From the IMG/VR virus record IMGVR_UViG_3300012000_002412, positions 101,276-165,275 of that record: a stretch of 64,000 bases of DNA; one strand, given 5' to 3'. This document shows positions 1 through 64,000 of this stretch, piece by piece. Every line of letters begins with the position of its first letter. Position 1 is the first letter of the stretch. This stretch comes from a virus. Position numbers and translations under genes: made by a program. Under the pieces are notes generated by a model. That model saw only the letters and a list, made by a program, of their open reading frames with translations, did not search any database and had not been told where the DNA came from.

Positions 1-1
1 A

Positions 2-76
2 GTAGAGGTCGCTGGCCGCAGTCTTAAATTTCTTTCAGAAAAACAATATCAAGCAGCTAAAGATTCACTAGATTAA
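2..76 (+). CDS. C-terminal end of an upstream gene (partial)
   Basis: An open frame enters from the left edge and stops at a TAA at 74-76. It gives the last 24 residues of a protein, ending in EKQYQAAKDSLD. The tail is hydrophilic and helical-looking. It is too short to identify. The next gene starts 8 bases later on the same strand. Confidence 0.5.
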   Translation, partial: VEVAGRSLKFLSEKQYQAAKDSLD

Positions 77-83
77 AATAACT

Positions 84-500
84 ATGATAACAAGAGATAA
101 AGTGCTTAGAATTCAAGAAAAGATTAAAGCGGCAGTTGCTCATATTGAGACGGAAGAAAATGTCAAATTTGAATTCGGTTCTATTTCCTTTACGGCTCAA
201 AGATATCAAAATTCCTTTGTTGTAAAGACTTTAGAAAAGAATGATAAAATTGACGGTATTATGGAAAGGACTTGTAAATCTATTGGGTTTACGCAAAATG
301 TTATCGGAATGGAATTTACATATCGAGGTAGCAAATACGAAATTACTGACATTAAAACAAAAAATAGAAAATACCCAGTAATTGCAATCGACCTGAATTC
401 AAAAACAACATATAAGTTCGGAGTGGAATCTGTAAAGAAACTACTTGGTGGCGACAACATTATAAATAGAAATAAAAATTTAGATAAATTAGTCGGATAG
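84..500 (+). CDS. hypothetical phage protein, 138 aa
   Basis: I do not recognise this family. The N-terminal third is helical and charged. The C-terminal half (from about residue 70) is beta-rich, with GMEFTYRGSKYEI and YPVIAIDL, which suggests a small barrel-like fold ending in a short helix (VESVKKLLGG). It starts at an ATG 8 bases after the upstream stop and ends one base before the next ATG (TAG-A-ATG), so the three genes at the left edge are probably one transcript. No signal peptide or membrane segment is seen. Confidence 0.75.
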   Translation: MITRDKVLRIQEKIKAAVAHIETEENVKFEFGSISFTAQRYQNSFVVKTLEKNDKIDGIMERTCKSIGFTQNVIGMEFTYRGSKYEITDIKTKNRKYPVIAIDLNSKTTYKFGVESVKKLLGGDNIINRNKNLDKLVG

Positions 501-501
501 A

Positions 502-900
502 ATGGATGTATATTTAGATGATAAAAAAATTGGATTAAATTGGGGGTTTCCTGAAAAAATCTCTCAATTAAAAAAAAGAGATACAATTACTTTGGATCTC
601 TGTTATTATATTTATGATAACATTGAAAAATTCGGAGATGACTTAGAATTTCTACAACATATTAAAGAAGTCCCGGAAAATATATACGTTTCAAAATCTA
701 ATTACTATTGGTGGGTTTTTGAAGGTTGTAAATTGATTGATAAAAAAATAGAAAAGGATAAAGACTTTCTTGGGTATAATGTAAGAAACGTGGATAAATG
801 GGACTGTAAATTAACATTTTCTTATAAAGGGGTTTATGGTTCTAATAAAAAATCGGTAGTTGAAAGAGATATTAAATTAAAGAAATTATTCAGTGAATAG
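502..900 (+). CDS. hypothetical protein, 132 aa
   Basis: A soluble protein rich in Tyr, Trp and Lys, with no motif I can name. The middle holds KSNYYWWVFEGCKL and the C-terminal part is lysine-rich. Its end overlaps the GTG start of the following glycosyltransferase-like gene by 8 bases, so it is probably translationally coupled to it. Function unknown. Confidence 0.7.
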   Translation: MDVYLDDKKIGLNWGFPEKISQLKKRDTITLDLCYYIYDNIEKFGDDLEFLQHIKEVPENIYVSKSNYYWWVFEGCKLIDKKIEKDKDFLGYNVRNVDKWDCKLTFSYKGVYGSNKKSVVERDIKLKKLFSE

Positions 901-1855
901 AGATTTAATTTTTGTAACGGCTTATTGTCCAACGAAAGAACAACTGGATAGGTTATCAGAATGCGTTGATAGTCTACCCCGAGACAATTTTGATATTGCC
1001 TTAATAAGTCATAGCCATATACCACTTGAAATACAACAAAAATGTCATTATTATATTTTTGACCACTTAAATGAACTTTCAGATGACATTGAGCTTAAAC
1101 ATTTTGAATACCATGTCTCTAAAACTCATCTTCTTAAAACAAAATTATTAAAGAAAACACCATTTTATGGGTTTTCTATCTATAGAATGTTTTCTGCTAT
1201 TTCTAACTTAGCAAAGATATATAATTATGAAAGAATCTATCATGTTGAATATGACTACGTTATCAAAGATAATTCTATTTTTTACAATCATAAAATATTT
1301 TTAGAGAATTATGACTCTGTTTTTTATACTCTAAAACACAATTCAGATATGATATTAGGTGGTCTTAAATCGTTTAGAGTGCATAGTCTACCCTATTTAT
1401 TTGCAAATTACAATAGGTCGGTGATGACAAAATTAATCAAAGAAAATAATCTGAACCCTTTAGAAATATTTACTAAATATATTTTTCAAAAAGCAGGAAA
1501 GCCCCTTTTTATCGATAGTAGTATCGTCAAAGAGAAAGTAGAAACAAAAAAATTTCCTTCACAAAATTTGAACTGGTGTTTTTGTTATAATCAATCAGAT
1601 AATAAAATTTATTTTTTCTATCTAAATTTATTTAATAGTTCTCGAGAGATAAAATTAAAATTCAATCAGTTTATTATTAGAGAAATTGTTGAGGTTAACG
1701 AATATCGGATAGTTGAAATTGGTGATATTGAAAGTATTCAGAATTTGAGTTTAACTATTGACACAACTACTCCTACTGATTTTGATATAACAGAAGATTT
1801 TAAAAATTCAATAAAAAAATATTCACTAATTGAGTTCTTCGGCGAAAATAATTAA
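893..1855 (+). CDS. putative glycosyltransferase-like protein, 320 aa
   Basis: The N-terminus (LIFVTAYCPTKEQLDRL followed by FDIALISHSHIP) is like the opening strand and helix of GT-A glycosyltransferases that begin with a nucleotide-sugar fold. Around residues 120-125 the YHVEYDYVI segment is a plausible acidic metal-binding motif in place of a classical DxD. Residues 230-320 are a separate beta-rich tail. It begins at GTG inside the end of the previous gene and is followed, with overlaps, by a beta-keto acid cleavage-like enzyme and a PglD-like acyltransferase. The set looks like a small sugar- or amine-modification cassette. The family call is by pattern only and the substrate is unknown. 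Confidence 0.55.
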   Translation: MNRDLIFVTAYCPTKEQLDRLSECVDSLPRDNFDIALISHSHIPLEIQQKCHYYIFDHLNELSDDIELKHFEYHVSKTHLLKTKLLKKTPFYGFSIYRMFSAISNLAKIYNYERIYHVEYDYVIKDNSIFYNHKIFLENYDSVFYTLKHNSDMILGGLKSFRVHSLPYLFANYNRSVMTKLIKENNLNPLEIFTKYIFQKAGKPLFIDSSIVKEKVETKKFPSQNLNWCFCYNQSDNKIYFFYLNLFNSSREIKLKFNQFIIREIVEVNEYRIVEIGDIESIQNLSLTIDTTTPTDFDITEDFKNSIKKYSLIEFFGENN

Positions 1856-2663
1856 TTTCACTCCTACTGGTACACAAACAACCAGACAAAACTCGCTTGC
1901 TCCGTTATCTTCAACCGAAATTATAGAATCTGTTGTGGAGGCAAATGAATTAGGTATAACTTTAGTTCATCTCCATGCAAGAGATGAGAATCTACAAAAT
2001 ACTTACAAAGTGGAACATTTTTCAAAAATTGTAGAAGGTATTAGAAAATTTTGCCCAGAACTTGTAATTTGTGTTTCATTATCTGGTAGGAATTTTCCTG
2101 AATTAGAAAAAAGGTCTGAAGTTTTACAACTAAGGCCTGATATGGCATCGCTTACACTATCATCTTTGAATTTTCAAACTGGTGCATCGATCAATCAACC
2201 GGAAATGATTTTGTCACTTATTGAACAAATGAATAAGTGGGGTGTGATTGCTGAACTTGAATGTTTTGATACTGGGATGATTAATATGGCAAACAACCTA
2301 ATTAAAAGGGGGTTGGTAAAGCCCCCTTATTATTTTAACGTAATTTTGGGAAATCTCTACAACTGTCAGTCAGACATTTTCTCAGTTGCTAATATAAAAA
2401 GTTCTTTACCTACAAATTGTATAACAACTGTTGGTGGTATCGCAAGTCAACAATTAAGGAGTAATATTTACGGCCTAATTGATTTTGATGGAATTAGAAT
2501 AGGTTTAGAAGATAATCTTCTTTTTAGACGGGGTGAAAAAGCAACTAATTCAGATTTAATTAAAAGAATTCATATAATTATGAAACAATTGGATTTATCA
2601 ACAATGACCTCGAAAGAATTTAGAAATTTAGGATATGAAAACAGATTTACTCATATTAGGTAA
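1830..2663 (+). CDS. beta-keto acid cleavage enzyme (BKACE / DUF849 / Kce-like)
   Basis: The protein has the pattern of the BKACE family, zinc TIM-barrel enzymes that transfer a beta-keto acid's acyl part to CoA and release acetoacetate. Visible marks are an early TPTG, the metal-binding LVHLHARDEN near residues 45-54, the VICVSLSGR strand, and a late IRIGLEDN loop that matches the family's VRVGxEDN motif. Length (277 aa) is normal. The start is a TTG inside the end of the glycosyltransferase gene (26-base overlap); no ATG lies further upstream in frame. The next gene overlaps its end by 29 bases. Such an enzyme is very unusual in a phage. The actual substrate cannot be told from sequence. 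Confidence 0.8.
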   Translation: MSSSAKIINFTPTGTQTTRQNSLAPLSSTEIIESVVEANELGITLVHLHARDENLQNTYKVEHFSKIVEGIRKFCPELVICVSLSGRNFPELEKRSEVLQLRPDMASLTLSSLNFQTGASINQPEMILSLIEQMNKWGVIAELECFDTGMINMANNLIKRGLVKPPYYFNVILGNLYNCQSDIFSVANIKSSLPTNCITTVGGIASQQLRSNIYGLIDFDGIRIGLEDNLLFRRGEKATNSDLIKRIHIIMKQLDLSTMTSKEFRNLGYENRFTHIR

Positions 2664-3267
2664 AGGAGAAGATATCATCACAATGATATTGGACAACTTG
2701 AGCTCTTCTGGAATTTCTGAAGACATTACTATATTTAACAATTTAGACTTGCCAATAATATCTAAAGTAGAACATCCTGATTTTAGATTAAATTTTCTAA
2801 GTAAACTTAATATTTTTGATTATAATAGTTGGATTCTTGGTCTTTATAAGCCAGAGTTTAAAAAAAAGATTATTGAAAGTTTACAAATTTATGATAGCGA
2901 TAGATTTATCAGCGTTATACACAACGGATTCAACATTTCTAAAACATCGCAATTAGGTAAGGGTTGTCTTATAAATTGCGGAGTTTCAATTGCTGCTCAA
3001 ACAACTTTAGGTAATTTTGTTTCAGTCAATAGAAATTCTTCAATTGGTCACCACACTCAAATTTCTGACTATGTTTCTATCAACCCCGGATGTAATATAG
3101 CAGGTCATTGTTACATCGGTGAATCAACCACTATCGGAATGGGTAGTCAAATATTAAATGGTGTAACTATCGGCAAAAACGTAGTTATCGGAGCCGGTTC
3201 AATAGTCACAAGGGATATACCAGATGGTGTTGTTGCTTGGGGTAGTCCTTGTAAAATCAAAAAATAA
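2635..3267 (+). CDS. PglD/NeuD-like left-handed beta-helix acyltransferase
   Basis: Residues 1-95 form a short Rossmann-like N-terminal domain (LLILGKGEDI). Residues 95-210 are a hexapeptide-repeat left-handed beta-helix (LGKGCLINCGVSIAAQTTLG, then IGESTTIGMGSQILNGVTIG), ending in the usual VTRDIPDGVVAWGSPCKI. This is the build of PglD and NeuD, which N- or O-acetylate UDP-sugars or sialic acids. The histidine in SSIGHHTQISDY is at the expected place for the catalytic His. It overlaps the BKACE gene by 29 bases. It probably acts with the glycosyltransferase upstream; the acceptor is unknown. Confidence 0.8.
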   Translation: MKTDLLILGKGEDIITMILDNLSSSGISEDITIFNNLDLPIISKVEHPDFRLNFLSKLNIFDYNSWILGLYKPEFKKKIIESLQIYDSDRFISVIHNGFNISKTSQLGKGCLINCGVSIAAQTTLGNFVSVNRNSSIGHHTQISDYVSINPGCNIAGHCYIGESTTIGMGSQILNGVTIGKNVVIGAGSIVTRDIPDGVVAWGSPCKIKK

Positions 3268-3279
3268 TCACTAAATTTG
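3248..3279 (+). promoter_or_regulatory. host-type promoter before RNA ligase gene
   Basis: CTTG at 3248-3251, a 20-base gap and TAAATTTG at 3272-3279 fit the Bacteroidetes TTTG / TAnnTTTG promoter with one mismatch. The TTG start of the ligase follows 17 bases later. Confidence 0.45.
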
Positions 3280-3296
3280 TTGGCATCTTCCCAAAA

Positions 3297-4580
3297 TTGA
3301 AAAAGAGTTATCACATACCGTCTTATCAACAGGCCGTCGCATTATGTCAATATGTCGATAGTCCTTTCTATGAAACAAAAATTGAAGTAAATGGTTTTGG
3401 TGTTTCTATTTTCAATTATAGACTTGCTCAGTATTCGGATTTTAAAGCACCTATTTTCGAACAGCCAAAACTTAAAGGTTTTGAAATGAGAGGTCTTACT
3501 TTTGTCTTCAATAAAGATGGTAGTCTTTATAATAGATACGTGCTACTTGAAAAGTTCTTTAACTTAAATCAGGTCGCTGATTCAATGTATTCTGTTGTTA
3601 AAGACTATAAAATAAGATATGTTAATGGTAAAGAAGATGGATCAATTGCGACATTTATAAAGTTACCTAATGGTGAAATATTAGGTAAATCAAAAATGGG
3701 ATTTGATAATACCCAAGCAAATGGAATTAATAGAATTTACAAAACAAATCCTGATGTTAGGGCATTCGTGAATTTTTGTTTAGATGGTGATATAGTCCCT
3801 ATTTTTGAATATGTATCTCCTCAAAACCGTATAGTTCTGAGATACCCAAAAGAAGAACTTATACTTCTTCGACTTAGGGATAATAAGACTGGAAAACATA
3901 TTGATATAAAAGACCACTTAGATAAAATTGGTTCAATTAAGATTGCTCAATTCGAAGATGTGTGCACACTAGAAGATTTGATTGAAAAATCTAAATCAGA
4001 AGTTGATAAAGAAGGTTGGGTTGTTCAATTTGAAAATGGTCAAATGATTAAGATTAAAACCGACTGGTATAGAAATCTACATTCTATTTATACAAATGAT
4101 ATTTATAGAGAACATATTATTATTGGATATATCTTAGATGATGTAATTGATGATGTAGTTTCTCAAATTACAGAAGATGAAAAAGAAACACATTTGAGAA
4201 TTCAAAAGATAATCTCTATTGTGAAAAAGACATTAAAAGATAAAGTAGATGAAATACAATTGACATATCAAGAATATGTTGAATCTGGTTTGTCTAAAAA
4301 AGACTACGCTTCTGGTAATAAAACAAATTCTAATTTTCGATTTGTTATGAATATGGATAAAGCCCAAAAACTTAAATCAATGTCCAAAGAAGAGATATTG
4401 GATATTTATGAAGATATTGAATTCTATGAAAGGTCTCTAAAAAGATGTCAGCCTTATGAAATGGTAGTTGAGTGGTTAAGGGATAAGACAAAGAGGTTAG
4501 AAATAGCCAGAGCATGGTTAAAGAGTAAAGACTCGACGCTATTTTTTAGAGAACCGCAGGATTTTGAAGAGGATAATTAA
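3297..4580 (+). CDS. rnlA: T4 Rnl1-type RNA ligase
   Basis: This ATP-dependent RNA ligase seals 3'-OH and 5'-phosphate ends. The nucleotidyltransferase motif I is KEDGS, with the lysine nucleophile at residue 112. Before it lies GFEMRGLTFVF, as in T4 RnlA. Motif III/IIIa corresponds to IVPIFEYVSPQNRIVLRY, and EGWVVQF plus IKIKTDWY fit motifs IV and V. The helical C-terminal domain (about 300-427) matches the specificity domain of Rnl1. Length is close to the T4 enzyme. The start is TTG with no better upstream codon. In T4 this enzyme repairs tRNA cut by host anticodon nucleases; a 2H phosphoesterase and a cyclic-phosphate receiver-like protein elsewhere in this window may belong to the same repair theme. 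Confidence 0.9.
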   Translation: MKKSYHIPSYQQAVALCQYVDSPFYETKIEVNGFGVSIFNYRLAQYSDFKAPIFEQPKLKGFEMRGLTFVFNKDGSLYNRYVLLEKFFNLNQVADSMYSVVKDYKIRYVNGKEDGSIATFIKLPNGEILGKSKMGFDNTQANGINRIYKTNPDVRAFVNFCLDGDIVPIFEYVSPQNRIVLRYPKEELILLRLRDNKTGKHIDIKDHLDKIGSIKIAQFEDVCTLEDLIEKSKSEVDKEGWVVQFENGQMIKIKTDWYRNLHSIYTNDIYREHIIIGYILDDVIDDVVSQITEDEKETHLRIQKIISIVKKTLKDKVDEIQLTYQEYVESGLSKKDYASGNKTNSNFRFVMNMDKAQKLKSMSKEEILDIYEDIEFYERSLKRCQPYEMVVEWLRDKTKRLEIARAWLKSKDSTLFFREPQDFEEDN

Positions 4581-4600
4581 GATAAGTTTTTAACTCTTTT

Positions 4601-4613
4601 TTTTATATATAGA
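4601..4613 (+). promoter_or_regulatory. late-type promoter box
   Basis: TTTTATATATAGA ends 3 bases before the ATG at 4617. Confidence 0.5.
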
Positions 4614-4616
4614 GTT

Positions 4617-5429
4617 ATGAAGATTAAAAATTATTCAGAATTTATCTTAGAAGAAATTATTAATATGCCAAGTTGGCCATCGTTAGGTAATTCCGATAAA
4701 AACGGATATGTACTTCCTATGTTGTTGTGGGTTTATGATGTCTGTGAAGGTTCTTTTAGGGAAGGTGATTATGAGTCAGAAATTTCAGCAACTGGTGTTA
4801 AGTTAGTTAAGAAGTGGAATTTAGAAGGTGGTTTATCTGGATCTTATTTTAGATTTGAAAGTGAAAGAAGAGGAATTATTTTTACACACTTGAATGGGGT
4901 GAATTTAGAATTCTGTGATTCCAAACCATCAGGATATCAATTACCAGAAGATATTGAGAGTAGAGCTACTGGTTTATTTGAAAAATATAATTTAGGAAGT
5001 CCTATTTTTGCAATAGTTGTTAAAGATTTTGAAGATGGTGTCAAAGTAGCCACAACTGGTTCTAACTGGCATCTGATAAAAAAGTTAGGTATTAAAAGAT
5101 TAGGTATATCAACATATAAAGGTTTTGTTAGAGAATTGAATATTCCGCTTTATAGTGATGATACACAAACACCTGAATCAAAAGAGGCTATTTGGAAAAA
5201 ACTTATACAAGATGAAACCTGTGAAATAGTAGGTTGGTCTCAGAATCAAAAAGTTGAATTACCCATTGAAATGATAAATGGTAATCCTTATTATAAAGGG
5301 GGTATTCCAATTTATTTTGGTGATGCAGAAATAAATAGACAAACATTAGACTTGGTCGGTGAAGATGAAGATAAATATCTTAAAATGAAATCTTTGACAA
5401 AAAACTTGAAACTTAAATCTGTAAAATGA
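4617..5429 (+). CDS. targeting-peptide (CTS) cargo protein, 270 aa
   Basis: The N-terminus MKIKNYSEFILE is one of the clearest copies of the shared peptide and matches T4's YQEFIAE core (YSEFILE); a prohead-protease cut after Glu12 is predicted. The rest is an unrecognised soluble domain with a WNLEGGLSGSYFRFE segment near residues 63-77; a similar EGGL-x-x-S-Y stretch occurs in the cargo protein at 21642-22739. It opens a run of same-strand cargo genes; its stop overlaps the next ATG by 4 bases. A late-type box sits just upstream. I infer packaging into the capsid; the activity is unknown. Confidence 0.8.
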   Translation: MKIKNYSEFILEEIINMPSWPSLGNSDKNGYVLPMLLWVYDVCEGSFREGDYESEISATGVKLVKKWNLEGGLSGSYFRFESERRGIIFTHLNGVNLEFCDSKPSGYQLPEDIESRATGLFEKYNLGSPIFAIVVKDFEDGVKVATTGSNWHLIKKLGIKRLGISTYKGFVRELNIPLYSDDTQTPESKEAIWKKLIQDETCEIVGWSQNQKVELPIEMINGNPYYKGGIPIYFGDAEINRQTLDLVGEDEDKYLKMKSLTKNLKLKSVK

Positions 5430-6202
5430 GACACTTAAAAACATATAAATTATTTGAATTCAAAAATTTAGATTCTTTAGCAAATCAATTCTTAGATGAA
5501 TATTCCTATCAATATGACCTGAGATTAGGTAAGCCTTTTGATAAAGAAAAGGCAAATTGTTCTTGGTTTACAAAAGAATTTTATAACTGGTCTAAGTCAA
5601 AATCAATAGATGTCGAAATAGTTTATTTTGATTCAGATAGAGAAGCTCACATTGCTCCTATGATTGATGGACAAATTATTGACTTCTCGGTGAAACAATT
5701 TACTAAGAATACAGAAGATGATTATTTAATTCTAACACCAGAAGATTATTCTAAATGGGGATATTTGGAATATGAAATATTAGATGAATTTCCTCATTGG
5801 GCAACGGTTAGAGCCGCAGACAAAAGAGTAGAGTTTATTAAATGGGTGGATTTCAAAAAGACCGAAATGTATGACTGTTTAAAAAAAGCATATTTTAGTT
5901 TTGACAGCAAAGAAGATGAAATGGAATGGGGTGTATCAGATATTAATCAATATGATGTTGATAGGGGTTCATATTTTTGCACAACAGATAATTGCATCAC
6001 ACATTATAGAGATAATCCTGGATACAGTGGAGAAGATGATTTCCAGTTAGATGATATGACAATTATTGCACTGTCTGATGATTACGCTATGTATGATGAA
6101 GGGGTGAGAGATTTTATTTTACAAAGAGCAGATGGTTTTTATTGTCCAGAATTTGATACCTATGGTTTGGTTATTTGGAATAAAAATTTAATAAAAAGAT
6201 GA
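5426..6202 (+). CDS. targeting-peptide (CTS) cargo protein, 258 aa
   Basis: It begins MRHLKTYKLFE, the commonest form of the shared peptide here, with a predicted cut after LFE (the L-x-E rule of T4 gp21). The mature part is acidic and aromatic. Residues 30-85 contain KANCSWFTKEFYNWSKS and IAPMIDGQIIDFSVKQF. The Cys/His arrangement is reminiscent of papain-like folds (NCSW then HIAPMIDGQIIDF), but I cannot assign a catalytic set with confidence. It overlaps both neighbours by 4 bases, so it is co-translated with them. Confidence 0.75.
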   Translation: MRHLKTYKLFEFKNLDSLANQFLDEYSYQYDLRLGKPFDKEKANCSWFTKEFYNWSKSKSIDVEIVYFDSDREAHIAPMIDGQIIDFSVKQFTKNTEDDYLILTPEDYSKWGYLEYEILDEFPHWATVRAADKRVEFIKWVDFKKTEMYDCLKKAYFSFDSKEDEMEWGVSDINQYDVDRGSYFCTTDNCITHYRDNPGYSGEDDFQLDDMTIIALSDDYAMYDEGVRDFILQRADGFYCPEFDTYGLVIWNKNLIKR

Positions 6203-6612
6203 AGAGTTTAAGGACATTTGTAAAATTTAATGAGAATTTGTCAAATCAGAAACTTCAACAATTTAGAGAAGACGAGGTTTTTATTTTACAAACATTTTTA
6301 GATCTACAGTATGACGGATATCGGGTAAGAGTGGCTGATGATGTAATTGCAAAATCTTTTTTAATAACCGAGCCGATGCCTGGTTTTGTTATACAGCGTC
6401 AAAGAACAGGATATTCAAGTCCATATTTTAAATTATCGGACGTAAAACATGAACTTCTACAAATCAAATCTTACTTAGATGATAGATGGTTCAAGTGTGG
6501 AGTCGTTTTTGTTGGTGACCCTGAAAGAATCGAGGTTGAAATAGACGAAGAAGATTATGATTTGTTGGGTGAACAGGAAATTGTAAATTTAGTTGTATTT
6601 TTTAATATATAA
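6199..6612 (+). CDS. targeting-peptide (CTS) cargo protein, 137 aa
   Basis: The N-terminus MKSLRTFVKFNE is a variant of the shared peptide. The remainder (residues 15-137) has no motif I recognise. It is acidic towards the end (VEIDEEDYDLLGEQE) with a hydrophobic tail. It overlaps the previous gene by 4 bases and is followed after 3 bases by the GTG of the dehydratase-like gene, consistent with one operon of packaged proteins. Confidence 0.7.
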   Translation: MKSLRTFVKFNENLSNQKLQQFREDEVFILQTFLDLQYDGYRVRVADDVIAKSFLITEPMPGFVIQRQRTGYSSPYFKLSDVKHELLQIKSYLDDRWFKCGVVFVGDPERIEVEIDEEDYDLLGEQEIVNLVVFFNI

Positions 6613-6615
6613 TTA

Positions 6616-6888
6616 GTGAATCACCTAACACCTTATAAATTATTTGAATCAAACCAAACCTGGTCAGAAATCAATGGAAAACTCCAAAGGGAATTTGGAT
6701 TTAGTGATTTTCAGCAAGCATTAGAATTCATAAATGAAATTGCAAAAATATGTGAATCCGAAAATCACCATCCTGAAATAAACTGGGCTTATAACAAAGT
6801 AATACTTAAATTATCTACTCACGATGCTGGTGATATTATTACCCAAAAAGATATAAAATTGGCAGAACTAATAGATGAAGTGGCTTAA
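6616..6888 (+). CDS. pterin-4a-carbinolamine dehydratase-like protein with targeting peptide
   Basis: Residues 1-11 (MNHLTPYKLFE) are the shared targeting peptide. The rest is a short, complete DCoH/PhhB-type domain: W near residue 16, LQREFGFSDFQQALEFINEI, then the active-site pattern E-x3-HHP-x5-Y-x9-H-x9-D (SENHHPEINWAYNKV, then THD). All signature residues are present. Known enzymes dehydrate 4a-hydroxytetrahydropterin after aromatic amino acid hydroxylation, and some act as transcription-factor dimerisation partners. The GTG start is fixed by the targeting peptide. The next cargo gene starts 14 bases before its stop. Both the fold in a phage and its fusion to the peptide are unusual. Confidence 0.85.
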   Translation: MNHLTPYKLFESNQTWSEINGKLQREFGFSDFQQALEFINEIAKICESENHHPEINWAYNKVILKLSTHDAGDIITQKDIKLAELIDEVA

Positions 6889-7639
6889 GAAATAAAAAGT
6901 ATTTGAAAATTATAGTAGATTTGGATCCAGAACTATTACTGAGTCGGAATTTGATAAAATCAGAAAAGAAAATTGTAAAAATTGGACTCGTGTCGAAAGT
7001 GAACTTTTTCGTGGTATGCCTGACTTAGGAGACTTTGTTTTTGTGGATCCAAAACTGGGTGATTTTAGAAGTTCAATTGAAGATACAAATTTACACTTGG
7101 AGTTAATGTCTAATCTTCCGAGTTGGAAAGATTATCCAAGATACGATAGATGTGTTATTGGTGGTTCACCAGGAGCCGTTGGTTCTTACGGAGATGCTAT
7201 TTATGAAGTCATTCCATTCGACGGGGTAAAAATTGCAATTTGCCCCTATAGAACTATTTGGGAATCTTTTGGAAATGATGATGATGACTGGGGTGGAGAT
7301 GTTTATTTAGTTGAACATTTTTTAGATGCTATTGGACTATTCCCTGCCTGGATACAAGTCGGTGGTGACACACTACAAAATAGATTAAATAAAATTTCAA
7401 AATTCAATTTAGAAAAAAAAGACGTCAGGTCGTTTATTGAAAGATGTGGTGATGATCTGAAAAAAAGTCCGGATTCAATAACTGGTGAAGATTGTTTTAA
7501 TTTTATTAATAATTATATCTTTAATCCCCAAGTTAGGGGCTTTAAGGTGTTAAACTATGATGAGGACTTTAGAATAGAAAATAAAAAACAATTTTGGACA
7601 GAAGGGCCAGTTTTGTTACTTCGGGGTAGTTTATCTTAA
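6875..7639 (+). pseudogene. targeting-peptide cargo gene interrupted by an in-frame TAA
   Basis: An ATG at 6875 gives MKWLKK, then TAA at 6893-6895, then KVFENYSRF and an open frame to 7639. Where the TAA lies, related peptides have an aromatic (MKHLKRYKLFE), so a TAT/TAC to TAA change would explain it. The frame is open on both sides of the stop. Without readthrough, the first in-frame ATG is at 7016, giving a 207-aa protein without the peptide. The downstream domain has FDGVKIAICPYRTIWESFG, an acidic GNDDDDWGGDVYLVEHF stretch and no known family. It may be a nonsense mutation, a sequencing error or a readthrough site. Other genes use TAA as a true stop. Confidence 0.65.
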
Positions 7640-7647
7640 AAAGATAA

Positions 7648-7659
7648 TTAATATATAAA
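7648..7659 (+). promoter_or_regulatory. late-type promoter box
   Basis: An exact TTAATATATAAA, 4 bases before the ATG at 7664. Confidence 0.55.
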
Positions 7660-7663
7660 AATT

Positions 7664-8110
7664 ATGAGACATATAAATAACTTCAGACTATTTGAGAATC
7701 TGTCAGCAAATGAAGATTATATCACACTATCACATTTTCTGTATGATTTATTCGATAAATGGGATATAGTAAAATGCACCGGTGAAACTTTCAGCGAAGA
7801 AGTTCACCCATATGGATATGATAGCCCCGGTTATCCGGTTCACAAATTCTGGACATTTCGGTCAAAAAATTGGGACCCGGTTCTTGATCCAGTCATGGAT
7901 TCTACAGATATCGAAAAAATAAAGGATTTAGTGATTTATAACATAAAACAAAATGAAATAGGACAATTTAAGTTAGAATTAGACCAGATTTTAGACGACG
8001 TTAGAGCAGTTATTGATAAGGGAATTTTAGTATCCGCTGAGAACAGCTACGAATTTGTTGACTACATTTTAAAAATTCAGAACTACCCAGCATTGACTTC
8101 TAATTCATAA
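7664..8110 (+). CDS. targeting-peptide (CTS) cargo protein, 148 aa
   Basis: It starts MRHINNFRLFE, with a predicted cut after LFE. The mature part of about 137 residues contains VHPYGYDSPGYPVHKFWTF and a helical C-terminal half (LELDQILDDVRAVID). No family is recognised. It has its own late-type box and is the last plus-strand gene of this cargo block, facing the minus-strand gene at 8125. Confidence 0.7.
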   Translation: MRHINNFRLFENLSANEDYITLSHFLYDLFDKWDIVKCTGETFSEEVHPYGYDSPGYPVHKFWTFRSKNWDPVLDPVMDSTDIEKIKDLVIYNIKQNEIGQFKLELDQILDDVRAVIDKGILVSAENSYEFVDYILKIQNYPALTSNS

Positions 8111-8124
8111 CGCGGATACCGGGT

Positions 8125-8409
8125 TTAAAAACTCCTAAAATCTCTAACACCTCCTATATTTTGTAGAATAGGGTATGCATTTTTTAAGCCTATTTTTGAT
8201 TGTGGTATTGTTATTTTTTTTAAATCAGTTGTATCATTCATTAAATCTGGATACTCGGTAAATAAGTTTATTAAAAATTGCATATTTTCTTCTTCAGATT
8301 TATCTTTATCCCAAAGATGTAAAAGATGTGTTTTATTTTTTTCAATAAATTCTACAACGTCTTTATTAATGATTGGATTCCAAAGAGAAAATTCTTTTAA
8401 AAATTTCAT
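8125..8409 (-). CDS. targeting-peptide-like cargo protein, 94 aa
   Basis: The N-terminus MKFLKEFSLWN follows the start of the shared peptide (MKxLKxFxL) but has Asn where most have Glu, so processing is uncertain. The rest is helical and acidic (WDKDKSEEENMQFLINLFTEY) and ends in DFRSF. No TATATA box lies immediately upstream. It is convergent with the gene ending at 8110. Confidence 0.6.
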   Translation of the reverse strand: MKFLKEFSLWNPIINKDVVEFIEKNKTHLLHLWDKDKSEEENMQFLINLFTEYPDLMNDTTDLKKITIPQSKIGLKNAYPILQNIGGVRDFRSF

Positions 8410-8454
8410 AATTATTTTAATTTGAAAACTCTAATCTAAAGAAGTATTTTTATT

Positions 8455-8580
8455 TTAATCAAAAACCAATGGATTAGCCTTAAAAGCTCCTTTCTTTAAA
8501 TAATTAAGTGTATTTATAATAAAATCCGATTCTAAAATAGCTTTAGCTTCAAAATCTTCATATAATTTTAAATATCTCAT
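8455..8580 (-). CDS. very small targeting-peptide protein, 41 aa
   Basis: An ATG at 8580 opens a 41-residue frame starting MRYLKLYEDFEAKAILES and ending at TAA 8455-8457. The first ten residues are the shared peptide, and an exact late-type box (8594-8605, minus strand) stands in front. After removal of the peptide only about 30 residues would remain (DFIINTLNYLKKGAF). It may be a tiny internal protein, or the surviving 5' end of a larger gene. Confidence 0.6.
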   Translation of the reverse strand: MRYLKLYEDFEAKAILESDFIINTLNYLKKGAFKANPLVFD

Positions 8581-8593
8581 AAATATTTTTATT

Positions 8594-8605
8594 TTTATAT
8601 ATTAA
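8594..8605 (-). promoter_or_regulatory. late-type promoter box
   Basis: TTAATATATAAA on the minus strand, 13 bases before the ATG at 8580. Confidence 0.5.
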
Positions 8606-8639
8606 ATTTGAATAAACCTTTTTTAATAGAATACTATAA

Positions 8640-8705
8640 ATGTAGTATGTGTCAATAACACTGTCATAATGTCAGTAAAATATTAATGGCACGTCATTTG
8701 ACAAT
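8640..8705 (+). promoter_or_regulatory. candidate control region of dnaK with repeated TGTCA
   Basis: Between the divergent 41-aa gene and dnaK the pentamer TGTCA occurs three times (near 8651, 8663 and 8671), with its complement TGACA near 8699. The spacing is irregular. No CIRCE-type inverted repeat and no clear TAnnTTTG box is visible. It could be an operator array or a chance result of AT-rich sequence. Confidence 0.25.
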
Positions 8706-8728
8706 AGCATAATAAAAAATAAAAAAAT

Positions 8729-10591
8729 ATGAACGAAAAAATTATTGGTATTGACCTTGGGAGTTACAACTCCGCCGTATCTGTTTATGAGGGAACAGAA
8801 GTAAAAATTATTCCTAATTCAGAAGGTGCCCTTACCACACCTTCTTATGTTGCTTTTACAAAAGATGGTATCAAAGTAGGGGATCCAGCTAAAAGACAAG
8901 CAACGATTAATCCTGAAAAAACAATTTTTAACATTAAGCGTTTGATGGGTAAAACTTATGAGCAAGTTAAACACCTTAAAAGACCTTACAAAATTGTTGA
9001 CCAGAAAGGAAGACCTGGAATACAAATCGATGACAAGACCTACTCACCTGAAGAAATTTCAGCTATGATTATTCAGAAAATGAAAAAAACCGCTGAAGAT
9101 TTCCTTGGGCATGAGGTGAAAAGAGCCATCATCACGGTTCCTGCTCACTTTAACTCAGAAGAAAGACAAGCAACAAAATTAGCTGGTGAAATTGCTGGTC
9201 TTACGGTAGAAAGAGTTATTGCTGAACCAACGGCAGCTATTTTGAATGTCGATTCAAAATCCGAAAACAAATATGCTGTCTTTGATTTTGGTGGGTGTAC
9301 AATGGACCTTTCTATTGTTGATGTCGCAGATGGAGTATTTGAAATCTTATCAACAGACGGAGACTTAGATTTAGGTGGATCCCTAATCGACGAAGAAGTA
9401 GTAAATTGGATGGCTGAAGAATTTTTGAAAGACGAAGGTATGGATCTTAGAAAAGACCCAATGGCTCATCAAAGATTGTTCGAGGCTGCTGAAAAGGCAA
9501 AAATTGAATTATCTGGTTCATCACAGGCTGATATCAATCTACCTTACATCACCTCGGTTGATGGTATACCAAAACACTTGGTTAGACAGTTGTCAAAGTC
9601 CAAGTTCGAACAGTTGATTGATCCTATCATTGAAAGAACAATCAACAAATCTAAATCAGCTTTGAAGAGTTCTGGGTTAAAAACTTCACAAATCAATGAA
9701 GTTCTCCTTGTCGGTGGGTCTTCTAGAATCCCACTTGTTCAAGAAAAACTTGAAAAACTTTTTGGAAAAAAACCCTCTAAATCCCTAAATCCTGATACTT
9801 GTGTTTCTACTGGCGCAACTATCCAGGGTGGTGTAATGACTGGAAACGTTACTGACGTTTTGTTACTTGATGTGCTTCCACTTTCAATTGGTATTGAAAC
9901 TATGGGACAGGTCATGACTAAATTAATCGAAAGTAACACCACAATCCCTACTCGAAAATCTGAAACATTTTCAACTGCGTCTGACAATCAGTCTTCAGTT
10001 GAAATCCATGTTATTCAGGGAGAAAGACCGATGGCTCGGGATAATAAATCTCTTGGTAGATTTCACTTAGGGGGAATTATGCCAGCGCCGAGAGGTGTTC
10101 CGCAAATCGAGGTAACGATCGATATCGATGCAAATGGAATTCTTTCTGTTTCTGCTAAAGATAAAGCTACCGGAAAAGAGAATAATATCAGAATTGAAGG
10201 TAACTCACAATTATCTAAAGAAGAAATTGAAAGAATGAAACAGGAAGCTGAGGCAAATGCTGAGGCAGATGCTAAAGAAAAAGAAAGAGCCGAAAAGCTA
10301 AATGCGGCCGACTCTTTAATATTCCAAACAGAGAAACAACTTAAAGAGTTCTCTGAGCAACTGACTGAAGATGATAAATCTCATCTTACTACGAAATTAG
10401 ACCAACTAAAGTCTGCTTTCTCTGAAAAAGATTTAGAAAAAATAGACACAGCTCAATCTGAACTTAATCAAACTTGGTCTGAAATTAGCACTCGTCTTTA
10501 TCAACAAACAAAAAATCAATCTGAAACTACTCAGAATACCAGCACTGGAAATGATGAAGTTCAAGATGCTGATTTTGAAGAAGTCAATTGA
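8729..10591 (+). CDS. dnaK: Hsp70 chaperone DnaK
   Basis: A complete 620-aa DnaK. The ATPase domain shows the phosphate-1 loop [12 protein letters not shown] (usual GIDLGTTNS slightly altered), [22 protein letters not shown], the phosphate-2 loop [11 protein letters not shown] (usually FDLGGGTFD) and [14 protein letters not shown]. The substrate domain has [22 protein letters not shown] and the helical lid. It ends in DADFEEVN, like bacterial DnaK tails, so it was probably captured from a bacterium. No DnaJ or GrpE gene is in the window, but a cargo protein at 40194 carries an expanded DnaJ-type zinc region. It has its own terminator. DnaK may aid phage protein folding or assembly. Confidence 0.95.
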
Positions 10592-10606
10592 TTTTAACTT
10601 TGTAAT

Positions 10607-10639
10607 AAAAAAACCCAGTCTTTCGACTGGGTTTTTTTT
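10607..10639 (+). terminator. intrinsic terminator of dnaK
   Basis: A 14-bp stem, AAAAAAACCCAGTC with GACTGGGTTTTTTT, closes a TTTC loop just after the dnaK stop. The A-run on the left would let it also work for the opposite strand. Confidence 0.85.
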
Positions 10640-10666
10640 ATCTGGGTGGCGTGTGTTTACTTTTAA

Positions 10667-11905
10667 TTAAGGTTCGTCATAATATTCACCATCGGTTGTT
10701 CTAAGCACTCTTACATCACGGTTTTGGTCATATACATTTGAAATTATCTTATAACGTGGGTACAAGTAACACAATGTGTCACAATATGGATAAAAATCCA
10801 AATCTACATAGTCTAGTTCTGCTGTTATTTCTGCTTTAACCGGTGACTGGCCTCTGGTAATTTTTTCATTTGGCTCCATTGTTTGGGCCTCTTTGTAGTA
10901 CCATTTATTTTTTTGAGCAAACTGTTTGAAAAGTTCAATATCTGAATCTTGAACTGTGTAGATTCTGTCCATAAATTTTTCATTACCGCCTAAAATAGTA
11001 CAATCCCAAAGAATAGCACGTCCTTTAATTTTTTTTGATACATATTTATCCCCTACCATTTCACCTTTATCAGAATAAAGTATTACCAATGAAACTTGTG
11101 GATTTTTTGCATATATATCCATTAACTCACTGGAAACATGGCTCATACAAGAGTTATTCATTGACCCTCCACCTTCTTGGTAATTTTCATACCAATACCA
11201 CTTTTTAATATCATCACCTTGTACAATATCAAATTGATTTAGGGCATTTGATGCAAAATCATAAGTAGCTTTCCATTGGTTAACAAATTCTTCAAGTTCT
11301 TGGTCCGTAACAGAGACACCAGCGGCTCTTAAGAGGGGCCTTACTAGTCTACCAACTCTTATTGGATTTCGAGAAGTGTTCCAGATATGTGAATCATTTG
11401 GTTCCAACACTGATAGTGAATCCTTGTTTAGCACTGCCAATCTCTTTTCTTCACTGTCAGTTAGTTCTTCAAAAAGCACAAACACTTTATTAGATTGTTG
11501 ACTAACAGTTTCGGCCTTTATTAGACCTTTTTGTCCACTTTCGGGTCTCCAAATATCTTGGTATCTATCGTATCCTAAGATGTCAAATATCGCATCGTTT
11601 GTATCACTATGCGTTAATTGCCTTCTTGTTCCTACCACATAAACAACTGGTTTATTTCCAATTAGTTCCTGAACTTTTCTATCAGGTGTAAATGATAATT
11701 CTTCTTTATTGTCTGTTACGTCAATATAGTTATGCTGAGTGGCAAAGTCTTTTGAATTGACATCAATTAGCTGCTGAGCTACTTTATTTGAAGACATTCT
11801 TGATAGAAGATTAATAAATCTATCTGATAAAACTACTTTTGACTCTAAAACTAATTCTTCAATTTTGCTTTCGGTTAAGAAATCAATAAATTTTTTTAAT
11901 TTCAT
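10667..11905 (-). CDS. targeting-peptide cargo protein, 412 aa (paralog of 40194-41906)
   Basis: MKLKKFIDFLTE is a very clear targeting peptide (FIDFLTE against T4 YQEFIAE). The body is related to the protein at 40194-41906: both have VVxGDDIKKxY followed by a Gly-rich turn, NSCM, then QVSLxILxS, KGRAILWD or AGRAILWE, and MDRIYTx(R/Q)xxDxxLFK. The related block is about residues 225-345. This copy lacks the zinc-knuckle tail and ends in a different acidic, aromatic region. The fold and activity are unknown. It is transcribed from a box at 11908-11920 and is convergent with dnaK. Confidence 0.8.
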   Translation of the reverse strand: MKLKKFIDFLTESKIEELVLESKVVLSDRFINLLSRMSSNKVAQQLIDVNSKDFATQHNYIDVTDNKEELSFTPDRKVQELIGNKPVVYVVGTRRQLTHSDTNDAIFDILGYDRYQDIWRPESGQKGLIKAETVSQQSNKVFVLFEELTDSEEKRLAVLNKDSLSVLEPNDSHIWNTSRNPIRVGRLVRPLLRAAGVSVTDQELEEFVNQWKATYDFASNALNQFDIVQGDDIKKWYWYENYQEGGGSMNNSCMSHVSSELMDIYAKNPQVSLVILYSDKGEMVGDKYVSKKIKGRAILWDCTILGGNEKFMDRIYTVQDSDIELFKQFAQKNKWYYKEAQTMEPNEKITRGQSPVKAEITAELDYVDLDFYPYCDTLCYLYPRYKIISNVYDQNRDVRVLRTTDGEYYDEP

Positions 11906-11907
11906 AG

Positions 11908-11920
11908 TCTATATATAAAA
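11908..11920 (-). promoter_or_regulatory. late-type promoter box
   Basis: TTTTATATATAGA on the minus strand, 2 bases before the ATG at 11905. It is nearly the same as the box before 4617. Confidence 0.5.
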
Positions 11921-11948
11921 AATCTTTTTTTAGAAACATTTAAAATTT

Positions 11949-12233
11949 ATGCTATTTATCTCTAAAAATATATATAGAGTGGAAATATTATTTGACAAAG
12001 TGCTTAAAAGAAAGATAAAATCTTTAATCATAGAGCTATGCTGTGGTCAAAATGACGAATTATTAATAGATTTTCCGCTTTCAATTGGTGTCTATCAAAC
12101 AATTGAAATAGATGATGATTTAGGTGATATTATTCTACACTTATTTGATTCCGACTTTGATTACCCTTTTCTTTTTGATGACTTATCATCTGATGATAAA
12201 CTTAGAGTTTATCAAATCTTAAAGGGAATTTAA
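11949..12233 (+). CDS. hypothetical protein, 94 aa
   Basis: A small acidic protein with LIIELCCGQNDELLIDFPLS in the first half and a very acidic second half (DDDLGDIILHLFDSDFDY). It is divergent from the cargo gene at 10667-11905 and its last 15 bases overlap the end of the endolysin gene on the other strand. No family recognised. Confidence 0.55.
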   Translation: MLFISKNIYRVEILFDKVLKRKIKSLIIELCCGQNDELLIDFPLSIGVYQTIEIDDDLGDIILHLFDSDFDYPFLFDDLSSDDKLRVYQILKGI

Positions 12234-13235
12234 CATTTTAATCAGTTCTGGTTGAGGAAACACATCAAATTTATCCGTTCTGACTTGGGTGTGACTTCTA
12301 AGACCACCAGAAGAAAACCACTTCTCGTCATACTCAAACCACTCTTCATTATAAATGCCTTTGTCTATGGTGATATTCCAAACAGATTGGATATAAATTA
12401 TCAACTTTCGCAGACTTTCAATTTGATTATCGGTGTATTTTTCCCAAAATTTATAACCCCTGAACGGTTTTTCTAATTCTATGACATCTTCAGCTTTTAC
12501 CACTTTGTTGACATAATTAAAAAACTGACCGGATCTAAAAGTTAGTGGTCCATAATTGCAAATTTCAATCGATACCGATTCTGAATTTAATTTCTTACTC
12601 ATTTTTGATATTCCTAAGTGATAAGCCCAATATCTTTCATCTATTGCTTTTAAGATTTTTCCATCCCATAGAGTGTCATCGGTAGATGAAGATCTTCTAC
12701 CAATCACAAAATGTGTTGCAACTTTAAGAGGCAGGGGATTTCCTAATTCATCAAGTTTTGTATTTCCTGAGTCATCTTTTTGAAAATCTTTTTCCCAACC
12801 ACCAATAGTCCAGTCAGGTCTCGATCCGCCTGCTGTGTGGTGTAACCAAATCGTATTCTTTTTAGTTTCTTCTTTGTAATACTCATCTTCACTTAGTAGA
12901 TTGTTATAGATAATAAGACCGCCTTCGCCTACATATGAAATTTTATTTGGTATATCATTTTTTACTCTATTACTTTCTTTTTCAACAAATTTTGGTCTAT
13001 TTAAGTCAATTACTTTTTTGGCATAGAGTTCGAGTTGATTCCAGGTCAAATTACCCACAATTCCATCGGCTTTTATATTAACTTCTTTTTGAAAATTACT
13101 GACCGATACAAGTAGGTTTTGACCAAAAATGCCATCTAATCTGCCGGTATAGAATCCAAAGTCTTTTAGTTTAGTCTGTAATAATTTAATGTCATCTCCT
13201 GACATATTTAACATCATAATCCTTTTTATCGTCAT
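12219..13235 (-). CDS. endolysin: PGRP-type N-acetylmuramoyl-L-alanine amidase with peptidoglycan-binding domain
   Basis: Residues 10-72 are a PG_binding_1 domain (DDIKLLQTKLKDFGFYTG, ADGIVGNLTWNQL). Residues 125-335 are an Amidase_2/PGRP catalytic domain like T7 lysozyme. It cleaves between muramic acid and L-Ala. Probable zinc ligands are the His pair in LHHTAGG (132-133) and His315, and HTQVRTDKFD supplies Lys322 and Asp324. THFVIGR and AYHLG are further family marks. There is no signal peptide, so a holin is expected; the small membrane protein at 18259-18465 is one candidate. The start overlaps the upstream gene by 4 bases. Confidence 0.9.
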   Translation of the reverse strand: MTIKRIMMLNMSGDDIKLLQTKLKDFGFYTGRLDGIFGQNLLVSVSNFQKEVNIKADGIVGNLTWNQLELYAKKVIDLNRPKFVEKESNRVKNDIPNKISYVGEGGLIIYNNLLSEDEYYKEETKKNTIWLHHTAGGSRPDWTIGGWEKDFQKDDSGNTKLDELGNPLPLKVATHFVIGRRSSSTDDTLWDGKILKAIDERYWAYHLGISKMSKKLNSESVSIEICNYGPLTFRSGQFFNYVNKVVKAEDVIELEKPFRGYKFWEKYTDNQIESLRKLIIYIQSVWNITIDKGIYNEEWFEYDEKWFSSGGLRSHTQVRTDKFDVFPQPELIKMLNSL

Positions 13236-13747
13236 AAATTTAAATTCTTTTTATACCTTTCTGCCTGTTGTTTTTCTAAATAAGCCTTTAAGTCTTCATA
13301 GGTAACTTGGCCAGGATTTAGCGATATTTTATCAGCATCGCCTTTTTTAATTTCTATTTTTTTCAATTCGTCATTTTTCTTTTTATCTTCATAGGCTTCT
13401 TCTGCTGATTTAAGCAGGTGTCCGATGTAAAAATCTATACCCTTTTTATCTACTAAATCAAAGTCATAAGTATTAACAAACTCTTCAAAATTATCCCCAA
13501 CATAAACTGCAAAATTCCTATCTAATATCATATGGTCGACATAAAATCTAATATCCCCAATATAACCCTGTGCAAATATTGTTGTGTTATACGAGCTATT
13601 ATAAAATCTAGCAAATCGGTCCTTTTCATTGAAAATCCTAGTTCCGTTTTTATCGACTGTGGAGATTAAACCTAAACTTCTAACAAAATGTTTACAATTT
13701 TTGAAGTTATTTACTATCTGCTGACTAGAAACAATATTTATTGACAT
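13232..13747 (-). CDS. hypothetical protein upstream of endolysin, 171 aa
   Basis: A soluble protein with no membrane segment, so not a holin. The N-terminal 110 residues are mixed alpha/beta (RFYVDHMILDRNFAVYVG), and residues 115-171 are a charged helix (KSAEEAYEDKKKNDELKKIE) likely to form a coiled coil. It overlaps the endolysin start by 4 bases and should be co-expressed with it. It may be a structural or lysis-accessory protein; no family recognised. Confidence 0.65.
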   Translation of the reverse strand: MSINIVSSQQIVNNFKNCKHFVRSLGLISTVDKNGTRIFNEKDRFARFYNSSYNTTIFAQGYIGDIRFYVDHMILDRNFAVYVGDNFEEFVNTYDFDLVDKKGIDFYIGHLLKSAEEAYEDKKKNDELKKIEIKKGDADKISLNPGQVTYEDLKAYLEKQQAERYKKNLNL

Positions 13748-13776
13748 AAATTATTTATTAATCTATGGTGTTTCCC

Positions 13777-14373
13777 TTATTCGGTTTCTATTTGAAAACT
13801 TTTATCTTGGCCATCAATTTCGGATTTTATAAAGGTTATGAAATCCTCTGTTGTAAGAGTTTGTTTCTTTTTTTCATCATCTTTGTTGACAGTCCAATTC
13901 CAACCCGATTTCTTCTCGATTTCAACAGTCATGCTAAGCCAGTTTATTAAAGTATCGGTATCGGAATCGTATTTTCTAATTTTGATGGTGGCTTTTTTTA
14001 TATCCTCCATTCTAAAATCTTTTTTTGGATCTTTTGGAGCCGCGTCCTTTAGGTCAATTAATATAATAACTGAATACCAGGAGCTTAAGTTATCTGAAAA
14101 TTTTATTGTAAGTGAATCATATAATCTAGAATATAAAGAAATCTCACTACTTTCAAGTGTAATTCCCTGATCTTTAAGAGTTTTTTTCTTTTTCTTTTTT
14201 GAATCTAATTTTGCCTGAGAAATTGTTTTTTCACCTGAGGGTATATTTTCTGATTCTTCTTCAAATATAGAATTGATCTCTTCTCTAATATTCATTAGCA
14301 ACATCTTAATATAAGTTTCCTGTGGATCATTTAACTCTTCGGTGATAAATTGCTTGAATTTTCTTATACTCAT
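13777..14373 (-). CDS. targeting-peptide (CTS) cargo protein, 198 aa
   Basis: MSIRKFKQFITE is a clear copy of the peptide (FKQFITE against T4 YQEFIAE), with a predicted cut after Glu12. The mature part contains a lysine run (residues 58-64), a beta-rich stretch (SSWYSVIILIDLKDA, KATIKIRKYDSD) and GWNWTVNKDDEKKKQTL. No family recognised. A late-type box lies 2 bases upstream of the start. Confidence 0.75.
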   Translation of the reverse strand: MSIRKFKQFITEELNDPQETYIKMLLMNIREEINSIFEEESENIPSGEKTISQAKLDSKKKKKKTLKDQGITLESSEISLYSRLYDSLTIKFSDNLSSWYSVIILIDLKDAAPKDPKKDFRMEDIKKATIKIRKYDSDTDTLINWLSMTVEIEKKSGWNWTVNKDDEKKKQTLTTEDFITFIKSEIDGQDKSFQIETE

Positions 14374-14375
14374 AG

Positions 14376-14387
14376 TTTATATATTAA
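14376..14387 (-). promoter_or_regulatory. late-type promoter box
   Basis: TTAATATATAAA on the minus strand, just before the ATG at 14373. Confidence 0.55.
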
Positions 14388-14402
14388 TTTTTATAATTGC
14401 AG

Positions 14403-14433
14403 TTTGATAATATAGATTTCTTTTGTATATTTG
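14403..14433 (+). promoter_or_regulatory. host-type promoter of the UV endonuclease gene
   Basis: TTTG at 14403-14406, a 19-base spacer and TATATTTG at 14426-14433 match the Bacteroidetes consensus exactly. The ATG follows 4 bases later, so the message would be nearly leaderless. Confidence 0.75.
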
Positions 14434-14437
14434 AATT

Positions 14438-15346
14438 ATGGGTAATATAGGGTATTGTTGTATAAATCTCTCACTAAACGTGGGCAAAAGAAAAAAAGAC
14501 CAAGTATTGGTAAATAGAGGAATGGTTCGAAAAACCTTTGATTTGAAAGGTTTAGATTATGTTTCTGAATTGATTATACTAAACCTTAAAGATACTTTGA
14601 AAGTAATCGACTGGAATATCAAAAATAATATCTATGTCTATCGTATGTCTTCTGATTCTTTTCCTTGGATGTCTGAATATATTTTTGATAGTCTTCCAAA
14701 CTTCAATACCATAAAGGATTTACTAAAACAAATAGGAGATAAAGCTAAGTCTTGTGGTATGAGACTTTCGTATCATCCTGGCCCTTTCAACGTGTTGCCG
14801 TCTGAAAGACAAGAAGTTATTTTTCGAGCAATTGCTGAACTAGACCAACATGCTTATCTTATGGACTTAATTGGTCTTGAACAAACAACATATTATCCTA
14901 TCAATATTCACGTCGGTACCACTAAACCAACGACTTACGACGCTGCTAAGAAATTCTGCCAAAGTTTTCAATTACTATCAAACTCTTGTAAGAAAAGGCT
15001 AACAATCGAGAATGATGATTCGCCTAATCAGTTTTCGGTAAAAATGCTATATGACTGGGTTCATAAAGAAATTGGAATTCCTATTGTATTTGACCAACAC
15101 CATTTTAATTACGGACCACAAGATCAAACGATGGAAGAGGCTCTTAGACTTGCTATTTCTACTTGGGGTGATGTCAAACCTCTAACTCATATGAGTTCTC
15201 CAAAAACTTTAGAAGACATCACTTCAAAACAAACGGCTCATGCTGATTATATTTATGAAGAAATCCAAACATTCGGTCTTGATTTTGATACTGAAATTGA
15301 AGCAAAGGCTAAAGATCTGGCTGTATTAAGATATAGGGGGACCTAA
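14438..15346 (+). CDS. uvsE: UV damage endonuclease (UvsE/UVDE)
   Basis: A 302-aa TIM-barrel endonuclease that nicks 5' to UV photoproducts and starts alternative excision repair. Family marks include the opening IGYCCINLSL, YRMSSDSFPW, MRLSYHPGPFNVLPS, YPINIHVGTT, RLTIENDD and VFDQHHFNYGP, which hold the metal-binding His, Glu and Asp residues. Length is normal. It is driven by a host-type rather than a late-type promoter. With a short UvrC, a UVR-motif protein and a UmuDC pair elsewhere here, it suggests strong selection by sunlight. Confidence 0.92.
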   Translation: MGNIGYCCINLSLNVGKRKKDQVLVNRGMVRKTFDLKGLDYVSELIILNLKDTLKVIDWNIKNNIYVYRMSSDSFPWMSEYIFDSLPNFNTIKDLLKQIGDKAKSCGMRLSYHPGPFNVLPSERQEVIFRAIAELDQHAYLMDLIGLEQTTYYPINIHVGTTKPTTYDAAKKFCQSFQLLSNSCKKRLTIENDDSPNQFSVKMLYDWVHKEIGIPIVFDQHHFNYGPQDQTMEEALRLAISTWGDVKPLTHMSSPKTLEDITSKQTAHADYIYEEIQTFGLDFDTEIEAKAKDLAVLRYRGT

Positions 15347-15372
15347 TTTAATCTAACTGTATATTCAAATAC

Positions 15373-15384
15373 TGATATATAGAG
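15373..15384 (+). promoter_or_regulatory. late-type promoter box
   Basis: TGATATATAGAG, 2 bases before the ATG at 15387. Confidence 0.4.
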
Positions 15385-15386
15385 TG

Positions 15387-16046
15387 ATGAAATATTTAAT
15401 TACTTTTACAGCTGTTTTGATTTCTGGATTATTTTTATCTCAAAAAATCACAGTAAAAAACTCGTTACAAATTCAACACGGAGACATTGTGTTGTATTTA
15501 GATGATGATACCTGCACTTTGGTTTCTAAACACACAATAACTTATCAAGAATTTCAAAAATTGGGAAACTGGTCAAGATCCGATAAGTGGTTCGATGATA
15601 CCTGGACTGGTAAATACTTAAAAAAGTATTATACCAATACAAACTATGATAAAGGGCACTTAACACCATCTCATATCACAACATATGATTCTCTTCTAAA
15701 CTCAAGATCATTTAGTATGTTTAATCAAGCCCCACAGGCTAAATATTTTAATGAACACACTTGGCAAAAACTCGAATCAGATGTCGAAGACACCATTCAA
15801 AAAAATAAATCAGATGCTGTGATTATAACTGGTGTTATTTACAATGAAAAGAATAAGACATATTTGGGTAATAGTAAGATTAAAATACCAACTCACTATT
15901 TTAAAGTTCTTTTTATATCAAAAAAACAATGGGTTTGGATAGGTGAAAATGTTGAAGATAAAGCAAAATGCCAAGTTAAATTGATTAAATTATCGGATTT
16001 GAATCTTATCTTCAAAAAAAATTCAATGAACTTGAATATTAAATAA
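15387..16046 (+). CDS. secreted DNA/RNA non-specific endonuclease (NUC1 / beta-beta-alpha-Me)
   Basis: The N-terminus (MKYLITFTAVLISGLFLSQ) is a Sec signal peptide. The catalytic motif is YDKGHLTPSH near residue 88, in place of the usual DRGH, followed by SMFNQAPQ with the Mg-binding Asn, and FKVLFI further on. This is the Serratia nuclease family, which degrades DNA and RNA. An in-frame GTG lies 3 bases upstream, but the ATG is the likelier start. Export to the periplasm or outside is predicted. It could degrade competing phage DNA, help lysis or recycle nucleotides. Confidence 0.85.
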   Translation: MKYLITFTAVLISGLFLSQKITVKNSLQIQHGDIVLYLDDDTCTLVSKHTITYQEFQKLGNWSRSDKWFDDTWTGKYLKKYYTNTNYDKGHLTPSHITTYDSLLNSRSFSMFNQAPQAKYFNEHTWQKLESDVEDTIQKNKSDAVIITGVIYNEKNKTYLGNSKIKIPTHYFKVLFISKKQWVWIGENVEDKAKCQVKLIKLSDLNLIFKKNSMNLNIK

Positions 16047-16063
16047 ACTTCATACGACCGGTA

Positions 16064-16791
16064 TTACTTATTTAATATATTTTCAATATCTTGAATTGAT
16101 TCTTTATTTTTGATAGGATCTAAATAGAGTTTAGATATTTTTAAGAAAGCTATTATATTTTTTGGTTGTTTAGATTTAATTTCTTTAAGTTTTTGAACTA
16201 AGTCAACACTGTCAGATTTTTCTTCTTTTTCATCATCCGCTCCGCCGGTGATTTCGGTTATATCTTTTTTAACAATACCTACTTTATCATTTTCTATTGA
16301 TACCTCGACTGTGCCATCATCTGAAACTTTGACATCTTTAATTTCACCCGTCGCTTCTCCTCCTGCTTTTTTACTATATTCAATTTCGAGTTCTTCGGTT
16401 TTCCCATTAATTATTTTTGCTAGATTCTTGGGTGTCAGAGCTTCTTTTATTGTATTTAAAATATTTTCAACTACTGAGTCATATTTTTCACCCTTCAGTT
16501 CTGCTATTTTTTTCTCAAGAGTCGTGAGTTTTTTCATACAAGATAGTGTGCCTTTAAGCTGCTTGAATGTCTTAACCACCCCATTTTTTTTTTGATCACT
16601 TTTCTTAACACATCTAAGGCCTGTTTAATTCCCTGGGCTTCTTCTAACTCATCAGCATACTCGCCTAAAAAATCATCCATTTTTTTGTCGAATTCATCAT
16701 TTAGGACTCTTTTTTCATTCTCCAGCTTTAAAATCTCTTCATCGTTAGCCTCTGTTATTAAAAATAACTTGAAGTTCTTAAGATATTTCAT
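16064..16791 (-). pseudogene. targeting-peptide cargo gene split by a frameshift at an A10 run
   Basis: From ATG 16791 the frame gives MKYLKNFKLFLITE, a coiled-coil region (LENEKRVLNDEFDKKMDDF), then reads through ten A's (16584-16593) into a short unrelated tail ending at 16534. The -1 frame, open from 16579 to 16064, continues the protein well: LRKVIKKK-N-GVVKTFKQLKG and on through GTVEVSIENDKVGIV to the end. Joined, the product would be about 242 aa. The break could be a real mutation, a homopolymer sequencing error or -1 slippage on A10. The second half alone has only a GTG as first start. Function unknown. Confidence 0.65.
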
Positions 16792-16794
16792 ACC

Positions 16795-16806
16795 TTATAT
16801 ATAAAG
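16795..16806 (-). promoter_or_regulatory. late-type promoter box
   Basis: CTTTATATATAA on the minus strand, 3 bases before the ATG at 16791. Confidence 0.5.
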
Positions 16807-16892
16807 TACTTAGATTATTTATTTTGAACTCGGAACCAGAATTACTAGGGAATTTATGATACAGAAAACAATTCCAATTCGAGAACATTTAA

Positions 16893-17363
16893 TTATTTAT
16901 TGTTTATCGATGGATCTCCCATTTTTTGAATTAAGTCGTCTACTAATCTTGAAACAGCTTCTGGTCTATCATCTTTTTTAAACTTGACCTTAATTTTAGC
17001 CTTTCCTAAATTTGAATCTTTTTTATTTTGAGAATCAAAATGGATAGAACCAATACTGTGATACCTATCTTTTCCTAAAAGAGCTTTTTTGACTTCTGAA
17101 TCTTGTTTTTCGTGGTCCAGTAATAATCTAGCTTCAAAATCAACTTCGAGTTCATCTAATCCAACTGATGAATGATCGGCCAAAACATAGAGTGGAATAA
17201 CTATATCTTTATCGCCAACTTTGAAAGTTTTAGTAACAGGTGTGCCGTCTGATTTGAAGTAATTCTCTAAGTTATCAATATGCTGTCTCTCGGAAATTCT
17301 TCTAGCAACCAAAGCTGCTTCGTTTAGAGCACTTAGTAAATCATCAATGTTTAGTTTAGACAT
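16893..17363 (-). CDS. DUF2589-companion-like protein, 156 aa
   Basis: The layout (LNIDDLLSALNEAALVARRI, QHIDNLENYF, a short VIPLYVL strand, then SSVGLDELEVDFEARL) resembles small proteins that accompany DUF2589 proteins and may share their beta-sandwich fold. The C-terminal part has a beta strand (KAKIKVKFKK) and a helix. It lies directly downstream of the DUF2589 gene on the same strand, separated by a hairpin. The two strands DELEVDFEARL here and SADIEFSMEVK in the neighbour suggest a shared origin. Role unknown. Confidence 0.6.
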   Translation of the reverse strand: MSKLNIDDLLSALNEAALVARRISERQHIDNLENYFKSDGTPVTKTFKVGDKDIVIPLYVLADHSSVGLDELEVDFEARLLLDHEKQDSEVKKALLGKDRYHSIGSIHFDSQNKKDSNLGKAKIKVKFKKDDRPEAVSRLVDDLIQKMGDPSINNK

Positions 17364-17390
17364 AAAAAAAGGGACTTATTGTCCCTTTTT
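17364..17390 (-). terminator. hairpin with T-run between the DUF2589-like genes
   Basis: GGGAC, a TTATT loop and GTCCC, flanked by A7 and T5. On the minus strand it follows the gene at 17414-18025 and ends at the ATG of the next one (17363), so it sits inside that gene's 5' leader. It may terminate or attenuate readthrough, or act as a leader structure. Confidence 0.6.
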
Positions 17391-17413
17391 ATATCTAAAA
17401 AAAGTAGATTTGT

Positions 17414-18025
17414 TTATTCATTTTTGTTATCACCGGTCGCAACGACTGAAGGTTCCATCATCATTTGAAGCATATCTGATAATTTTAACATACCCTCAGT
17501 TGGTGGTAATTGTTCAGCATGAACCTTTACATTATACTTAGCAGAGTTATCTGTGCTCCTTGTATTTTCTTTATGAGTTGCAATTTTACCACTCATTGAC
17601 ACTTTATACTTCATGCCCCAAAAACCACCTGAGACCTCAGCACTTGCTTCGGCTGAAGTATCTGTTGAATCTTTAGAAATATCTGTTTGTTTTACTTCCA
17701 TAGAGAATTCGATATCAGCACTTGTAATTGAAAGAGCCGGTAGTGGAACTAGTGGTAGAAGTGGAACTTTAGAATTAATTTCTTGCAATTCTTGCTTTCC
17801 TGTGTCTGGGTTAGTTACATATCTGTTAAGAGTTACATCTAAACTAGTTGCTTGCTTTGGTGAATTTTCATCTCCGCCTTTTGGAGTGGTAAACGCTACT
17901 TGGGATATGTATTTCCAAGTAACATCATTTAGTTGTGCTTGGCCTTTTGCCATGCCTACTAATGGTTGAACAATTAGGTCTTCGATTGGTAATCCAGCGA
18001 ATTGTTGTGCGATATTATCTGCCAT
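17414..18025 (-). CDS. DUF2589 domain protein, 203 aa
   Basis: The start, MADNIAQQFAGLPIEDLIVQ followed by PLVGMAKGQAQLNDVTW, is the hallmark of DUF2589 proteins. The middle has a Pro/Leu-rich VPLLPLVPLPALSITSADIE stretch and a beta-strand region ending YNVKVHAEQLPPTEGMLKLSDML. Length is typical. The family is known from bacteria and some phages, but its function is not established. It has a late-type box at 18041-18052 and is followed by a likely relative. Confidence 0.8.
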   Translation of the reverse strand: MADNIAQQFAGLPIEDLIVQPLVGMAKGQAQLNDVTWKYISQVAFTTPKGGDENSPKQATSLDVTLNRYVTNPDTGKQELQEINSKVPLLPLVPLPALSITSADIEFSMEVKQTDISKDSTDTSAEASAEVSGGFWGMKYKVSMSGKIATHKENTRSTDNSAKYNVKVHAEQLPPTEGMLKLSDMLQMMMEPSVVATGDNKNE

Positions 18026-18040
18026 ATTTTTATTTTTATT

Positions 18041-18052
18041 TTTATATATTAT
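18041..18052 (-). promoter_or_regulatory. late-type promoter box
   Basis: ATAATATATAAA on the minus strand, 15 bases before the ATG at 18025. Confidence 0.45.
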
Positions 18053-18058
18053 AAAAAA

Positions 18059-18262
18059 TTATCTAAATTTTGCAATTTTTGACATTTTTTTCTTAATTTC
18101 TTCCATTTTTCTAAGTGTTTCCAATGATTCTTGCTTCATTTCATCTGTCATTTTAAAATTAAAAATTAATCCACAACCTGGACATACCGATTCGGGTTGG
18201 CTAAGGATAAACTTTAAATCCATTGCAAGTTTTGTTCTACAGACCGGGCATCCAAACATCAA
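18059..18262 (-). CDS. small zinc-ribbon protein, 67 aa
   Basis: Two CxxC knuckles, GCPVC (Cys5, Cys8) and VCPGC (Cys27, Cys30), make a treble-clef or zinc-ribbon unit, followed by a charged helix (ESLETLRKMEEIKKKMSKI). Its ATG overlaps the stop of the membrane-protein gene upstream by 4 bases. It may be a regulatory or assembly factor; no family can be named. Confidence 0.7.
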   Translation of the reverse strand: MMFGCPVCRTKLAMDLKFILSQPESVCPGCGLIFNFKMTDEMKQESLETLRKMEEIKKKMSKIAKFR

Positions 18263-18465
18263 CTCTCTTTATTTCTTGAACCGAAATAAGTTCCAACTAT
18301 GCCTATTAGCCCGGTGATGACTACTTGCAGAAGGTCTGTAATTTTTTCATCTACTGACCGGCCTTCTCTTAAAGCTACGGTAAAGTCACCTACAACTATA
18401 AATCCTAAAATCGACATTACACCGATAATCATAATATAAACGACTTTGTCTTTGAATTGACTCAT
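18259..18465 (-). CDS. small two-helix membrane protein, holin candidate, 68 aa
   Basis: Two hydrophobic stretches are visible: residues 9-26 (VYIMIIGVMSILGFIVVG) and 45-61 (LLQVVITGLIGIVGTYFG), separated by a charged loop, with a short charged tail (SRNKES). This size and topology fit a class II holin, but also many other small phage membrane proteins. It is translationally coupled to the zinc-ribbon gene and is about 5 kb from the endolysin. A late-type box precedes it. Confidence 0.6.
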   Translation of the reverse strand: MSQFKDKVVYIMIIGVMSILGFIVVGDFTVALREGRSVDEKITDLLQVVITGLIGIVGTYFGSRNKES

Positions 18466-18493
18466 TGTTTAAAATAAATTTTTTTGACTCATT

Positions 18494-18507
18494 GGTTATA
18501 TATAATA
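18494..18507 (-). promoter_or_regulatory. late-type promoter box
   Basis: TTATTATATATAAC on the minus strand, 28 bases before the ATG at 18465. Between them lies a short duplicate of the gene's own start, ATGAGTCAA, opening a 7-codon frame. Confidence 0.4.
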
Positions 18508-18554
18508 AAATTAAATTAACTTATGGGTTTATATTCCAACAAAGAACCAATTGG

Positions 18555-19112
18555 TTATGATTGGTGTCTCTCAACTTGAAGCGTATTTAACTCCAAAAGA
18601 TTATTTCTACCAAATATTTTAACTTCAACTTTAATCTTCTGGTCTTTACAACTTTCAACAGTTCCAATGAAACCTGAAAATGGACCATCTAAAATTTTTA
18701 TTTCTTCACCGATTGTAAAACTATCAAAATTTTGAATACTTTCTTCTTTTTCTTTTTGAATACCAAGCATTCTATTTACTTCAGACTCTGATAATGATTG
18801 AATTTGTTTTTCTCGGTTAGTCAAAAACCCGGTAGCTCCATTTACTTCTTTAAGATAAAACTTTAATTCACCGACAGCATTTGTTTCAACAAAGATGTAT
18901 CCAGGAAACATCACTTTTTCTTTTTGAACTTTTTTGCCATTTTTTACATGGAAAGACCTTTCGGTTGGAATTACAACTCTACCTATTTTGCCCATAAGGT
19001 CACCTTTTTCTCCTTCTTTGATTATTCTTTCTGAAACAGATTTTTCCCTGTTAGATTGTGCTCTAACAATATACCATTTCATTTGAGATACATTTTCAGT
19101 GGTTGTGTTCAT
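18555..19112 (-). CDS. nusG: NusG/RfaH-family transcription elongation factor
   Basis: The N-terminal NGN domain starts at KWYIVRAQSNREKSVSERI (about residue 12) and contains GRVVIPTE, KEKVMFPGYIFVE and VNGATGFL. The KOW domain is at the end (FTIGEEIKILDGPFSGFIGT). NusG binds the RNA polymerase clamp and reduces pausing, so a phage copy could act as an antiterminator on phage transcripts. The 185-aa length and sequence are close to Bacteroidetes NusG, which suggests capture from a host. It is followed by minus-strand replication genes only upstream of it (19126-26590). Confidence 0.92.
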   Translation of the reverse strand: MNTTTENVSQMKWYIVRAQSNREKSVSERIIKEGEKGDLMGKIGRVVIPTERSFHVKNGKKVQKEKVMFPGYIFVETNAVGELKFYLKEVNGATGFLTNREKQIQSLSESEVNRMLGIQKEKEESIQNFDSFTIGEEIKILDGPFSGFIGTVESCKDQKIKVEVKIFGRNNLLELNTLQVERHQS

Positions 19113-19114
19113 AG

Positions 19115-19128
19115 TTATATTTATTTTA
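19115..19128 (-). promoter_or_regulatory. possible late-type promoter box of nusG
   Basis: TAAAATAAATATAA on the minus strand, 2 bases before the ATG at 19112. It overlaps the last codons of the upstream gene. Confidence 0.35.
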
Positions 19129-19524
19129 TTGTTTTTCTAGTTTTTTATAATATTTAAGTCCGTCGTTTATAAAATCTGGGTGATTTTGTATCAAATAATC
19201 CAGGTCTGAATCTTTTATTTGTAGATGTGTTAATAACAACATATAATCCTGTTCGGAAATATGTTGTGACACTTTTTCTGATTTTGACCAAATCCAAGAA
19301 GGATAAGGTGATTTTTTCAAAAATTGAAACCAAAGATCAAGTCCTACAGCTTTATTTATATTTTTATGATTCAAAAGTTGTGCCTTTTCTGCAAATCTTT
19401 TTGACAGCAATCTATTGATAATAAAAAAAAATTCTTCTTTCTGCTCATTAGATACCCACTTCCAATTTTGTCTATCTTTGAACATGGCATTTGTAATGGC
19501 CAACAAATTATTTTCAATCGTCAT
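19126..19524 (-). CDS. possible clamp-loader small subunit (T4 gp62-like), 132 aa
   Basis: The sequence FFFIINRLLSKRFAEKAQLLN resembles the (F)IVNRxLS...N pattern of phage clamp-loader small subunits, and the following ..LDLWFQFLKK..W.WSKSEK is basic and aromatic. It is shorter than T4 gp62 (187 aa). The ATG overlaps the stop of the RNase H-like gene by 4 bases, so it sits in a replication operon. No clamp or large subunit is in the window. The call is tentative; the gene itself is secure. Confidence 0.5.
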   Translation of the reverse strand: MTIENNLLAITNAMFKDRQNWKWVSNEQKEEFFFIINRLLSKRFAEKAQLLNHKNINKAVGLDLWFQFLKKSPYPSWIWSKSEKVSQHISEQDYMLLLTHLQIKDSDLDYLIQNHPDFINDGLKYYKKLEKQ

Positions 19525-20492
19525 TTATTTTTGAATTTAGATTCCATTTTTTCTATAATCTCTACCGGTAGATTATCCAATCTAAGGTCAATTAGTTTTA
19601 CATTACTTATAATGTTTTCGACGATTTTTTCAATTTGAGTTTTTGATATGTTTTTCTTTTCACAAATTAAATCCGCGATATTTTCATATAAATCTGGGTC
19701 GAGTAGATTTACTTCACCAAACTCAGTCAAATAATTTTGATAAATTGACTTAGCTCCCTTAGAACCTATCCCTCTTTTTTTGCCATTTTTCACTTGCGAC
19801 CAAACCGATGAAATGTTATCTGATTGGTCACCAGAAATAATTTTAACAACTAACGATTCTATCGGATCGATTTCGATAATCTCATACTTGTCTAAAAATC
19901 TATCAAGCAGTGTAAGAAAGTCACTGTTATCGTTGAGTGTAAAAATATCATCATTTGGTAAATTTTTAACATTTGAAATAAAAATTTGATAATTTTTTGG
20001 CATAAAAAGTTTTTCTTTATTATGCATTTCATTGGTCATTATATTAATCCAAAGTGGGTCTAAGCTCCAGTTAACAATTTGCTTAATATCGTGGTCATTT
20101 GAAACAATTATGGTGCAGCGGCCTTCTTGATTTGATTTATGTGATAAGAATGAAATCCAATCATCTCCTTCAACATGTGGTGCTTCAAATATAGTCACCG
20201 GTCCCTTAATCGATTGTTTGAATTCATCATAAGAGCTATAAACAAATCCCCAATCAATATCAGAGTCCTTTTTTCGATTAGACTTATAAGCTTTAGTCAA
20301 TTTTTTTCTCCAAGATTTTTCTTTCGAATCAGACACCAAATAAATATTCGAAAATGGATACCATTTTCTGTAATTTGATATGGTATATTCTAAAGATTTA
20401 ATAAGAGATCCATAGAGTATATTGTTTTTGTGAAGTGTGAAAACCAAACGGCTAAGTATGTAATTTCCATCTATGATTAAGTCGCAAATCAT
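19521..20492 (-). CDS. rnh: T4 RNase H-like 5'-3' nuclease (FEN family)
   Basis: A 323-aa structure-specific 5' nuclease that removes RNA primers and adjoining DNA from lagging-strand fragments. Acidic metal-binding motifs in order are LIIDGNYILSRL (Asp8), the basic helical arch SWRKKLTKAYKSNRKKD, EGDDWISFL, VSNDHDIKQIV and ISGDQSDNI. A helix-hairpin-helix-like GIGSKGAKSIYQNY follows. Length is close to T4 RNase H (305 aa). It overlaps the next gene by 4 bases. Confidence 0.9.
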   Translation of the reverse strand: MICDLIIDGNYILSRLVFTLHKNNILYGSLIKSLEYTISNYRKWYPFSNIYLVSDSKEKSWRKKLTKAYKSNRKKDSDIDWGFVYSSYDEFKQSIKGPVTIFEAPHVEGDDWISFLSHKSNQEGRCTIIVSNDHDIKQIVNWSLDPLWINIMTNEMHNKEKLFMPKNYQIFISNVKNLPNDDIFTLNDNSDFLTLLDRFLDKYEIIEIDPIESLVVKIISGDQSDNISSVWSQVKNGKKRGIGSKGAKSIYQNYLTEFGEVNLLDPDLYENIADLICEKKNISKTQIEKIVENIISNVKLIDLRLDNLPVEIIEKMESKFKNK

Positions 20493-20533
20493 AAGAATTA
20501 ATTATTTTTAATATTATATTAACAATTAGTTAC

Positions 20534-20824
20534 TTAGTTTATTACCTGGTTTATTTTATCATCTCTTTCTAACTCTTTGAACTTTTTTACAAGAAAATCG
20601 TCTAATTCTTGTGGAAAATTATAATTATTTTTTTTCAACTGGTCGTAGTAAGGTTTTCCAAGTACATTAATAGTTGAAATTAATTGTATAAGTATTGAAT
20701 CTTCGAAACTTGCATTCAAATCTACGTTCTCACCTAAGACGTGGTAAGTTTTTTTGCCACTATGTCCGTATTGAATATTGGTTCCATAAGTTGCCGTGCT
20801 GGTTGTTGTGTATTTATTTATCAT
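20534..20824 (-). CDS. hypothetical protein, 96 aa
   Basis: A small protein with a polar N-terminus (NKYTTTSTATYGTNIQYG) and a helical C-terminal half (LDDFLVKKFKELERDDKI). It overlaps the end of the methyltransferase gene by 11 bases. No family recognised. Confidence 0.6.
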   Translation of the reverse strand: MINKYTTTSTATYGTNIQYGHSGKKTYHVLGENVDLNASFEDSILIQLISTINVLGKPYYDQLKKNNYNFPQELDDFLVKKFKELERDDKINQVIN

Positions 20825-21611
20825 TTAGTATGGTATTTATAGATTTGTTTAATTCACCTTTTGATATAGATCTTGGTCCAATGGCTAAATCAGACCACTT
20901 TTGTTGATGTAAAGAGTCCATCACCGTTCTAATTTTAGATTTATCATCAAAGATCAAAAAGTAGTGAGATTGTTCTGATTTATTTAAGTCTGTAAATGCC
21001 CTACCGGCATAAACACCGACTCTTCTTACTGCTAAGTCAGCAATTGTTTTATCTTTTGTATATCTAAATCCAATATTAGAATCTTCTAAAATCTTATCTC
21101 TTTTTTTGTGGGATTTCTTCCAGATTTGAAAAACACATTTAACCTGGTATGAAGCCCCATCTAATAAATACGAATCTTCAGGTAATACTTCTTCATACTC
21201 TAAATGAAAATATTCTGGAATTTTATTTTTCTGACTTGGTTTTGCAAAACTTATCGGTAAGATAAAAGCAATGGTATCTGAAAATAGACTAGCCCTTTTA
21301 ATGAAATTCATAGCAACTGACCCCTGTTTCCCAAAAGGTGGATTTGATAACACTAAAACTTTACTGGGGTCTTGTAGAATCATTTTATAATCCCATTGTA
21401 AAAAATCTGCTGTAATAACACCATCTATGTGTGGTAAGATATCAATTGCAATTTTATTGTGGTGTGGTATATTTTTGTAAAAAGCACCCGCTCCACAACA
21501 CGGATCAATGACTAAATCATATTTACTAAAATCAAACTTAGCCACTAAATCTTCGACTAATTGTTGCTTGGTGTAGAATTTATCTAAGTCGGATTTTAGA
21601 ATTCTCTTCAT
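20814..21611 (-). CDS. putative N6-adenine DNA methyltransferase, 265 aa
   Basis: Motif I is DPCCGAGAFYKNI (residues 37-49) and motif IV is LSNPPFGKQG, an NPPF type found in N6-adenine methyltransferases. The start KRILKSDLDKFYTKQQLVED, with its FYT segment, is like motif X of the same class. The remainder (IAFILPISFAKPSQ) supports an amino-methyltransferase. It likely modifies phage DNA to evade restriction; the site is unknown. No restriction partner gene is present. Confidence 0.8.
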   Translation of the reverse strand: MKRILKSDLDKFYTKQQLVEDLVAKFDFSKYDLVIDPCCGAGAFYKNIPHHNKIAIDILPHIDGVITADFLQWDYKMILQDPSKVLVLSNPPFGKQGSVAMNFIKRASLFSDTIAFILPISFAKPSQKNKIPEYFHLEYEEVLPEDSYLLDGASYQVKCVFQIWKKSHKKRDKILEDSNIGFRYTKDKTIADLAVRRVGVYAGRAFTDLNKSEQSHYFLIFDDKSKIRTVMDSLHQQKWSDLAIGPRSISKGELNKSINTILNDK

Positions 21612-21641
21612 AGACTTTTTAGATACAATTTAACAAAAAGT

Positions 21642-22739
21642 TTATCCGATTCTGATGTGGGGTAATTTAAGAACCAAGTTAGTAAAGTTAGTAAATGACA
21701 TAGCGCACTGTATTCTAAGTTGACCTTTGCTGTCTCTTTTAAATCTTAATTTAATTGGAGTATCACTGCATATTCCTTTATAGATTGAAGTGTAGTATTG
21801 CCAATTTTTTTCAGATTCTTCGGTTCTTTCACCTACTAATTTGTGTTGATCTAAATCATTATACATCATTGTGATATCCTCTAATTTAGTCTGTAAGTTA
21901 GGAAGAAATGTTTTCCAAATCGATACCGGCATACAGATTATATACTCTACTAAAACTTTTTTATCTGCTGACCCGTCATGAAATCCAATTGCTATCATAA
22001 AATTTTGTTCATTTGAATGTAAAATTTTAATCTTTTTTCCATCTTTTTCTAAACCTGAAATTCTTTTGAAGTCTCCAAATTCGATATCGGTCCTGTTTGC
22101 CATGCATTTAATGCTCCAGTTATGGTGGTCTTTAAACCCTTGTGGAACTAATTCCCAGTTACATTCTTTGAACCCCGATATCTCATCAATTTTAACAAGG
22201 TCTAAATAGGTTGACCCATTGAAAAATTCTACCGACTTTTGTTGCTCGATTCTTCTGGTTAGATAGGATTTATCAAGACCACCTTCGGCGTCCCACTTAT
22301 CTGTTTTTTTCAATTTAGCCAAACCGTTAAGATTTTTTACTTCTCCTTCATAGATAAAACCGTGTATTTGTCTTGCCCTATTTTGTAAATTCGAATTCTT
22401 TTTGAAAATATAAAGAAATACCTCCTGTTCATTGATTATTAGTTTTGAATCTTCTGGTAAATACCCGTCATATTTTTTTGTCGATGTGTTAAAATAATTA
22501 ACATTTGAAATATCTCTTGAAGTGGTTTGTATTAAATACTTAACATCTGTGGTTTTTGTAATCGGAGATTTAGAAACCAATACACAATGTGCAAACTGGT
22601 CACAATCATACTCAGACATCCATTTTTTGACAAGTTTAAGTGGATATATCTTGGATTCAATAAGAGATGATATTCTAAACTTTCTGTTAAAAAGATAAAG
22701 TTTATTTTCGTTTATAAAATTTGACCATTTTTTAATCAT
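21642..22739 (-). CDS. targeting-peptide cargo protein, 365 aa
   Basis: It begins MIKKWSNFINE, a variant of the peptide (W-x-x-F-I-x-E). A second, similar stretch follows at once (LYLFNRKFRISSLIESK). The body has YLIQTTSRDISNVNYF, KWDAEGGLDKSYLTR and CMPVSIWKTFLPNLQ. The EGGL-x-x-S-Y piece is shared with the cargo protein at 4617. No enzyme family recognised. It has a late-type box just upstream, although it sits among replication genes. Confidence 0.7.
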   Translation of the reverse strand: MIKKWSNFINENKLYLFNRKFRISSLIESKIYPLKLVKKWMSEYDCDQFAHCVLVSKSPITKTTDVKYLIQTTSRDISNVNYFNTSTKKYDGYLPEDSKLIINEQEVFLYIFKKNSNLQNRARQIHGFIYEGEVKNLNGLAKLKKTDKWDAEGGLDKSYLTRRIEQQKSVEFFNGSTYLDLVKIDEISGFKECNWELVPQGFKDHHNWSIKCMANRTDIEFGDFKRISGLEKDGKKIKILHSNEQNFMIAIGFHDGSADKKVLVEYIICMPVSIWKTFLPNLQTKLEDITMMYNDLDQHKLVGERTEESEKNWQYYTSIYKGICSDTPIKLRFKRDSKGQLRIQCAMSFTNFTNLVLKLPHIRIG

Positions 22740-22742
22740 TAG

Positions 22743-22753
22743 TTATATATTAA
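22743..22753 (-). promoter_or_regulatory. late-type promoter box
   Basis: TTAATATATAA on the minus strand, 3 bases before the ATG at 22739. Confidence 0.5.
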
Positions 22754-22762
22754 TTTTTTTTT

Positions 22763-23485
22763 CTATTTCAATAGTTCTACTTTTCTTAAATCTGAGTTTT
22801 TTCCAAACCAAATTTCAAGTGATAGCTTCGTAGCCTCGTCTTTTGTAATTAAGGTCATTTTTGGGTTATTAATAATATCTTGATACTCGTCATCGACAAG
22901 TGCCGCTAAACCTTTTTTATACTTTATTTCCCACTGTTTGACATCATTTGTTTTTTCCCATTCATTATACTCTGCTTGGGTATAAAAAAGTAATTTCTTT
23001 TTGGTTTTTGATTTTGGTATAGCAACTACAATTGGAGTTTCTACTTTCCAAATCATTTTTCTATCAAACATATCCGGCCAATATTTGTAAAAAAAGTTAA
23101 TGAGCAGACCAGCAATCGAGTTACCGTCTGCGTCAGCGTCAACGTAAAAAAGAATTCTACCGTATCTAAGGTCTTTGAGAGTAATTTCTTGGCCCAGTTT
23201 TAATCCAATCGATGCCATTAAATTAACCACTTCGTCATTTCCGACCAGTTTTTGATTGGTCATCTCTGAAACATTCACGAATTTTCCTTTAAGTGCAAAA
23301 GCACCCATTGTTTCTGGTGTTCTGTATTTTCTGAAAGCCGAAATTGCCGAATTATGAGATACGAGACCATTGCTTAACAGAAAAGATTGATCAACATCAA
23401 CTGATATGTCAACCATGTTCACGTACTCATTTGTGATATCAATTGAATCTATATCTATAAGTTCTAAAAAATTCTCTACTATCAT
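22763..23485 (-). CDS. 39: topoisomerase II large subunit, C-terminal part, preceded by a C-intein
   Basis: Residues 1-45 are a C-terminal split-intein half: the block F-like YVNMVDISVDVDQSFLLSNG and block G LVSHN, then Ser46 as the +1 extein residue. Residues 46-240 continue gp39/GyrB immediately after its EGD motif: SAISAFRKYR, then the Toprim metal site YVDADADGNSIAGLLINFF. After trans-splicing with the product of 24845-26590 the joined extein would be about 614 aa. The start overlaps the stop of the homing endonuclease gene by 4 bases. The sequence ends in YKYWPDMF...RKVELLK, with the usual gp39 Toprim surroundings. Confidence 0.92.
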   Translation of the reverse strand: MIVENFLELIDIDSIDITNEYVNMVDISVDVDQSFLLSNGLVSHNSAISAFRKYRTPETMGAFALKGKFVNVSEMTNQKLVGNDEVVNLMASIGLKLGQEITLKDLRYGRILFYVDADADGNSIAGLLINFFYKYWPDMFDRKMIWKVETPIVVAIPKSKTKKKLLFYTQAEYNEWEKTNDVKQWEIKYKKGLAALVDDEYQDIINNPKMTLITKDEATKLSLEIWFGKNSDLRKVELLK

Positions 23486-24801
23486 TTATCAATATTATTT
23501 TTTATAAATTCCAAACACTTCTCTAATTTATTTTCCTCATCTGACCAAATCTCTAGAACCCTGAATCCATTTGCTTTTGCCGTTTCTATTTTATCTTGTT
23601 GTTTTTTAAACGCTATTTCAGGAGTAATACTTATATCAAATGGATTTGTCCAAGTTGAATTTTCATTTTTTGGATGATACAAAACTCCATTGTATTCAAT
23701 GATGATTTTCTTACTTCTTATTGTAAAATCATAGAAATAAATTTTATCACTATCTTTTATGAAATATTCTTGTTTATTTGGTTTCCCTATACAGATATCA
23801 GAAATATCTATATTTAATTTACTGGTTAAAATATCTATAAGTGGATTAAAAATCTTTAATGACTCTTTGGATGCGACACAAAAAGGAACTGTTACTTTTT
23901 CTAACCATTGGTGATAAATTTTAGTTGCGGTTTCAATATCGCCGTATTTTTTCAATAAATTATCAATTGTAATAGCTCGTGATTTATTTATTTTTTCTTT
24001 TTGTGGATTTGAGTCAAAGGTTTTTCTATACTTATCAACTCTTATTTTATGTTTTTCCAATCCTACTTTTTCACCAAATTTATTAATCAAGTTACTAATT
24101 GAGTTATTTACTTTAGATAATCTATATTCATATTCGGTTATTGCTGATTCTAAATCACCATTATTTTTCTTAATGAAGAAATCCAAAGACATTGAATCTT
24201 TTTTATTTGATACTTCCTGGAATAATTTAATTCCCAAATCTTCTCCATATTTTTGTATATATCCTTCTCTACTATTTGATAAAGAAATTTTAGATATGTG
24301 TTCTAAATATTTTTGTCTACCTAATTCCTCTCCATATTTTTTTATATAGTTATCAACGGATCTAGATTGAAACTCTTTGTAAGAATTTTCAGAATTATGA
24401 TTTTCTTTATAGAATGGACTTCCATTATTATTTTTTAGTAATATTTTTGCCTCTTCCAATGATACTTTATTAACCAATGATATGAATTCAAATGAATTGG
24501 GATTCATTTTTATACCTTGACAATGTTCATTTTCTCCATAGCAATAAATTAGTTTTTTATATGAAAATCCTTTTATTTTAATTTGACTTTTGTTGTTTAT
24601 TTCAACATGTATATTTACAGGTGGGTAACCAGAATTACAAACTCTACACTTTTCTATATCAAAACCCAGATAATCCAAATATTTTCCTATCGGGATTTTG
24701 AGTTTTCTTCTTATTGATACTTTTAGTGATGAATCTATTCTGTCTAATCTTTTACAATTGAAATTGTAAATCCTTCCTTTATATTCATAGTTATATATCA
24801 T
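23482..24801 (-). CDS. Vsr-like homing endonuclease between split-intein halves
   Basis: A free-standing endonuclease gene lying exactly between the two topoisomerase/intein halves. The first 110 residues contain two CxxC pairs (CRVCNSGYPP) and NUMOD-like sequence. Residues 145-310 have repeated KYG-x-x-x-G-x-x-K/L-Y/F units (KYGEELGRQKYLEHI, KYGEDLGIKLFQEV, KFGEKVGLEKHKI, KYGDIETATKIYHQW), probably DNA-binding. Residues 330-439 are a Vsr/PD-(D/E)XK-like nuclease (FTIRSKKIIIEYNGVLYHPK, FRVLEIWSDEE). This matches the endonuclease family reported in fractured genes. It likely drives spread of the split locus into intact topoisomerase alleles. Confidence 0.85.
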   Translation of the reverse strand: MIYNYEYKGRIYNFNCKRLDRIDSSLKVSIRRKLKIPIGKYLDYLGFDIEKCRVCNSGYPPVNIHVEINNKSQIKIKGFSYKKLIYCYGENEHCQGIKMNPNSFEFISLVNKVSLEEAKILLKNNNGSPFYKENHNSENSYKEFQSRSVDNYIKKYGEELGRQKYLEHISKISLSNSREGYIQKYGEDLGIKLFQEVSNKKDSMSLDFFIKKNNGDLESAITEYEYRLSKVNNSISNLINKFGEKVGLEKHKIRVDKYRKTFDSNPQKEKINKSRAITIDNLLKKYGDIETATKIYHQWLEKVTVPFCVASKESLKIFNPLIDILTSKLNIDISDICIGKPNKQEYFIKDSDKIYFYDFTIRSKKIIIEYNGVLYHPKNENSTWTNPFDISITPEIAFKKQQDKIETAKANGFRVLEIWSDEENKLEKCLEFIKNNIDK

Positions 24802-24844
24802 ACTCTATGTATTAGAAGTAAAATATGTAATTTTGAAGGTTATT

Positions 24845-26590
24845 CTATAATTTGAAGGTGTTGATAAGAAAATGCTTACCTGGTTTTATTTTCAAAGATT
24901 CTAACATTTCAAATTTATTTAATTCTTTGTTGAATATAGCGAACTTGTGTTCCGGATTAGTTTCTATAATATCACCAGAGAGTATTTTTAATGTATATCC
25001 ATCATTTTCTTTGACTTCGATCAAAGATTCTGTAAATGCTAAGTAGTTTTTTACTAGCTTATGTCTTTGCTTATTTATTTTACTCGTTAGTTCAAAATAA
25101 AATTCATTTTTTTCGGTATCATATACGAACCATTTATGTTCATGGCTACAAATAACATCCTCAGTCTTAGTTTTTATAACAGCTTTCTTTTTGATTTTTT
25201 TTGTAAAAGAATAAATATTGGATATTGAATTATTGTGAGTAATGACTAAATCCTCTGTATTGATATTTTTAATTTTTTCATCTATAATATCACCATCTCT
25301 TATAATTCTTATAAGAGTATCCTCATGTAGGCAATCCCCTTCAAAAAGTCCGATTTGACACTTCCAACGGTCTTTTCCCTTAGCGTCAATTAATTTTTCA
25401 ACTTTAATTTTTGATAGTTTTTTATTTAATTCTCTTTGTAATTTCGAGTCTTCGGCTGATTTTTTTTGTTGAATCCAATCGAGTATCGAATTTACAATTT
25501 CGGATTTTAGAATCTGTTGAATTAATTTATTTGAAATCTCAAAAGTAGACCCAAAATCTTTAACTTCTGTGATTAACTTTTCTTTTGTCTGTGAAGAAAA
25601 ACTGGGGTTGATTACAGTTGAATTGAGAAAAAGAAAGATATGTTGTTTTAACTCCGATGGTTTAACATCTACTTTATGCCTTTTAGTAAAGAAGGCTCTT
25701 AACTCCGTGATAATTTGATTGATAATGTAATCAACATGTGTTCCGCCATCATAAGTTTCTGTGGAGTTAGCAAAACTGACATGCGAAAATCCATTTTCTG
25801 AAAGTGCAATACCAACGGACCACGATTTATCTTTTGCTTCTTCAAAGAAATAGTCTTGTGTGTATAATTTGATGTAATCTTCAAATGAGTTGAAATTTAT
25901 TTTAGTTTCATTAAATGTGAATTTTATATCTGGATTTGTTCCTGCTAAATCATAGACTCTTTTTTCAATCATCTTAAAATGGTCATCGTCTAATTTATCT
26001 ATACCAAATTGTGATAAATCGGGTTTATACTTTATCTCGGTGTGGTTTATTTTTGACTTTTTAATAGTTGGAACACTTCTTTCTCTCATATTATTTGAAA
26101 AAGTCTGAAAAAAATGGTTTTTACCATCACAAGTTGAAATTGTGAATTGCAGTGAAAAAACATTAGTTAATTTAGCACCCAGACCATTCAATCCAGCAAC
26201 TGTTCTTTCATCAGAGTCATCGTAATTACTTCCTGACATCAAATTTCCAAAAATAACTTCTGGAACATACTGGTTATGGTCTTTATGAATTACCACTGGG
26301 ATTCCGCCGTTATCTTTTACTGAGATAGTATTATTTTCAACATCTACTGAAATATCAATCTTATTTAGGTTTTTATTTCTTTTATTTTCATCGACTGAAT
26401 TTGTAACCACTTCATCAAATATTTTAACAAATGATGGAATAAATGTAATTTCTCTTTGAACTACCTGACCCTCTTCTATCACATTTTTGATAGATGTGTT
26501 TGGTTTATTAGAACCTACATATGTCTGCGGTCTTAAAAGTATATGTGTTATTTGGTCTAAAACTTTATATTTGTCTTCGATTTTTTTCAC
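24845..26590 (-). CDS. 39: topoisomerase II large subunit, N-terminal part, fused to an N-intein
   Basis: Residues 1-419 are the ATPase and transducer domains of a T4 gp39/GyrB-like subunit: FDEVVTNSVDENKRN, VKDNGGIPV and GLNGLGAKLTNVFS mark the GHKL site, and it runs to the Toprim glutamate motif GLFEGD. At Cys420 (25331-25333) an N-intein begins, CLHEDTLIRI, and runs 162 residues to the stop. It contains two block B-like motifs, SHEHKWFVYD and NPEHKFAIF. The start is GTG. Protein splicing with the product of 22763-23485 should restore EGD-S at the active site. Confidence 0.92.
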   Translation of the reverse strand: MKKIEDKYKVLDQITHILLRPQTYVGSNKPNTSIKNVIEEGQVVQREITFIPSFVKIFDEVVTNSVDENKRNKNLNKIDISVDVENNTISVKDNGGIPVVIHKDHNQYVPEVIFGNLMSGSNYDDSDERTVAGLNGLGAKLTNVFSLQFTISTCDGKNHFFQTFSNNMRERSVPTIKKSKINHTEIKYKPDLSQFGIDKLDDDHFKMIEKRVYDLAGTNPDIKFTFNETKINFNSFEDYIKLYTQDYFFEEAKDKSWSVGIALSENGFSHVSFANSTETYDGGTHVDYIINQIITELRAFFTKRHKVDVKPSELKQHIFLFLNSTVINPSFSSQTKEKLITEVKDFGSTFEISNKLIQQILKSEIVNSILDWIQQKKSAEDSKLQRELNKKLSKIKVEKLIDAKGKDRWKCQIGLFEGDCLHEDTLIRIIRDGDIIDEKIKNINTEDLVITHNNSISNIYSFTKKIKKKAVIKTKTEDVICSHEHKWFVYDTEKNEFYFELTSKINKQRHKLVKNYLAFTESLIEVKENDGYTLKILSGDIIETNPEHKFAIFNKELNKFEMLESLKIKPGKHFLINTFKL

Positions 26591-26647
26591 TTTTTAATTA
26601 TTTTTTTAATTTCTACTGACTTATCAGGGTGGTCTCTAATTGTAATT

Positions 26648-27241
26648 TTATTTATCTATTTCATAAATCTTGGTTAGCTCCTCAAATTTTTCAAAAGATT
26701 CGCCAAATATGATTTCGGAATTTTCTTGTATAATACTAAAATCCCAATTCCACCATTCACTTTTTAATAAAATATCAATTTGCTCATCTGTAAATCTTTT
26801 TTTAATTACTCTGGCAGGGTTTCCAACCACGATACTATACGGTTGGATATCTTGACTTACAACCGCACCGGCACCTATCACCGAGCCACTGCCTATTTTG
26901 ACACCAGACATTATCATAACATTCATGCCAATCCAAACATCATTTTCAACAATAATGTCACCCTTAGTTAGCAAATTTCCGGTTTCATCGTATTTCATAT
27001 CAGGGTCAGGTAGCCAAGTCGATATTCGTTTGATGTTATGATTTCCACCTAAAAAAAAAGAGACACGGGTGGATATTGAACAGAATTTGCCTATTATTAA
27101 TTTTGCATCATGCTTTGTTAAATCTTCGTAAAAAACTTTACTATTAACCAAATCATTTTCTGATGATGTTATGCGAGTTGTTTTATCCGATTTTATCAGA
27201 CCTTCGGAGAACTCCCAGTTCAATAGATTCATTACTTTCAT
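26648..27241 (-). CDS. hexapeptide-repeat acetyltransferase (CatB/Vat xenobiotic type)
   Basis: A left-handed beta-helix enzyme using acetyl-CoA. Marks of the Vat/CatB group are IGKFCSISTRVSFFLGGNHN (with the catalytic His region), the DIIVENDVWIGMNVMIMSG strand, VKIGSGSVIGAGAVVSQDI, and VGNPARVIKKRF followed by WWNWD. Length (197 aa) is near the family norm of about 210. It may acetylate a small molecule or a sugar; the substrate cannot be read from sequence. It precedes the topoisomerase gene in the same direction, and its 3' end is 57 bases from that start. Confidence 0.85.
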   Translation of the reverse strand: MKVMNLLNWEFSEGLIKSDKTTRITSSENDLVNSKVFYEDLTKHDAKLIIGKFCSISTRVSFFLGGNHNIKRISTWLPDPDMKYDETGNLLTKGDIIVENDVWIGMNVMIMSGVKIGSGSVIGAGAVVSQDIQPYSIVVGNPARVIKKRFTDEQIDILLKSEWWNWDFSIIQENSEIIFGESFEKFEELTKIYEIDK

Positions 27242-27364
27242 ATTAGTTAATTTTTTTATTTAACATATATTTTATAGTAAAATAAAAAATTGTTTGAAAT
27301 ATCTATTATTATATCAGATAATCAGACTCCTCTGTTAAATTGGCTTAAATTATAAAAATTTAAA

Positions 27365-27376
27365 TAATAAATAGAG
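27365..27376 (+). promoter_or_regulatory. late-type promoter box (variant)
   Basis: TAATAAATAGAG, 1 base before the ATG at 27378. It contains ATAAATA, as in T4 late promoters. Confidence 0.4.
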
Positions 27377-27377
27377 T

Positions 27378-28118
27378 ATGAAAATTAAAACCCTTTTTAT
27401 ATCCGATGTGCATCTTGGAACTTCAAAATGCCAAGCAGACAAATTATTACAAGTGTTTAAAAATTATGAATTTGAAAAGTTGGTAATTGTCGGAGATTTC
27501 ATTGATTTGACTTCGATTAAAAGAAAATTTTATTGGAAACCCGATCACTCTACTGTTATTCAGAAGATACTTAGATTTTCAAGAAAAGGAGTGGAAGTTG
27601 TTTATGTTTTGGGAAATCACGACTATTACCTTAGAGGTTTAATTGAAGAAGAAAATATTAATTTAGGAAATATTTTAATCTGTGACCAATATTTCCATAC
27701 TACCTCCTCTGGAGAAAAGATATACATTTGCCACGGAGATCAATTCGACGGGTTCATTAGACTACACCCATTTCTTTATGTTTTAGGTGACTGGGCATAC
27801 GAAATGAGTTTTAAGATTAATAATATCTATAATAAATTAAGAAGATTATTTGGACTACAATATTGGTCGCTATCTCAGTATCTAAAATCCAGAGTAAAAA
27901 ATGCCATCGCCTTTATAAATGATTTCAAAATTTTATCGATGAAAAAAGTAAAAGAGGTCGACTGTGATGGTATAATGATTGGACATATACATACTCCAGA
28001 TATCGATAGATCAGGTCAGTTTAACTATTACAACACCGGAGACTTCTGCGAAAGTTGTTCTTTTTTATACGAAGACTTATCAGGTGAAATACGATTGGTG
28101 GTAATTGGATTTAGATAG
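27378..28118 (+). CDS. calcineurin-like metallophosphoesterase (LpxH-like), 246 aa
   Basis: The five metallophosphoesterase motifs are in order: SDVHLG, VGDFIDL, LGNHDYYLR, CHGDQFD and GHIHTPDI. The layout is close to UDP-2,3-diacylglucosamine pyrophosphatase-like proteins (LpxH/YbbF group). The enzyme would bind two metals and cleave a phosphoester or pyrophosphate. It could modify host lipid A, or act on nucleotides or RNA. It starts close to a variant late-type box and is followed by the gp52-like gene. Confidence 0.85.
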   Translation: MKIKTLFISDVHLGTSKCQADKLLQVFKNYEFEKLVIVGDFIDLTSIKRKFYWKPDHSTVIQKILRFSRKGVEVVYVLGNHDYYLRGLIEEENINLGNILICDQYFHTTSSGEKIYICHGDQFDGFIRLHPFLYVLGDWAYEMSFKINNIYNKLRRLFGLQYWSLSQYLKSRVKNAIAFINDFKILSMKKVKEVDCDGIMIGHIHTPDIDRSGQFNYYNTGDFCESCSFLYEDLSGEIRLVVIGFR

Positions 28119-28174
28119 GCTTTAAAATGGAATTAGTTTAGGTTAAACAAGTATATAGTCCTCAAAAACAATAT

Positions 28175-28182
28175 TATAAATA
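28175..28182 (+). promoter_or_regulatory. TATAAATA box before gene 52
   Basis: TATAAATA is identical to the T4 late promoter core. It lies 15 bases before the ATG at 28198. In T4 the topoisomerase genes are early, so its role here is unclear. Confidence 0.4.
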
Positions 28183-28197
28183 GTTATATAATCAATT

Positions 28198-29538
28198 ATG
28201 GTGGAAAAGAGCATTTCTGAATTTTTATCACAGGAGTATAAGGAGTTTGCAATGTATGTTATTGAAGGTAGGGCAATACCATCAGTGATAGACGGATTTA
28301 AACCGACACAAAGAAAGATAATTCACGTTGCAAATCAAATTTGGAAAACCGGAACCGAAAAAACACTTAAAGTTTTTCAATTATCCGGTAAAGTCGCGTC
28401 AGATTGTTTTTACCATCACGGGGATTCAAGTCTTTCTAATGCCATTATCACAATGGCTCAAAAATTCAAAAACAATGCGCCGCTTTTAGAAGAAGAGGGG
28501 CAATTTGGTTCGCTTAGGTCTCCGCAACCAGGTGCCGCGAGATATATCGGAACTAAACTATCTCAAAATTTTAGACTAATTTATAAAGATTTTGAACTAT
28601 TAAATTTTAAAGAAGAAGAAGGTGAAGTGATTGAGCCGCATTATTTTTTACCAATAATACCCACTGTTTTGTTAAATGGATCTTCTGGAATTGCTGTGGG
28701 GTTTGCTTCAAACGTCTTAAATAGAGACATCAAAGACATTATTGATGCTTGTCTTAGAGTTTTAGACCAAAAAAAAATTGGTTTCATAAAACCAAAATTA
28801 TCAAATTTTACCGGTCAGTATATTCAAGATCCTGAAAATAAAAAAAGATGGATAATTAGAGGAAACTTTAAAAAGGTCAATACATCAACTGTTAAGATTT
28901 CAGAACTACCACCGTCAATGACTTATGAAAAATATGAAGATATTTTAGACAAATTAGTTGATGATAAGATAATCGTTAGTTATGATGACAATTGCAAAGA
29001 CAATATTGATTATGTAATTAAATTTACACGAGCTGATTTAGAAAATTTAGATGATGAAAAGTTAATCAAAATCTTAAAATTAGAAGAATCTTCTACTGAA
29101 ATTTTTTCGACTCTTGATGAATCAGGTAAGTTAAAAATATTTGAAACTTCAGAGGAAATAATTGAATACTTTGTCAAATTTAGACTTACTTATTACGATA
29201 AAAGAAAAAGACATTTGCTGGATAAAATGAACCAGGAGTTAAAGATTCTCTCTAATAGAGGCAAGTTTATCAAAGCCATTATTGACCAAAAACTTAAGGT
29301 AAATAATGTCGCAAAATCAGAAATTATTAAAGGTGTTGAAGAAATGAAACTTGATTTAATTGACAATTCATACGATTATCTACTTAGAATGCCTATCTAC
29401 TCACTAACTAAAGAGGTGTATGACAAACTAAAAGCAGATTTTATTGAAAAGAAAGATGAGATTAAGAAAATGGAAGAAACTGAACCAAAGGATATGTATG
29501 TCTCTGATTTAAATGAATTAAAAAAGAAATTTAAATAG
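28198..29538 (+). CDS. 52: topoisomerase II medium subunit (T4 gp52-like)
   Basis: The 446-aa DNA breakage and rejoining subunit, close in length to T4 gp52 (about 442). Motifs: EYKEFAMYVIEGRAIPSVID, GFKPTQRKI, HHGDSSLSNAI, and the catalytic tyrosine in GAARYIGTKL (Tyr116). The PTVLLNGSSGIAVGFA strand and the long C-terminal coiled coil (KRHLLDKMNQELKIL) fit the GyrA/ParC core. It partners with the split large subunit on the opposite strand. It lacks the GyrA beta-pinwheel, as T4 does. Confidence 0.95.
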   Translation: MVEKSISEFLSQEYKEFAMYVIEGRAIPSVIDGFKPTQRKIIHVANQIWKTGTEKTLKVFQLSGKVASDCFYHHGDSSLSNAIITMAQKFKNNAPLLEEEGQFGSLRSPQPGAARYIGTKLSQNFRLIYKDFELLNFKEEEGEVIEPHYFLPIIPTVLLNGSSGIAVGFASNVLNRDIKDIIDACLRVLDQKKIGFIKPKLSNFTGQYIQDPENKKRWIIRGNFKKVNTSTVKISELPPSMTYEKYEDILDKLVDDKIIVSYDDNCKDNIDYVIKFTRADLENLDDEKLIKILKLEESSTEIFSTLDESGKLKIFETSEEIIEYFVKFRLTYYDKRKRHLLDKMNQELKILSNRGKFIKAIIDQKLKVNNVAKSEIIKGVEEMKLDLIDNSYDYLLRMPIYSLTKEVYDKLKADFIEKKDEIKKMEETEPKDMYVSDLNELKKKFK

Positions 29539-29582
29539 CCTGTGAAAATATGTCCAAATATTTAAATATTAAAGTAATAAAA

Positions 29583-29593
29583 CAAATATATAG
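29583..29593 (+). promoter_or_regulatory. late-type promoter box
   Basis: CAAATATATAG, 3 bases before the ATG at 29597. Confidence 0.4.
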
Positions 29594-29596
29594 TCT

Positions 29597-30220
29597 ATGA
29601 TTTGGATATCGGCAGTATTGTCACTTTTTGTTGGAATCGCAATTGGTATACTTTTAACAAAAAAAATAATGCAGCGCCTAATTTCAATAGATAACCAAAG
29701 AACTTTAAACTCCAAAAGAAATCAATTTATAGAAGCACTTGGTCGAATAAAAGCCGGTGAGTCTCAATTTAAGACCAGAATGAACGACACTGTTTATATA
29801 CAGGTCAATTTAGTCAACCATGGTCTTGTTGATATCATATATCTAATCGATAGAGACGATATTGCTATTTTTCAAAATACCACTTGTCTTTACACTTCTG
29901 ACTCAGTTGAAAACGAGATTATCGAGCAAATCATTAAGTCAATATGTCTAATTTACAATAAAAAAATAAATGATATTATTGAGGTATTAGGTTTTATTTT
30001 TTACAGAGAAGATTTTGAAAAGTCAATCGGATATAAAATCGATGAAATAATTAAAAATCCTATCTTTTCCATACCTGAGGTTCAACAAGACGAAATCAAA
30101 CAGACTAAAGTTTTTGATATTGATGAACTACTTGATAAGATATCACAATATGGTTTACCAGCACTAACTCCTGAAGAAATAGACTTTTTAGATAATTACT
30201 CAAATGATAAGAGAAATTAA
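29597..30220 (+). CDS. membrane-anchored protein with DUF6576-like C-terminal motif, 207 aa
   Basis: Residues 2-23 (IWISAVLSLFVGIAIGILLT) are a single N-terminal membrane anchor, followed by a basic helix. The middle is a mixed alpha/beta domain (NDTVYIQVNLVNHGLVDIIY). The end, FDIDELLDKISQYGLPALTP then EEIDFLDNYS, matches the ILDKIxxxGxxSLTxEExxFL motif at the C-terminus of many Bacteroidetes proteins such as rhomboids. The same motif ends the protein at 33482-34042. Function unknown. It overlaps the next gene by 17 bases. Confidence 0.7.
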   Translation: MIWISAVLSLFVGIAIGILLTKKIMQRLISIDNQRTLNSKRNQFIEALGRIKAGESQFKTRMNDTVYIQVNLVNHGLVDIIYLIDRDDIAIFQNTTCLYTSDSVENEIIEQIIKSICLIYNKKINDIIEVLGFIFYREDFEKSIGYKIDEIIKNPIFSIPEVQQDEIKQTKVFDIDELLDKISQYGLPALTPEEIDFLDNYSNDKRN

Positions 30221-30569
30221 TCTACTACCATGGAAAACCGTGGTGGTGACTTCTGATTTTGACAAGTCTGAAATTAAAAATATAATGCTAATTCTTGCCG
30301 AAATAGACAATTGTTACTACTATTTAGAAGAATGGGATGAAAAAATATTTGATATTTCACAAATGCCAAATTATATTAAAATGGATTGGCTAAATTATAA
30401 TAAAAAACCTTTATCTTTGAAATTGTTGAATAAACAGGTAAAAAATTTATTAACTCTGCTTAGTCATCAAAGTGACGATGTTAAAAAAATTAACCAACTT
30501 GAAGAAGAAATTTACCTGATTAAATCACTTAGAAGAGATTTGATAATTAAAGGCGCCATATCAAATTAA
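30204..30569 (+). CDS. hypothetical protein, 121 aa
   Basis: The first 40 residues are beta-rich (LPWKTVVVTSDFDKSE, IMLILAEIDNCYYYLEEWDE). The last 45 form a likely coiled coil (VKNLLTLLSHQSDDVKKINQ then LEEEIYLIKSLRRD). The ATG lies inside the end of the previous gene. No family recognised. Confidence 0.65.
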   Translation: MIREINLLPWKTVVVTSDFDKSEIKNIMLILAEIDNCYYYLEEWDEKIFDISQMPNYIKMDWLNYNKKPLSLKLLNKQVKNLLTLLSHQSDDVKKINQLEEEIYLIKSLRRDLIIKGAISN

Positions 30570-30600
30570 CTTTTTATTTTTTTATCTAAGAAAAATTTGA

Positions 30601-30608
30601 TATATTTG
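30601..30608 (+). promoter_or_regulatory. host-type -7 element
   Basis: TATATTTG, 10 bases before the ATG at 30619. No good TTTG partner is seen at the usual distance. Confidence 0.45.
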
Positions 30609-30618
30609 TTTTAAAATT

Positions 30619-30954
30619 ATGACAAAAGAGAAGATAAATGATATGGTCGATAGAAAAATTATCGATATGTTAAACAGTGGAAAACCTTTTTATGATATTA
30701 AATTTGAATTGTTAGTCAGGCTTAATAATTTCATTAAAATAATTGATAAGTCTGATTGTAGTTATGATGATCTCTATCACAAAGAATTTGATGAAATTGA
30801 TAAAGTTCGAGAAAGATATGGTATAACTTATATCAAACATAGTCAAAAAAGAATTAATGACATTGACTGGGTTATGTGCAACATGCAGAAATTTCATGGA
30901 TTTAATGCTAAAAAAATGTTTCAGCTTGTCAGATTAAAAGATAAACTTTCTTAG
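30619..30954 (+). CDS. hypothetical protein, 111 aa
   Basis: A helical, charged protein (KINDMVDRKIIDMLNSGKPF, VRERYGITYIKHSQKRINDI). No recognised motif. It has its own host-type -7 element and is convergent with the flavodoxin-like gene, whose stop lies 2 bases away. Confidence 0.65.
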   Translation: MTKEKINDMVDRKIIDMLNSGKPFYDIKFELLVRLNNFIKIIDKSDCSYDDLYHKEFDEIDKVRERYGITYIKHSQKRINDIDWVMCNMQKFHGFNAKKMFQLVRLKDKLS

Positions 30955-30956
30955 TG

Positions 30957-31697
30957 TTATCTTTTTAACCACTCTATAAATCTAATTACCGATTCCTGTA
31001 GGGTTTCGACAAAATCAAAGTCTTTTAAGAAGTCACCAAATTCTTGGCGATATCCTTCTTTTGATTCATCGTTGGCGTTTCTTAAATACTGCCAGTTAAA
31101 TGACAACTGAGCTGGTGTTTTAAAACCAAAGAATTTCAATACTTCTTTTTCTAATTTAATTGATTCTTCGCCATTCCAGTTGTGACCTACCGCCACAACA
31201 CCGCACTCTTTATCTTTTAATAAATTAGATTCTTTTAGAGTCGTGTGTCTATTTTCTAACCAAGTCAGTCTTTCAACCAAAGAAGTATAGATGGCATTCA
31301 TTTTGCCCCACCTAATTGAGCCAAAGAAAATAACGATATCTGCTTCAAATATGGCATTTGCTACTACATACATTTCATCTGATTTGTTATTCAAAGCCGC
31401 CCAACATCTTATAGAACCGGTTGGATTCTTTTTTTTATCTAATAACTTAGCTTGCTTTAGGCCACAAGTATTTCCCCTTTTGGTAGATACATTTCCTTCA
31501 CAAGAAAAAATATTTAGTTTGGCTACATTAATCAATTTAATATTTTCGGAGTCAAGTTTTTTTACTAATTCATCGGCTATAATTGAAGATTTTGGTAATT
31601 CTTTGTCACCGCTCCATCTATTGGATGTTGTTAAAAAAAGAACTTTTTTTTGCTGATTCTTTTTCAGATAATTGTATAGCCTTTTTAGTTTATCCAT
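30957..31697 (-). CDS. flavodoxin-like NAD(P)H-dependent oxidoreductase
   Basis: The N-terminal strand and phosphate loop KKVLFLTTSNRWSGDKELPK fit the FMN-binding loop of flavodoxin-like reductases. FEADIVIFFGSIRWGKMNAI with LVERLTWLENRH is the second FMN-contact region, where quinone and azo reductases have YxWxxMpaxLK. A Cys-containing segment (KLNIFSCEGNVSTKRGNTCG) is like iron-sulphur flavoproteins but does not contain a full 4-Cys set. It would reduce FMN-bound substrates. It has a late-type box. Confidence 0.8.
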   Translation of the reverse strand: MDKLKRLYNYLKKNQQKKVLFLTTSNRWSGDKELPKSSIIADELVKKLDSENIKLINVAKLNIFSCEGNVSTKRGNTCGLKQAKLLDKKKNPTGSIRCWAALNNKSDEMYVVANAIFEADIVIFFGSIRWGKMNAIYTSLVERLTWLENRHTTLKESNLLKDKECGVVAVGHNWNGEESIKLEKEVLKFFGFKTPAQLSFNWQYLRNANDESKEGYRQEFGDFLKDFDFVETLQESVIRFIEWLKR

Positions 31698-31703
31698 TGC
31701 AAT

Positions 31704-31715
31704 TTATATATTAAT
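31704..31715 (-). promoter_or_regulatory. late-type promoter box
   Basis: TTAATATATAAA on the minus strand, 6 bases before the ATG at 31697. Confidence 0.55.
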
Positions 31716-31751
31716 TTAGAAACATTCTAATTTAAATTGACTATATGACAA

Positions 31752-31784
31752 TTTGTCAGTATTTTTGTTTTGGTCCTAAATTTG
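31752..31784 (+). promoter_or_regulatory. host-type promoter of the UVR-motif gene
   Basis: TTTG at 31752-31755, a 21-base spacer and TAAATTTG at 31777-31784; the ATG is 29 bases further on. Confidence 0.6.
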
Positions 31785-31813
31785 AATATATGCACTAAAA
31801 AATAATTAAAACT

Positions 31814-32164
31814 ATGAGAAAAAAGTATTACCTATTTGACCTATCAGATTTATTTCTGAGCCAATTTGAAAGCCCTTTTCAATTTCAAACTTTCACAAAA
31901 ACAGAATCATTTTTTCCAAAAGATGATGACAAAAATTTCAACAAACAAGTTGAAGAATCAGAAACCGAGACTCATAAAATTAAAAAAGAAACTTGGGTTA
32001 GCCACGATGGTGCATCAAAATTCACAAGAACTTGGTCTGAAACAAAAAATCCAGAACCAAAAATTGATGTAAAGTTGCTTGAATCCAAACTTAAAGAGGC
32101 AATTGAGACGGAAAATTATGAGTTAGCTTGTAAACTGAGAGACCAGATAAAAAAGGTGAAATAA
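31814..32164 (+). CDS. UVR-motif protein, 116 aa
   Basis: Residues 83-115 (KLLESKLKEAIETENYELAC then KLRDQIKK) are a UVR domain, the helical hairpin by which UvrB and UvrC bind each other. The first 80 residues are polar and probably disordered, with WVSHDGASKFTRTWSETKNP. Small proteins with this layout occur in T4-like phages and as McsA-like partners in bacteria. It could help recruit UvrB, or the short UvrC at 55932. It has a host-type promoter and a strong terminator. Confidence 0.8.
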   Translation: MRKKYYLFDLSDLFLSQFESPFQFQTFTKTESFFPKDDDKNFNKQVEESETETHKIKKETWVSHDGASKFTRTWSETKNPEPKIDVKLLESKLKEAIETENYELACKLRDQIKKVK

Positions 32165-32197
32165 AAAAAGGGGGAAGTTTTCTTCCCCCTTTTTTTA
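32163..32197. terminator. bidirectional intrinsic terminator
   Basis: A-run, GGGGGAAG, TTTT loop, CTTCCCCC and T-run, with a 15-bp stem. It lies between convergent genes ending at 32164 and 32195 and can serve both. Confidence 0.9.
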
Positions 32198-33148
32198 TTT
32201 TATGCCAAATCTTTGTTTTAATTCAATGCTCATTGTCTCTGGTATTGCCGATGGTGGTGCTACATTTCTTTGAAATTTCCAGTGCATTTTTTCCCAGTCT
32301 CTAATCTCTTGATCCAATTTCATTAAAGACTCTTCTTCGAGATTAACTTCTTCTACTTTTATTGTTAGATATTTTTCAACTTCTTCTAAATCCGTTTTAA
32401 GTTGTAAAAGCGATTCTTCTTTTCTATTTAATTCTTTAGATAGAAGTTCTAATTCCCTCTCTTTTTTAGTCACGGCTGCCAAATCTTTGTCAATTTTTTG
32501 TTGAAGTTCCGCATATTTTTGGTCTAAGGTTTTTGATGATTCTAAAACAGACCTATCAAAGTTTCTTTCTTTTTCATTAATAAACTGGAGTTTATCTTCT
32601 AGATCTAATTTTTTTTCAGTTATTTCTCGAGATCTTGCCCTTAAGTCGTCTTCTTTTTTATCTAAATTTTTTAACTCGTTTTTATAGTCTTCTTCTCTTT
32701 TTTCGACTCTTTTCAATCTAATGTCGACTTCTTCTTCTTTGTCTTTGATTCTTTTTTCGCGACTGTTAAACTCTGATTCTTTTGCCTCTAAATCTTTTTC
32801 TTTTGCCTCTAAATCTTTTATTTTACTATCATCTTTGATTTCTATTGGCGCTGGAATTTGTTGAATAGAAGAAATAATCATTTCTTCGATAAATGGAATT
32901 AGTTTTTTATGAAATTGAGTTGGTGTTGGAAATTTACTAATTTTCATGTGGGTTAACAACTCTGCTTTCCAATCAACAGGTGTAAATATCTGGGGGTTCG
33001 CTTCAACAATACCTTTGTCAATTTGAATTGATTCGCCTTTAATTTTGTAAACGTAATCATCTATAAGTGTGCCTGATTTGATTAAAAATATCTTTTTATC
33101 AACTGTTGTGAACTGGTAATCTGTTAGGAGTTTATGTTTAATCTTCAT
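32195..33148 (-). CDS. long coiled-coil protein, 317 aa
   Basis: Residues 1-100 are a globular N-terminal part (LLTDYQFTTVDKKIFLIKSG, TPVDWKAELLTHMKISKFPT). Residues 105-285 are an almost unbroken coiled coil with heptads rich in Glu, Lys and Leu (DLEAKEKDLEAKESEFNSRE, KKERELELLSKELNRKEESL). The end is a short Pro-rich tail (VAPPSAIPETMSIELKQRFG). A scaffold, tail or tether role is possible. No known family recognised. Confidence 0.75.
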   Translation of the reverse strand: MKIKHKLLTDYQFTTVDKKIFLIKSGTLIDDYVYKIKGESIQIDKGIVEANPQIFTPVDWKAELLTHMKISKFPTPTQFHKKLIPFIEEMIISSIQQIPAPIEIKDDSKIKDLEAKEKDLEAKESEFNSREKRIKDKEEEVDIRLKRVEKREEDYKNELKNLDKKEDDLRARSREITEKKLDLEDKLQFINEKERNFDRSVLESSKTLDQKYAELQQKIDKDLAAVTKKERELELLSKELNRKEESLLQLKTDLEEVEKYLTIKVEEVNLEEESLMKLDQEIRDWEKMHWKFQRNVAPPSAIPETMSIELKQRFGIK

Positions 33149-33196
33149 TTTTTAAAATTAATTATTTAAATATATATAAAATCTATTTTTTTATAT

Positions 33197-33204
33197 TATA
33201 TTTG
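33197..33204 (+). promoter_or_regulatory. host-type -7 element upstream of 33274
   Basis: TATATTTG, 69 bases before the next ATG. If used, the leader would be longer than is usual in this window. Confidence 0.3.
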
Positions 33205-33273
33205 TATCTTAAATATAAGTTTATCAACTTTTATAACCAGTTGAATAAAAATATAAATTAGATTAGATAAAAA

Positions 33274-33480
33274 ATGAGAAAAGGTGATTTACTAATATGT
33301 AAGGAGACCATTTATGATTCTAATGGTTTTTCAATTTTTCTTAAAGGTGGTGAATATAAAGTCCTCTATGTTGATAATGAAGATATGCAAATCAAAGTTT
33401 GTATATCCTGTGATATAGAATCGAAAAATAATATGGTAATGATTATTGAAGAAGTTCATAAAAAATTTAAAATTAAATAG
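33274..33480 (+). CDS. small hypothetical protein, 68 aa
   Basis: A beta-rich sequence (KGDLLICKETIYDSNGFSIF, GGEYKVLYVDNEDMQIKVCI) that looks like a small SH3-type barrel, common among tiny proteins of T4-like phages. It is followed after one base by the ATG of the next gene. Function unknown. Confidence 0.65.
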   Translation: MRKGDLLICKETIYDSNGFSIFLKGGEYKVLYVDNEDMQIKVCISCDIESKNNMVMIIEEVHKKFKIK

Positions 33481-33481
33481 T

Positions 33482-34042
33482 ATGTATATTATAAAAACAA
33501 CCTTAGACGAGGCAGTTCAGGAATTAAATTTCATTTCAAATTGGATCAACACAATATGCCGTGACATCCTAAATAAAGAAGTAGAAAATGAAAAGGTTTC
33601 GGTCTTCTACAATTATGGATACTTTGTGCCAAAGGGGTCTGGATTTAATATCAATCAGTTAGATATGATGTATCCAGAAAGATTAAAACATGAATTATCA
33701 AAAGTTCGAGTAAACGTAACTATCAAAATTGATAATTTCATTATGAGCAACCGAATTGAAAATGGTTTTGTTCCCAGCACAATTGGGTTGATTGTCGAAG
33801 AAATCACAAAGTTAAAAATGAGAGCTGAGTTTGAAATTCATGGAAACCGACAAATCTTCGACTCTGTGCCAGATATCGACCAATCAATTGTTACAATTCA
33901 AAAAGATTCTTTTTTAGGCGAACAACCTGGTGAGGATTTTTTAGATATTGATAGTATACTTGATAAAATACAATTAGGTGGTATGTCATCTTTAACTGAA
34001 AAAGAAAAAGACTTTTTAGATAAAAAAAGTAAAGAAATGTAA
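33482..34042 (+). CDS. hypothetical protein with DUF6576-like C-terminal motif, 186 aa
   Basis: The ATG at 33482, one base after the previous stop, is preferred to a TTG 36 bases upstream. The main domain (MYIIKTTLDEAVQELNFISN and later RVNVTIKIDNFIMSN) is unrecognised. The last 45 residues (DFLDIDSILDKIQLGGMSSL then TEKEKDFLDKKSKEM) repeat the C-terminal motif of the membrane protein at 29597-30220. The stop overlaps the methyltransferase ATG by one base. Confidence 0.7.
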   Translation: MYIIKTTLDEAVQELNFISNWINTICRDILNKEVENEKVSVFYNYGYFVPKGSGFNINQLDMMYPERLKHELSKVRVNVTIKIDNFIMSNRIENGFVPSTIGLIVEEITKLKMRAEFEIHGNRQIFDSVPDIDQSIVTIQKDSFLGEQPGEDFLDIDSILDKIQLGGMSSLTEKEKDFLDKKSKEM

Positions 34043-34854
34043 TGGACATCAACCAAGTATATTGTGGTGATTCAATTGAACTTCTTAAAAAATTAGACGA
34101 TAATTCAATTGATTTAGTGATAACATCACCACCCTATTCAACCTTAAAGGTCTATATCAATGACTCGGGCATACCTGCTAATGATTATGTAAATTGGTTT
34201 ATACCCTATTGTAAGGAGATAGAAAGAGTTATTAAACCAACTGGTTCATTTATTTTGAATATCAACGATAAAGTCGAAGGTGGATTCAGACATCCTTATG
34301 TATTTGACTTAATTTCTGAAATCCATAAAAGCAGCGGTCTTAAAATGTTTGAAAGACTTTTTTGGAATAAAATGAAAGGTCTTCCTAATAGAAGTCGTTT
34401 TGGCGACCGCGTAGAATACATTTTTTGGTTCGTAAAAGAAAGGGGTTTCAAATTTAACATAGATGAAATGAGAACAGAATATTCTGAGAAATCTATTAAG
34501 AGAATGAAAAGACCGCTCAAAAAAAGATTTGCAAGAACAGACAGCGATTCTGATTTGGAATATAAAGATTGGTCTCCTAATCCTCTTGGGGCTCTACCAA
34601 CAACTCTGGTAAACATTTCATCAGAATCTAAAAAAATTGCTGATAACCACATTGCTGTGTTTCCTATTGAATTAGTAAAATATTTCATCAAAGGATCAAC
34701 TAATAAGGGTGATTTGGTCTTAGACCCATTTATTGGAACAGGCACAACAGGTTTAGCTGCGCTGGAACTTGAAAGAAACTGGATAGGATTTGATATACAA
34801 CAAGATTACATAGAAATTGCAAAAAATAGGATCGGTTATGTTGAGAATATCTAA
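34042..34854 (+). CDS. DNA methyltransferase, beta class (SPPY type)
   Basis: Motif IV comes first: VYCGDSIELLKKLDDNSIDL then VITSPPYSTLK. The SAM-binding motif I is near the C-terminus: VLDPFIGTGTTGLAALELER. This order defines the beta class. SPPY points to N4-cytosine modification, though some N6-adenine enzymes also have it. The target region is the middle, about residues 100-200. At 270 aa it is a solitary phage methyltransferase, probably for protection against restriction. No cognate nuclease is present. Confidence 0.88.
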   Translation: MDINQVYCGDSIELLKKLDDNSIDLVITSPPYSTLKVYINDSGIPANDYVNWFIPYCKEIERVIKPTGSFILNINDKVEGGFRHPYVFDLISEIHKSSGLKMFERLFWNKMKGLPNRSRFGDRVEYIFWFVKERGFKFNIDEMRTEYSEKSIKRMKRPLKKRFARTDSDSDLEYKDWSPNPLGALPTTLVNISSESKKIADNHIAVFPIELVKYFIKGSTNKGDLVLDPFIGTGTTGLAALELERNWIGFDIQQDYIEIAKNRIGYVENI

Positions 34855-35137
34855 CAATACTTCAAAAATAATAAGTATTAAATGGTTCACAAAAGAAGAA
34901 GTTGATCCTGGGTATAATGGTAATCCAATCGATAGTTTTGTTATAATACCCGGAGTGACTCAATATCAGCACATTTATTCATCAGGAAAATGGTTGTGTT
35001 TTGATAGTGACAGAAGTTATATAGGTGTTGAATTTTCTTGTGAGAGTGACTTAGAGAGGTTTTTTACACAAATTATAAGAGAAATTAAACTTAATCAAAT
35101 CACAAATGTAAATGTTGATGTTGACACAAAAAAGTAA
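34838..35137 (+). CDS. hypothetical protein, 99 aa
   Basis: The ATG at 34838 overlaps the methyltransferase end by 17 bases; a TTG 21 bases further upstream is less likely. The protein is beta-rich (VIIPGVTQYQHIYSSGKWLC) and ends in a strand-helix with VNVDVDTKK. No family recognised. Confidence 0.6.
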   Translation: MLRISNNTSKIISIKWFTKEEVDPGYNGNPIDSFVIIPGVTQYQHIYSSGKWLCFDSDRSYIGVEFSCESDLERFFTQIIREIKLNQITNVNVDVDTKK

Positions 35138-35443
35138 TTGATATCGGTGGAGATTTACTGTAAAAGAACTTTATTTGCAAAAGACGATAAAGTCGTTTAT
35201 TGTAAAAAGGGCAAGATATATAAAACACAGGCACCAACAACATTCGAGTTGAAGTCCGGTCTATGTTTATGGGTTGAGATTGAATTAACAACAACTGGTA
35301 GATTCAGTTGTTACACTGGGTATTCCAAACGACAAACTCCAACTTCGGGAAATTGGTACCCCTTAACCTTAAAAATTTTTGAAAAGTATTTTACAACAAT
35401 TGACGAAATGAGAAATAATAAAATAGACGAAATAATAAAATAA
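35138..35443 (+). CDS. hypothetical protein, 101 aa
   Basis: It starts at TTG immediately after the previous stop (a GTG 9 bases later is possible). The sequence is beta-rich (FAKDDKVVYCKKGKIYKTQA, LWVEIELTTTGRFSCYTG) with a helical end. No family recognised. It is in line with the four-gene run 33482-36222. Confidence 0.6.
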   Translation: MISVEIYCKRTLFAKDDKVVYCKKGKIYKTQAPTTFELKSGLCLWVEIELTTTGRFSCYTGYSKRQTPTSGNWYPLTLKIFEKYFTTIDEMRNNKIDEIIK

Positions 35444-35460
35444 CCAATACATAAAAAAAT

Positions 35461-36222
35461 ATGTCAAAGTTTATATCTGATTCAGAAATTTTAAGATGGA
35501 ACGAAAAATTAAGACACACTAATTATTCGGTCTATCCTAAGTATCACTCCGCAAATTCACACCCAATGATTGTGTTTAAGCAAAAATTAAACCCACGCGC
35601 GGTTTCATTATTTGGAAATTTGGGTGATGTTGAAACTATTGACCCGCAGATGAAGTTTACTTTTTCTTTTTCAGTGGCTACAAATCGAGTTGAAAACTTT
35701 TTTCATATTTTTGAAAAATGGTTTTCTACAAAAGTTTCCACAAAAACATACTATCAAAATAATAATGATGTCGAGAAAATAAGCGATATTGAGGTGAGTG
35801 AAAAAATTGTAGAATCTAAAGAACAGCAAACACACTTAGTAAAGGATAAACAATACACTAGATTTGTTTATCATTTTAATGGTAAATTGTCTTCAATAAT
35901 GATGTATGTTCTTTTTTTAGAAGATACTATTGACATCTTTTCTAAAATATGGTCTTATTTAGAAGACGGTCAAGAAATACAATTAACTAAATTTTCTATT
36001 GGTGATTTTGTTTCTAAGTGCGATGATAGATCTACTGATTATTTAGTATTGGACTTTCACCCTGTTAAAATTGACAAACAGTTTTTTATTAACTATGAAA
36101 TTTGCACGATGAACTATCGAGGCCAGGTTATACAGTGGGGCGAATCAGAGTTTATCGCTGAATCAAAAATTTGCCCCAGTAGAAATTCTAGAATTGATAA
36201 TATATTAGACGATGATAATTAA
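35461..36222 (+). CDS. hypothetical protein, 253 aa
   Basis: A soluble alpha/beta protein without a recognised domain. It contains FTFSFSVATNRVENFFHIFE, a likely helix before residue 100, and a beta-rich C-terminal half (YLVLDFHPVKIDKQFFINYE). It ends overlapping a 54-aa gene by 11 bases. Confidence 0.65.
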   Translation: MSKFISDSEILRWNEKLRHTNYSVYPKYHSANSHPMIVFKQKLNPRAVSLFGNLGDVETIDPQMKFTFSFSVATNRVENFFHIFEKWFSTKVSTKTYYQNNNDVEKISDIEVSEKIVESKEQQTHLVKDKQYTRFVYHFNGKLSSIMMYVLFLEDTIDIFSKIWSYLEDGQEIQLTKFSIGDFVSKCDDRSTDYLVLDFHPVKIDKQFFINYEICTMNYRGQVIQWGESEFIAESKICPSRNSRIDNILDDDN

Positions 36223-36376
36223 TAAATTCAAAAACTTGTACTCACGCTTAGCCAGATTGGTTAAATTTTTTATGCCCAAATTTGACAATCACCACTTTAA
36301 TGTTAAATTTTCAAAAAATGGCCTCTATTGGGATGAATATGGAAATCCTGTTATAGATTATGTAGACGAAGATTGA
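36212..36376 (+). CDS. very small protein, 54 aa
   Basis: ATG at 36212, overlapping the end of the previous gene, to TGA at 36374-36376. The first 25 residues are basic and hydrophobic (INKFKNLYSRLARLVKFFMP). The rest reads like a folded end, NGLYWDEYGNPVIDYVDED. The overlap with the upstream gene and this coherent composition support it as real. No family recognised. Confidence 0.5.
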   Translation: MIINKFKNLYSRLARLVKFFMPKFDNHHFNVKFSKNGLYWDEYGNPVIDYVDED

Positions 36377-36425
36377 TGAAATTAAATTATTATAAAAAAT
36401 CCTTTCATTAATGATATAAATTGGT

Positions 36426-36433
36426 TATATTTG
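36426..36433 (+). promoter_or_regulatory. host-type -7 element
   Basis: TATATTTG, 16 bases before the ATG at 36450. TTTC at 36403-36406 stands at the -33 distance with one mismatch. Confidence 0.5.
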
Positions 36434-36449
36434 TCAAAAAAATTAGAAT

Positions 36450-37667
36450 ATGGAAGATAATACGCAAATTAAATCTGAGCCAGTCATTGGAGACTTCAAA
36501 CCAAAAAGAAAATTCTTAAACTTTGTGTCAGCGGTCAACGGCAGGCGAATAAGATTTATACGCGATGTTGCCTTTTTAAAAGGTGAAAAATTGTCTGGAA
36601 TTCTTGAAGGCGTGATTTTCAAAATCACTATTTGTGACAATGGGACAATTAAATTTGAAGAACAAGAAGGAACATCACTAACTGATACCTCGATGATTCA
36701 GCGGTTTATAAATGAAATTGACCAAATTGATGTCACTGGTTATGCAAACAAATTCATCGTATCTGGTTTAGAATTCACCGATGTCGATGGCATGAGGTGT
36801 TATCTCGAAGTTGAAAATCAAAAACCAATTGATAAGTTGAAATCCCTTTTTGATGAAGAAGAAAAAGTAGAAGTATCTGGTAAAGGTTTAAGTTTACTTG
36901 ACGATTTATTTGGTCCTGATGATGAAGAGTTTGACGAAGACCACGCACTTTCAGAAGTCATGAATTCTATGTTAGAAGATCTTTCAGAAGAAGATGTTAA
37001 AACAATTATTGAAGTAAATGAAAATCCACCAGCTCCTAATGATAAATTAAAAACTACAGCCCAGTCCTATATGGAAGAATCTTTCCGTAGGATGAATGAG
37101 TCAAAGATTATTGAGTTAGAATATCGTATTGAAGAAACTCAGAAAGAAATTATAAGACTAAGAAATGAGGTTAAAATGGCTGAACAAAAAATGGAAGAAA
37201 AATCAGAGGCTCTTGGTATTTTAGAAACACGACTTGAAACTATGAAACCTGGTGATGAACCAAACGGTTATGTGTTTTTTGTTTCAGAAGAAATTAAAGA
37301 TATAGAAGGCCTTACGGAAGAAGAGTCAAAAATCGCTCTGAAGATTGCAGATATCATGAAGTTGAAAGGTGATGTTATTGTTACGATGTTAACAGAAGGG
37401 TATCATAAAATTAAGATTGCTAAAGCCGGTGATATCACAAATCAGGAATTTGAGTTAGAAAAAGAAATTTTTGGAAAGATTTCTAATCTAGATATTGAAG
37501 CTAAAATATCTATTGTTGATGGTGAGTTTCAATACCGCGGTAAATTAAATTGGCATCAACTCGTATCTAAAATGATAAGGAGTGGGTTCTCACAAGATGA
37601 AGAGTTTGATAAACTTTGTAGTTCAAATTCTTATCAATCTAATCAAAGTCAAACTGATTCGTTTTAG
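36450..37667 (+). CDS. hypothetical coiled-coil protein, 405 aa
   Basis: Residues 20-130 are a beta-rich domain. A very acidic linker follows (GPDDEEFDEDHALSEV, 165-200), then a coiled coil (about 215-270, ELEYRIEETQKEIIRLRNEV). The C-terminal 130 residues are an alpha/beta unit (DIMKLKGDVIVTMLTEGYHK). No family is recognised. It is transcribed with its own host-type promoter in the same direction as the metallopeptidase/VWA gene, so the two may cooperate. Confidence 0.65.
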   Translation: MEDNTQIKSEPVIGDFKPKRKFLNFVSAVNGRRIRFIRDVAFLKGEKLSGILEGVIFKITICDNGTIKFEEQEGTSLTDTSMIQRFINEIDQIDVTGYANKFIVSGLEFTDVDGMRCYLEVENQKPIDKLKSLFDEEEKVEVSGKGLSLLDDLFGPDDEEFDEDHALSEVMNSMLEDLSEEDVKTIIEVNENPPAPNDKLKTTAQSYMEESFRRMNESKIIELEYRIEETQKEIIRLRNEVKMAEQKMEEKSEALGILETRLETMKPGDEPNGYVFFVSEEIKDIEGLTEEESKIALKIADIMKLKGDVIVTMLTEGYHKIKIAKAGDITNQEFELEKEIFGKISNLDIEAKISIVDGEFQYRGKLNWHQLVSKMIRSGFSQDEEFDKLCSSNSYQSNQSQTDSF

Positions 37668-37684
37668 CAAAAAAAATTACATTT

Positions 37685-37719
37685 TTTGTTGTATAAATAA
37701 TATATAATCTCTATATTTG
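37685..37719 (+). promoter_or_regulatory. host-type promoter (long spacer)
   Basis: TTTG at 37685-37688 and TATATTTG at 37712-37719, 23 bases apart; the ATG at 37739 follows 19 bases later. Confidence 0.45.
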
Positions 37720-37738
37720 TTAAAAAATAATCACACTA

Positions 37739-39202
37739 ATGATAATTAAAAATATCCACGAAAAGCTTCTGAATGGCATTCAAACAATGCTAATTGATAC
37801 TAAAATTAATTTGCCGTTTTATGGTGAATTCAATCTGCATGTGATGTTTCACGAACAAGATTCAATTGGTACTTGTGCTGTAAACATCACTTCAAAAGGC
37901 ATGAACTTTTACTATTCTCCAAAATTTTTGGAAAATATGTCTCAAAAAGAAGTAAATTTTATTACCCTACACGAAGATTTTCACTTACTTTTCGACCACC
38001 CCAGAAGAACAGTTACTGGTCAATACGACCACAAGCTCTCTAATATTGTCCAAGATATGATTATTAATCATATTATCTGGGAAGATATCCCACATGCTTT
38101 TGTTGAAATTCCAAAATCAGCAGATGGGAAAAACATGGCACTTTTTGTTCCAAAAGAATATACCGGAAAACTAATCTTTGAAGAGTTGTATGAGTGGATG
38201 AAAGATGAAAAAGAAAAGTGGCAAAAGTCCAATAAAGAAAAATCTAAATGTCAATCTTGTGGTGGTAGTGGAAAACAGCAACAAAATGATAGTGGAACGA
38301 GTCAAAAAGACGAATCACAAAAATCTAGTTCTAAAAACGAATCTGGTGATGGTCAAAACGAGAATGGCGACAAAGATTGTCAAGATTGTGGTGGATCTGG
38401 TCAAAATGGAGACAAAGATAGCAGTGGTAAAGATTCCTATGGGCCTTATGGTAAAAATCCTTCAAAAGACGGTGAGTCCTTAGATACTTGGTCTAAAGAG
38501 AAAATCTTTGAAGATATGGAAAACGGCAGCGGTGAATATCTCGATAAACACATTGGAGACGATGTTCCTGAGGATATGCGTGATGCAATGGTAAAAGATG
38601 TTATGGAGCGCCTAGCTGCTCGTGGTCTTTCTTCTGGAACTATCGAACAAACCCTAAATAAACTTAGAAAGAAACGAAAAGACTACCTCAAAGAAATTAA
38701 AAGAGCTATTTCTAATGTCATTTTTGGAACAATTAAGCAGCGAACTATTGTTAAGCCAAATCGTAAGCAAATTTCTGGTTTGAAAGGAAACCGAAAAGTC
38801 AAAACTAAGATTAATGTTGGACTCGACACCAGTGGTAGCATGGGAGGACAAGGCACATTTGAAAGAGTATTGTCGTATGTATATAGAAACGACATTGAGA
38901 TTAATTTTATGGAATCGGACACACAAGTCAAATGGGTTCAAAACATCAAAAGTAAAAAACAATTGGAAAGTATTCCAATTAAGGGATTAGGAGGTACATG
39001 TTTACAACCGATGATTGATTACATTGTAGAAAACCATAATGATTGTAATAGTGTTTTACTCACAGATGGATATACAGACACTTTAGACTTCTCAAAGGTA
39101 AAAGGTAAAGTACTAATCATTTCGGTTGGTGTTAAATGTCCACTCAGTGGAACCAATAGTAGAGTGAAACAGATAGTACTAGAAGGTGAAAAGGGGATTT
39201 AA
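37739..39202 (+). CDS. predicted metallopeptidase with VWA domain and two CxxCxGxG knuckles
   Basis: Residues 1-130 are the DUF2201 N-terminal metallopeptidase-like domain with HEDFH (His78, Glu79, His82) and DH at 86-87. Residues 160-250 are a low-complexity Ser/Gly/Asp linker holding two DnaJ-type knuckles, CQSCGGSG and CQDCGGSG. A helical segment follows (DAMVKDVMERLAARGLSSGT). The C-terminal VWA domain has a MIDAS site, DTSGS at 363-367. In bacteria such proteins are coupled to MoxR ATPases, and none is seen here. It could act in protein remodelling or assembly. Confidence 0.8.
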   Translation: MIIKNIHEKLLNGIQTMLIDTKINLPFYGEFNLHVMFHEQDSIGTCAVNITSKGMNFYYSPKFLENMSQKEVNFITLHEDFHLLFDHPRRTVTGQYDHKLSNIVQDMIINHIIWEDIPHAFVEIPKSADGKNMALFVPKEYTGKLIFEELYEWMKDEKEKWQKSNKEKSKCQSCGGSGKQQQNDSGTSQKDESQKSSSKNESGDGQNENGDKDCQDCGGSGQNGDKDSSGKDSYGPYGKNPSKDGESLDTWSKEKIFEDMENGSGEYLDKHIGDDVPEDMRDAMVKDVMERLAARGLSSGTIEQTLNKLRKKRKDYLKEIKRAISNVIFGTIKQRTIVKPNRKQISGLKGNRKVKTKINVGLDTSGSMGGQGTFERVLSYVYRNDIEINFMESDTQVKWVQNIKSKKQLESIPIKGLGGTCLQPMIDYIVENHNDCNSVLLTDGYTDTLDFSKVKGKVLIISVGVKCPLSGTNSRVKQIVLEGEKGI

Positions 39203-39214
39203 ATCCTCTTTTTT
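39189..39214. terminator. hairpin at the convergent ends of two genes
   Basis: AAAAGGGGATTT paired with AAATCCTCTTTTTT, with an internal mismatch and no real loop. It overlaps the stop codons of the genes ending at 39202 (plus) and 39199 (minus). Confidence 0.45.
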
Positions 39215-40113
39215 ATTTCATATTTTTCTAAGAATTCATTTTCATTAAGTTCTCTTTTTTTACTATTGATATATGATTTAGTAACACATAGGTTTTTTTT
39301 ATCAGATATTTCTTCAACTGATATATTGTTAATGAATCCATAGTAAACAGACACTTTATGATCTATAGTTGGATATAGTCTACTTTTACAATCTATACTT
39401 AAATTATTTTTTATATATTCACCATCGTAATAATCAAAACCATCCCAATCTTCTAAAAATTTATTTCTAATTATATCGAGATTATTATCTACTAACTTCC
39501 TATAAATAGTGTATGGTTCTAATAATTCATCTGGAATTTGATTACCCTTTTCTATTCTTGTTTTCTTTCTTTTTTTTTGACCTTCTTTGGTTTTGGATTC
39601 ATGAACAGTTCCATATTTTTCTAAGTTTGTTTCAATTGTTTTCTTTTTATAATCCTCTGTTTTTGTATAGCTTGTTACCCCATATCTATCTAAGCAAGTC
39701 TCCTTTATTTTATTCTTAGTCTCTTCCATATACATAGGGTGCTCTACTCCATATTTTTCAATTAAAGATTCTTTAATTTTTTCTTTAACTTCTTCGTATT
39801 GAAACGGATTATCAACTCCATATTTTTTCTGACACACATCTTTTATTTTTTGATTAGAACATTCTTTTGATGAACAAGCATATTTTCCAATTACTGAGGT
39901 GTAAAGATTATATCTTTTGTATGGAACTTTTAATTTTTTATCACAGTAATCGCATGTTATTTCTATTTCATAGTGAGATGATTTTGATAAAATCTCTAAT
40001 GGTATTTTTACTACATCACCAGGCTTCAAAGATTCTGATAAGTTATATCTATTGATCATTTTTTTACAATTCTTAACACCTAAAGTCATTTCAACATAAT
40101 TGCTAATTATCAT
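39199..40113 (-). CDS. HNH homing endonuclease with KYGV repeats
   Basis: The start at 40113 is preferred because the 13 codons upstream (reading TIYIYIN) translate a TATATATATA promoter-like run. Residues 50-90 hold a zinc motif (CDYCDKKL, CSSKECSN). Residues 95-190 contain repeated KYGV-x-N/H-P units (KKYGVDNPFQYEEVKEKI, EKYGVEHPMYMEETKNKI, DRYGVTSYTKTEDYKKKT, EKYGTVHESKTKEG), as in phage endonucleases with NUMOD-type DNA-binding repeats. The end has an HNH-like core (YPTIDHKVSVYYGF, then NLCVTKSYINSKKR). It lies between genes and interrupts nothing visible. Confidence 0.75.
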   Translation of the reverse strand: MIISNYVEMTLGVKNCKKMINRYNLSESLKPGDVVKIPLEILSKSSHYEIEITCDYCDKKLKVPYKRYNLYTSVIGKYACSSKECSNQKIKDVCQKKYGVDNPFQYEEVKEKIKESLIEKYGVEHPMYMEETKNKIKETCLDRYGVTSYTKTEDYKKKTIETNLEKYGTVHESKTKEGQKKRKKTRIEKGNQIPDELLEPYTIYRKLVDNNLDIIRNKFLEDWDGFDYYDGEYIKNNLSIDCKSRLYPTIDHKVSVYYGFINNISVEEISDKKNLCVTKSYINSKKRELNENEFLEKYEIKKRI

Positions 40114-40177
40114 ATTAATATATATATATATCGTTCCTCTCAGCCCTTTCATAAAAACTAATTTTCAGAAGATTTTT

Positions 40178-40190
40178 TTAATATATAAAT
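40178..40190 (+). promoter_or_regulatory. late-type promoter box
   Basis: TTAATATATAAAT, 3 bases before the ATG at 40194. Confidence 0.55.
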
Positions 40191-40193
40191 CCT

Positions 40194-41906
40194 ATGAAAC
40201 TTCATAAATATGACCAATTTCTAACCGAATCAAGTCTACAACTACTGTTAGAGGCTAATGTGGACTTTTCTAAGGAATTTATTTCGGTTCTTAAAAGGAT
40301 TGACTCACCAATTTCAAAAAATCTAATCGATATTGAAGGTAAAGAATTAGATATTAATCAAAACTATATTGATATCAACAAAGATAAGACTGATGTTCTT
40401 TTCTTTAAACCAGATGATAAAGTTGGAAAAATTGCCAAAGTTCGAGGTGATCAAACCCATAATAATTTTTTTTCATATCTTGCTGAGAAATTTAGTAAAA
40501 ATGTCAAAAGTGGCGTAGAGCAGATTGAAGGTGAATATCAAACTCCTGAAGATGGTCAAATTGGACAAGTTATCAAGTATTATACTATATCTGAAATTTC
40601 TGAATTTATATCAGGCAGCCTGCTTGACTCGGTTAGTTCTTTATATCAATCTGGTGGCTCATTGGCTCTTTTTCAGTGGGTCAAAAGTGGAAAAAAATAC
40701 CAAAATATAGCAACCAGTGCCTGTTTAATTACCGGACCAGAGGTTGTAAAAAGCTCGGAAGTTGGTGTTGGTAAACTAACAAGAGCGTTGTTGAATAAAT
40801 CTGGAGTAAAGTTCACGGATGCCGAAATAGAAGATTTTGTCTATAAATATAGAGCCGAGATTGAAAAACTTAAGAATGTTCTAACTGAAAGATTTAGAGT
40901 TGTTAAAGGTGATGATATTAAAAAATATTATCATAGAAGTAGCTATGAATCTGAAGGAGGTGATTTAGGAAACTCCTGTATGCGTTATGATAGGTGTCAA
41001 AGTTATTTTAGCATTTATACGGATAATAGTCAAGTATCTCTTTTAATATTATTATCTGAAAATGAAGAAGGTAAAATAGCAGGAAGAGCTATTCTTTGGG
41101 AAATGGAACCATATGAGGTATCAACTAAAGTAATGGATAGAATCTATACTATTAGAACCGCAGACCAACAACTATTCAAAGATTGGGCAAGAGAAAACGG
41201 GTATTGGTTCAAAGAAAAACAAGATTTTTCAGAATATACTGATTTTGTTTTTAGAAATAAAGAAACCGGGGAGATAATTGAAAAAAGACAGGGTGAATTC
41301 TCTGTTAAATTAGATAATGGTGGTGAGTATTCGTCTTATCCTTATATGGATTCATTTAAGTATTATAATCCAAGAAATGGAACGCTTTATAACTCATCAA
41401 ATTTTGATTATGAATATGAACTAACTGATACCGATGGTGGAAATGGTTCATGTGACGATTGTGGTGGTTCAGGTGTGGTGGAATGCAGCAATTGTGATGG
41501 AGACGGAGAAATTCGTTGCTACGAATGCGATGGAGACGGAGAAATTCGTTGTGGTGAGTGTCGAGGTTCGGGTGAAGTGGAGTGCTCCTATTGTGAGGGA
41601 TATGGTGAAGTGGATTGCACCAACTGTGATGGGTCAGGTGAAGAAGATTGTGAAACTTGTGGTGGTGATGGCGAAGATGATGATGGTGAAGAGTGCAGTG
41701 ATTGTCAAGGAAGCGGCAGGCAAAGTTGCCACCGCTGTAGCGCTCGTGGGAAAAAAGAATGTTCTTATTGTGATGGGGATGGCGTAAATCGTTGTGATGA
41801 ATGTTCAGGAGACGGGACTATAATGTGTTCTGATTGTGATGGAGGGGGTCAAGTGGAATGTTCTGATTGTGATGGAAGTGGAAGAACTTCGTGTCACTGT
41901 CAATAA
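40194..41906 (+). CDS. targeting-peptide cargo protein with 13 DnaJ-type zinc knuckles, 570 aa
   Basis: MKLHKYDQFLTE is a near match to the T4 capsid-targeting peptide. Residues 13-370 are related to the cargo protein at 10667-11905 (shared GDDIKKYY, NSCM, QVSLLILLS, AGRAILWE, MDRIYT). Residues 420-570 are a tandem array of 12 CxxCxGxG knuckles plus one CHRCSARG, ending CHCQ; a normal DnaJ zinc region has four. The array is made by recent duplication: a 23-bp DNA stretch is repeated within 41495-41555. It could be a zinc-loaded chaperone-like or protein-binding tail. Confidence 0.85.
   Translation: MKLHKYDQFLTESSLQLLLEANVDFSKEFISVLKRIDSPISKNLIDIEGKELDINQNYIDINKDKTDVLFFKPDDKVGKIAKVRGDQTHNNFFSYLAEKFSKNVKSGVEQIEGEYQTPEDGQIGQVIKYYTISEISEFISGSLLDSVSSLYQSGGSLALFQWVKSGKKYQNIATSACLITGPEVVKSSEVGVGKLTRALLNKSGVKFTDAEIEDFVYKYRAEIEKLKNVLTERFRVVKGDDIKKYYHRSSYESEGGDLGNSCMRYDRCQSYFSIYTDNSQVSLLILLSENEEGKIAGRAILWEMEPYEVSTKVMDRIYTIRTADQQLFKDWARENGYWFKEKQDFSEYTDFVFRNKETGEIIEKRQGEFSVKLDNGGEYSSYPYMDSFKYYNPRNGTLYNSSNFDYEYELTDTDGGNGSCDDCGGSGVVECSNCDGDGEIRCYECDGDGEIRCGECRGSGEVECSYCEGYGEVDCTNCDGSGEEDCETCGGDGEDDDGEECSDCQGSGRQSCHRCSARGKKECSYCDGDGVNRCDECSGDGTIMCSDCDGGGQVECSDCDGSGRTSCHCQ
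41495..41555 (+). repeat. direct DNA repeat inside the zinc-knuckle array
   Basis: A 23-base unit containing GATGGAGACGGAGAAATTCG occurs twice in tandem with a 10-base gap. It encodes two identical DGDGEIRC units, which points to recent expansion of the array. Confidence 0.8.
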
Positions 41907-41918
41907 TTTAAGTTTTTT

Positions 41919-42431
41919 TTACCTGTAGAATCCAAAAATTAACTTACGGGCTTTTATCGTATCTTCTATTTTTGATAAATTATGACCGTATGAGAATTGG
42001 GAAAAATCTTCACCTTTAAGTTCTCTTATCTTATCAAAATCTTCAAAATACAAAAATACCAAAGGATTATGGAAACTGATATAGTTTGGAATTAAATTAT
42101 AATTATCAAAAAGATAGCCTTTTAACATCTCATATGCTTCTGATGTTTCAGAAATATTGTATTCCTCTATATCGGGTGTAGAAAATTCTATTGTAAGTGA
42201 ATTATTGGATATTGATTTTGTATATCTGTCAATCTCTCTTGAGCGTAGATATTTTAATCCACCTGTTTTCTCATCATTGACCCAATTCCAATTAATTACA
42301 ATAGATGAGCCTACTTTGATATCGGCATCTAACCCCATTTGCTTAAAGTCAATAAGAATAGATTCTAATTCTTGTAAATCAATTTCAGATTCTAAGTTTT
42401 CAAATAGTTTATATCTTTTTAGATGTTTCAT
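41919..42431 (-). CDS. targeting-peptide (CTS) cargo protein, 170 aa
   Basis: It begins MKHLKRYKLFE, with a predicted cut after LFE. The mature domain (LESILIDFKQMGLDADIKVG, then SIVINWNWVND and SLTIEFSTPDIEEYN) is alpha/beta with a basic C-terminus. No family recognised. A late-type box is at 42436-42448, in the same gap as the oppositely directed promoter of the next gene. Confidence 0.75.
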   Translation of the reverse strand: MKHLKRYKLFENLESEIDLQELESILIDFKQMGLDADIKVGSSIVINWNWVNDEKTGGLKYLRSREIDRYTKSISNNSLTIEFSTPDIEEYNISETSEAYEMLKGYLFDNYNLIPNYISFHNPLVFLYFEDFDKIRELKGEDFSQFSYGHNLSKIEDTIKARKLIFGFYR

Positions 42432-42435
42432 ATAA

Positions 42436-42448
42436 ACTATATATAATT
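42436..42448 (-). promoter_or_regulatory. late-type promoter box
   Basis: AATTATATATAGT on the minus strand, 4 bases before the ATG at 42431. Confidence 0.5.
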
Positions 42449-42462
42449 TAAAACATATTAGA

Positions 42463-42470
42463 TATATTTG
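42463..42470 (+). promoter_or_regulatory. host-type -7 element
   Basis: TATATTTG ends 3 bases before the GTG at 42474. It overlaps an in-frame TTG at 42468, which is therefore an unlikely start. Confidence 0.5.
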
Positions 42471-42473
42471 ACC

Positions 42474-42980
42474 GTGATTAATGTCCTAGAGTTTTCAACT
42501 TCTCATGAATATAAGTATGCTTGGAATACTTCTGCAAAAACCTGTATCAAGCTTTTCCAGCAACTAAAAAATTGTTTGCTTATCTATAAATATAAATTGC
42601 CTACTCCATTTGATGTGCCTGAATTTTCATCAAAGTTCGGCACTGGCAATTGTGATAAAATAGATTATGAAAAGATAGTTGGAAAAAATTTAATGCTTTT
42701 TCATCTTGATGTCTATAAGGGGGATCCACAAAAAATAAGACATTTGATAGATTGGTCGGTGTTGAATAATATTGAACTATTCATACCTATCAGGAGGTTA
42801 CAGATTTCACACCATAGAGATTCTTACCTAAATCAGCTTATTATATCTGAAATTATTAGTGAATATGACACAAAAAAATATGATATGACGGACTTAAATC
42901 ACAACGTAGGTGACGAACTGATTTCAAAAAAAATTAGATACATTATAAGAGATTCAAAATTAAAAGATATATTGGGTTAA
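42474..42980 (+). CDS. hypothetical protein, 168 aa
   Basis: The GTG at 42474 is preferred because the TTG two codons upstream lies inside the TATATTTG element. The protein is alpha/beta (VLEFSTSHEYKYAWNTSAKT, NLMLFHLDVYKGDPQKIRHL, NNIELFIPIRRLQISHHRDS). No family recognised. The message may be leaderless. It is convergent with the cargo gene ending at 42977 and overlaps it by 4 bases. Confidence 0.6.
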   Translation: MINVLEFSTSHEYKYAWNTSAKTCIKLFQQLKNCLLIYKYKLPTPFDVPEFSSKFGTGNCDKIDYEKIVGKNLMLFHLDVYKGDPQKIRHLIDWSVLNNIELFIPIRRLQISHHRDSYLNQLIISEIISEYDTKKYDMTDLNHNVGDELISKKIRYIIRDSKLKDILG

Positions 42981-43231
42981 TATTCAATTCTTTTAACGTC
43001 TTTTAGATTAACAATATATAATTTCTGGTCAATTTGCACAGTGATATCACCGTCACTATCAATATCTACCGGTGAGAGTGGTTCTTTTTCGTCATTGTTT
43101 GGGAAATCATGTATAATATCGGCGTAAATAACGCCTCCGTGTGTAATACATGTGATTATATCATCTTTTGTTATCAGAGTTCCTTCTTGATTGTTTTCTT
43201 TAAAATCCTCAAAAAGTTTTATCCATTTCAT
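42977..43231 (-). CDS. targeting-peptide (CTS) cargo protein, 84 aa
   Basis: MKWIKLFEDFKE is the shared peptide, with two possible Glu cut sites (LFE and FKE). The small mature domain is beta-rich (ITCITHGGVIYADIIHDFPN, DSDGDITVQIDQKLYIVNLK) and may be an SH3-like barrel. It is divergent from the four-paralog family that starts at 43265, and the two promoters share the gap 43232-43264. Confidence 0.75.
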   Translation of the reverse strand: MKWIKLFEDFKENNQEGTLITKDDIITCITHGGVIYADIIHDFPNNDEKEPLSPVDIDSDGDITVQIDQKLYIVNLKDVKRIEY

Positions 43232-43235
43232 ATAG

Positions 43236-43247
43236 TTATATATTATT
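43236..43247 (-). promoter_or_regulatory. late-type promoter box
   Basis: AATAATATATAA on the minus strand, 4 bases before the ATG at 43231. Confidence 0.5.
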
Positions 43248-43248
43248 T

Positions 43249-43260
43249 TTAATATATAAA
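43249..43260 (+). promoter_or_regulatory. late-type promoter box of the four-paralog run
   Basis: An exact TTAATATATAAA, 4 bases before the ATG at 43265. It lies back-to-back with the opposite box at 43236-43247. Confidence 0.55.
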
Positions 43261-43264
43261 AAGT

Positions 43265-44146
43265 ATGAAATGGATTAAAAGATTCAATGAAGAGTTAGAC
43301 CTTAAGACTTACAGAAGTGCTGGTAGTAAACTTGATTACTATAATAAATCAAAAAGTGCGGCAAATCTTTTTGATTTTGCTGATGAAAAGGAGTTTGGTT
43401 TTTATAATATGATTTTTGCAAATAACAATCAAGCTATTATAGCAAATGACTTATCGTTCACTCAACCTAGATTAACTGGAATTTATTATGGTTCAACTCC
43501 AAAAAAATATAATGCTGAATTTAATTCATTATTGGCTCGGGGAAAGGACCCGGAAATGTTAGCAGAAGATTTAGTTGAAAGGTGGAAATCAGGCCAAGAT
43601 GGACTTAATATAAGTTTTGAGTTTTCATTTAAGGCTACAAGAGAAACTATTGAAAAAAGTGGTAGAAGTACAAATTTTTGTCCGAATGCTAATAACCCTA
43701 CTGCTAAAGAAGTTAAAGGCTTTAACTTACAAATAGACTTAAGTGATTGGTATGGGAGTTTAGATGATTGGGATTCTGAAGCTAGGTGGGAAGTTGAAAA
43801 TCGCGGTGGAGAGTTTACTCCAACTACTTTAGCAGAATTTTATATGTGGACTGCTTCTTATAATGTAATGATAACAAACCCAAATAGTAACAATTATGGT
43901 ATTTTCAGTGATAGAAAATCAGCAATTAAATTTAAAAACTGGTTATTAACTAATCATTTAGATGATATCAAAGATGCAATTATGAATGTTTTAAGAGTTG
44001 TTGGTGGTAGGTCTGAAAATATAGAAAAGGCTGTTGATGCTTTTACAAAAATAAAAATTCAAGGTCTTTATGATGATGATTTACCAACTCGTGGTGGATC
44101 TGGCGATTGGATTCGTAGTAGATGGTATGAAAAAAATATTAGTTAA
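43265..44146 (+). CDS. cargo paralog family member 1, 293 aa
   Basis: It begins MKWIKRFNEELDLKTYRSAG, the family's peptide followed by a second conserved block (T-Y-x-S-A-x-x-K-L). The C-terminal half shares FSDRKSAIKFKNWLLTNHLD with its three neighbours, which have F-x-x-R-x-x-A-x-x-F-K at the same place. The central part has PTAKEVKGFNLQIDLSDWYG. No outside family recognised. It leads a tightly spaced run of four related genes that must have arisen by tandem duplication. Confidence 0.8.
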   Translation: MKWIKRFNEELDLKTYRSAGSKLDYYNKSKSAANLFDFADEKEFGFYNMIFANNNQAIIANDLSFTQPRLTGIYYGSTPKKYNAEFNSLLARGKDPEMLAEDLVERWKSGQDGLNISFEFSFKATRETIEKSGRSTNFCPNANNPTAKEVKGFNLQIDLSDWYGSLDDWDSEARWEVENRGGEFTPTTLAEFYMWTASYNVMITNPNSNNYGIFSDRKSAIKFKNWLLTNHLDDIKDAIMNVLRVVGGRSENIEKAVDAFTKIKIQGLYDDDLPTRGGSGDWIRSRWYEKNIS

Positions 44147-44149
44147 GAT

Positions 44150-44878
44150 ATGAAATATTTAAAAAAGTTTAACGAAGAATTAAGACCACAGACTTATATG
44201 TCTGCTGCTAGAAAACTTAATAAAATGGGACATACTGATAGATCAAATGACTTAAAAGATTGGGCTCGTGAAATGGAAAGTCGAGAAGAAATGATTAAAT
44301 GGAAAGATAGAATCGAAGATTATGCCCAATTTGGAACTTTTACTATGACTATCAAAAATGAAGAGACTGGTGAAACATTAACTGGTGATTTCAATTTAGA
44401 CATTTCATTTGATGAGATGGCTTTTTCGGATGAACCAGAAAGTGGTATTTCATTTTTCTTAGGTCTAATTCCAACTTCAGAAGATTTAATCAAACAATAT
44501 ATGGAACTTTGTCCAGATTATGACTTTGGAAATGGTTTCTTCTGGGGAAAAATATTCAATTTAGAATTTAGAATAGTTGATGATAGAGTTCAATTTACAA
44601 AATGGAATTTCTGGGATTATGATTCTGATATGAATGGATTAGTCGCTTTCTCAGATAGAGGATCGGCGAACAGATTTAAAAACTTACTAATACAGCTCTT
44701 TACAAATAGTGAATTAAACTATCCTTCTGGATATACGGATGTTGATTATATGTATGAGAAATTAGAATCTTGCATTTTAGCCGAGAATTCATTTTCTTCT
44801 GATTATGGATTTAAGTTAGAGGATGCTGCTGATTATATAAGAACGATATCTCCAAATTTATTATACTCAACATTATGA
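44150..44878 (+). CDS. cargo paralog family member 2, 242 aa
   Basis: MKYLKKFNEEL, then RPQTYMSAARKLNKMGHTDR and a helix (NDLKDWAREME), are the two conserved N-terminal blocks. It has the later ALVAFSDRGSANRFKNLLIQ-like block (here GLVAFSDRGSANRFKNLLIQ). It begins 4 bases after member 1 and its stop overlaps member 3's start by 4 bases. Function unknown; see member 1 for the family reasoning. Confidence 0.8.
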   Translation: MKYLKKFNEELRPQTYMSAARKLNKMGHTDRSNDLKDWAREMESREEMIKWKDRIEDYAQFGTFTMTIKNEETGETLTGDFNLDISFDEMAFSDEPESGISFFLGLIPTSEDLIKQYMELCPDYDFGNGFFWGKIFNLEFRIVDDRVQFTKWNFWDYDSDMNGLVAFSDRGSANRFKNLLIQLFTNSELNYPSGYTDVDYMYEKLESCILAENSFSSDYGFKLEDAADYIRTISPNLLYSTL

Positions 44879-45669
44879 AATACTTAAAAAGATTTAATGA
44901 AGAATTAAAAGCATCTACTTATAAAAGTGCTGCTACTAAATTGACTAATATGGGTCATAAAAGAAGAGGTGCCGAAATGTTAGATTATGCAACTCAAAGA
45001 GAGAAACAAGAAGAAAGAATGAGACTTCAAGAAACTAGAGACGAGATGAGTAGATTTGAACCGTTTAATCTTATTATTAAAGGAAATCAAGAAAAGATGG
45101 GCAAGTTTTTCATTATACCAAATGCTGAAATTGATTGGTACAAAGATTTACTCTGGGATTGGATATGGGAGGGTATGGAATATGGAATTCAACTTCCGTT
45201 TGAATTTGGAATTATGATGGCAGATGAAGAAACCGAAGAAACATTTAAAGATTGGAATTGGTCACCAGAACAATGGGATGGTGTTTCTTATCCAAATAGA
45301 ATGTATTTGTCTATAAATAGTGTTAATTCACCTCTTTTTGATTCTTTCGATAGAGATATGTTTTATTTTGCTACAAGGGCAGATGCTATGAGATTTAAAA
45401 AGATGCTTGTTGAAATGTTAGAAGGAAAAAATGATTGGTATTGGAAAAAATGGAATCCAAATGGTATTGTTAATAGAATAAAAGAAGTTGTATCACCTGA
45501 ATTTGTTTCCGAATTGATTGAAAAACTTGCAACAAACGAAGAAGAAAGAGGCGAGTTAGAAGGAGCCGAACAAATAAGAAATCTTTTATCTGAAGTTGAT
45601 AAGGTAAATTATCAAAATGTTATAGACTCTGCAAAAAACATAAAAATAAATCAAATATACCGAGATTAA
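44875..45669 (+). CDS. cargo paralog family member 3, 264 aa
   Basis: MKYLKRFNEEL is followed by KASTYKSAATKLTNMGHKRR and GAEMLDYATQREKQ. The later conserved block reads YFATRADAMRFKKMLVEMLE. A Trp-rich stretch (WYKDLLWDWIWEGMEYGIQL) stands between. The extra C-terminal helical part (residues 215-264) is not obvious in members 1 and 2. Its last base is the first base of member 4's ATG. Confidence 0.8.
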   Translation: MKYLKRFNEELKASTYKSAATKLTNMGHKRRGAEMLDYATQREKQEERMRLQETRDEMSRFEPFNLIIKGNQEKMGKFFIIPNAEIDWYKDLLWDWIWEGMEYGIQLPFEFGIMMADEETEETFKDWNWSPEQWDGVSYPNRMYLSINSVNSPLFDSFDRDMFYFATRADAMRFKKMLVEMLEGKNDWYWKKWNPNGIVNRIKEVVSPEFVSELIEKLATNEEERGELEGAEQIRNLLSEVDKVNYQNVIDSAKNIKINQIYRD

Positions 45670-46946
45670 TGAGATATCTAAAAACATATAAAGAAGCTGT
45701 TGCTGTTTATCAAAATCACGAATATAAATCAGTGATTGAAGATATGTTATTAGATTTAAGAGATTCTGAGTTTCATACAACCGTTAGTATTCAAAATTAT
45801 CATAATCAACACGAATCAGTGAGAGTTCATGTCTCAAGAGAAAGAGAATTTAGTTGGGGTGATATATCTGGAGTTATATCTGATATTTCAAACTATATGA
45901 AATCAGAAGGCTACAACATTGTTGATTTTACTTGTAAAGATGATGTCGATTTTAGAGAAAATCCAGATGATTACGAAGTTAAAACAATAAAACCGGGGTA
46001 TTTCTGGGGAACTGATAGTAGTGGTAAAATAAAATCTGAATTAAAAGATGTTTTACAATTTCCCCATATTACTCAAACATCAGTTTATGAACCAGGAACA
46101 TTTAATAAAATTACTAAATGGACTTTTGATATTAAATTTGAAAAGAAATTAATTGAAGTTGATAATACTGAGAGTATTTCAAGATTATCTACAAATGAAG
46201 AATTAAGTCCATCTACTTATTTAAGTGCTGCTGATAAACTTAAAAAAATGGGTCATATAAGAAGACCAGAAGTTTTATCAGATTATGCTAAAGAAATTCA
46301 GGAGAGAGAAAAGAATGCAATAAAAAAGAGAGTATTAGAAGAAGCTAAAAAATTAGGCCAATTTCAATTAAAACTTGTAAGAGGTGGAGGAAGTGAAGTT
46401 AAATTTACAAATTGTTATTTAAGCTTACTTTTTAATGATAGTTATTATCATGAAAATTTAGAAGAATGGTTAGATGGAGACAGACAAAATCTTTGGATAG
46501 GTATTATGCAAGGTGTTCATCCAGTTGGTGAAGAAGATGCTGCAAATTTAGAATGGTATTTTGGAGATGATATCTCTGGATATACCAATTCACATAATGG
46601 AATTATTTGGTTACAGGATATTTATATCTGTCTTTCAAACAGTGATTATAAATCAGCAGAAGGTCAGAAGCTTCCTATGAGACCAACTGGTCAAATATCT
46701 ATTGAAGGTTCTGAGTTCAGTGAAGTTTATTTTGCAAACAGAAGAGAAGCTATCAAATTTAAAAATCTAATTGTAGGTTTGTTTGAAGGAGATATTGAAT
46801 ACATACAGCCAAATGGGAAAGATTTCAAAGAACAAATATTAGAAGAGCTTTGTGAGAATGACCAAAGACCAGTAGAACTTTCAGAATTTGAAGAACTTAT
46901 TGATAAGTTAAGAGTGACAAGATTAAATAATTTATATAGAGATTAA
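45669..46946 (+). CDS. cargo paralog family member 4: fusion of two cargo proteins, 425 aa
   Basis: The protein has its own N-terminal peptide, MRYLKTYKEA, and an unrelated first domain up to about residue 170. Then the family's N-terminal blocks reappear inside the chain: STNEELSPSTYLSAADKLKK, MGHIRRPEVLSDYAKE (176-209), followed by the usual domain with FANRREAIKFKNLIVGLFEG. This looks like the fusion of a separate cargo gene to a fourth copy of the family that lost its start. If the inner EEL site is still cut, two mature proteins would result. Confidence 0.8.
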   Translation: MRYLKTYKEAVAVYQNHEYKSVIEDMLLDLRDSEFHTTVSIQNYHNQHESVRVHVSREREFSWGDISGVISDISNYMKSEGYNIVDFTCKDDVDFRENPDDYEVKTIKPGYFWGTDSSGKIKSELKDVLQFPHITQTSVYEPGTFNKITKWTFDIKFEKKLIEVDNTESISRLSTNEELSPSTYLSAADKLKKMGHIRRPEVLSDYAKEIQEREKNAIKKRVLEEAKKLGQFQLKLVRGGGSEVKFTNCYLSLLFNDSYYHENLEEWLDGDRQNLWIGIMQGVHPVGEEDAANLEWYFGDDISGYTNSHNGIIWLQDIYICLSNSDYKSAEGQKLPMRPTGQISIEGSEFSEVYFANRREAIKFKNLIVGLFEGDIEYIQPNGKDFKEQILEELCENDQRPVELSEFEELIDKLRVTRLNNLYRD

Positions 46947-46966
46947 TTATTTTTTTATTATCTTTG

Positions 46967-46980
46967 TTTTTATATATAAA
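46967..46980 (+). promoter_or_regulatory. late-type promoter box
   Basis: TTTTTATATATAAA, 3 bases before the ATG at 46984. Confidence 0.5.
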
Positions 46981-46983
46981 CAT

Positions 46984-47943
46984 ATGAGAAAAGAGATATT
47001 ATCATATAAAGACTTTTCATTATTTACTAGTAGAAAAAAATCTAAATGGAAAAATGATGGTATTAGAAGTATATATGAGTCTATAATACCTAAAGAAGTA
47101 ATGGTCGCACTTGACGATTGGAAATCATCTAACACGTCTAATTGCGTTCTTATAGGTGGTATAGCTTTATCATATTATATAAAACCTAGATATACAGAGG
47201 ATATTGATTTAATATTTTTAACAGACGAAGATATACCAACGAATGTTTACAAGTTTAGAAGGAATAGAAAACACTCATTTGAACATATAAAGACCGGGGT
47301 TGAGATTGAGTTGATAACTCCAGAACACATAAATAAGGATAGTTCTTTATTTGAGAGTGTTTTTGAGACATCAATTAATTCAGATGGTATAAAGGTTGCC
47401 TCACCACTTGGTTTAATAGCTCTAAAGTTATTTAGGTCGAAAACAAATGATAGGGATAGAGTTGATATAATAGAACTTTGTAGATATTGTTATGAGAATA
47501 ATATAGAATTGGATATAACTAATTTTGAGTTGACCGAGGAAGAGATGTCTATTTTCAATGAAATAAAAAATAATATTGATTTTGATTCTATATCAGAGAA
47601 TAAATACCTATTGGAATATAATTCAAATTTAAGAAATGGAATTTATAAAAAAATTGAATTTGATGAATATGAGATATTTCTATTTGAAGAAAAATATGGG
47701 GAACCAAGATTTCATTTTGGTAGAAAATATAACGGTGATAGAAAATATAAAGACTTTCAATTTTCAATATCATTAACCAAACCATTTGATGGTTCTAAAA
47801 TTAAAGTTTTGGAATCAAGCACTGGTTATAAATCTTTTAATGGTTTTGAATCTGATGAGGGGTTTTTAAAAGATTGGATAAAGGAAAATATTACACAACT
47901 TAAAAATGATTGGAATATTCTAAATAAAAGAAAATTAAAATGA
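46984..47943 (+). CDS. nucleotidyltransferase (AbiEii/MNT-like) with targeting-like N-terminus, 319 aa
   Basis: Residues 53-80 show the nucleotidyltransferase core: CVLIGGIALSYYIKPRYTED then IDLIFLT, with the GG loop at 58-59 and metal Asp73 and Asp75. The later KVASPLGLIALKLFRS and DRVDIIELC fit AbiEii/DUF6036-type proteins. The N-terminus, MRKEILSYKDFSLFT, has the aromatic spacing of the targeting peptide (YKDFSLF) but no clear Glu. Family members transfer nucleotides to tRNA or proteins and often act as toxins. A packaged toxin-like enzyme would parallel T4 Alt. A late-type box precedes it. Confidence 0.8.
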   Translation: MRKEILSYKDFSLFTSRKKSKWKNDGIRSIYESIIPKEVMVALDDWKSSNTSNCVLIGGIALSYYIKPRYTEDIDLIFLTDEDIPTNVYKFRRNRKHSFEHIKTGVEIELITPEHINKDSSLFESVFETSINSDGIKVASPLGLIALKLFRSKTNDRDRVDIIELCRYCYENNIELDITNFELTEEEMSIFNEIKNNIDFDSISENKYLLEYNSNLRNGIYKKIEFDEYEIFLFEEKYGEPRFHFGRKYNGDRKYKDFQFSISLTKPFDGSKIKVLESSTGYKSFNGFESDEGFLKDWIKENITQLKNDWNILNKRKLK

Positions 47944-47984
47944 GGATTAAAAAATACCAACAATTTTTTAGAATCACAAACTAA
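47940..47984 (+). pseudogene. targeting-peptide remnant, 14 codons
   Basis: An ATG overlapping the previous stop (ATGA) gives MRIKKYQQFFRITN and then TAA. The start follows the peptide pattern (YQQF). If one T of the T6 run at 47964-47969 were absent, it would read YQQFLESQTNDM and stop. I read it as the surviving front end of a decayed cargo gene, or a start left by a deletion. Confidence 0.4.
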
Positions 47985-48008
47985 TGATATGTGAAATAAA
48001 AAAAGATA

Positions 48009-48020
48009 TTAATATATAAA
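48009..48020 (+). promoter_or_regulatory. late-type promoter box
   Basis: An exact TTAATATATAAA, 6 bases before the ATG at 48027. Confidence 0.55.
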
Positions 48021-48026
48021 CTCATC

Positions 48027-48776
48027 ATGACTTACTATATCACTTACTTAAAAGACAAACTGGGTCAAAATTACTTAGGAATTAGAATAGACCAATCGCA
48101 AGTTCAACCTTACTTAGATGAATTAAAAAAATTAATCGGAGAAGCAGATTTCACTAAATTTACCGATAATCAAAAATTAAGAGATGGTGCTAAATACCAT
48201 ATAACTGTTATTGGAGTTGCTGACTACGGAAGATGTATACAACATTTTGGAATGGATAAATTTATCAACGCACTTGACCAAAGAATATTCCATTTCGAAA
48301 TAGATGACCTACAATTTCAGGGCTTAGGAACAGCACAAGATGGTCCAAATAGATGTTTTTTTGTAGTTTGTAAATCAGATAAATTAGCCGCCGTTAGAAC
48401 CAGATTCGAACTGAGTGAATTAGACCCACATATCACTTTGGGATTTGATAAAAAAGATGTGCATGGTGTTAGAAAAAACCAGATTTTAAAAAAAGGTCCT
48501 AAATTTTTAAAACTTTTAGAAATCGAATATTATAAAAGTCGAAATTGGGAGTTCGTTAAAAAAATCGGAAACTTTAATTTCGATAGGAGCTTAGACCTAA
48601 TGCCGGTTGAATTAACCGAGAGTATTTTGACTCTTAAGTGCGGTGGTCATTATATACAGGTAATTTATTTAGAGGATGGTGAAAAATTCTGGGTAGGAAC
48701 ATCATCTGCAATCGCTGATGAAAAACCGGTATTAACAGATGCTCAAATTGAACAGATTTTTAATAAATATAATTAA
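48027..48776 (+). CDS. 2H phosphoesterase-like protein (LigT / Acb1-like fold), 249 aa
   Basis: Two H-x-T motifs define the 2H family: YHITVIG (His58, Thr60) and DPHITLGF (His135, Thr137), 77 residues apart. These enzymes open 2',3'-cyclic phosphates or cut 2'-5' links, and the phage anti-CBASS protein Acb1 uses the same fold to destroy cyclic nucleotides. Residues 170-249 are an extra C-terminal domain (VKKIGNFNFDRSLDLMPVEL). It may repair RNA ends with the ligase at 3297, or counter a host signal. It lies next to cargo genes but carries no targeting peptide itself. Confidence 0.8.
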   Translation: MTYYITYLKDKLGQNYLGIRIDQSQVQPYLDELKKLIGEADFTKFTDNQKLRDGAKYHITVIGVADYGRCIQHFGMDKFINALDQRIFHFEIDDLQFQGLGTAQDGPNRCFFVVCKSDKLAAVRTRFELSELDPHITLGFDKKDVHGVRKNQILKKGPKFLKLLEIEYYKSRNWEFVKKIGNFNFDRSLDLMPVELTESILTLKCGGHYIQVIYLEDGEKFWVGTSSAIADEKPVLTDAQIEQIFNKYN

Positions 48777-48781
48777 TAACT

Positions 48782-49060
48782 ATGGAAATATACAGATATT
48801 ACAATTTAGATGAATGCGTGGATAGAAAGTTAATCAACAAAACACTTAAATCATATCAAAAAGAAGGAAAAATTGACTATTCAATTGACCGTGATATACT
48901 GACTATTGAAGATATTGAATTAGATGATGATGACATTCAATATTTATCTGAACTGTTTGAAGAAAATAGTGTTTTTGCTGACACTGACCGAAATGATGAC
49001 GATGATAGTGATGATGACTATTTTCCTGATTACGACGACGATTACAACGACGACTATTAA
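48782..49060 (+). CDS. small acidic protein, 92 aa
   Basis: Residues 1-60 look folded (YRYYNLDECVDRKLINKTLK, DIELDDDDIQYLSELFEE). The last 30 are almost only Asp, Asn and Tyr (DDDSDDDYFPDYDDDYNDDY). Such tails occur in DNA-mimic and anti-restriction proteins, but that is speculation. It starts 5 bases after the 2H gene and is probably co-transcribed. Confidence 0.65.
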   Translation: MEIYRYYNLDECVDRKLINKTLKSYQKEGKIDYSIDRDILTIEDIELDDDDIQYLSELFEENSVFADTDRNDDDDSDDDYFPDYDDDYNDDY

Positions 49061-49069
49061 AAGTTTTTT

Positions 49070-49101
49070 TTTGCCACATTCAATTTTTTTTACTAAATTT
49101 G
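49070..49101 (+). promoter_or_regulatory. host-type promoter of umuDC
   Basis: TTTG at 49070-49073, a 20-base spacer and TAAATTTG at 49094-49101. The ATG at 49108 is 6 bases on. No clear LexA-type palindrome is seen around it. Confidence 0.65.
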
Positions 49102-49107
49102 TCTATT

Positions 49108-49425
49108 ATGGATGGTTTTACAATAAACACAAAAACAACTGGATTTGGTTCTCCTGCTCGGGCTTACTCAACAAAAAGATTAGATCCAAACGACTTACTT
49201 ATAACAGACCCTTATTCAACATTTTTTTTTCAATGGGAAGGTGAAGAAAAAGGGGGCTTAAGTCCGGGTGATTATTTAGTGGTTGATAGAGCCGCTTTGC
49301 CAAACCCAGATGATTTGGTTGTTTTTAATGGCGAAGAAAAACTTGAATTGGATTTATTTAATAACATCAACCCTGATAAACTATGGGGTGTAATAACTTG
49401 GAAATTATGCCAGTTAAAAAAATAG
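49108..49425 (+). CDS. umuD: UmuD-like protein with degenerate active site, 105 aa
   Basis: The chain follows UmuD closely: [34 protein letters not shown], then [20 protein letters not shown] and VVFNGEE. Where active UmuD and LexA have GDSM, this protein has W-E-G-E, so the catalytic Ser is replaced (Gly45 by alignment), and the Lys of the dyad is not at its usual place. It also starts almost at the cleavage site, like processed UmuD'. The ATG at 49108 is preferred over a TTG within the promoter. Its end overlaps umuC. It probably works as a constitutive UmuD'-like partner. Confidence 0.85.
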
Positions 49426-50588
49426 CAATCATCGATTGTAATAATTTTTACGTCTCTTGTGAAAGGTTATTTAATCCCTCTCTTAAATCAAAGCCAACAG
49501 TAGTTCTTTCAAACAACGATGGTTGTGTTATTGCTAGAAGCCAGGAGGTTAAAGATATGGGTGTTAAAATGGGACAACCTGTCTTTAAACTAGAACAATC
49601 AGTTAAAGAAAAAATGCACAAGTTTTCTTCTAATTATGTGCTTTATGGTGATATCTCTGATAGAATTTCAAATATCCTAAAAAGATTTTGCGATAGAGTA
49701 GAAGTTTATTCCATTGATGAGTCATTTTTAGACCTTAGTGATATACCGGACTCCGAGATAGTCGACTATTTACAAATCATTAAATCCGAGGTGCTTAGAC
49801 TAACTGGAATTCCGGTATCTATTGGAGTGGGTCCAAATAAAACAATTGCTAAGTTGATGAATTATGTTGCAAAGAAAGATTCAAAGTGGGCCGGTGTTTG
49901 TTCTTATTGGACTGGTCCAAACATTGATGATTTAGACATTGAAGATGTTTGGGGAATCGGCAGGAAGTGGAAAAAAAAGTTAAATTCAATTGGTGTTGAT
50001 TATATAGGGCAATTTAAGGAAATGTCACCATATCAAGTAAAAATGATGTTTACCGTAGTCGGATATAGAACCTGGATGGAGCTACATGGGAGTTTTGTTT
50101 ATGACATTGAAACTAAATTCAAAAAACCTAAAGTGGTTACTTCTTCTAGGAGTTTTGGTAGAACCGTTTGGCAAAAAACACAAGTCCAAGATGCCATTTG
50201 GAATTTTATAGAAGACGCTTCGTCTAAGTTAAAATCTGAGCAGTTAAAAAGTAAAACTGTTTTAATTTTTGCAACAACCAACCGTTTTGAAGATGATTAT
50301 TTTGTTTGGTCAAAAAAAATACAATTATTCGAACCATCGAATGATATTCAAAATATTTGGAACGAAATATTTGACCTACTTGAAGAAATTCCAACTAAAC
50401 TTTGGGCTAAGGCAGGAGTTATGTTTTTTGATTTGGTTCCAGAAAACTTCCATTCGCCTAAATTATTTAACGAACAATTTAGTCAAAAACAAAAACCCGA
50501 AATTAAAAACCAAATGTGGATGACACGCCGCGATTTTCTTTCAAAAAATTGGACTACTGATTGGAGTGATGTCCCTAAGTTAAATTAA
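49407..50588 (+). CDS. umuC: Y-family DNA polymerase V subunit UmuC
   Basis: A translesion polymerase that copies past UV and other lesions. Motifs: [20 protein letters not shown] (first metal Asp), [20 protein letters not shown], the catalytic [11 protein letters not shown], and [32 protein letters not shown] is the helix-hairpin-helix. The end ([11 protein letters not shown]) matches UmuC tails. The ATG at 49407, overlapping umuD by 19 bases, is preferred to one 24 bases upstream. At 393 aa it is slightly shorter than the E. coli protein (422). Confidence 0.95.
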
Positions 50589-50602
50589 TCTATATTTTAG
50601 AA

Positions 50603-50614
50603 TTAATATATAAT
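50603..50614 (+). promoter_or_regulatory. late-type promoter box
   Basis: TTAATATATAAT, 3 bases before the ATG at 50618. Confidence 0.5.
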
Positions 50615-50617
50615 TCT

Positions 50618-50959
50618 ATGAGAAGAATTAAATATTTTTTAGAATTTGTTAGAGAAAGCCAAATCTCAGATACAAAATCTGAATTTCTACCAGAATGGAC
50701 TTATGATGGTTTATCAAAGCAGCTGAGATGTAGTTTAGATGAGGTCAAAAATTTTGAGACGTGGTTAAAAACAAAAATAAATCCGGGTAAATCCTTTTTT
50801 GGCTCTCTTGTTAATAGATACGATAGGAGTCGTCCGGTGATGAAAGAAAAAGAAATTTTTGACAAAATCGAAACACTTGATGATTATTATCACATGTGGC
50901 TGGATTATAACAGTGAAAAAGATAGCACGCCAGTAAATCACGGTGATGATGAACTGTGA
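50618..50959 (+). CDS. targeting-peptide (CTS) cargo protein, 113 aa
   Basis: MRRIKYFLEFVRE is the shared peptide (YFLEFVRE). The mature part is helical and charged (DGLSKQLRCSLDEVKNFETW, LDDYYHMWLDYNSEKDS). No family recognised. It is convergent with the acetyltransferase gene, 6 bases away. Confidence 0.7.
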   Translation: MRRIKYFLEFVRESQISDTKSEFLPEWTYDGLSKQLRCSLDEVKNFETWLKTKINPGKSFFGSLVNRYDRSRPVMKEKEIFDKIETLDDYYHMWLDYNSEKDSTPVNHGDDEL

Positions 50960-50965
50960 TTTATT

Positions 50966-51328
50966 TTACCAACTTTGACTTTTATTTTTTACAACTTTGA
51001 AAAGCGCCTTTTCAATGTTATACCCATTATTGATAAAGTATTTTAGACTATCGACATTACAGTGTGCATAAATATTTTTATCCGAGTCCCAAATTTTGGA
51101 TTCTCTGTAATTCCAAAGTAATTTATAGATACCTCTTCCTCGCCAATCGTCGTGAACATAGGCATGACAGAGATAAATAACTTTCTCCTGTTCAACATAA
51201 GATACAACTCCAACGAGTTTATCTTTGATGATACAACCAAAGTAAACAGCATTTTTGTCTAGGAGATCCGGTTTAATTTGACCAAATGCTTCTTCAACCT
51301 TTTCATAACTTACTTTTGTTATTTCCAT
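50966..51328 (-). CDS. GNAT-family N-acetyltransferase, 120 aa
   Basis: The acetyl-CoA-binding motif A is IYLCHAYVHDDWRGRGIYKL (R-G-x-G-I/L). Before it stands the usual beta hairpin (YFGCIIKDKLVGVVSYVEQE), and after it YFINNGYNIEKALFKVVK as motif B. It is short for the family but keeps the core. The substrate is unknown; in phages such enzymes may modify host proteins or antibiotics. Confidence 0.82.
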   Translation of the reverse strand: MEITKVSYEKVEEAFGQIKPDLLDKNAVYFGCIIKDKLVGVVSYVEQEKVIYLCHAYVHDDWRGRGIYKLLWNYRESKIWDSDKNIYAHCNVDSLKYFINNGYNIEKALFKVVKNKSQSW

Positions 51329-51358
51329 AAGTTGTTATACTATTTTAGATTTATAAGT

Positions 51359-53053
51359 TTAGAGTATGATAATCTTTTTGCATTTTCCGGTTTCAACTAA
51401 TTTAAGAAAATAAACTCCAGAGTGTAATCTGATATTTTCAGATACTTTTTTAGCCGATTTAGTCAAAACCAACCTACCATTTTCATCTACAATCAACCAA
51501 TCTTTAGTGGAATCATTTACAACTGTTATGTCACCAAAACTGGGATTTGGATAAACGTTAATCAACTGGATTTCTGATACACCCACCTCTAAAGTAGAAT
51601 CGCTTAGTGCCGGCCAGTCAGCTGGGTTGTCAATTAGAGAAGGTAGCGTATCTAAAACTGGTGGATAAACCGTTTGTAAATAGACTACAGTGTCAATTTG
51701 GCAACCGTGAGCGTCTTCTAAAGTAATATGGTAGTAACCAGAGTCTAAATTGGAGTTTTGTAAACCAGTCATTCCATTAGACCAGGAGGTGACTACAGGT
51801 TGTTGTAGACCAGATGGATTAATTAAAATTTGACCTGCTGACTGAGTCCAACTGGTGGATATTTGAATGTTTGTTTGTGAAAATTGTGAAGCCGCTAAAA
51901 CGGCTGCTGCGCTGTTTAGCCTGCCGGAGCCAAGTAGACCTAAGTATGATGTGTTATTTGGATAGATATCTACACTGGTCGATTTTAGTATAAATTCAAT
52001 ATCATAATTAGTGAGACACGGATTTTTAGTCAACATAAGAGCAATTGTTCCGGTAACAAAAGGAGCCGCATAAGAAGTACCTGAAGACTCGATATACCAG
52101 CCGGATACTGGACAAATCGGCACATCGTATCCTGGAGCTACTAAATCTACAGTTAAATTGTGTTGATGTGTAGATGTGGTATCACCGGATATTGTTTCGT
52201 GGTTATCAGTTTTTCCAATTGAACTTACGCTAAAAACTTGAGCATAAGAGGCAGGGTAAACCGCAGCTCCTGCCCAGCCGCAAGTGTTTCCGTTACCGGC
52301 AGCTGCTACTAAAAATGTTCCTAAAGACCAGACTTCATCAATTACATCTTTTTCATATTGATTGAAAAAACAGCCCGAAGTCCAACTAATGTTTACTACA
52401 TCAACGCCATCATAGGCCGCTTGTAAAATTCCGTTATAGTTCATGTTATAAAAGTTGATACTTGAGTTAAAACCAATAGAACTTAGCCCGATGCCGTTGT
52501 CAGTATTTCCGGCAGCAATTACAGAAACAGCATTTCCGTGAGAAGTAGTTTGGGTATTGTTCTGGTCCCAATATAAAACTTTACCGACTAACTCTTCATG
52601 TGTCACATCTATATTTTGATCAGAAATGCCAATTTTGAAACTAGCACTGCCTTTGGTTATATGCCAAGCTTGATTAGAGCCAATTAAGTCGACTGCCCAG
52701 TTTGAACCAGAAAATAAGTTCCAATCGTTGGGAGTGTAGAGTGGTTGATAATTTGGTGATAATTGAGCCGAGTCTGATCCAACAACGCGATTAATTGACG
52801 ATTGTAAATCTTTGATATCACATTGACAACTTATTTCCCAGATAGTAGATAGTTTTTTTGATTTTGCCACAGGCAAAGCTTTTTTAATGTCTGTGATTTG
52901 ATATTGTTGAATGGAATTATCGATGATTGAATCTTGAAAAGACCATTTTTGATTTATAAATTTTGGCTCATTTTCTAATCTTATCCAGATGGATTTTTGA
53001 CAAAATAAATTGAACGAGATTAATAGAATTATTAAAAGTGATAAATTTTTCAT
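51359..53053 (-). CDS. secreted subtilisin-like protease (S8) with T9SS type A sorting domain
   Basis: Residues 1-19 are a signal peptide (LSLLIILLISFNLFCQ). Residues 20-115 are a probable propeptide. The S8 catalytic domain has Asp145 (IGISDQNID), His172 (SHGNAVSVIAAG), the oxyanion Asn254 (AAAGNGN) and Ser327 (ESSGTSYAAPFVTGT). An Ig-like part (about 395-470) follows, and the last 75 residues (INVYPNPSFGDITV, GVYFLKLVETGK) are a T9SS type A C-terminal domain. The protein should cross the outer membrane by the host's T9SS and stay at the surface. Such a gene is remarkable in a phage. Confidence 0.9.
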   Translation of the reverse strand: MKNLSLLIILLISFNLFCQKSIWIRLENEPKFINQKWSFQDSIIDNSIQQYQITDIKKALPVAKSKKLSTIWEISCQCDIKDLQSSINRVVGSDSAQLSPNYQPLYTPNDWNLFSGSNWAVDLIGSNQAWHITKGSASFKIGISDQNIDVTHEELVGKVLYWDQNNTQTTSHGNAVSVIAAGNTDNGIGLSSIGFNSSINFYNMNYNGILQAAYDGVDVVNISWTSGCFFNQYEKDVIDEVWSLGTFLVAAAGNGNTCGWAGAAVYPASYAQVFSVSSIGKTDNHETISGDTTSTHQHNLTVDLVAPGYDVPICPVSGWYIESSGTSYAAPFVTGTIALMLTKNPCLTNYDIEFILKSTSVDIYPNNTSYLGLLGSGRLNSAAAVLAASQFSQTNIQISTSWTQSAGQILINPSGLQQPVVTSWSNGMTGLQNSNLDSGYYHITLEDAHGCQIDTVVYLQTVYPPVLDTLPSLIDNPADWPALSDSTLEVGVSEIQLINVYPNPSFGDITVVNDSTKDWLIVDENGRLVLTKSAKKVSENIRLHSGVYFLKLVETGKCKKIIIL

Positions 53054-53066
53054 TGGGTTTTTTTTA

Positions 53067-53080
53067 TTTTATATATAAAT
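53067..53080 (-). promoter_or_regulatory. late-type promoter box
   Basis: ATTTATATATAAAA on the minus strand, 13 bases before the ATG at 53053. Confidence 0.45.
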
Positions 53081-53242
53081 CAAATTTCGCGGAGATGTTT
53101 GTGTTTATTGAGTTTTAGAGAAATTACACAGATATACATAGCATTAAATAAGTAAAAATACTTAATTAGGATTTTAAAAATAATAGATAATAAACACGAC
53201 TAAAAAAATATAAACATTTCTCTATTTTCAAATAAAAACCGT

Positions 53243-53818
53243 ATGAAAAAAATATTATTTATAATTTTAACTATTTCTAATTTCTGTTTCTCACAGAACA
53301 TATCAGAATACCAATTAATTGATTGGGAAAATAACCATAAACAATCATACAACAAGATTCAAAATGGTCAAGCAGAGCTAAAAAAAGACAAAGAAAACTA
53401 TCAATTATTTACTACTAATTCAAAAGTGAATCAATTGGTTTGTGATTCAATTGATAATTTAAGATTAAGATTGGGACTAAGACCAGGATCAATTAGTTAT
53501 CAAACAAATTGGGTTAATGGACTTACCCTCGACTTTTGTGAAATGTTCTCGGATTCCCTAAATCAACCGGTAATACTTAGGGTAAAAAATTCAGGTGATA
53601 GGTGCAAAGTTTGCGCCAAATCGATATTTGACGTACTTAAAAAAGACTCCAGTATTTCATCAATCATTAAAAACAAGAGACTAAAAAAATACTCTACTCT
53701 TTATTTTCAATCAAGCTTAGATGGCGAGTGGTCTTCTTCATTTATCATTTTTTGCTATAAGATGAGATGGCGAAAAACCGAGATTATTGGGTATGAATTA
53801 CCAGATGATTTAAGATAG
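53243..53818 (+). CDS. secreted protein of unknown function, 191 aa
   Basis: The N-terminus KKILFIILTISNFCFSQNIS is a signal peptide with a typical Bacteroidetes FSQ cut site. The mature part has CxxC-like Cys pairs (DRCKVCAKSIFD) and a Trp/Ser-rich end. No family recognised. The 190 bases upstream hold no gene that I can see. It stands between the protease and a membrane protein gene, and may belong to a surface or lysis set. Confidence 0.7.
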   Translation: MKKILFIILTISNFCFSQNISEYQLIDWENNHKQSYNKIQNGQAELKKDKENYQLFTTNSKVNQLVCDSIDNLRLRLGLRPGSISYQTNWVNGLTLDFCEMFSDSLNQPVILRVKNSGDRCKVCAKSIFDVLKKDSSISSIIKNKRLKKYSTLYFQSSLDGEWSSSFIIFCYKMRWRKTEIIGYELPDDLR

Positions 53819-53819
53819 A

Positions 53820-54167
53820 TTAGAAAAAGAGAGAAATCCATTGAGCTGTTTTGTATCCAGCAAATGCTCCCAGTGCAGCAGACCCAGGAAGGATAATAAA
53901 TCGACCTAATCTTGTTTGGTATTTAGCCCTGTTGACAATATATGACATCAGACTATAGTAGACTAGAAAGTTAATAAAAACCATAACATCTAGCTCTTTA
54001 GAGATAAAAAGAACTATTGAGTTTCCAACAAAGCCCCAAAGAAAATTTGTGATAGTTTCTCTAATTAGTTCACCTGGTGTGGTAATTGCCCCATAGATAT
54101 TGATTTTTTTTTGTAAAATACCACTATCTTTGTTGACCTTACTTTCTTTTTCTGCTTTTTGTTTCAT
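53820..54167 (-). CDS. membrane protein, 115 aa
   Basis: The ATG at 54167 is preferred to a GTG 18 bases upstream. After a charged N-terminus come likely membrane segments near residues 45-60 (NFLWGFVGNSIVLFIS), 65-80 (VMVFINFLVYYSLM) and 93-112 (FIILPGSAALGAFAGYKTAQ). No family recognised. A role in superinfection immunity or lysis is possible, but nothing in the sequence shows it. Confidence 0.65.
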   Translation of the reverse strand: MKQKAEKESKVNKDSGILQKKINIYGAITTPGELIRETITNFLWGFVGNSIVLFISKELDVMVFINFLVYYSLMSYIVNRAKYQTRLGRFIILPGSAALGAFAGYKTAQWISLFF

Positions 54168-54207
54168 ATAATTTAATATCACCAAATGTGATTTTGTTTA
54201 ATCTATT

Positions 54208-54239
54208 TTTGGACAATTCTGATTAAATTACTATATTTG
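54208..54239 (+). promoter_or_regulatory. host-type promoter
   Basis: TTTG at 54208-54211, a 20-base spacer and TATATTTG at 54232-54239. The ATG at 54244 is 4 bases on. Confidence 0.7.
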
Positions 54240-54243
54240 TAGT

Positions 54244-54435
54244 ATGATAAAAAATTGTCAAGAGTGCCCCTATATTATTAGAAACCGTCATAATGATAAA
54301 TTTGTCGAGTTTGTAAATAAGTTGGGACTCAAACACAATTGTCATATGACACCGGGTGTCAAAGATTTTTGGAATATTAATAATAAAAAATGGGAATGTT
54401 ATGGTCGAAAGAGAGATAATTTACGGAGTTTGTGA
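54244..54435 (+). CDS. small cysteine-containing protein, 63 aa
   Basis: It begins with NCQECPYIIRNRHNDKFVEF, then a helix and HNCHMTPGVKDFW, and a late ECYGRK. The two Cys near the start with the later Cys/His residues could bind one zinc or an iron-sulphur cluster. It has a good promoter and leads a run of five overlapping plus-strand genes (54244-55930). No family recognised. Confidence 0.65.
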   Translation: MIKNCQECPYIIRNRHNDKFVEFVNKLGLKHNCHMTPGVKDFWNINNKKWECYGRKRDNLRSL

Positions 54436-54622
54436 TAAAACAGGAAAATGCGATTCATATTTTGGGTTCTTCAAAAATATCGAAGATGCCAAGCACGAAG
54501 TTGAGCTGCAGGCAAGTAGACTTAAAGAAGACTTGGGTATGATGGACATTCAAATCCAAAACGATAGAGCGCTATTTGATGATAAATTAGTAGTGGTAAT
54601 TCATAAATATGTATTGAGATGA
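54401..54622 (+). CDS. small hypothetical protein, 73 aa
   Basis: The ATG at 54401 overlaps the previous gene by 35 bases; an earlier in-frame start at 54356 is possible but less likely. The sequence (VEREIIYGVCDKTGKCDSYF, then a helix) is alpha/beta. No family recognised. Confidence 0.55.
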   Translation: MVEREIIYGVCDKTGKCDSYFGFFKNIEDAKHEVELQASRLKEDLGMMDIQIQNDRALFDDKLVVVIHKYVLR

Positions 54623-55065
54623 AAGAAATAGAAACAAAATTTGGAACCTATATAGAAAGAGAAAACGACCCTACAAAATTGACTGGTGATAAAATCAAGG
54701 TCTTTGTAGAGAGATTGAAAAAAATTGGAATTGAGGTTAAACTTGTGGGTAATTTCCCTTGGGTTTATATTGATGAGATCTGTGGTAAAAAAGTGGAAGA
54801 AAAATTTCGTGGAAATCATGGGTTTACTTTGATATTTCTTCCAGGTAGAAATGATAGTCCACCATCAGAGTTTACGGACATTACAGAAATATTCAAACTT
54901 ATACGAAAGTATAATAAAGAAGCGAAATTTAGACAAATTGAAAAGTTCAAAGCGCAGATTGAGATTTTGAATGAGATTAGAGGTGGATTTAATACGGATA
55001 ATAGATTTTATATTGATGATAAAATTGAACAACTTGAACAACAATTAAAAGAAATTAGAAAATGA
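54619..55065 (+). CDS. hypothetical protein, 148 aa
   Basis: An alpha/beta N-terminal part (KFGTYIERENDPTKLTGDKI, VERLKKIGIEVKLVGNFPWV) and a long C-terminal helix pair (FKAQIEILNEIRGGFNTDN, IEQLEQQLKEIRK). It overlaps both neighbours by 4 bases. No family recognised. Confidence 0.65.
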   Translation: MKEIETKFGTYIERENDPTKLTGDKIKVFVERLKKIGIEVKLVGNFPWVYIDEICGKKVEEKFRGNHGFTLIFLPGRNDSPPSEFTDITEIFKLIRKYNKEAKFRQIEKFKAQIEILNEIRGGFNTDNRFYIDDKIEQLEQQLKEIRK

Positions 55066-55424
55066 AAAATAATAAATTGTTCTTGGATGACATTAGAATT
55101 CCAAAGGAGGCAATTAATCTAGTTCCCAATGGGTTTAATGATTTTTATTTACAGAACGATTGGGATATCGTAAGAAACTACGACGAGTTTGTTTTACATA
55201 TAGAAATGAATGGAGTACCTGAGTTTGTATCATTTGATCATGACTTGGCTGATTTCCACTACAAATTGGAAAAAACTGGTCTTGACTGTGCAAAATTTCT
55301 TGTTGAATATTGCGCTGACGAAAATTTGCGATTGCCCCAATATCTGGTTCATTCGGCCAATCCGTCTGGAAAAGAAAATATTGAGAAGTTTTTAGAAAAC
55401 GCCAAAAAACATTTAAACATATAA
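55062..55424 (+). CDS. cyclic-phosphate processing receiver-like (cREC) protein, 120 aa
   Basis: The start LFLDDIRIPKEA has the paired acidic residues of receiver domains. VSFDHDLADF and the end LVHSANPSGKENIEKFLENA are hallmarks of the cyclic-phosphate processing receiver family, which replaces the phosphoacceptor set with a His/Asp pocket and has been linked to RNA-end repair by comparative genomics. It has no output domain. It may work with the RNA ligase and 2H protein of this phage; that link is inference. Confidence 0.75.
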   Translation: MKNNKLFLDDIRIPKEAINLVPNGFNDFYLQNDWDIVRNYDEFVLHIEMNGVPEFVSFDHDLADFHYKLEKTGLDCAKFLVEYCADENLRLPQYLVHSANPSGKENIEKFLENAKKHLNI

Positions 55425-55426
55425 AT

Positions 55427-55930
55427 ATGAATTTAGACAAATTAACAATCGGAGAACTTATTTCATTAAGAGATGAAGTTAATGGTAGAATATATGAATA
55501 CACCGATGGTTATTTATACATTTGTTCCGTTCGACAATTTGGAAGTGTTTGGGAAGAAAGACCAAGTAGTTTATGGTCTCTAAAGGAACTTTGCGATTCA
55601 TACAATGGTCACAACGGCATTGTCGATGTTTATACTAACAACGCTAATTTGAAATTTCCAGAAATGGAATTTTACAACTGGGGTGATGTTTTTTATATTA
55701 AATCAGAATATGATTATCGCGAGTGGATTAAATTTAGAAAAGAAAAAAAATTCATTGAAGATGTCACTCAAAGAGTTAATGAGTGGGAAGAGTGCAAAGA
55801 CAAACCATTAATGAGGCGACCTATGTTTGATCCCATCTGGACTAAAGAACAGGTCGAGGAGTTTACTAATGAGTTTAGGAGTAAGACTTGGGATTTCACC
55901 GAACCAATCAGTTTAAAGGTAGAAGATTAA
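55427..55930 (+). CDS. hypothetical protein, 167 aa
   Basis: A soluble protein rich in Trp and Glu (RQFGSVWEERPSSLWSLKEL, EWEECKDKPLMRRPMFDPIW). No recognised domain. It begins 2 bases after the cREC gene and ends one base before the uvrC ATG, so it belongs to the same operon. Confidence 0.65.
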   Translation: MNLDKLTIGELISLRDEVNGRIYEYTDGYLYICSVRQFGSVWEERPSSLWSLKELCDSYNGHNGIVDVYTNNANLKFPEMEFYNWGDVFYIKSEYDYREWIKFRKEKKFIEDVTQRVNEWEECKDKPLMRRPMFDPIWTKEQVEEFTNEFRSKTWDFTEPISLKVED

Positions 55931-55931
55931 A

Positions 55932-57200
55932 ATGAACATTAAAGATTTTTCGATTCCCAAAACCGCCGGTTGTTATCTTTTCAAAGATGACAGGGATCAA
56001 ATTATTTATGTTGGAAAATCTAAATTTCTACCTAAAAGAGTCACCAGTTACTTTCAAAAAAACCATACTTGTCAGAAAACAATAAAATTAGTCACTGAGA
56101 TTAATTCAGTTGATTTCATATCTACTGAATCTGAAAATGAGGCTCTTGTTTTAGAAGAAGATTTAATCAAACTCTATAAACCAAAGTGGAATATAAAAGG
56201 AAAAGACGATAGAACAATTAGAAGTCTTTTGCAATTAGGTGAAGGAGATTGGAAAAAAATTGATTTAGTTTTTCCCCACCAACAAATCACCGGTGAAATC
56301 TTAGCCGAGTTTACATCAGGTCAAGTGGCAAGAGAATGCCAAGATATATTAGGTCAGCTTTTTGTACTTCGCAGTTGTTCTTATAATTTGACTTTGGAAA
56401 ATATCGAGGCTAAAAAATTCAAACCGTGTTTAGACTATCATATTGGAAAATGCCAGGCTCCCTGCATTGGTTTAGCAAGTAGAATCGAATATTTAGACTC
56501 GATTAAGAGGATTAGAGAAATATTTAATTTTAATTTTAGCCCAGTTGAAAAGAAATTCAAAAAGCAAATGAAGTGGCACTCTGACAGATTAGAATTTGAA
56601 AAGGCAGCTGTTATTAAAAATAAACTGGAATTATTGGATAGACTAAAGGGTCTGATAAAGCCCCTTGAAGTAGTTAAAAAAAGAAAAACAGCCGATGATA
56701 TTAAACAAAAACTGGGCTTAAAATTTACACCAATTGTAATCGATGCTTTTGATAATTCACATACTTCTGGAGTTGATGTTGTTTGTGGTATGGTTAGATT
56801 TACCCTTTTTGAGGCCACAAAAAATGAATGGCGAAAGTTTAATATTAAAGAAGGTTCAGGAGCCGATGATTTACGCAGCTTCAGTGAAGTTTTAAGAAGG
56901 AGATTCAAAAGATTAATAGAAGAAAAACTCCAGATACCAAATTTAGTTATCATTGATGGTGGTAGAACCCAGTTATCGGTGGCTTTGGCTATTATTAAAG
57001 AATTTGATTTATCTGATAAATTAGATTTGATTTCGATATCAAAAGGAGTTGGTCATAAACCAAGAACTATACACCTAACTTCTGGTGAAGATGTCGAGAT
57101 TGATAAATTTTTCGAACTGGGTCATATTTCAAATGAAGTCCATCGATTCTCACTGCATACACATAGAGTTAAAAGGGGTAAGTCGCTATTTGGTAAGTAG
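55932..57200 (+). CDS. uvrC: short UvrC-type nuclease (no HhH domain)
   Basis: Residues 10-95 are the GIY-YIG domain that makes the 3' cut (TAGCYLFKDDRDQIIYVGKS). About 150-185 is the Cys-rich iron-sulphur-type region (CSYNLTLENIEAKKFKPCLD, CQAPC). A UVR-like helix pair lies at 205-240. The RNase H-like domain for the 5' cut has VIDAFDNSHTSG and LVIIDGGRTQLSVAL. At 422 aa it lacks the C-terminal helix-hairpin-helix pair of normal UvrC (about 600 aa). It may use host UvrAB, or act alone on the phage's behalf. The UVR-motif protein at 31814 may partner it. Confidence 0.88.
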   Translation: MNIKDFSIPKTAGCYLFKDDRDQIIYVGKSKFLPKRVTSYFQKNHTCQKTIKLVTEINSVDFISTESENEALVLEEDLIKLYKPKWNIKGKDDRTIRSLLQLGEGDWKKIDLVFPHQQITGEILAEFTSGQVARECQDILGQLFVLRSCSYNLTLENIEAKKFKPCLDYHIGKCQAPCIGLASRIEYLDSIKRIREIFNFNFSPVEKKFKKQMKWHSDRLEFEKAAVIKNKLELLDRLKGLIKPLEVVKKRKTADDIKQKLGLKFTPIVIDAFDNSHTSGVDVVCGMVRFTLFEATKNEWRKFNIKEGSGADDLRSFSEVLRRRFKRLIEEKLQIPNLVIIDGGRTQLSVALAIIKEFDLSDKLDLISISKGVGHKPRTIHLTSGEDVEIDKFFELGHISNEVHRFSLHTHRVKRGKSLFGK

Positions 57201-57224
57201 AAAATTCTATTTAATAATTAGAAA

Positions 57225-57235
57225 TTAATATATAC
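57225..57235 (+). promoter_or_regulatory. late-type promoter box
   Basis: TTAATATATAC, 5 bases before the ATG at 57241. Confidence 0.45.
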
Positions 57236-57240
57236 CAAAT

Positions 57241-58530
57241 ATGGATATTATTAAATTCACTAAATTTTTCAAACAGTTAAATGAGGCACAAACTCTTGAT
57301 TTGCCGATTTTAGACGTAGTTATTGACGACAGTGGATTAATCTATAATGGTGAAGAAGCCCCGCTGATTAAGGGGAGTGTTGAAAGGGCAGCTGGTAGAA
57401 AAGTTGTCAGGATATTAGGAAAAGATAATAAACTCTATCCTGCTGGAATTGATAAAAATGGAAATGTCATTTCGGTAAACAAAGATGAAGAAAACAGGGC
57501 ATTAAATTTCTTAGGAGAACCAATTAAAGTTCCACAACACATTCAAAAAAAGTATAAAATTGGATTTGACTATTATTATGATGCTCCTGATTGTGATTAC
57601 TATGCAGTTATTCCAATTATACCAACAGGTTGGGTCAATGTAAAAATTGATATGGAGATTGTTAAAAGGGTAAAAAGATTTGCTAAAAATTTAGGAACAA
57701 ACAATAGGGGCTATGAGTCTTTTATATCAAAATTGTCTGAATTTGAAAAATTATCAAAGTTGAACCGTTCACAACAATATATCTCCAGATTAAAAAGGGG
57801 CACAATTCAAAAGGAGATGTCAACTATTCTACTCCTACACTACATAAATGAAGTTAAAGACTTTTTTAACCCATCACAAAGTGGATTTCTTTTTGAGTCA
57901 TTTATAGCCGGTTTGATACCGGATTCCAGAGTTAAAGAAGACAATTCACCAGTTGATATCAGAACAGCTAAAGACCGATATCAATTAAAATTTGTAGACC
58001 ATAAAACACAATATGTCGATGTCACAAAGGACACTTTACCAAACCTATCACCGTGGTTAGAACACTATATGATTGCCTTAAAATTCGTTGATAAAATTGA
58101 ATTATATATCATTGGTGGGCAAGAATTAGAAAGGAGATGGGAAGCAGGAACTTTAGAGGGTCTAATTACTGCTGGGGGAAAACCCGATCCGATTACAGGT
58201 AAAGTCAAAAGTGGTCCAAAATTTTCAATGAGTAAAGTAATATCACAATCTTCTGATTTTGGACTGGTAAAAAAATTTACTATTGAATTAAACGATATTG
58301 AGGGAAGGATTAAAAACTTAGGTGAAAGTCTTAAATCAACACTTGATGAACTTTATAAAGAATTAAGCGAGTTTCAATTTAATGTTGAGACAATCATCAC
58401 CGGTGTAAATGAAAAGGGTAAAGTGATTAGAGACCAAAGTGAGTTTGAAGTTTATTATCTTTTAGCAAACAGAAATATTTTAAATCTTAAAGATCATTTG
58501 CAGAAATTGGTTGAAGATATCAACAAATAA
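57241..58530 (+). CDS. targeting-peptide cargo protein, possible PD-(D/E)XK nuclease, 429 aa
   Basis: MDIIKFTKFFKQLNE is a longer variant of the peptide. In the centre, SGFLFESFIAGLIPDSRVKE, then PVDIRTAKDRYQLKFVD, has the E...D...Q-x-K layout of restriction-like PD-(D/E)XK nucleases (Glu in the helix, Asp before the strand, QLK on the next strand). No named family is recognised. The C-terminal 90 residues are a coiled coil (IEGRIKNLGESLKSTLDELY). If packaged, it could be a nuclease delivered with the DNA or used during maturation. Confidence 0.7.
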   Translation: MDIIKFTKFFKQLNEAQTLDLPILDVVIDDSGLIYNGEEAPLIKGSVERAAGRKVVRILGKDNKLYPAGIDKNGNVISVNKDEENRALNFLGEPIKVPQHIQKKYKIGFDYYYDAPDCDYYAVIPIIPTGWVNVKIDMEIVKRVKRFAKNLGTNNRGYESFISKLSEFEKLSKLNRSQQYISRLKRGTIQKEMSTILLLHYINEVKDFFNPSQSGFLFESFIAGLIPDSRVKEDNSPVDIRTAKDRYQLKFVDHKTQYVDVTKDTLPNLSPWLEHYMIALKFVDKIELYIIGGQELERRWEAGTLEGLITAGGKPDPITGKVKSGPKFSMSKVISQSSDFGLVKKFTIELNDIEGRIKNLGESLKSTLDELYKELSEFQFNVETIITGVNEKGKVIRDQSEFEVYYLLANRNILNLKDHLQKLVEDINK

Positions 58531-58651
58531 TAATCAAACTCGACATTTTAATAATCCAAACCACTGGTCTATTCAATTAGTTAAATATTTGATTTTTTAA
58601 TTGTTAAAACTCTTAATCATTTATTTATATATATCATAAATCCGATAAATT

Positions 58652-61315
58652 ATGAAAATTTCTAAGTTTATTAATCTTATTTTTATAACACTTTGTGTTA
58701 GGATATTTTCACAGTCAATCACTTTTAATTATACCGGATCGCCTCAAACTTGGGTCGTGCCACCGTGTGTTACACAGATTAACGTCACTGCGGCTGGGGC
58801 TAAAGGTGGTGGTGCTGTTGGTGGAAATGGCGCCGTGATATCAGCGACTCTAACTGTGACTCCTGGTCAAACACTAAATATCTATGTAGGTGGAATGGGA
58901 AGTTGTGGAAACAATTCTGGTGGTTGGAATGGTGGAGCAACTGGTTTTGCCTCTAACCCGGCTAATGTCAGCTATAATTCTTGTGGAGGAGGTGGTGCCT
59001 CTGATATTAGAATTGGAGGAAACGCCTTAGCTAACCGAGTTATGGTTGCCGGTGGAGGTGGTGGAAAAGGTGGAGGATCAACCACCACTATACAAGGTGG
59101 GGCTTCAAACTGTAATAACGGCGCAAATGGTCAAAATTCATTTGGATTCGGTGGTGGCGGTGGAACTCAACTCAGCGGAGGTGCTGGTGGAACCCCGTGG
59201 GCTGGAACCCCTCCTGGTGGAAGTTCTGGTGTGTTGGGTAACGGTGGTCAAGGTGGATTGTGGCAAACTGCATCTGGTGGTGGTGGCGGAGGCGGCTACT
59301 GGGGCGGAGGCGGTGGTGGAAACGACGGTTGTTGCACCGGAGCCAATGGTGGAGGCGGCGGAGGTGCTGGTTCATCTTTAGTTCCGGCAGGTGGAATCTG
59401 TGTTGCAAACAACAACAACGGAAATGGATATGTCACTATCACTTGGGTGTTAGGAACTACCATCAATGTTCAAAACGGTGGACCCTACTGCGCTGGTCAA
59501 ACAATAAATTTATCGGCCACTAATGGTGCTCTCAGTTATCAATGGTCTGGTCCAAATGGTTTTCAATCGAATCTACAAAATCCAACTATTACAAATTCTA
59601 CACCACTTGATAGTGGAATTTACACGCTAACTTATACTTCACAAAACTGCAATAACACAACAACGACACTTGTTGTAGTCAATACCCCAATAAACCCACA
59701 GTTTTCTGCCATAAACCCGATTTGTCAATTGGCTCCAGTCCCACAATTACCAGGGCTTTCAAATAATAATCCACCAATACTGGGAAGTTGGAATCCTGCA
59801 ACAATCTCATCACAGGTGGTTGGAACATCTAATTTGATATTTACACCTAATGCAAATTTCTGTGCTAACACGGCAATACTTTCAGTCACGATTTTACCAA
59901 ATGAAACCCCTACATTTAATCCAATAAACCCGATTTGTATAGGAACTCAACCGCCACAGTTGCCAAATCCATCTACAAATCCAACCCCGTATGTAGGCAG
60001 TTGGTCACCGGCTCTGATTTCCACAGTTTCGGCCGGTCAATTTAATTTTCAATTTACCCCAAATGCTGGTCAATGTGCGGTGCCAACTCAGATTGTGGTT
60101 ACAATATTGAATTACACCGAGCCTACTTTTGCGCAAATTAATCCAATTTGTCAGTTTACCTCCGGGGTTCAGTTGCCGGTAAGTTCAACTAATCAACCGG
60201 CAATTTTGGGTAGTTGGAATCCTAGTCAAATTAACACACAAACTGCTGGAATTTTTACCTACGAGTTTACTCCGAATCCTTTTCAGTGTGCTGATACAGC
60301 TTCTATGCAAATTGTAATTAACCCGCTTATCATTCCACAGTTCAATGTTGTAAGTCAAGTTTGTCAGGGTGATGTTGGTCCCAACTTTCAAACCGTATCT
60401 AATAACGGTATCACTGGAACTTGGACACCACCAGTGATAGATAGCTCAATACCTGGTTCTTTTCAGTTTCAATTCACACCAAATCCTGGTCAGTGTGCTG
60501 ATACGATAGCTACGAACATTAATATAGTTCCATCTATACCACCTCAATTTCAATCTGATACTTTATCTGGTTGTAATCCACTACAAGTTAGCTTTACAAC
60601 TACTCCGGTTTTAGGAGCTCAGTATCAATATTTCTGGAATGGAAACTCGCTTGGTGTTGGAAATAATATCAGTTATATGTTTACTACATCAGGATGTCAT
60701 ACTATTACTTTAGAGTATAATTTACTTGGATGTATTGAAACTACTACTTACCAAGATTATATCTGTATTGAGAATTATCCAAACACCAGTTTTATTGCCG
60801 TTCCCAATGTGCTTTCTTCTACATCTGAAACAATCGATTTTACTAATACAACTGTTGGTGCGATTAGCTATTTTTGGGAATTTGGTGATGGTCAAACTGG
60901 GGACCAATTTCAAGGACCACACTCATATGTCGCTGTAACTGAAAACATTTTAGTTCAATTAACCGCCTCAACAGCACTTGGGTGTAGCACTAAATATCAA
61001 CTAACACTACCAGTAATTACCCAGCCAATTTATTATGTTCCAAACACCTTTACACCCGATACCGACGAGCATAATCGCACTTGGTATCCAGTATTTACAA
61101 CCGGGTTTGACCCCTATAATTTTGAATTAAGAGTCTATAATAGGTGGGGTGAAGTAGTATGGGAATCACACGACTCCAAGGCCGAGTGGGATGGAACTTG
61201 GGGCAAAGATGGATTGGAAGTTCAAAATGGTATTTATAGCTGGGTGATAAAATATCAAAGTTTAGAAACCGCTGATAAAAATGTTGTTTCAGGATTTTTG
61301 AATGTTTTAAGGTAA
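58652..61315 (+). CDS. large secreted glycine-rich adhesin-like protein with T9SS type B domain, 887 aa
   Basis: Residues 1-21 are a signal peptide ending in FSQ. Residues 45-265 are very Gly-rich (VTAAGAKGGGAVGGNGAVIS, SGGGGGGGYWGGGGGGNDG), like tips of phage adhesins and bacterial glycine-rich surface proteins. An Ig-like unit is followed by four repeats of about 80 residues, each with (I)NPICQ, GSWNP and FTPNxxQCA (350-640). A PKD-like unit (FWEFGDGQTGDQFQGPHSYV) follows. The last 90 residues (NTFTPDTDEHN, YNRWGEVVWES, GIYSW) are the gliding-motility C-terminal domain, a T9SS type B signal. It would be exported by the host's T9SS. Confidence 0.88.
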   Translation: MKISKFINLIFITLCVRIFSQSITFNYTGSPQTWVVPPCVTQINVTAAGAKGGGAVGGNGAVISATLTVTPGQTLNIYVGGMGSCGNNSGGWNGGATGFASNPANVSYNSCGGGGASDIRIGGNALANRVMVAGGGGGKGGGSTTTIQGGASNCNNGANGQNSFGFGGGGGTQLSGGAGGTPWAGTPPGGSSGVLGNGGQGGLWQTASGGGGGGGYWGGGGGGNDGCCTGANGGGGGGAGSSLVPAGGICVANNNNGNGYVTITWVLGTTINVQNGGPYCAGQTINLSATNGALSYQWSGPNGFQSNLQNPTITNSTPLDSGIYTLTYTSQNCNNTTTTLVVVNTPINPQFSAINPICQLAPVPQLPGLSNNNPPILGSWNPATISSQVVGTSNLIFTPNANFCANTAILSVTILPNETPTFNPINPICIGTQPPQLPNPSTNPTPYVGSWSPALISTVSAGQFNFQFTPNAGQCAVPTQIVVTILNYTEPTFAQINPICQFTSGVQLPVSSTNQPAILGSWNPSQINTQTAGIFTYEFTPNPFQCADTASMQIVINPLIIPQFNVVSQVCQGDVGPNFQTVSNNGITGTWTPPVIDSSIPGSFQFQFTPNPGQCADTIATNINIVPSIPPQFQSDTLSGCNPLQVSFTTTPVLGAQYQYFWNGNSLGVGNNISYMFTTSGCHTITLEYNLLGCIETTTYQDYICIENYPNTSFIAVPNVLSSTSETIDFTNTTVGAISYFWEFGDGQTGDQFQGPHSYVAVTENILVQLTASTALGCSTKYQLTLPVITQPIYYVPNTFTPDTDEHNRTWYPVFTTGFDPYNFELRVYNRWGEVVWESHDSKAEWDGTWGKDGLEVQNGIYSWVIKYQSLETADKNVVSGFLNVLR
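59690..60520 (+). repeat. four protein-level repeats in the adhesin
   Basis: Four related units of about 65-80 codons share the order C(Q/I), a Pro-rich stretch, GSWNP or GTWTP, SxxxGxxxFxFTPNxxQCA. Sequence divergence between them is high enough that they are old duplications. Confidence 0.7.
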
Positions 61316-61977
61316 TGCGTAGAGTTTTAATTTTTCTTGGCCTTCTTCTATCTTTACTGATTCAATCTTGCGGTAGTTTATCTTCTTTAAATTCAGGTGA
61401 TTTGACAGGTAGTTGGAAAATAAAGCAACAAAAAGTTTATTTGATTGATTCTTCTGATATCAACATCTACTTTGCAGACACAAATTTAATACTCCCAATT
61501 TCTGCAACAGAAAATAAAATAACACATCCTCAAAAACTACATAAACAATCTTTTGATTTAGATGTTGTTTATATTCCAGTCAAATTGAGATTTCAACAAG
61601 ACACCATTCCAACTCAAATAAGTAGCAATTTGAACGCTCAAATTTATTTGGGATTGAGATGGGATTTTTCAAACCTTTCTTACCAGAAACTGATGTCTAA
61701 TAGATGGTTGCTTCAAAAAAAACATTTCGCTATTTCAACAGGTCTGGTGTTTGGTGTTGGTGGAACTTCAATTTCATACTATAACACCAAAAACAAATAC
61801 TCTGGTCAATATGATGGAATCGTGTTGACTTCGGGTGTTTCTACCATATTAGCCTATAAAAACTTGACTTTTGGAGGCAGTCTGTGCATTGACCAATTGA
61901 CTAATCAGCATAAAAACCTTTGGATTTATCAAAAAAAGCCATATTTTGGTCTTGTTGTTGGATTAAACATCAACTAA
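61315..61977 (+). CDS. outer-membrane-type lipoprotein, 220 aa
   Basis: The N-terminus RVLIFLGLLLSLLIQSCGSL is a type II signal peptide with the lipobox cysteine at residue 19. The mature part is beta-rich with an end (YFGLVVGLNIN) like beta-barrel or beta-sandwich proteins of Bacteroidetes outer membranes. Its ATG overlaps the last base of the adhesin gene, so the two should be made together; it might anchor or help present the adhesin. No family recognised. Confidence 0.75.
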   Translation: MRRVLIFLGLLLSLLIQSCGSLSSLNSGDLTGSWKIKQQKVYLIDSSDINIYFADTNLILPISATENKITHPQKLHKQSFDLDVVYIPVKLRFQQDTIPTQISSNLNAQIYLGLRWDFSNLSYQKLMSNRWLLQKKHFAISTGLVFGVGGTSISYYNTKNKYSGQYDGIVLTSGVSTILAYKNLTFGGSLCIDQLTNQHKNLWIYQKKPYFGLVVGLNIN

Positions 61978-62002
61978 TTGCTAAATTAAACTACAATCTC
62001 CT

Positions 62003-62440
62003 ATGACACTAAAACAAATAGAAACAAGAATTTTTGAAGTCCGTACTGAATTATCAGAAATCAGAAAAAAATTGTCAAAACTTTCCACTGAACTTAGTGA
62101 CCTAAGAATCAATAGACACACCAGTCTTATGGACTCGTTTTCTAAATATCTCCATATCAATCAGACGGTTGAATTTTTTAAGGTTTTTGGAAATGCAGAA
62201 CAAGTTTATATTAAAAAGACTGGTATCACCCAAATAGAACTGGTCGATAAGGGCGAAATGTGCCAGCTTATCAAAAAAAATGAAAAATCATTTGTGTTTA
62301 AAAGATTACAAGATGGCACTTTTTGGAATATCAAAATTGAAACTCTTTACCATACAATGACTTCTGATAAAAAATTTGAACAATCACTGATCACTTTTAC
62401 CAATAGAATTGAAAATTTAGATAAAATATTTGAAGATTAA
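62003..62440 (+). CDS. hypothetical protein with N-terminal coiled coil, 145 aa
   Basis: Residues 1-35 are a coiled coil (KQIETRIFEVRTELSEIRKK, LSKLSTELSDLR). The rest is a small domain (VEFFKVFGNAEQVYIKKTGI). No family recognised. It starts 25 bases after the lipoprotein gene. Confidence 0.65.
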   Translation: MTLKQIETRIFEVRTELSEIRKKLSKLSTELSDLRINRHTSLMDSFSKYLHINQTVEFFKVFGNAEQVYIKKTGITQIELVDKGEMCQLIKKNEKSFVFKRLQDGTFWNIKIETLYHTMTSDKKFEQSLITFTNRIENLDKIFED

Positions 62441-62459
62441 ATTTAATTTTGTATATTTA
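62429..62459 (+). promoter_or_regulatory. host-type promoter (one mismatch)
   Basis: TTTG at 62429-62432, a 19-base spacer and TATATTTA at 62452-62459. The ATG at 62464 is 4 bases on. Confidence 0.5.
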
Positions 62460-62463
62460 CGGC

Positions 62464-63051
62464 ATGAAATTATTTTTAGTGGACACTCACACCGGTCTTA
62501 AAGTTCTTAAAACAAAAGAAGAAGTAGTAAAACTGCTAACTCAATTAGACGACTCTGCTTCTCTTAAAAAAGATTTGGCCAAGTTTCGAGTCACTGAAAT
62601 TGAAGCCGAGATAGTTTCAGATATTTCTGGTTTAGAAATGGTGTCACAGTTTCGAAATGAGATGGCACGAGAAAATAAATTAAACTCTACCTTAGGTGAT
62701 ACTTTTTCGACTTTAGTTTTAGAGTTAAAGGACTATATCAAACAATTTGGCAAATCGGGCCCACAAAAGGATAATTTCTTAAAAAAACTACAAATCACAC
62801 CCTTTGTTAAGGCTTCTATTTCCAAGTTGTTATCAGCAAATGTTGATTTTATCCTTTATGAAGTTCCTATTTCACTGGAAAATTCAGATGATTATTACAA
62901 ACTGCTCTTAAAAATTCACAAATTTAGAAAAATCGAAGAAACTTTTGCAAGAGAAACTTATAACAGCTCCGGGCATTTACATTCAAGAGCCAACTGTGTC
63001 ACTCCGCAAAGAATCATTGAAAGTTTTAATGGGGTTAAAAATTTAAAGTGA
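62464..63051 (+). CDS. hypothetical protein, 195 aa
   Basis: The ATG at 62464 is preferred to a TTG 15 bases upstream that lies within the promoter. The protein is helical (VVKLLTQLDDSASLKKDLAK, LELKDYIKQFGKSG). It ends with SGHLHSRANCVTPQRIIESF. No family recognised. Confidence 0.65.
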   Translation: MKLFLVDTHTGLKVLKTKEEVVKLLTQLDDSASLKKDLAKFRVTEIEAEIVSDISGLEMVSQFRNEMARENKLNSTLGDTFSTLVLELKDYIKQFGKSGPQKDNFLKKLQITPFVKASISKLLSANVDFILYEVPISLENSDDYYKLLLKIHKFRKIEETFARETYNSSGHLHSRANCVTPQRIIESFNGVKNLK

Positions 63052-63053
63052 TA

Positions 63054-63065
63054 TTGATATATAAA
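63054..63065 (+). promoter_or_regulatory. late-type promoter box
   Basis: TTGATATATAAA, 16 bases before the ATG at 63082. Confidence 0.4.
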
Positions 63066-63081
63066 AAAATTAAAGTTAAAA

Positions 63082-63297
63082 ATGGAAAATAATGAGAAAC
63101 AAACGGCTGTTGATTGGTTAGTTGAACAGTACAAAAAAGTCGGTGGAATTTCTATTAGCATGGCAGAAAAAGCCAAAGAAATGGAAAAAGAGCAGATGGG
63201 TTATAGTGGAGAAGATGTAATTAAAATAGTAGAAAAAAGTCGAGAAACGGGATTAACTGCCGAATATCTTTTACTTACCTATAAACAACAGGGTTAA
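63082..63297 (+). CDS. small helical protein, 71 aa
   Basis: An all-helical, Glu/Lys-rich protein (AVDWLVEQYKKVGGISISMA, then KAKEMEKEQMGYSG). No family recognised. It is convergent with the glycosidase-like gene at the right edge, 4 bases apart. Confidence 0.6.
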   Translation: MENNEKQTAVDWLVEQYKKVGGISISMAEKAKEMEKEQMGYSGEDVIKIVEKSRETGLTAEYLLLTYKQQG

Positions 63298-63301
63298 AAA
63301 T

Positions 63302-64000
63302 TTAAAGTGGTAGATACCTAAAGTTTTTAACCTCAAAGAAATATTGACGGTCTAAATCAATAATATCTTTTTGTAAAGAGTTATTAATTATCACATTCAT
63401 TTTGTGACCCATTATCTGAGACATTGACTCCTCATCAGAAACCACTCTTACCAATTTATTATCATAATAAAATTTCAGCGAATCAGGCTGCCATTCTAAT
63501 TTATAGTTTATCCACGACTTAGAAGGGTCTTTTAAGGAAAATCGGTGTTTTTTAGCACCTAATGAATAATTCTTTGGAGAAGTTCCAAGATGGATATTAG
63601 ATTCACACCTCCAAATTTTTCCAAAAATCATTTCTCCAGACCAGTTAAAATAAGAACCCCCTGAATTTGAATAAGCTTCTATAATATCAATCTCTGGTGG
63701 CCAAGATTTCCAAGACCAGGCCCAAAATGCTGGCCAAGCAAAAGGTTGCCTGTGTGGTAATTTAGCATCCAATTCAAATGTGCCATACGAGAATTGTTCG
63801 GTGCAGGAAACTAAACCAACTCCGAAAGGAATTATACCGGATTCAAATTGCTTTGGGTTTTTTTGAACTCCTAATTTTAAGACATCACCTTCTAAAACAA
63901 CTTGTGACGGGTCATACCAAACTTTTGACCCACCTGGATGGTGGTCTCCCCATCTTTCTTGTGTTATCCATTCAAAACCAGACCAATTTATTCTTTTCAT
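63302..64000 (-). CDS. GH16-like glycoside hydrolase, 232 aa (may be 5'-incomplete)
   Basis: A concanavalin-like fold with the GH16 catalytic signature E-I-D-I-I-E (Glu103, Asp105, Glu108) in WPPEIDIIEAYSNS. FSYGTFELDAKLPHRQPFAW is the strand before it, as in laminarinases and related beta-glucan or agar hydrolases. The first Met is the last codon of the window, so the true start may lie further out; no signal peptide is seen. It could be a depolymerase on the virion that opens host exopolysaccharide. Confidence 0.82.
   Translation of the reverse strand: MKRINWSGFEWITQERWGDHHPGGSKVWYDPSQVVLEGDVLKLGVQKNPKQFESGIIPFGVGLVSCTEQFSYGTFELDAKLPHRQPFAWPAFWAWSWKSWPPEIDIIEAYSNSGGSYFNWSGEMIFGKIWRCESNIHLGTSPKNYSLGAKKHRFSLKDPSKSWINYKLEWQPDSLKFYYDNKLVRVVSDEESMSQIMGHKMNVIINNSLQKDIIDLDRQYFFEVKNFRYLPL

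Follow-up and report, generated by a model that had tools for sequence, protein, structure and literature searches.

Two genes of a huge phage encode predicted cargo of the host type IX secretion system

Two genes near the end of a viral sequence record raise the question of whether a phage can send proteins of its own to the surface of the cell that it infects by using the host type IX secretion system (T9SS). The window analysed here is a stretch of 64,000 nucleotides, corresponding to positions 101276-165275 of the 165,275-base IMG/VR record IMGVR_UViG_3300012000_002412, which is a fragment and not a whole genome. Because the window is one end of this fragment, the genes in question lie close to the record end. 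They encode a protease and a glycine-rich adhesin-like protein, to which a preliminary description had assigned T9SS sorting domains of type A and type B, respectively.

The first gene (51359-53053, minus strand) encodes an S8 (subtilase) protease of 564 aa, identified as type A cargo by Pfam and TIGR profiles. The protein matches Peptidase_S8 (PF00082) with an E value of 7.7e-25, and in its catalytic domain (residues 139-362, 51968-52639) the triad Asp145/His172/Ser327 and the oxyanion Asn254 are all in place. It belongs to the Peptidase S8 family and is predicted to be proteolytic, the Asp motif being D-Q-N and not D-T-G, a variant that also occurs in the bacterial homologues. The type A sorting domain was confirmed at the C-terminus (residues 500-563, 51365-51556), where the scores for Por_Secre_tail (PF18962, 36.5 bits against a cut-off of 27) and TIGR04183 (36.9 bits against 23) both exceed the curated cut-offs. 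Signal peptides in the window were assessed by eye and with a crude rule only, and by both the N-terminus of the protease (MKNLSLLIILLISFNLFCQ) reads, as had been described, as a signal peptide, with MKNLSLLIILLISFNLFC followed by Q (52997-53053). An exact-pattern scan of genome contigs gave no close relative of the protease, whereas a whole-genome search did find homologues. These are type A subtilases of 706-726 aa from Flavobacteriales (L095-L102), with 47-55% identity, which have the domain order and the D-Q-N variant in common with the phage protein; the latter is about 140 aa shorter and is without two of their Ig/SprB-like repeats.

The second gene (58652-61315, plus strand) encodes a glycine-rich, adhesin-like Ig/PKD protein of 887 aa, assigned to type B cargo by Pfam and by its homologues in bacteria and in the phage genome LR745206. 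Its glycine-rich domain (residues 46-242, 58787-59377) is like the GRD of ALK/LTK (PF12810, 1.5e-8), and it is within this domain, at residues 161-237, that the structure model has low confidence. A stalk of Ig-like/PKD domains (59477-60994), two of them PKD, was recognised from profiles and the structure model. The type B/CHU_C sorting domain occupies residues 796-883 (61037-61300) and scored 51.6 bits with PF13585 (cut-off 27; 57.5 bits in the genome search), whereas with TIGR04131 it reached 30.5 bits, under that profile's cut-off of 35. The type B label therefore rests on Pfam and on homology, the protein aligning with type B homologues throughout, and on these grounds the domain proposed in the preliminary description was upheld. 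The probable signal peptide covers residues 1-20, MKISKFINLIFITLCVRIFS followed by Q (58652-58711). The N-terminus (MKISKFINLIFITLCVRIFSQS), with an Arg close to the core, fails a strict signal-peptide rule, whereas the homologues are unambiguous at the same place, so that the signal peptide previously attributed to this protein is probable at most.

Homologues of the 887-aa protein are found in Flavobacteriales assemblies, some of them labelled Crocinitomicaceae. They include glycine-rich type B proteins of 888-897 aa (L047-L056, L062) that are homologous over the full length, with 63-70% identity; in several of these bacteria the gene comes after one or two longer type B paralogues, whereas the phage gene is alone. 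Protease homologues with a type A domain (47-55%) occur in several of the same genomes, and each such genome has 35-51 type B matches. Another homologue over the whole length, with the glycine-rich part best conserved, is encoded in LR745206, a complete phage genome of 634,780 bp. In a tree of the glycine-rich domain the phage and bacterial sequences are interleaved, and the well-supported branches require two or more switches between phage and bacteria. The phage sequences do not form one clade, so the genes moved more than once, a pattern that points to repeated exchange with such Flavobacteriales hosts. For the stalk, the best matches in both fold and sequence were with the grappling-hook protein GhpA of Aureispira (9flp and related entries), whose Ig-like stalk repeats and C-terminal domain match those of the phage protein. 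However, GhpA has 5,898 aa against 887 aa in the phage, and hook formation is nowhere indicated for the phage protein.

Since the closest relatives of both cargo genes are bacterial, it could be argued that this is host DNA attached to the phage contig through mis-assembly or contamination, which would overturn the whole reading. The 887-aa gene is, moreover, near the record end, and a second assembly breaks in its glycine-rich part. Nevertheless, this second contig (IMGVR_UViG_3300008962_002324), which comes from a different metagenome, shows 99.99% identity to the window over positions 10,574-59,151 and, as an independent assembly, spans the protease and enters the 887-aa gene before it ends. 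The GC3 of the two cargo genes (0.264 and 0.255) and their codon fit fall inside the range of the other genes, which is to say that their codon usage is phage-like; the raised GC of the 887-aa gene most likely reflects the glycine richness of its product. In the related viral contigs L080-L082, type B genes are placed between homologues of the UvrC-like gene of the window and of its GNAT, S24-like and UmuC genes, and curated circular huge phages carry the same kinds of genes amid syntenic phage genes. Protein divergence from every bacterium found is at least 30%. Mis-assembly was rejected on account of the independent assembly, the shared viral neighbourhood and the phage-like codon usage, and the stretch is taken to be phage DNA, the chance that host DNA was joined on in this way being very small.

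The phage itself appears to be a huge tailed phage related to Mahaphage-type genomes. Its DnaK-like protein is 57-64% identical to those of LR745206, LR756502, LR756504 and LR756501 (634-735 kb), its topoisomerase is 74-77% identical to those of LR745206 and LR756502, and two of these phages show synteny with parts of the window. Within the Mahaphage clade these four genomes are the largest, and phages above 634 kb have been predicted to infect Bacteroidetes (PMC7162821). Judging from shared genes only, the homology of the cargo to surface proteins of a T9SS-bearing group suggests that the host is one of the T9SS-bearing Flavobacteriales.

When phages were searched for sorting domains, a check that the preliminary description had proposed for Bacteroidetes phages, each of the four largest published phage genomes (634-735 kb) proved to have type A domains, and two also have type B. 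Neither type turned up in a relative of 484 kb, in two Lak phages or in four isolate phages of Bacteroidota. SprA was present in all seven candidate host genomes searched (Flavobacteriales), and was not found in G000, a fragment, nor in the eight other phage records searched. A T9SS-tagged gene is thus present in a phage record in which no translocon was found, SprA being the one component tested and G000 a fragment; judged by SprA, the phages bring cargo and not the secretion machine. Two of the huge phages (W01c and W02c; L032:6838-7218 and L036:7509-7859) also encode bare sorting-domain proteins of 116-126 aa, with little beyond a signal peptide and a type B domain, which are possible T9SS plugs or deletion remnants. 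The 126-aa gene of W01 is at the locus where W02 has a type B gene of 1,670 aa and may therefore be such a remnant. Among the bacterial matches listed, frames shorter than 150 aa were seen only near contig ends.

The type B domain has a wider distribution. At least 559 matching stretches were obtained from viral contigs, a figure which is not a count of phages since IMG/VR includes proviruses and may include host sequence. One common viral form is a single chain of 650-820 aa. The other is a three-gene operon (contigs L081, L083, L084, L085, L118, L129, L149, L164, L165, L168, L184, L186, L187, L192 and L195-L274) in which every gene has its own predicted signal peptide: gene 1 is variable (about 193-632 aa), gene 2 encodes about 187 aa with two Ig-like domains, and gene 3, also of about 187 aa, carries the type B domain. 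The operon is often placed within the tail gene module: at least nine contigs have it next to the tail tube gene, and in several it lies between the tail sheath/tube and baseplate hub genes; these tail gene surroundings indicate that the contigs are phages.

Subunits 1 and 2 of this operon end in a near-invariant C-terminal tail, ...I-x-H-N (or H-D). At 56 distinct viral loci, which were gathered with an alignment in which every row has an H-N or H-D end (the scan patterns themselves being mid-protein), gene 2 ends in HN in 54 and in HD in two. Where a gene precedes it, this ends in HN in 53 cases and in HD in two, both HD loci having HD in both genes, and the gene that follows has a type B domain in 49 of the 49 readable loci. 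Among the 1,041 distinct ORFs of at least 150 aa in the viral loci, 133 end in HN or HD, all 133 with the expected form of tail, and no ORF with such an end was found in the bacterial loci examined. In the structure model of gene 2 (mean pLDDT 89), two complete domains are followed by a tail of about 10 residues that has no assigned strand and contains the motif. Across 395 Bacteroidia genomes searched, the gene-2 domain pair was seen mainly within long proteins, and no clear stand-alone gene 2 was present among the matches listed for these genomes. The strict motif P-I-x-H-N was not found in G000, W02-W05 and the two Lak records; W01 has a single match, which is not at the end of a secreted ORF. 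Inteins were considered as the cause of the H-N ends and dropped, because the pieces have separate starts and signal peptides and there is no additional sequence of intein size. At one locus (L272:3306-11491), further H-N-tailed secreted proteins of 384 aa and 455 aa surround the gene 2/gene 3 pair, which suggests that the tail marks interchangeable subunits.

From this we tentatively suggest, at slightly less than even odds, that a dedicated surface structure of several subunits is encoded by phages whose Bacteroidota hosts have a T9SS. Its variable tip and its conserved connector of two domains would each carry a signal peptide and would be joined by their I-x-H-N/H-D tails to a small type B protein that uses the host T9SS as gateway and anchor, and the 887-aa protein would be the single-chain form. 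That the subunits without a sorting domain leave the cell by tail-mediated joining to the gene 3 product is a guess. If the proposal is true, the I-x-H-N tail is a new subunit-joining or sorting signal; the three-gene form in any case defines a puzzle, namely how proteins without a T9SS domain reach the surface with one that has it.

Returning to the two genes of the window, intact type A and type B sorting domains that are homologous to those of T9SS-bearing Flavobacteriales are best read as a sign that the host T9SS is used. As the cargo is homologous to proteins of SprA-bearing genomes, SprA was not found in the phages and such genes recur in huge phages, we put the probability that phage-encoded cargo is exported by the host T9SS at about 0.82. 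The cargo genes would be transcribed in the infected cell, and the Sec pathway would export both proteins and remove their signal peptides. The T9SS of the host would then recognise the C-terminal domains, take the folded proteins across the outer membrane and either attach them to the surface or release them, the phage contributing cargo only. The infected cell thus probably displays virus-encoded proteins on its outside. Of the earlier claim that the phage sends a protease and an adhesin to the surface of its host, the phage origin of the genes and the intact sorting domains hold as observations, while secretion is retained as the reading that best fits the sequence.

With regard to what the phage gains, we infer that surface remodelling which hinders other phages is the likeliest benefit, an idea that is nonetheless more doubtful than probable. 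A rod-like, host-mimicking adhesin could cover or replace host surface proteins that phages use as receptors, and the surface protease could trim such proteins, so that competing phages would be excluded. The roles suggested in the preliminary description, namely superinfection exclusion, lysis of neighbours, clumping and receptor masking, keep the status of hypotheses. We prefer this idea because mutations in T9SS/gliding genes of Flavobacterium columnare give phage resistance (PMC9233685), which implies that surface proteins dependent on the T9SS are important in infection. A second reason is that the 887-aa protein resembles a host surface protein, its stalk being best matched by the adhesin GhpA. 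An auxiliary role in nutrition, in which the surface protease and adhesin would aid the attachment and digestion of polymers by the infected cell during a long infection, seems unlikely. In its favour, the cargo has homologues among the ordinary surface enzymes and adhesins of bacteria, a GH16-like gene is present at 63302-64000, and T9SS-tagged glycoside hydrolases are known from Cryophage (PMC7468147); however, the commonest phage cargoes found are non-enzymatic proteins of Ig type.

We regard as distinctly unlikely a connection with the virion, whether by late display or release and binding to progeny tails or by a part in virion assembly or adsorption. The position of the three-gene operon beside tail tube genes speaks for it, such tail-module placement of related type B genes in other phages also fitting a late function, and similar glycine-rich domains occur in phage proteins of unknown function (PHROG 5811, 7388 and 1589). 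Nevertheless, signal peptides and sorting domains would remove the proteins from the cytoplasm, where tailed virions are assembled, and no tail gene was recognised next to the cargo in the window or in L218, L233, L241 and L196. It is highly improbable that the genes were acquired passively from hosts with no gain for the phage: this would agree with the scattering of the phage sequences in the glycine-rich domain tree, but the frames are open, the catalytic residues intact and the sorting domains conserved, and the genes recur across phages.

Phage-encoded T9SS cargo has been reported before. In Cryophage, type A cargo and a proposed hijack of the host T9SS were described in 2020 (PMC7468147). 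The cargo there consists of endoglucanase, GH39 and PA14 proteins, whereas the window, from a huge phage, encodes a subtilase and a type B protein, for which bacterial homologues and a recurrence across huge phages were identified. In crAss-like cluster 2, genes with T9SS sorting domains near the head module, in one case fused to BACON domains, were noted in 2019 (PMC6949934); this is other cargo in another phage group, and the link to T9SS is merely mentioned there. In the open-access literature we found neither phage type B cargo nor T9SS cargo of the largest phages reported, and nothing on the three-gene form; the split type B form is apparently undescribed. The proposed phage hijack of the Bacteroidota-specific T9SS, so far reported for one phage group, is extended here to type B cargo and to the largest phages known, and concrete proteins are now at hand to ask whether virus-encoded proteins re-coat infected cells.

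The surroundings of the two genes contain further secretory candidates. A 191-aa protein with a predicted signal peptide and no recognised sorting domain (53243-53818, plus strand) is encoded divergently from the protease, and a predicted lipoprotein of 220 aa with the lipobox LIQSC (61315-61977, plus strand), which had no family match in profile searches, overlaps the stop of the 887-aa gene. The protease, the 191-aa protein, the 887-aa protein and the lipoprotein are thus grouped within 51.4-62.0 kb, and the crude rule flagged only two others among the 184 ORFs of the 165-kb record. A GNAT acetyltransferase gene (50966-51328, minus strand) lies 30 bp downstream of the protease gene and is likely to be co-transcribed with it. 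In L080-L082 a 72% identical copy immediately follows the T9SS genes. A GNAT gene adjoins T9SS cargo in three different contexts (window 50966-51328, L081:10211-10561 and L184:2256-2582). A UvrC-like GIY-YIG/RNase H protein (55932-57200) and, at 49099-50588, a UmuC-like polymerase together with the small protein ahead of it, by eye S24-type-like, all have homologues in the syntenic phage contigs L080-L082. A scan for Bacteroidota-type promoters gave 14 matches against 8.6 expected, none of them directly upstream of the protease or the 887-aa gene. The glycoside hydrolase family 16 gene is at the very end of the record and is possibly truncated.

Elsewhere in the window, four paralogous proteins form a tandem array (43265-46946), which is duplicated in LR756502 (L036) too. 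Many otherwise unlike proteins of the record have an N-terminal motif like M-K-x-(I/L)-K-x-(Y/F)-x-x-F-x-x-E; in the window the genes that bear it have their low coordinates at 4617, 6199, 7664, 10667, 13777, 21642, 40194, 41919, 43265, 44150, 44875, 50618 and 57241, and others are found elsewhere in the record. We take this motif to resemble the capsid-targeting peptide of T4, and the proteins that carry it are possibly packaged in the head.
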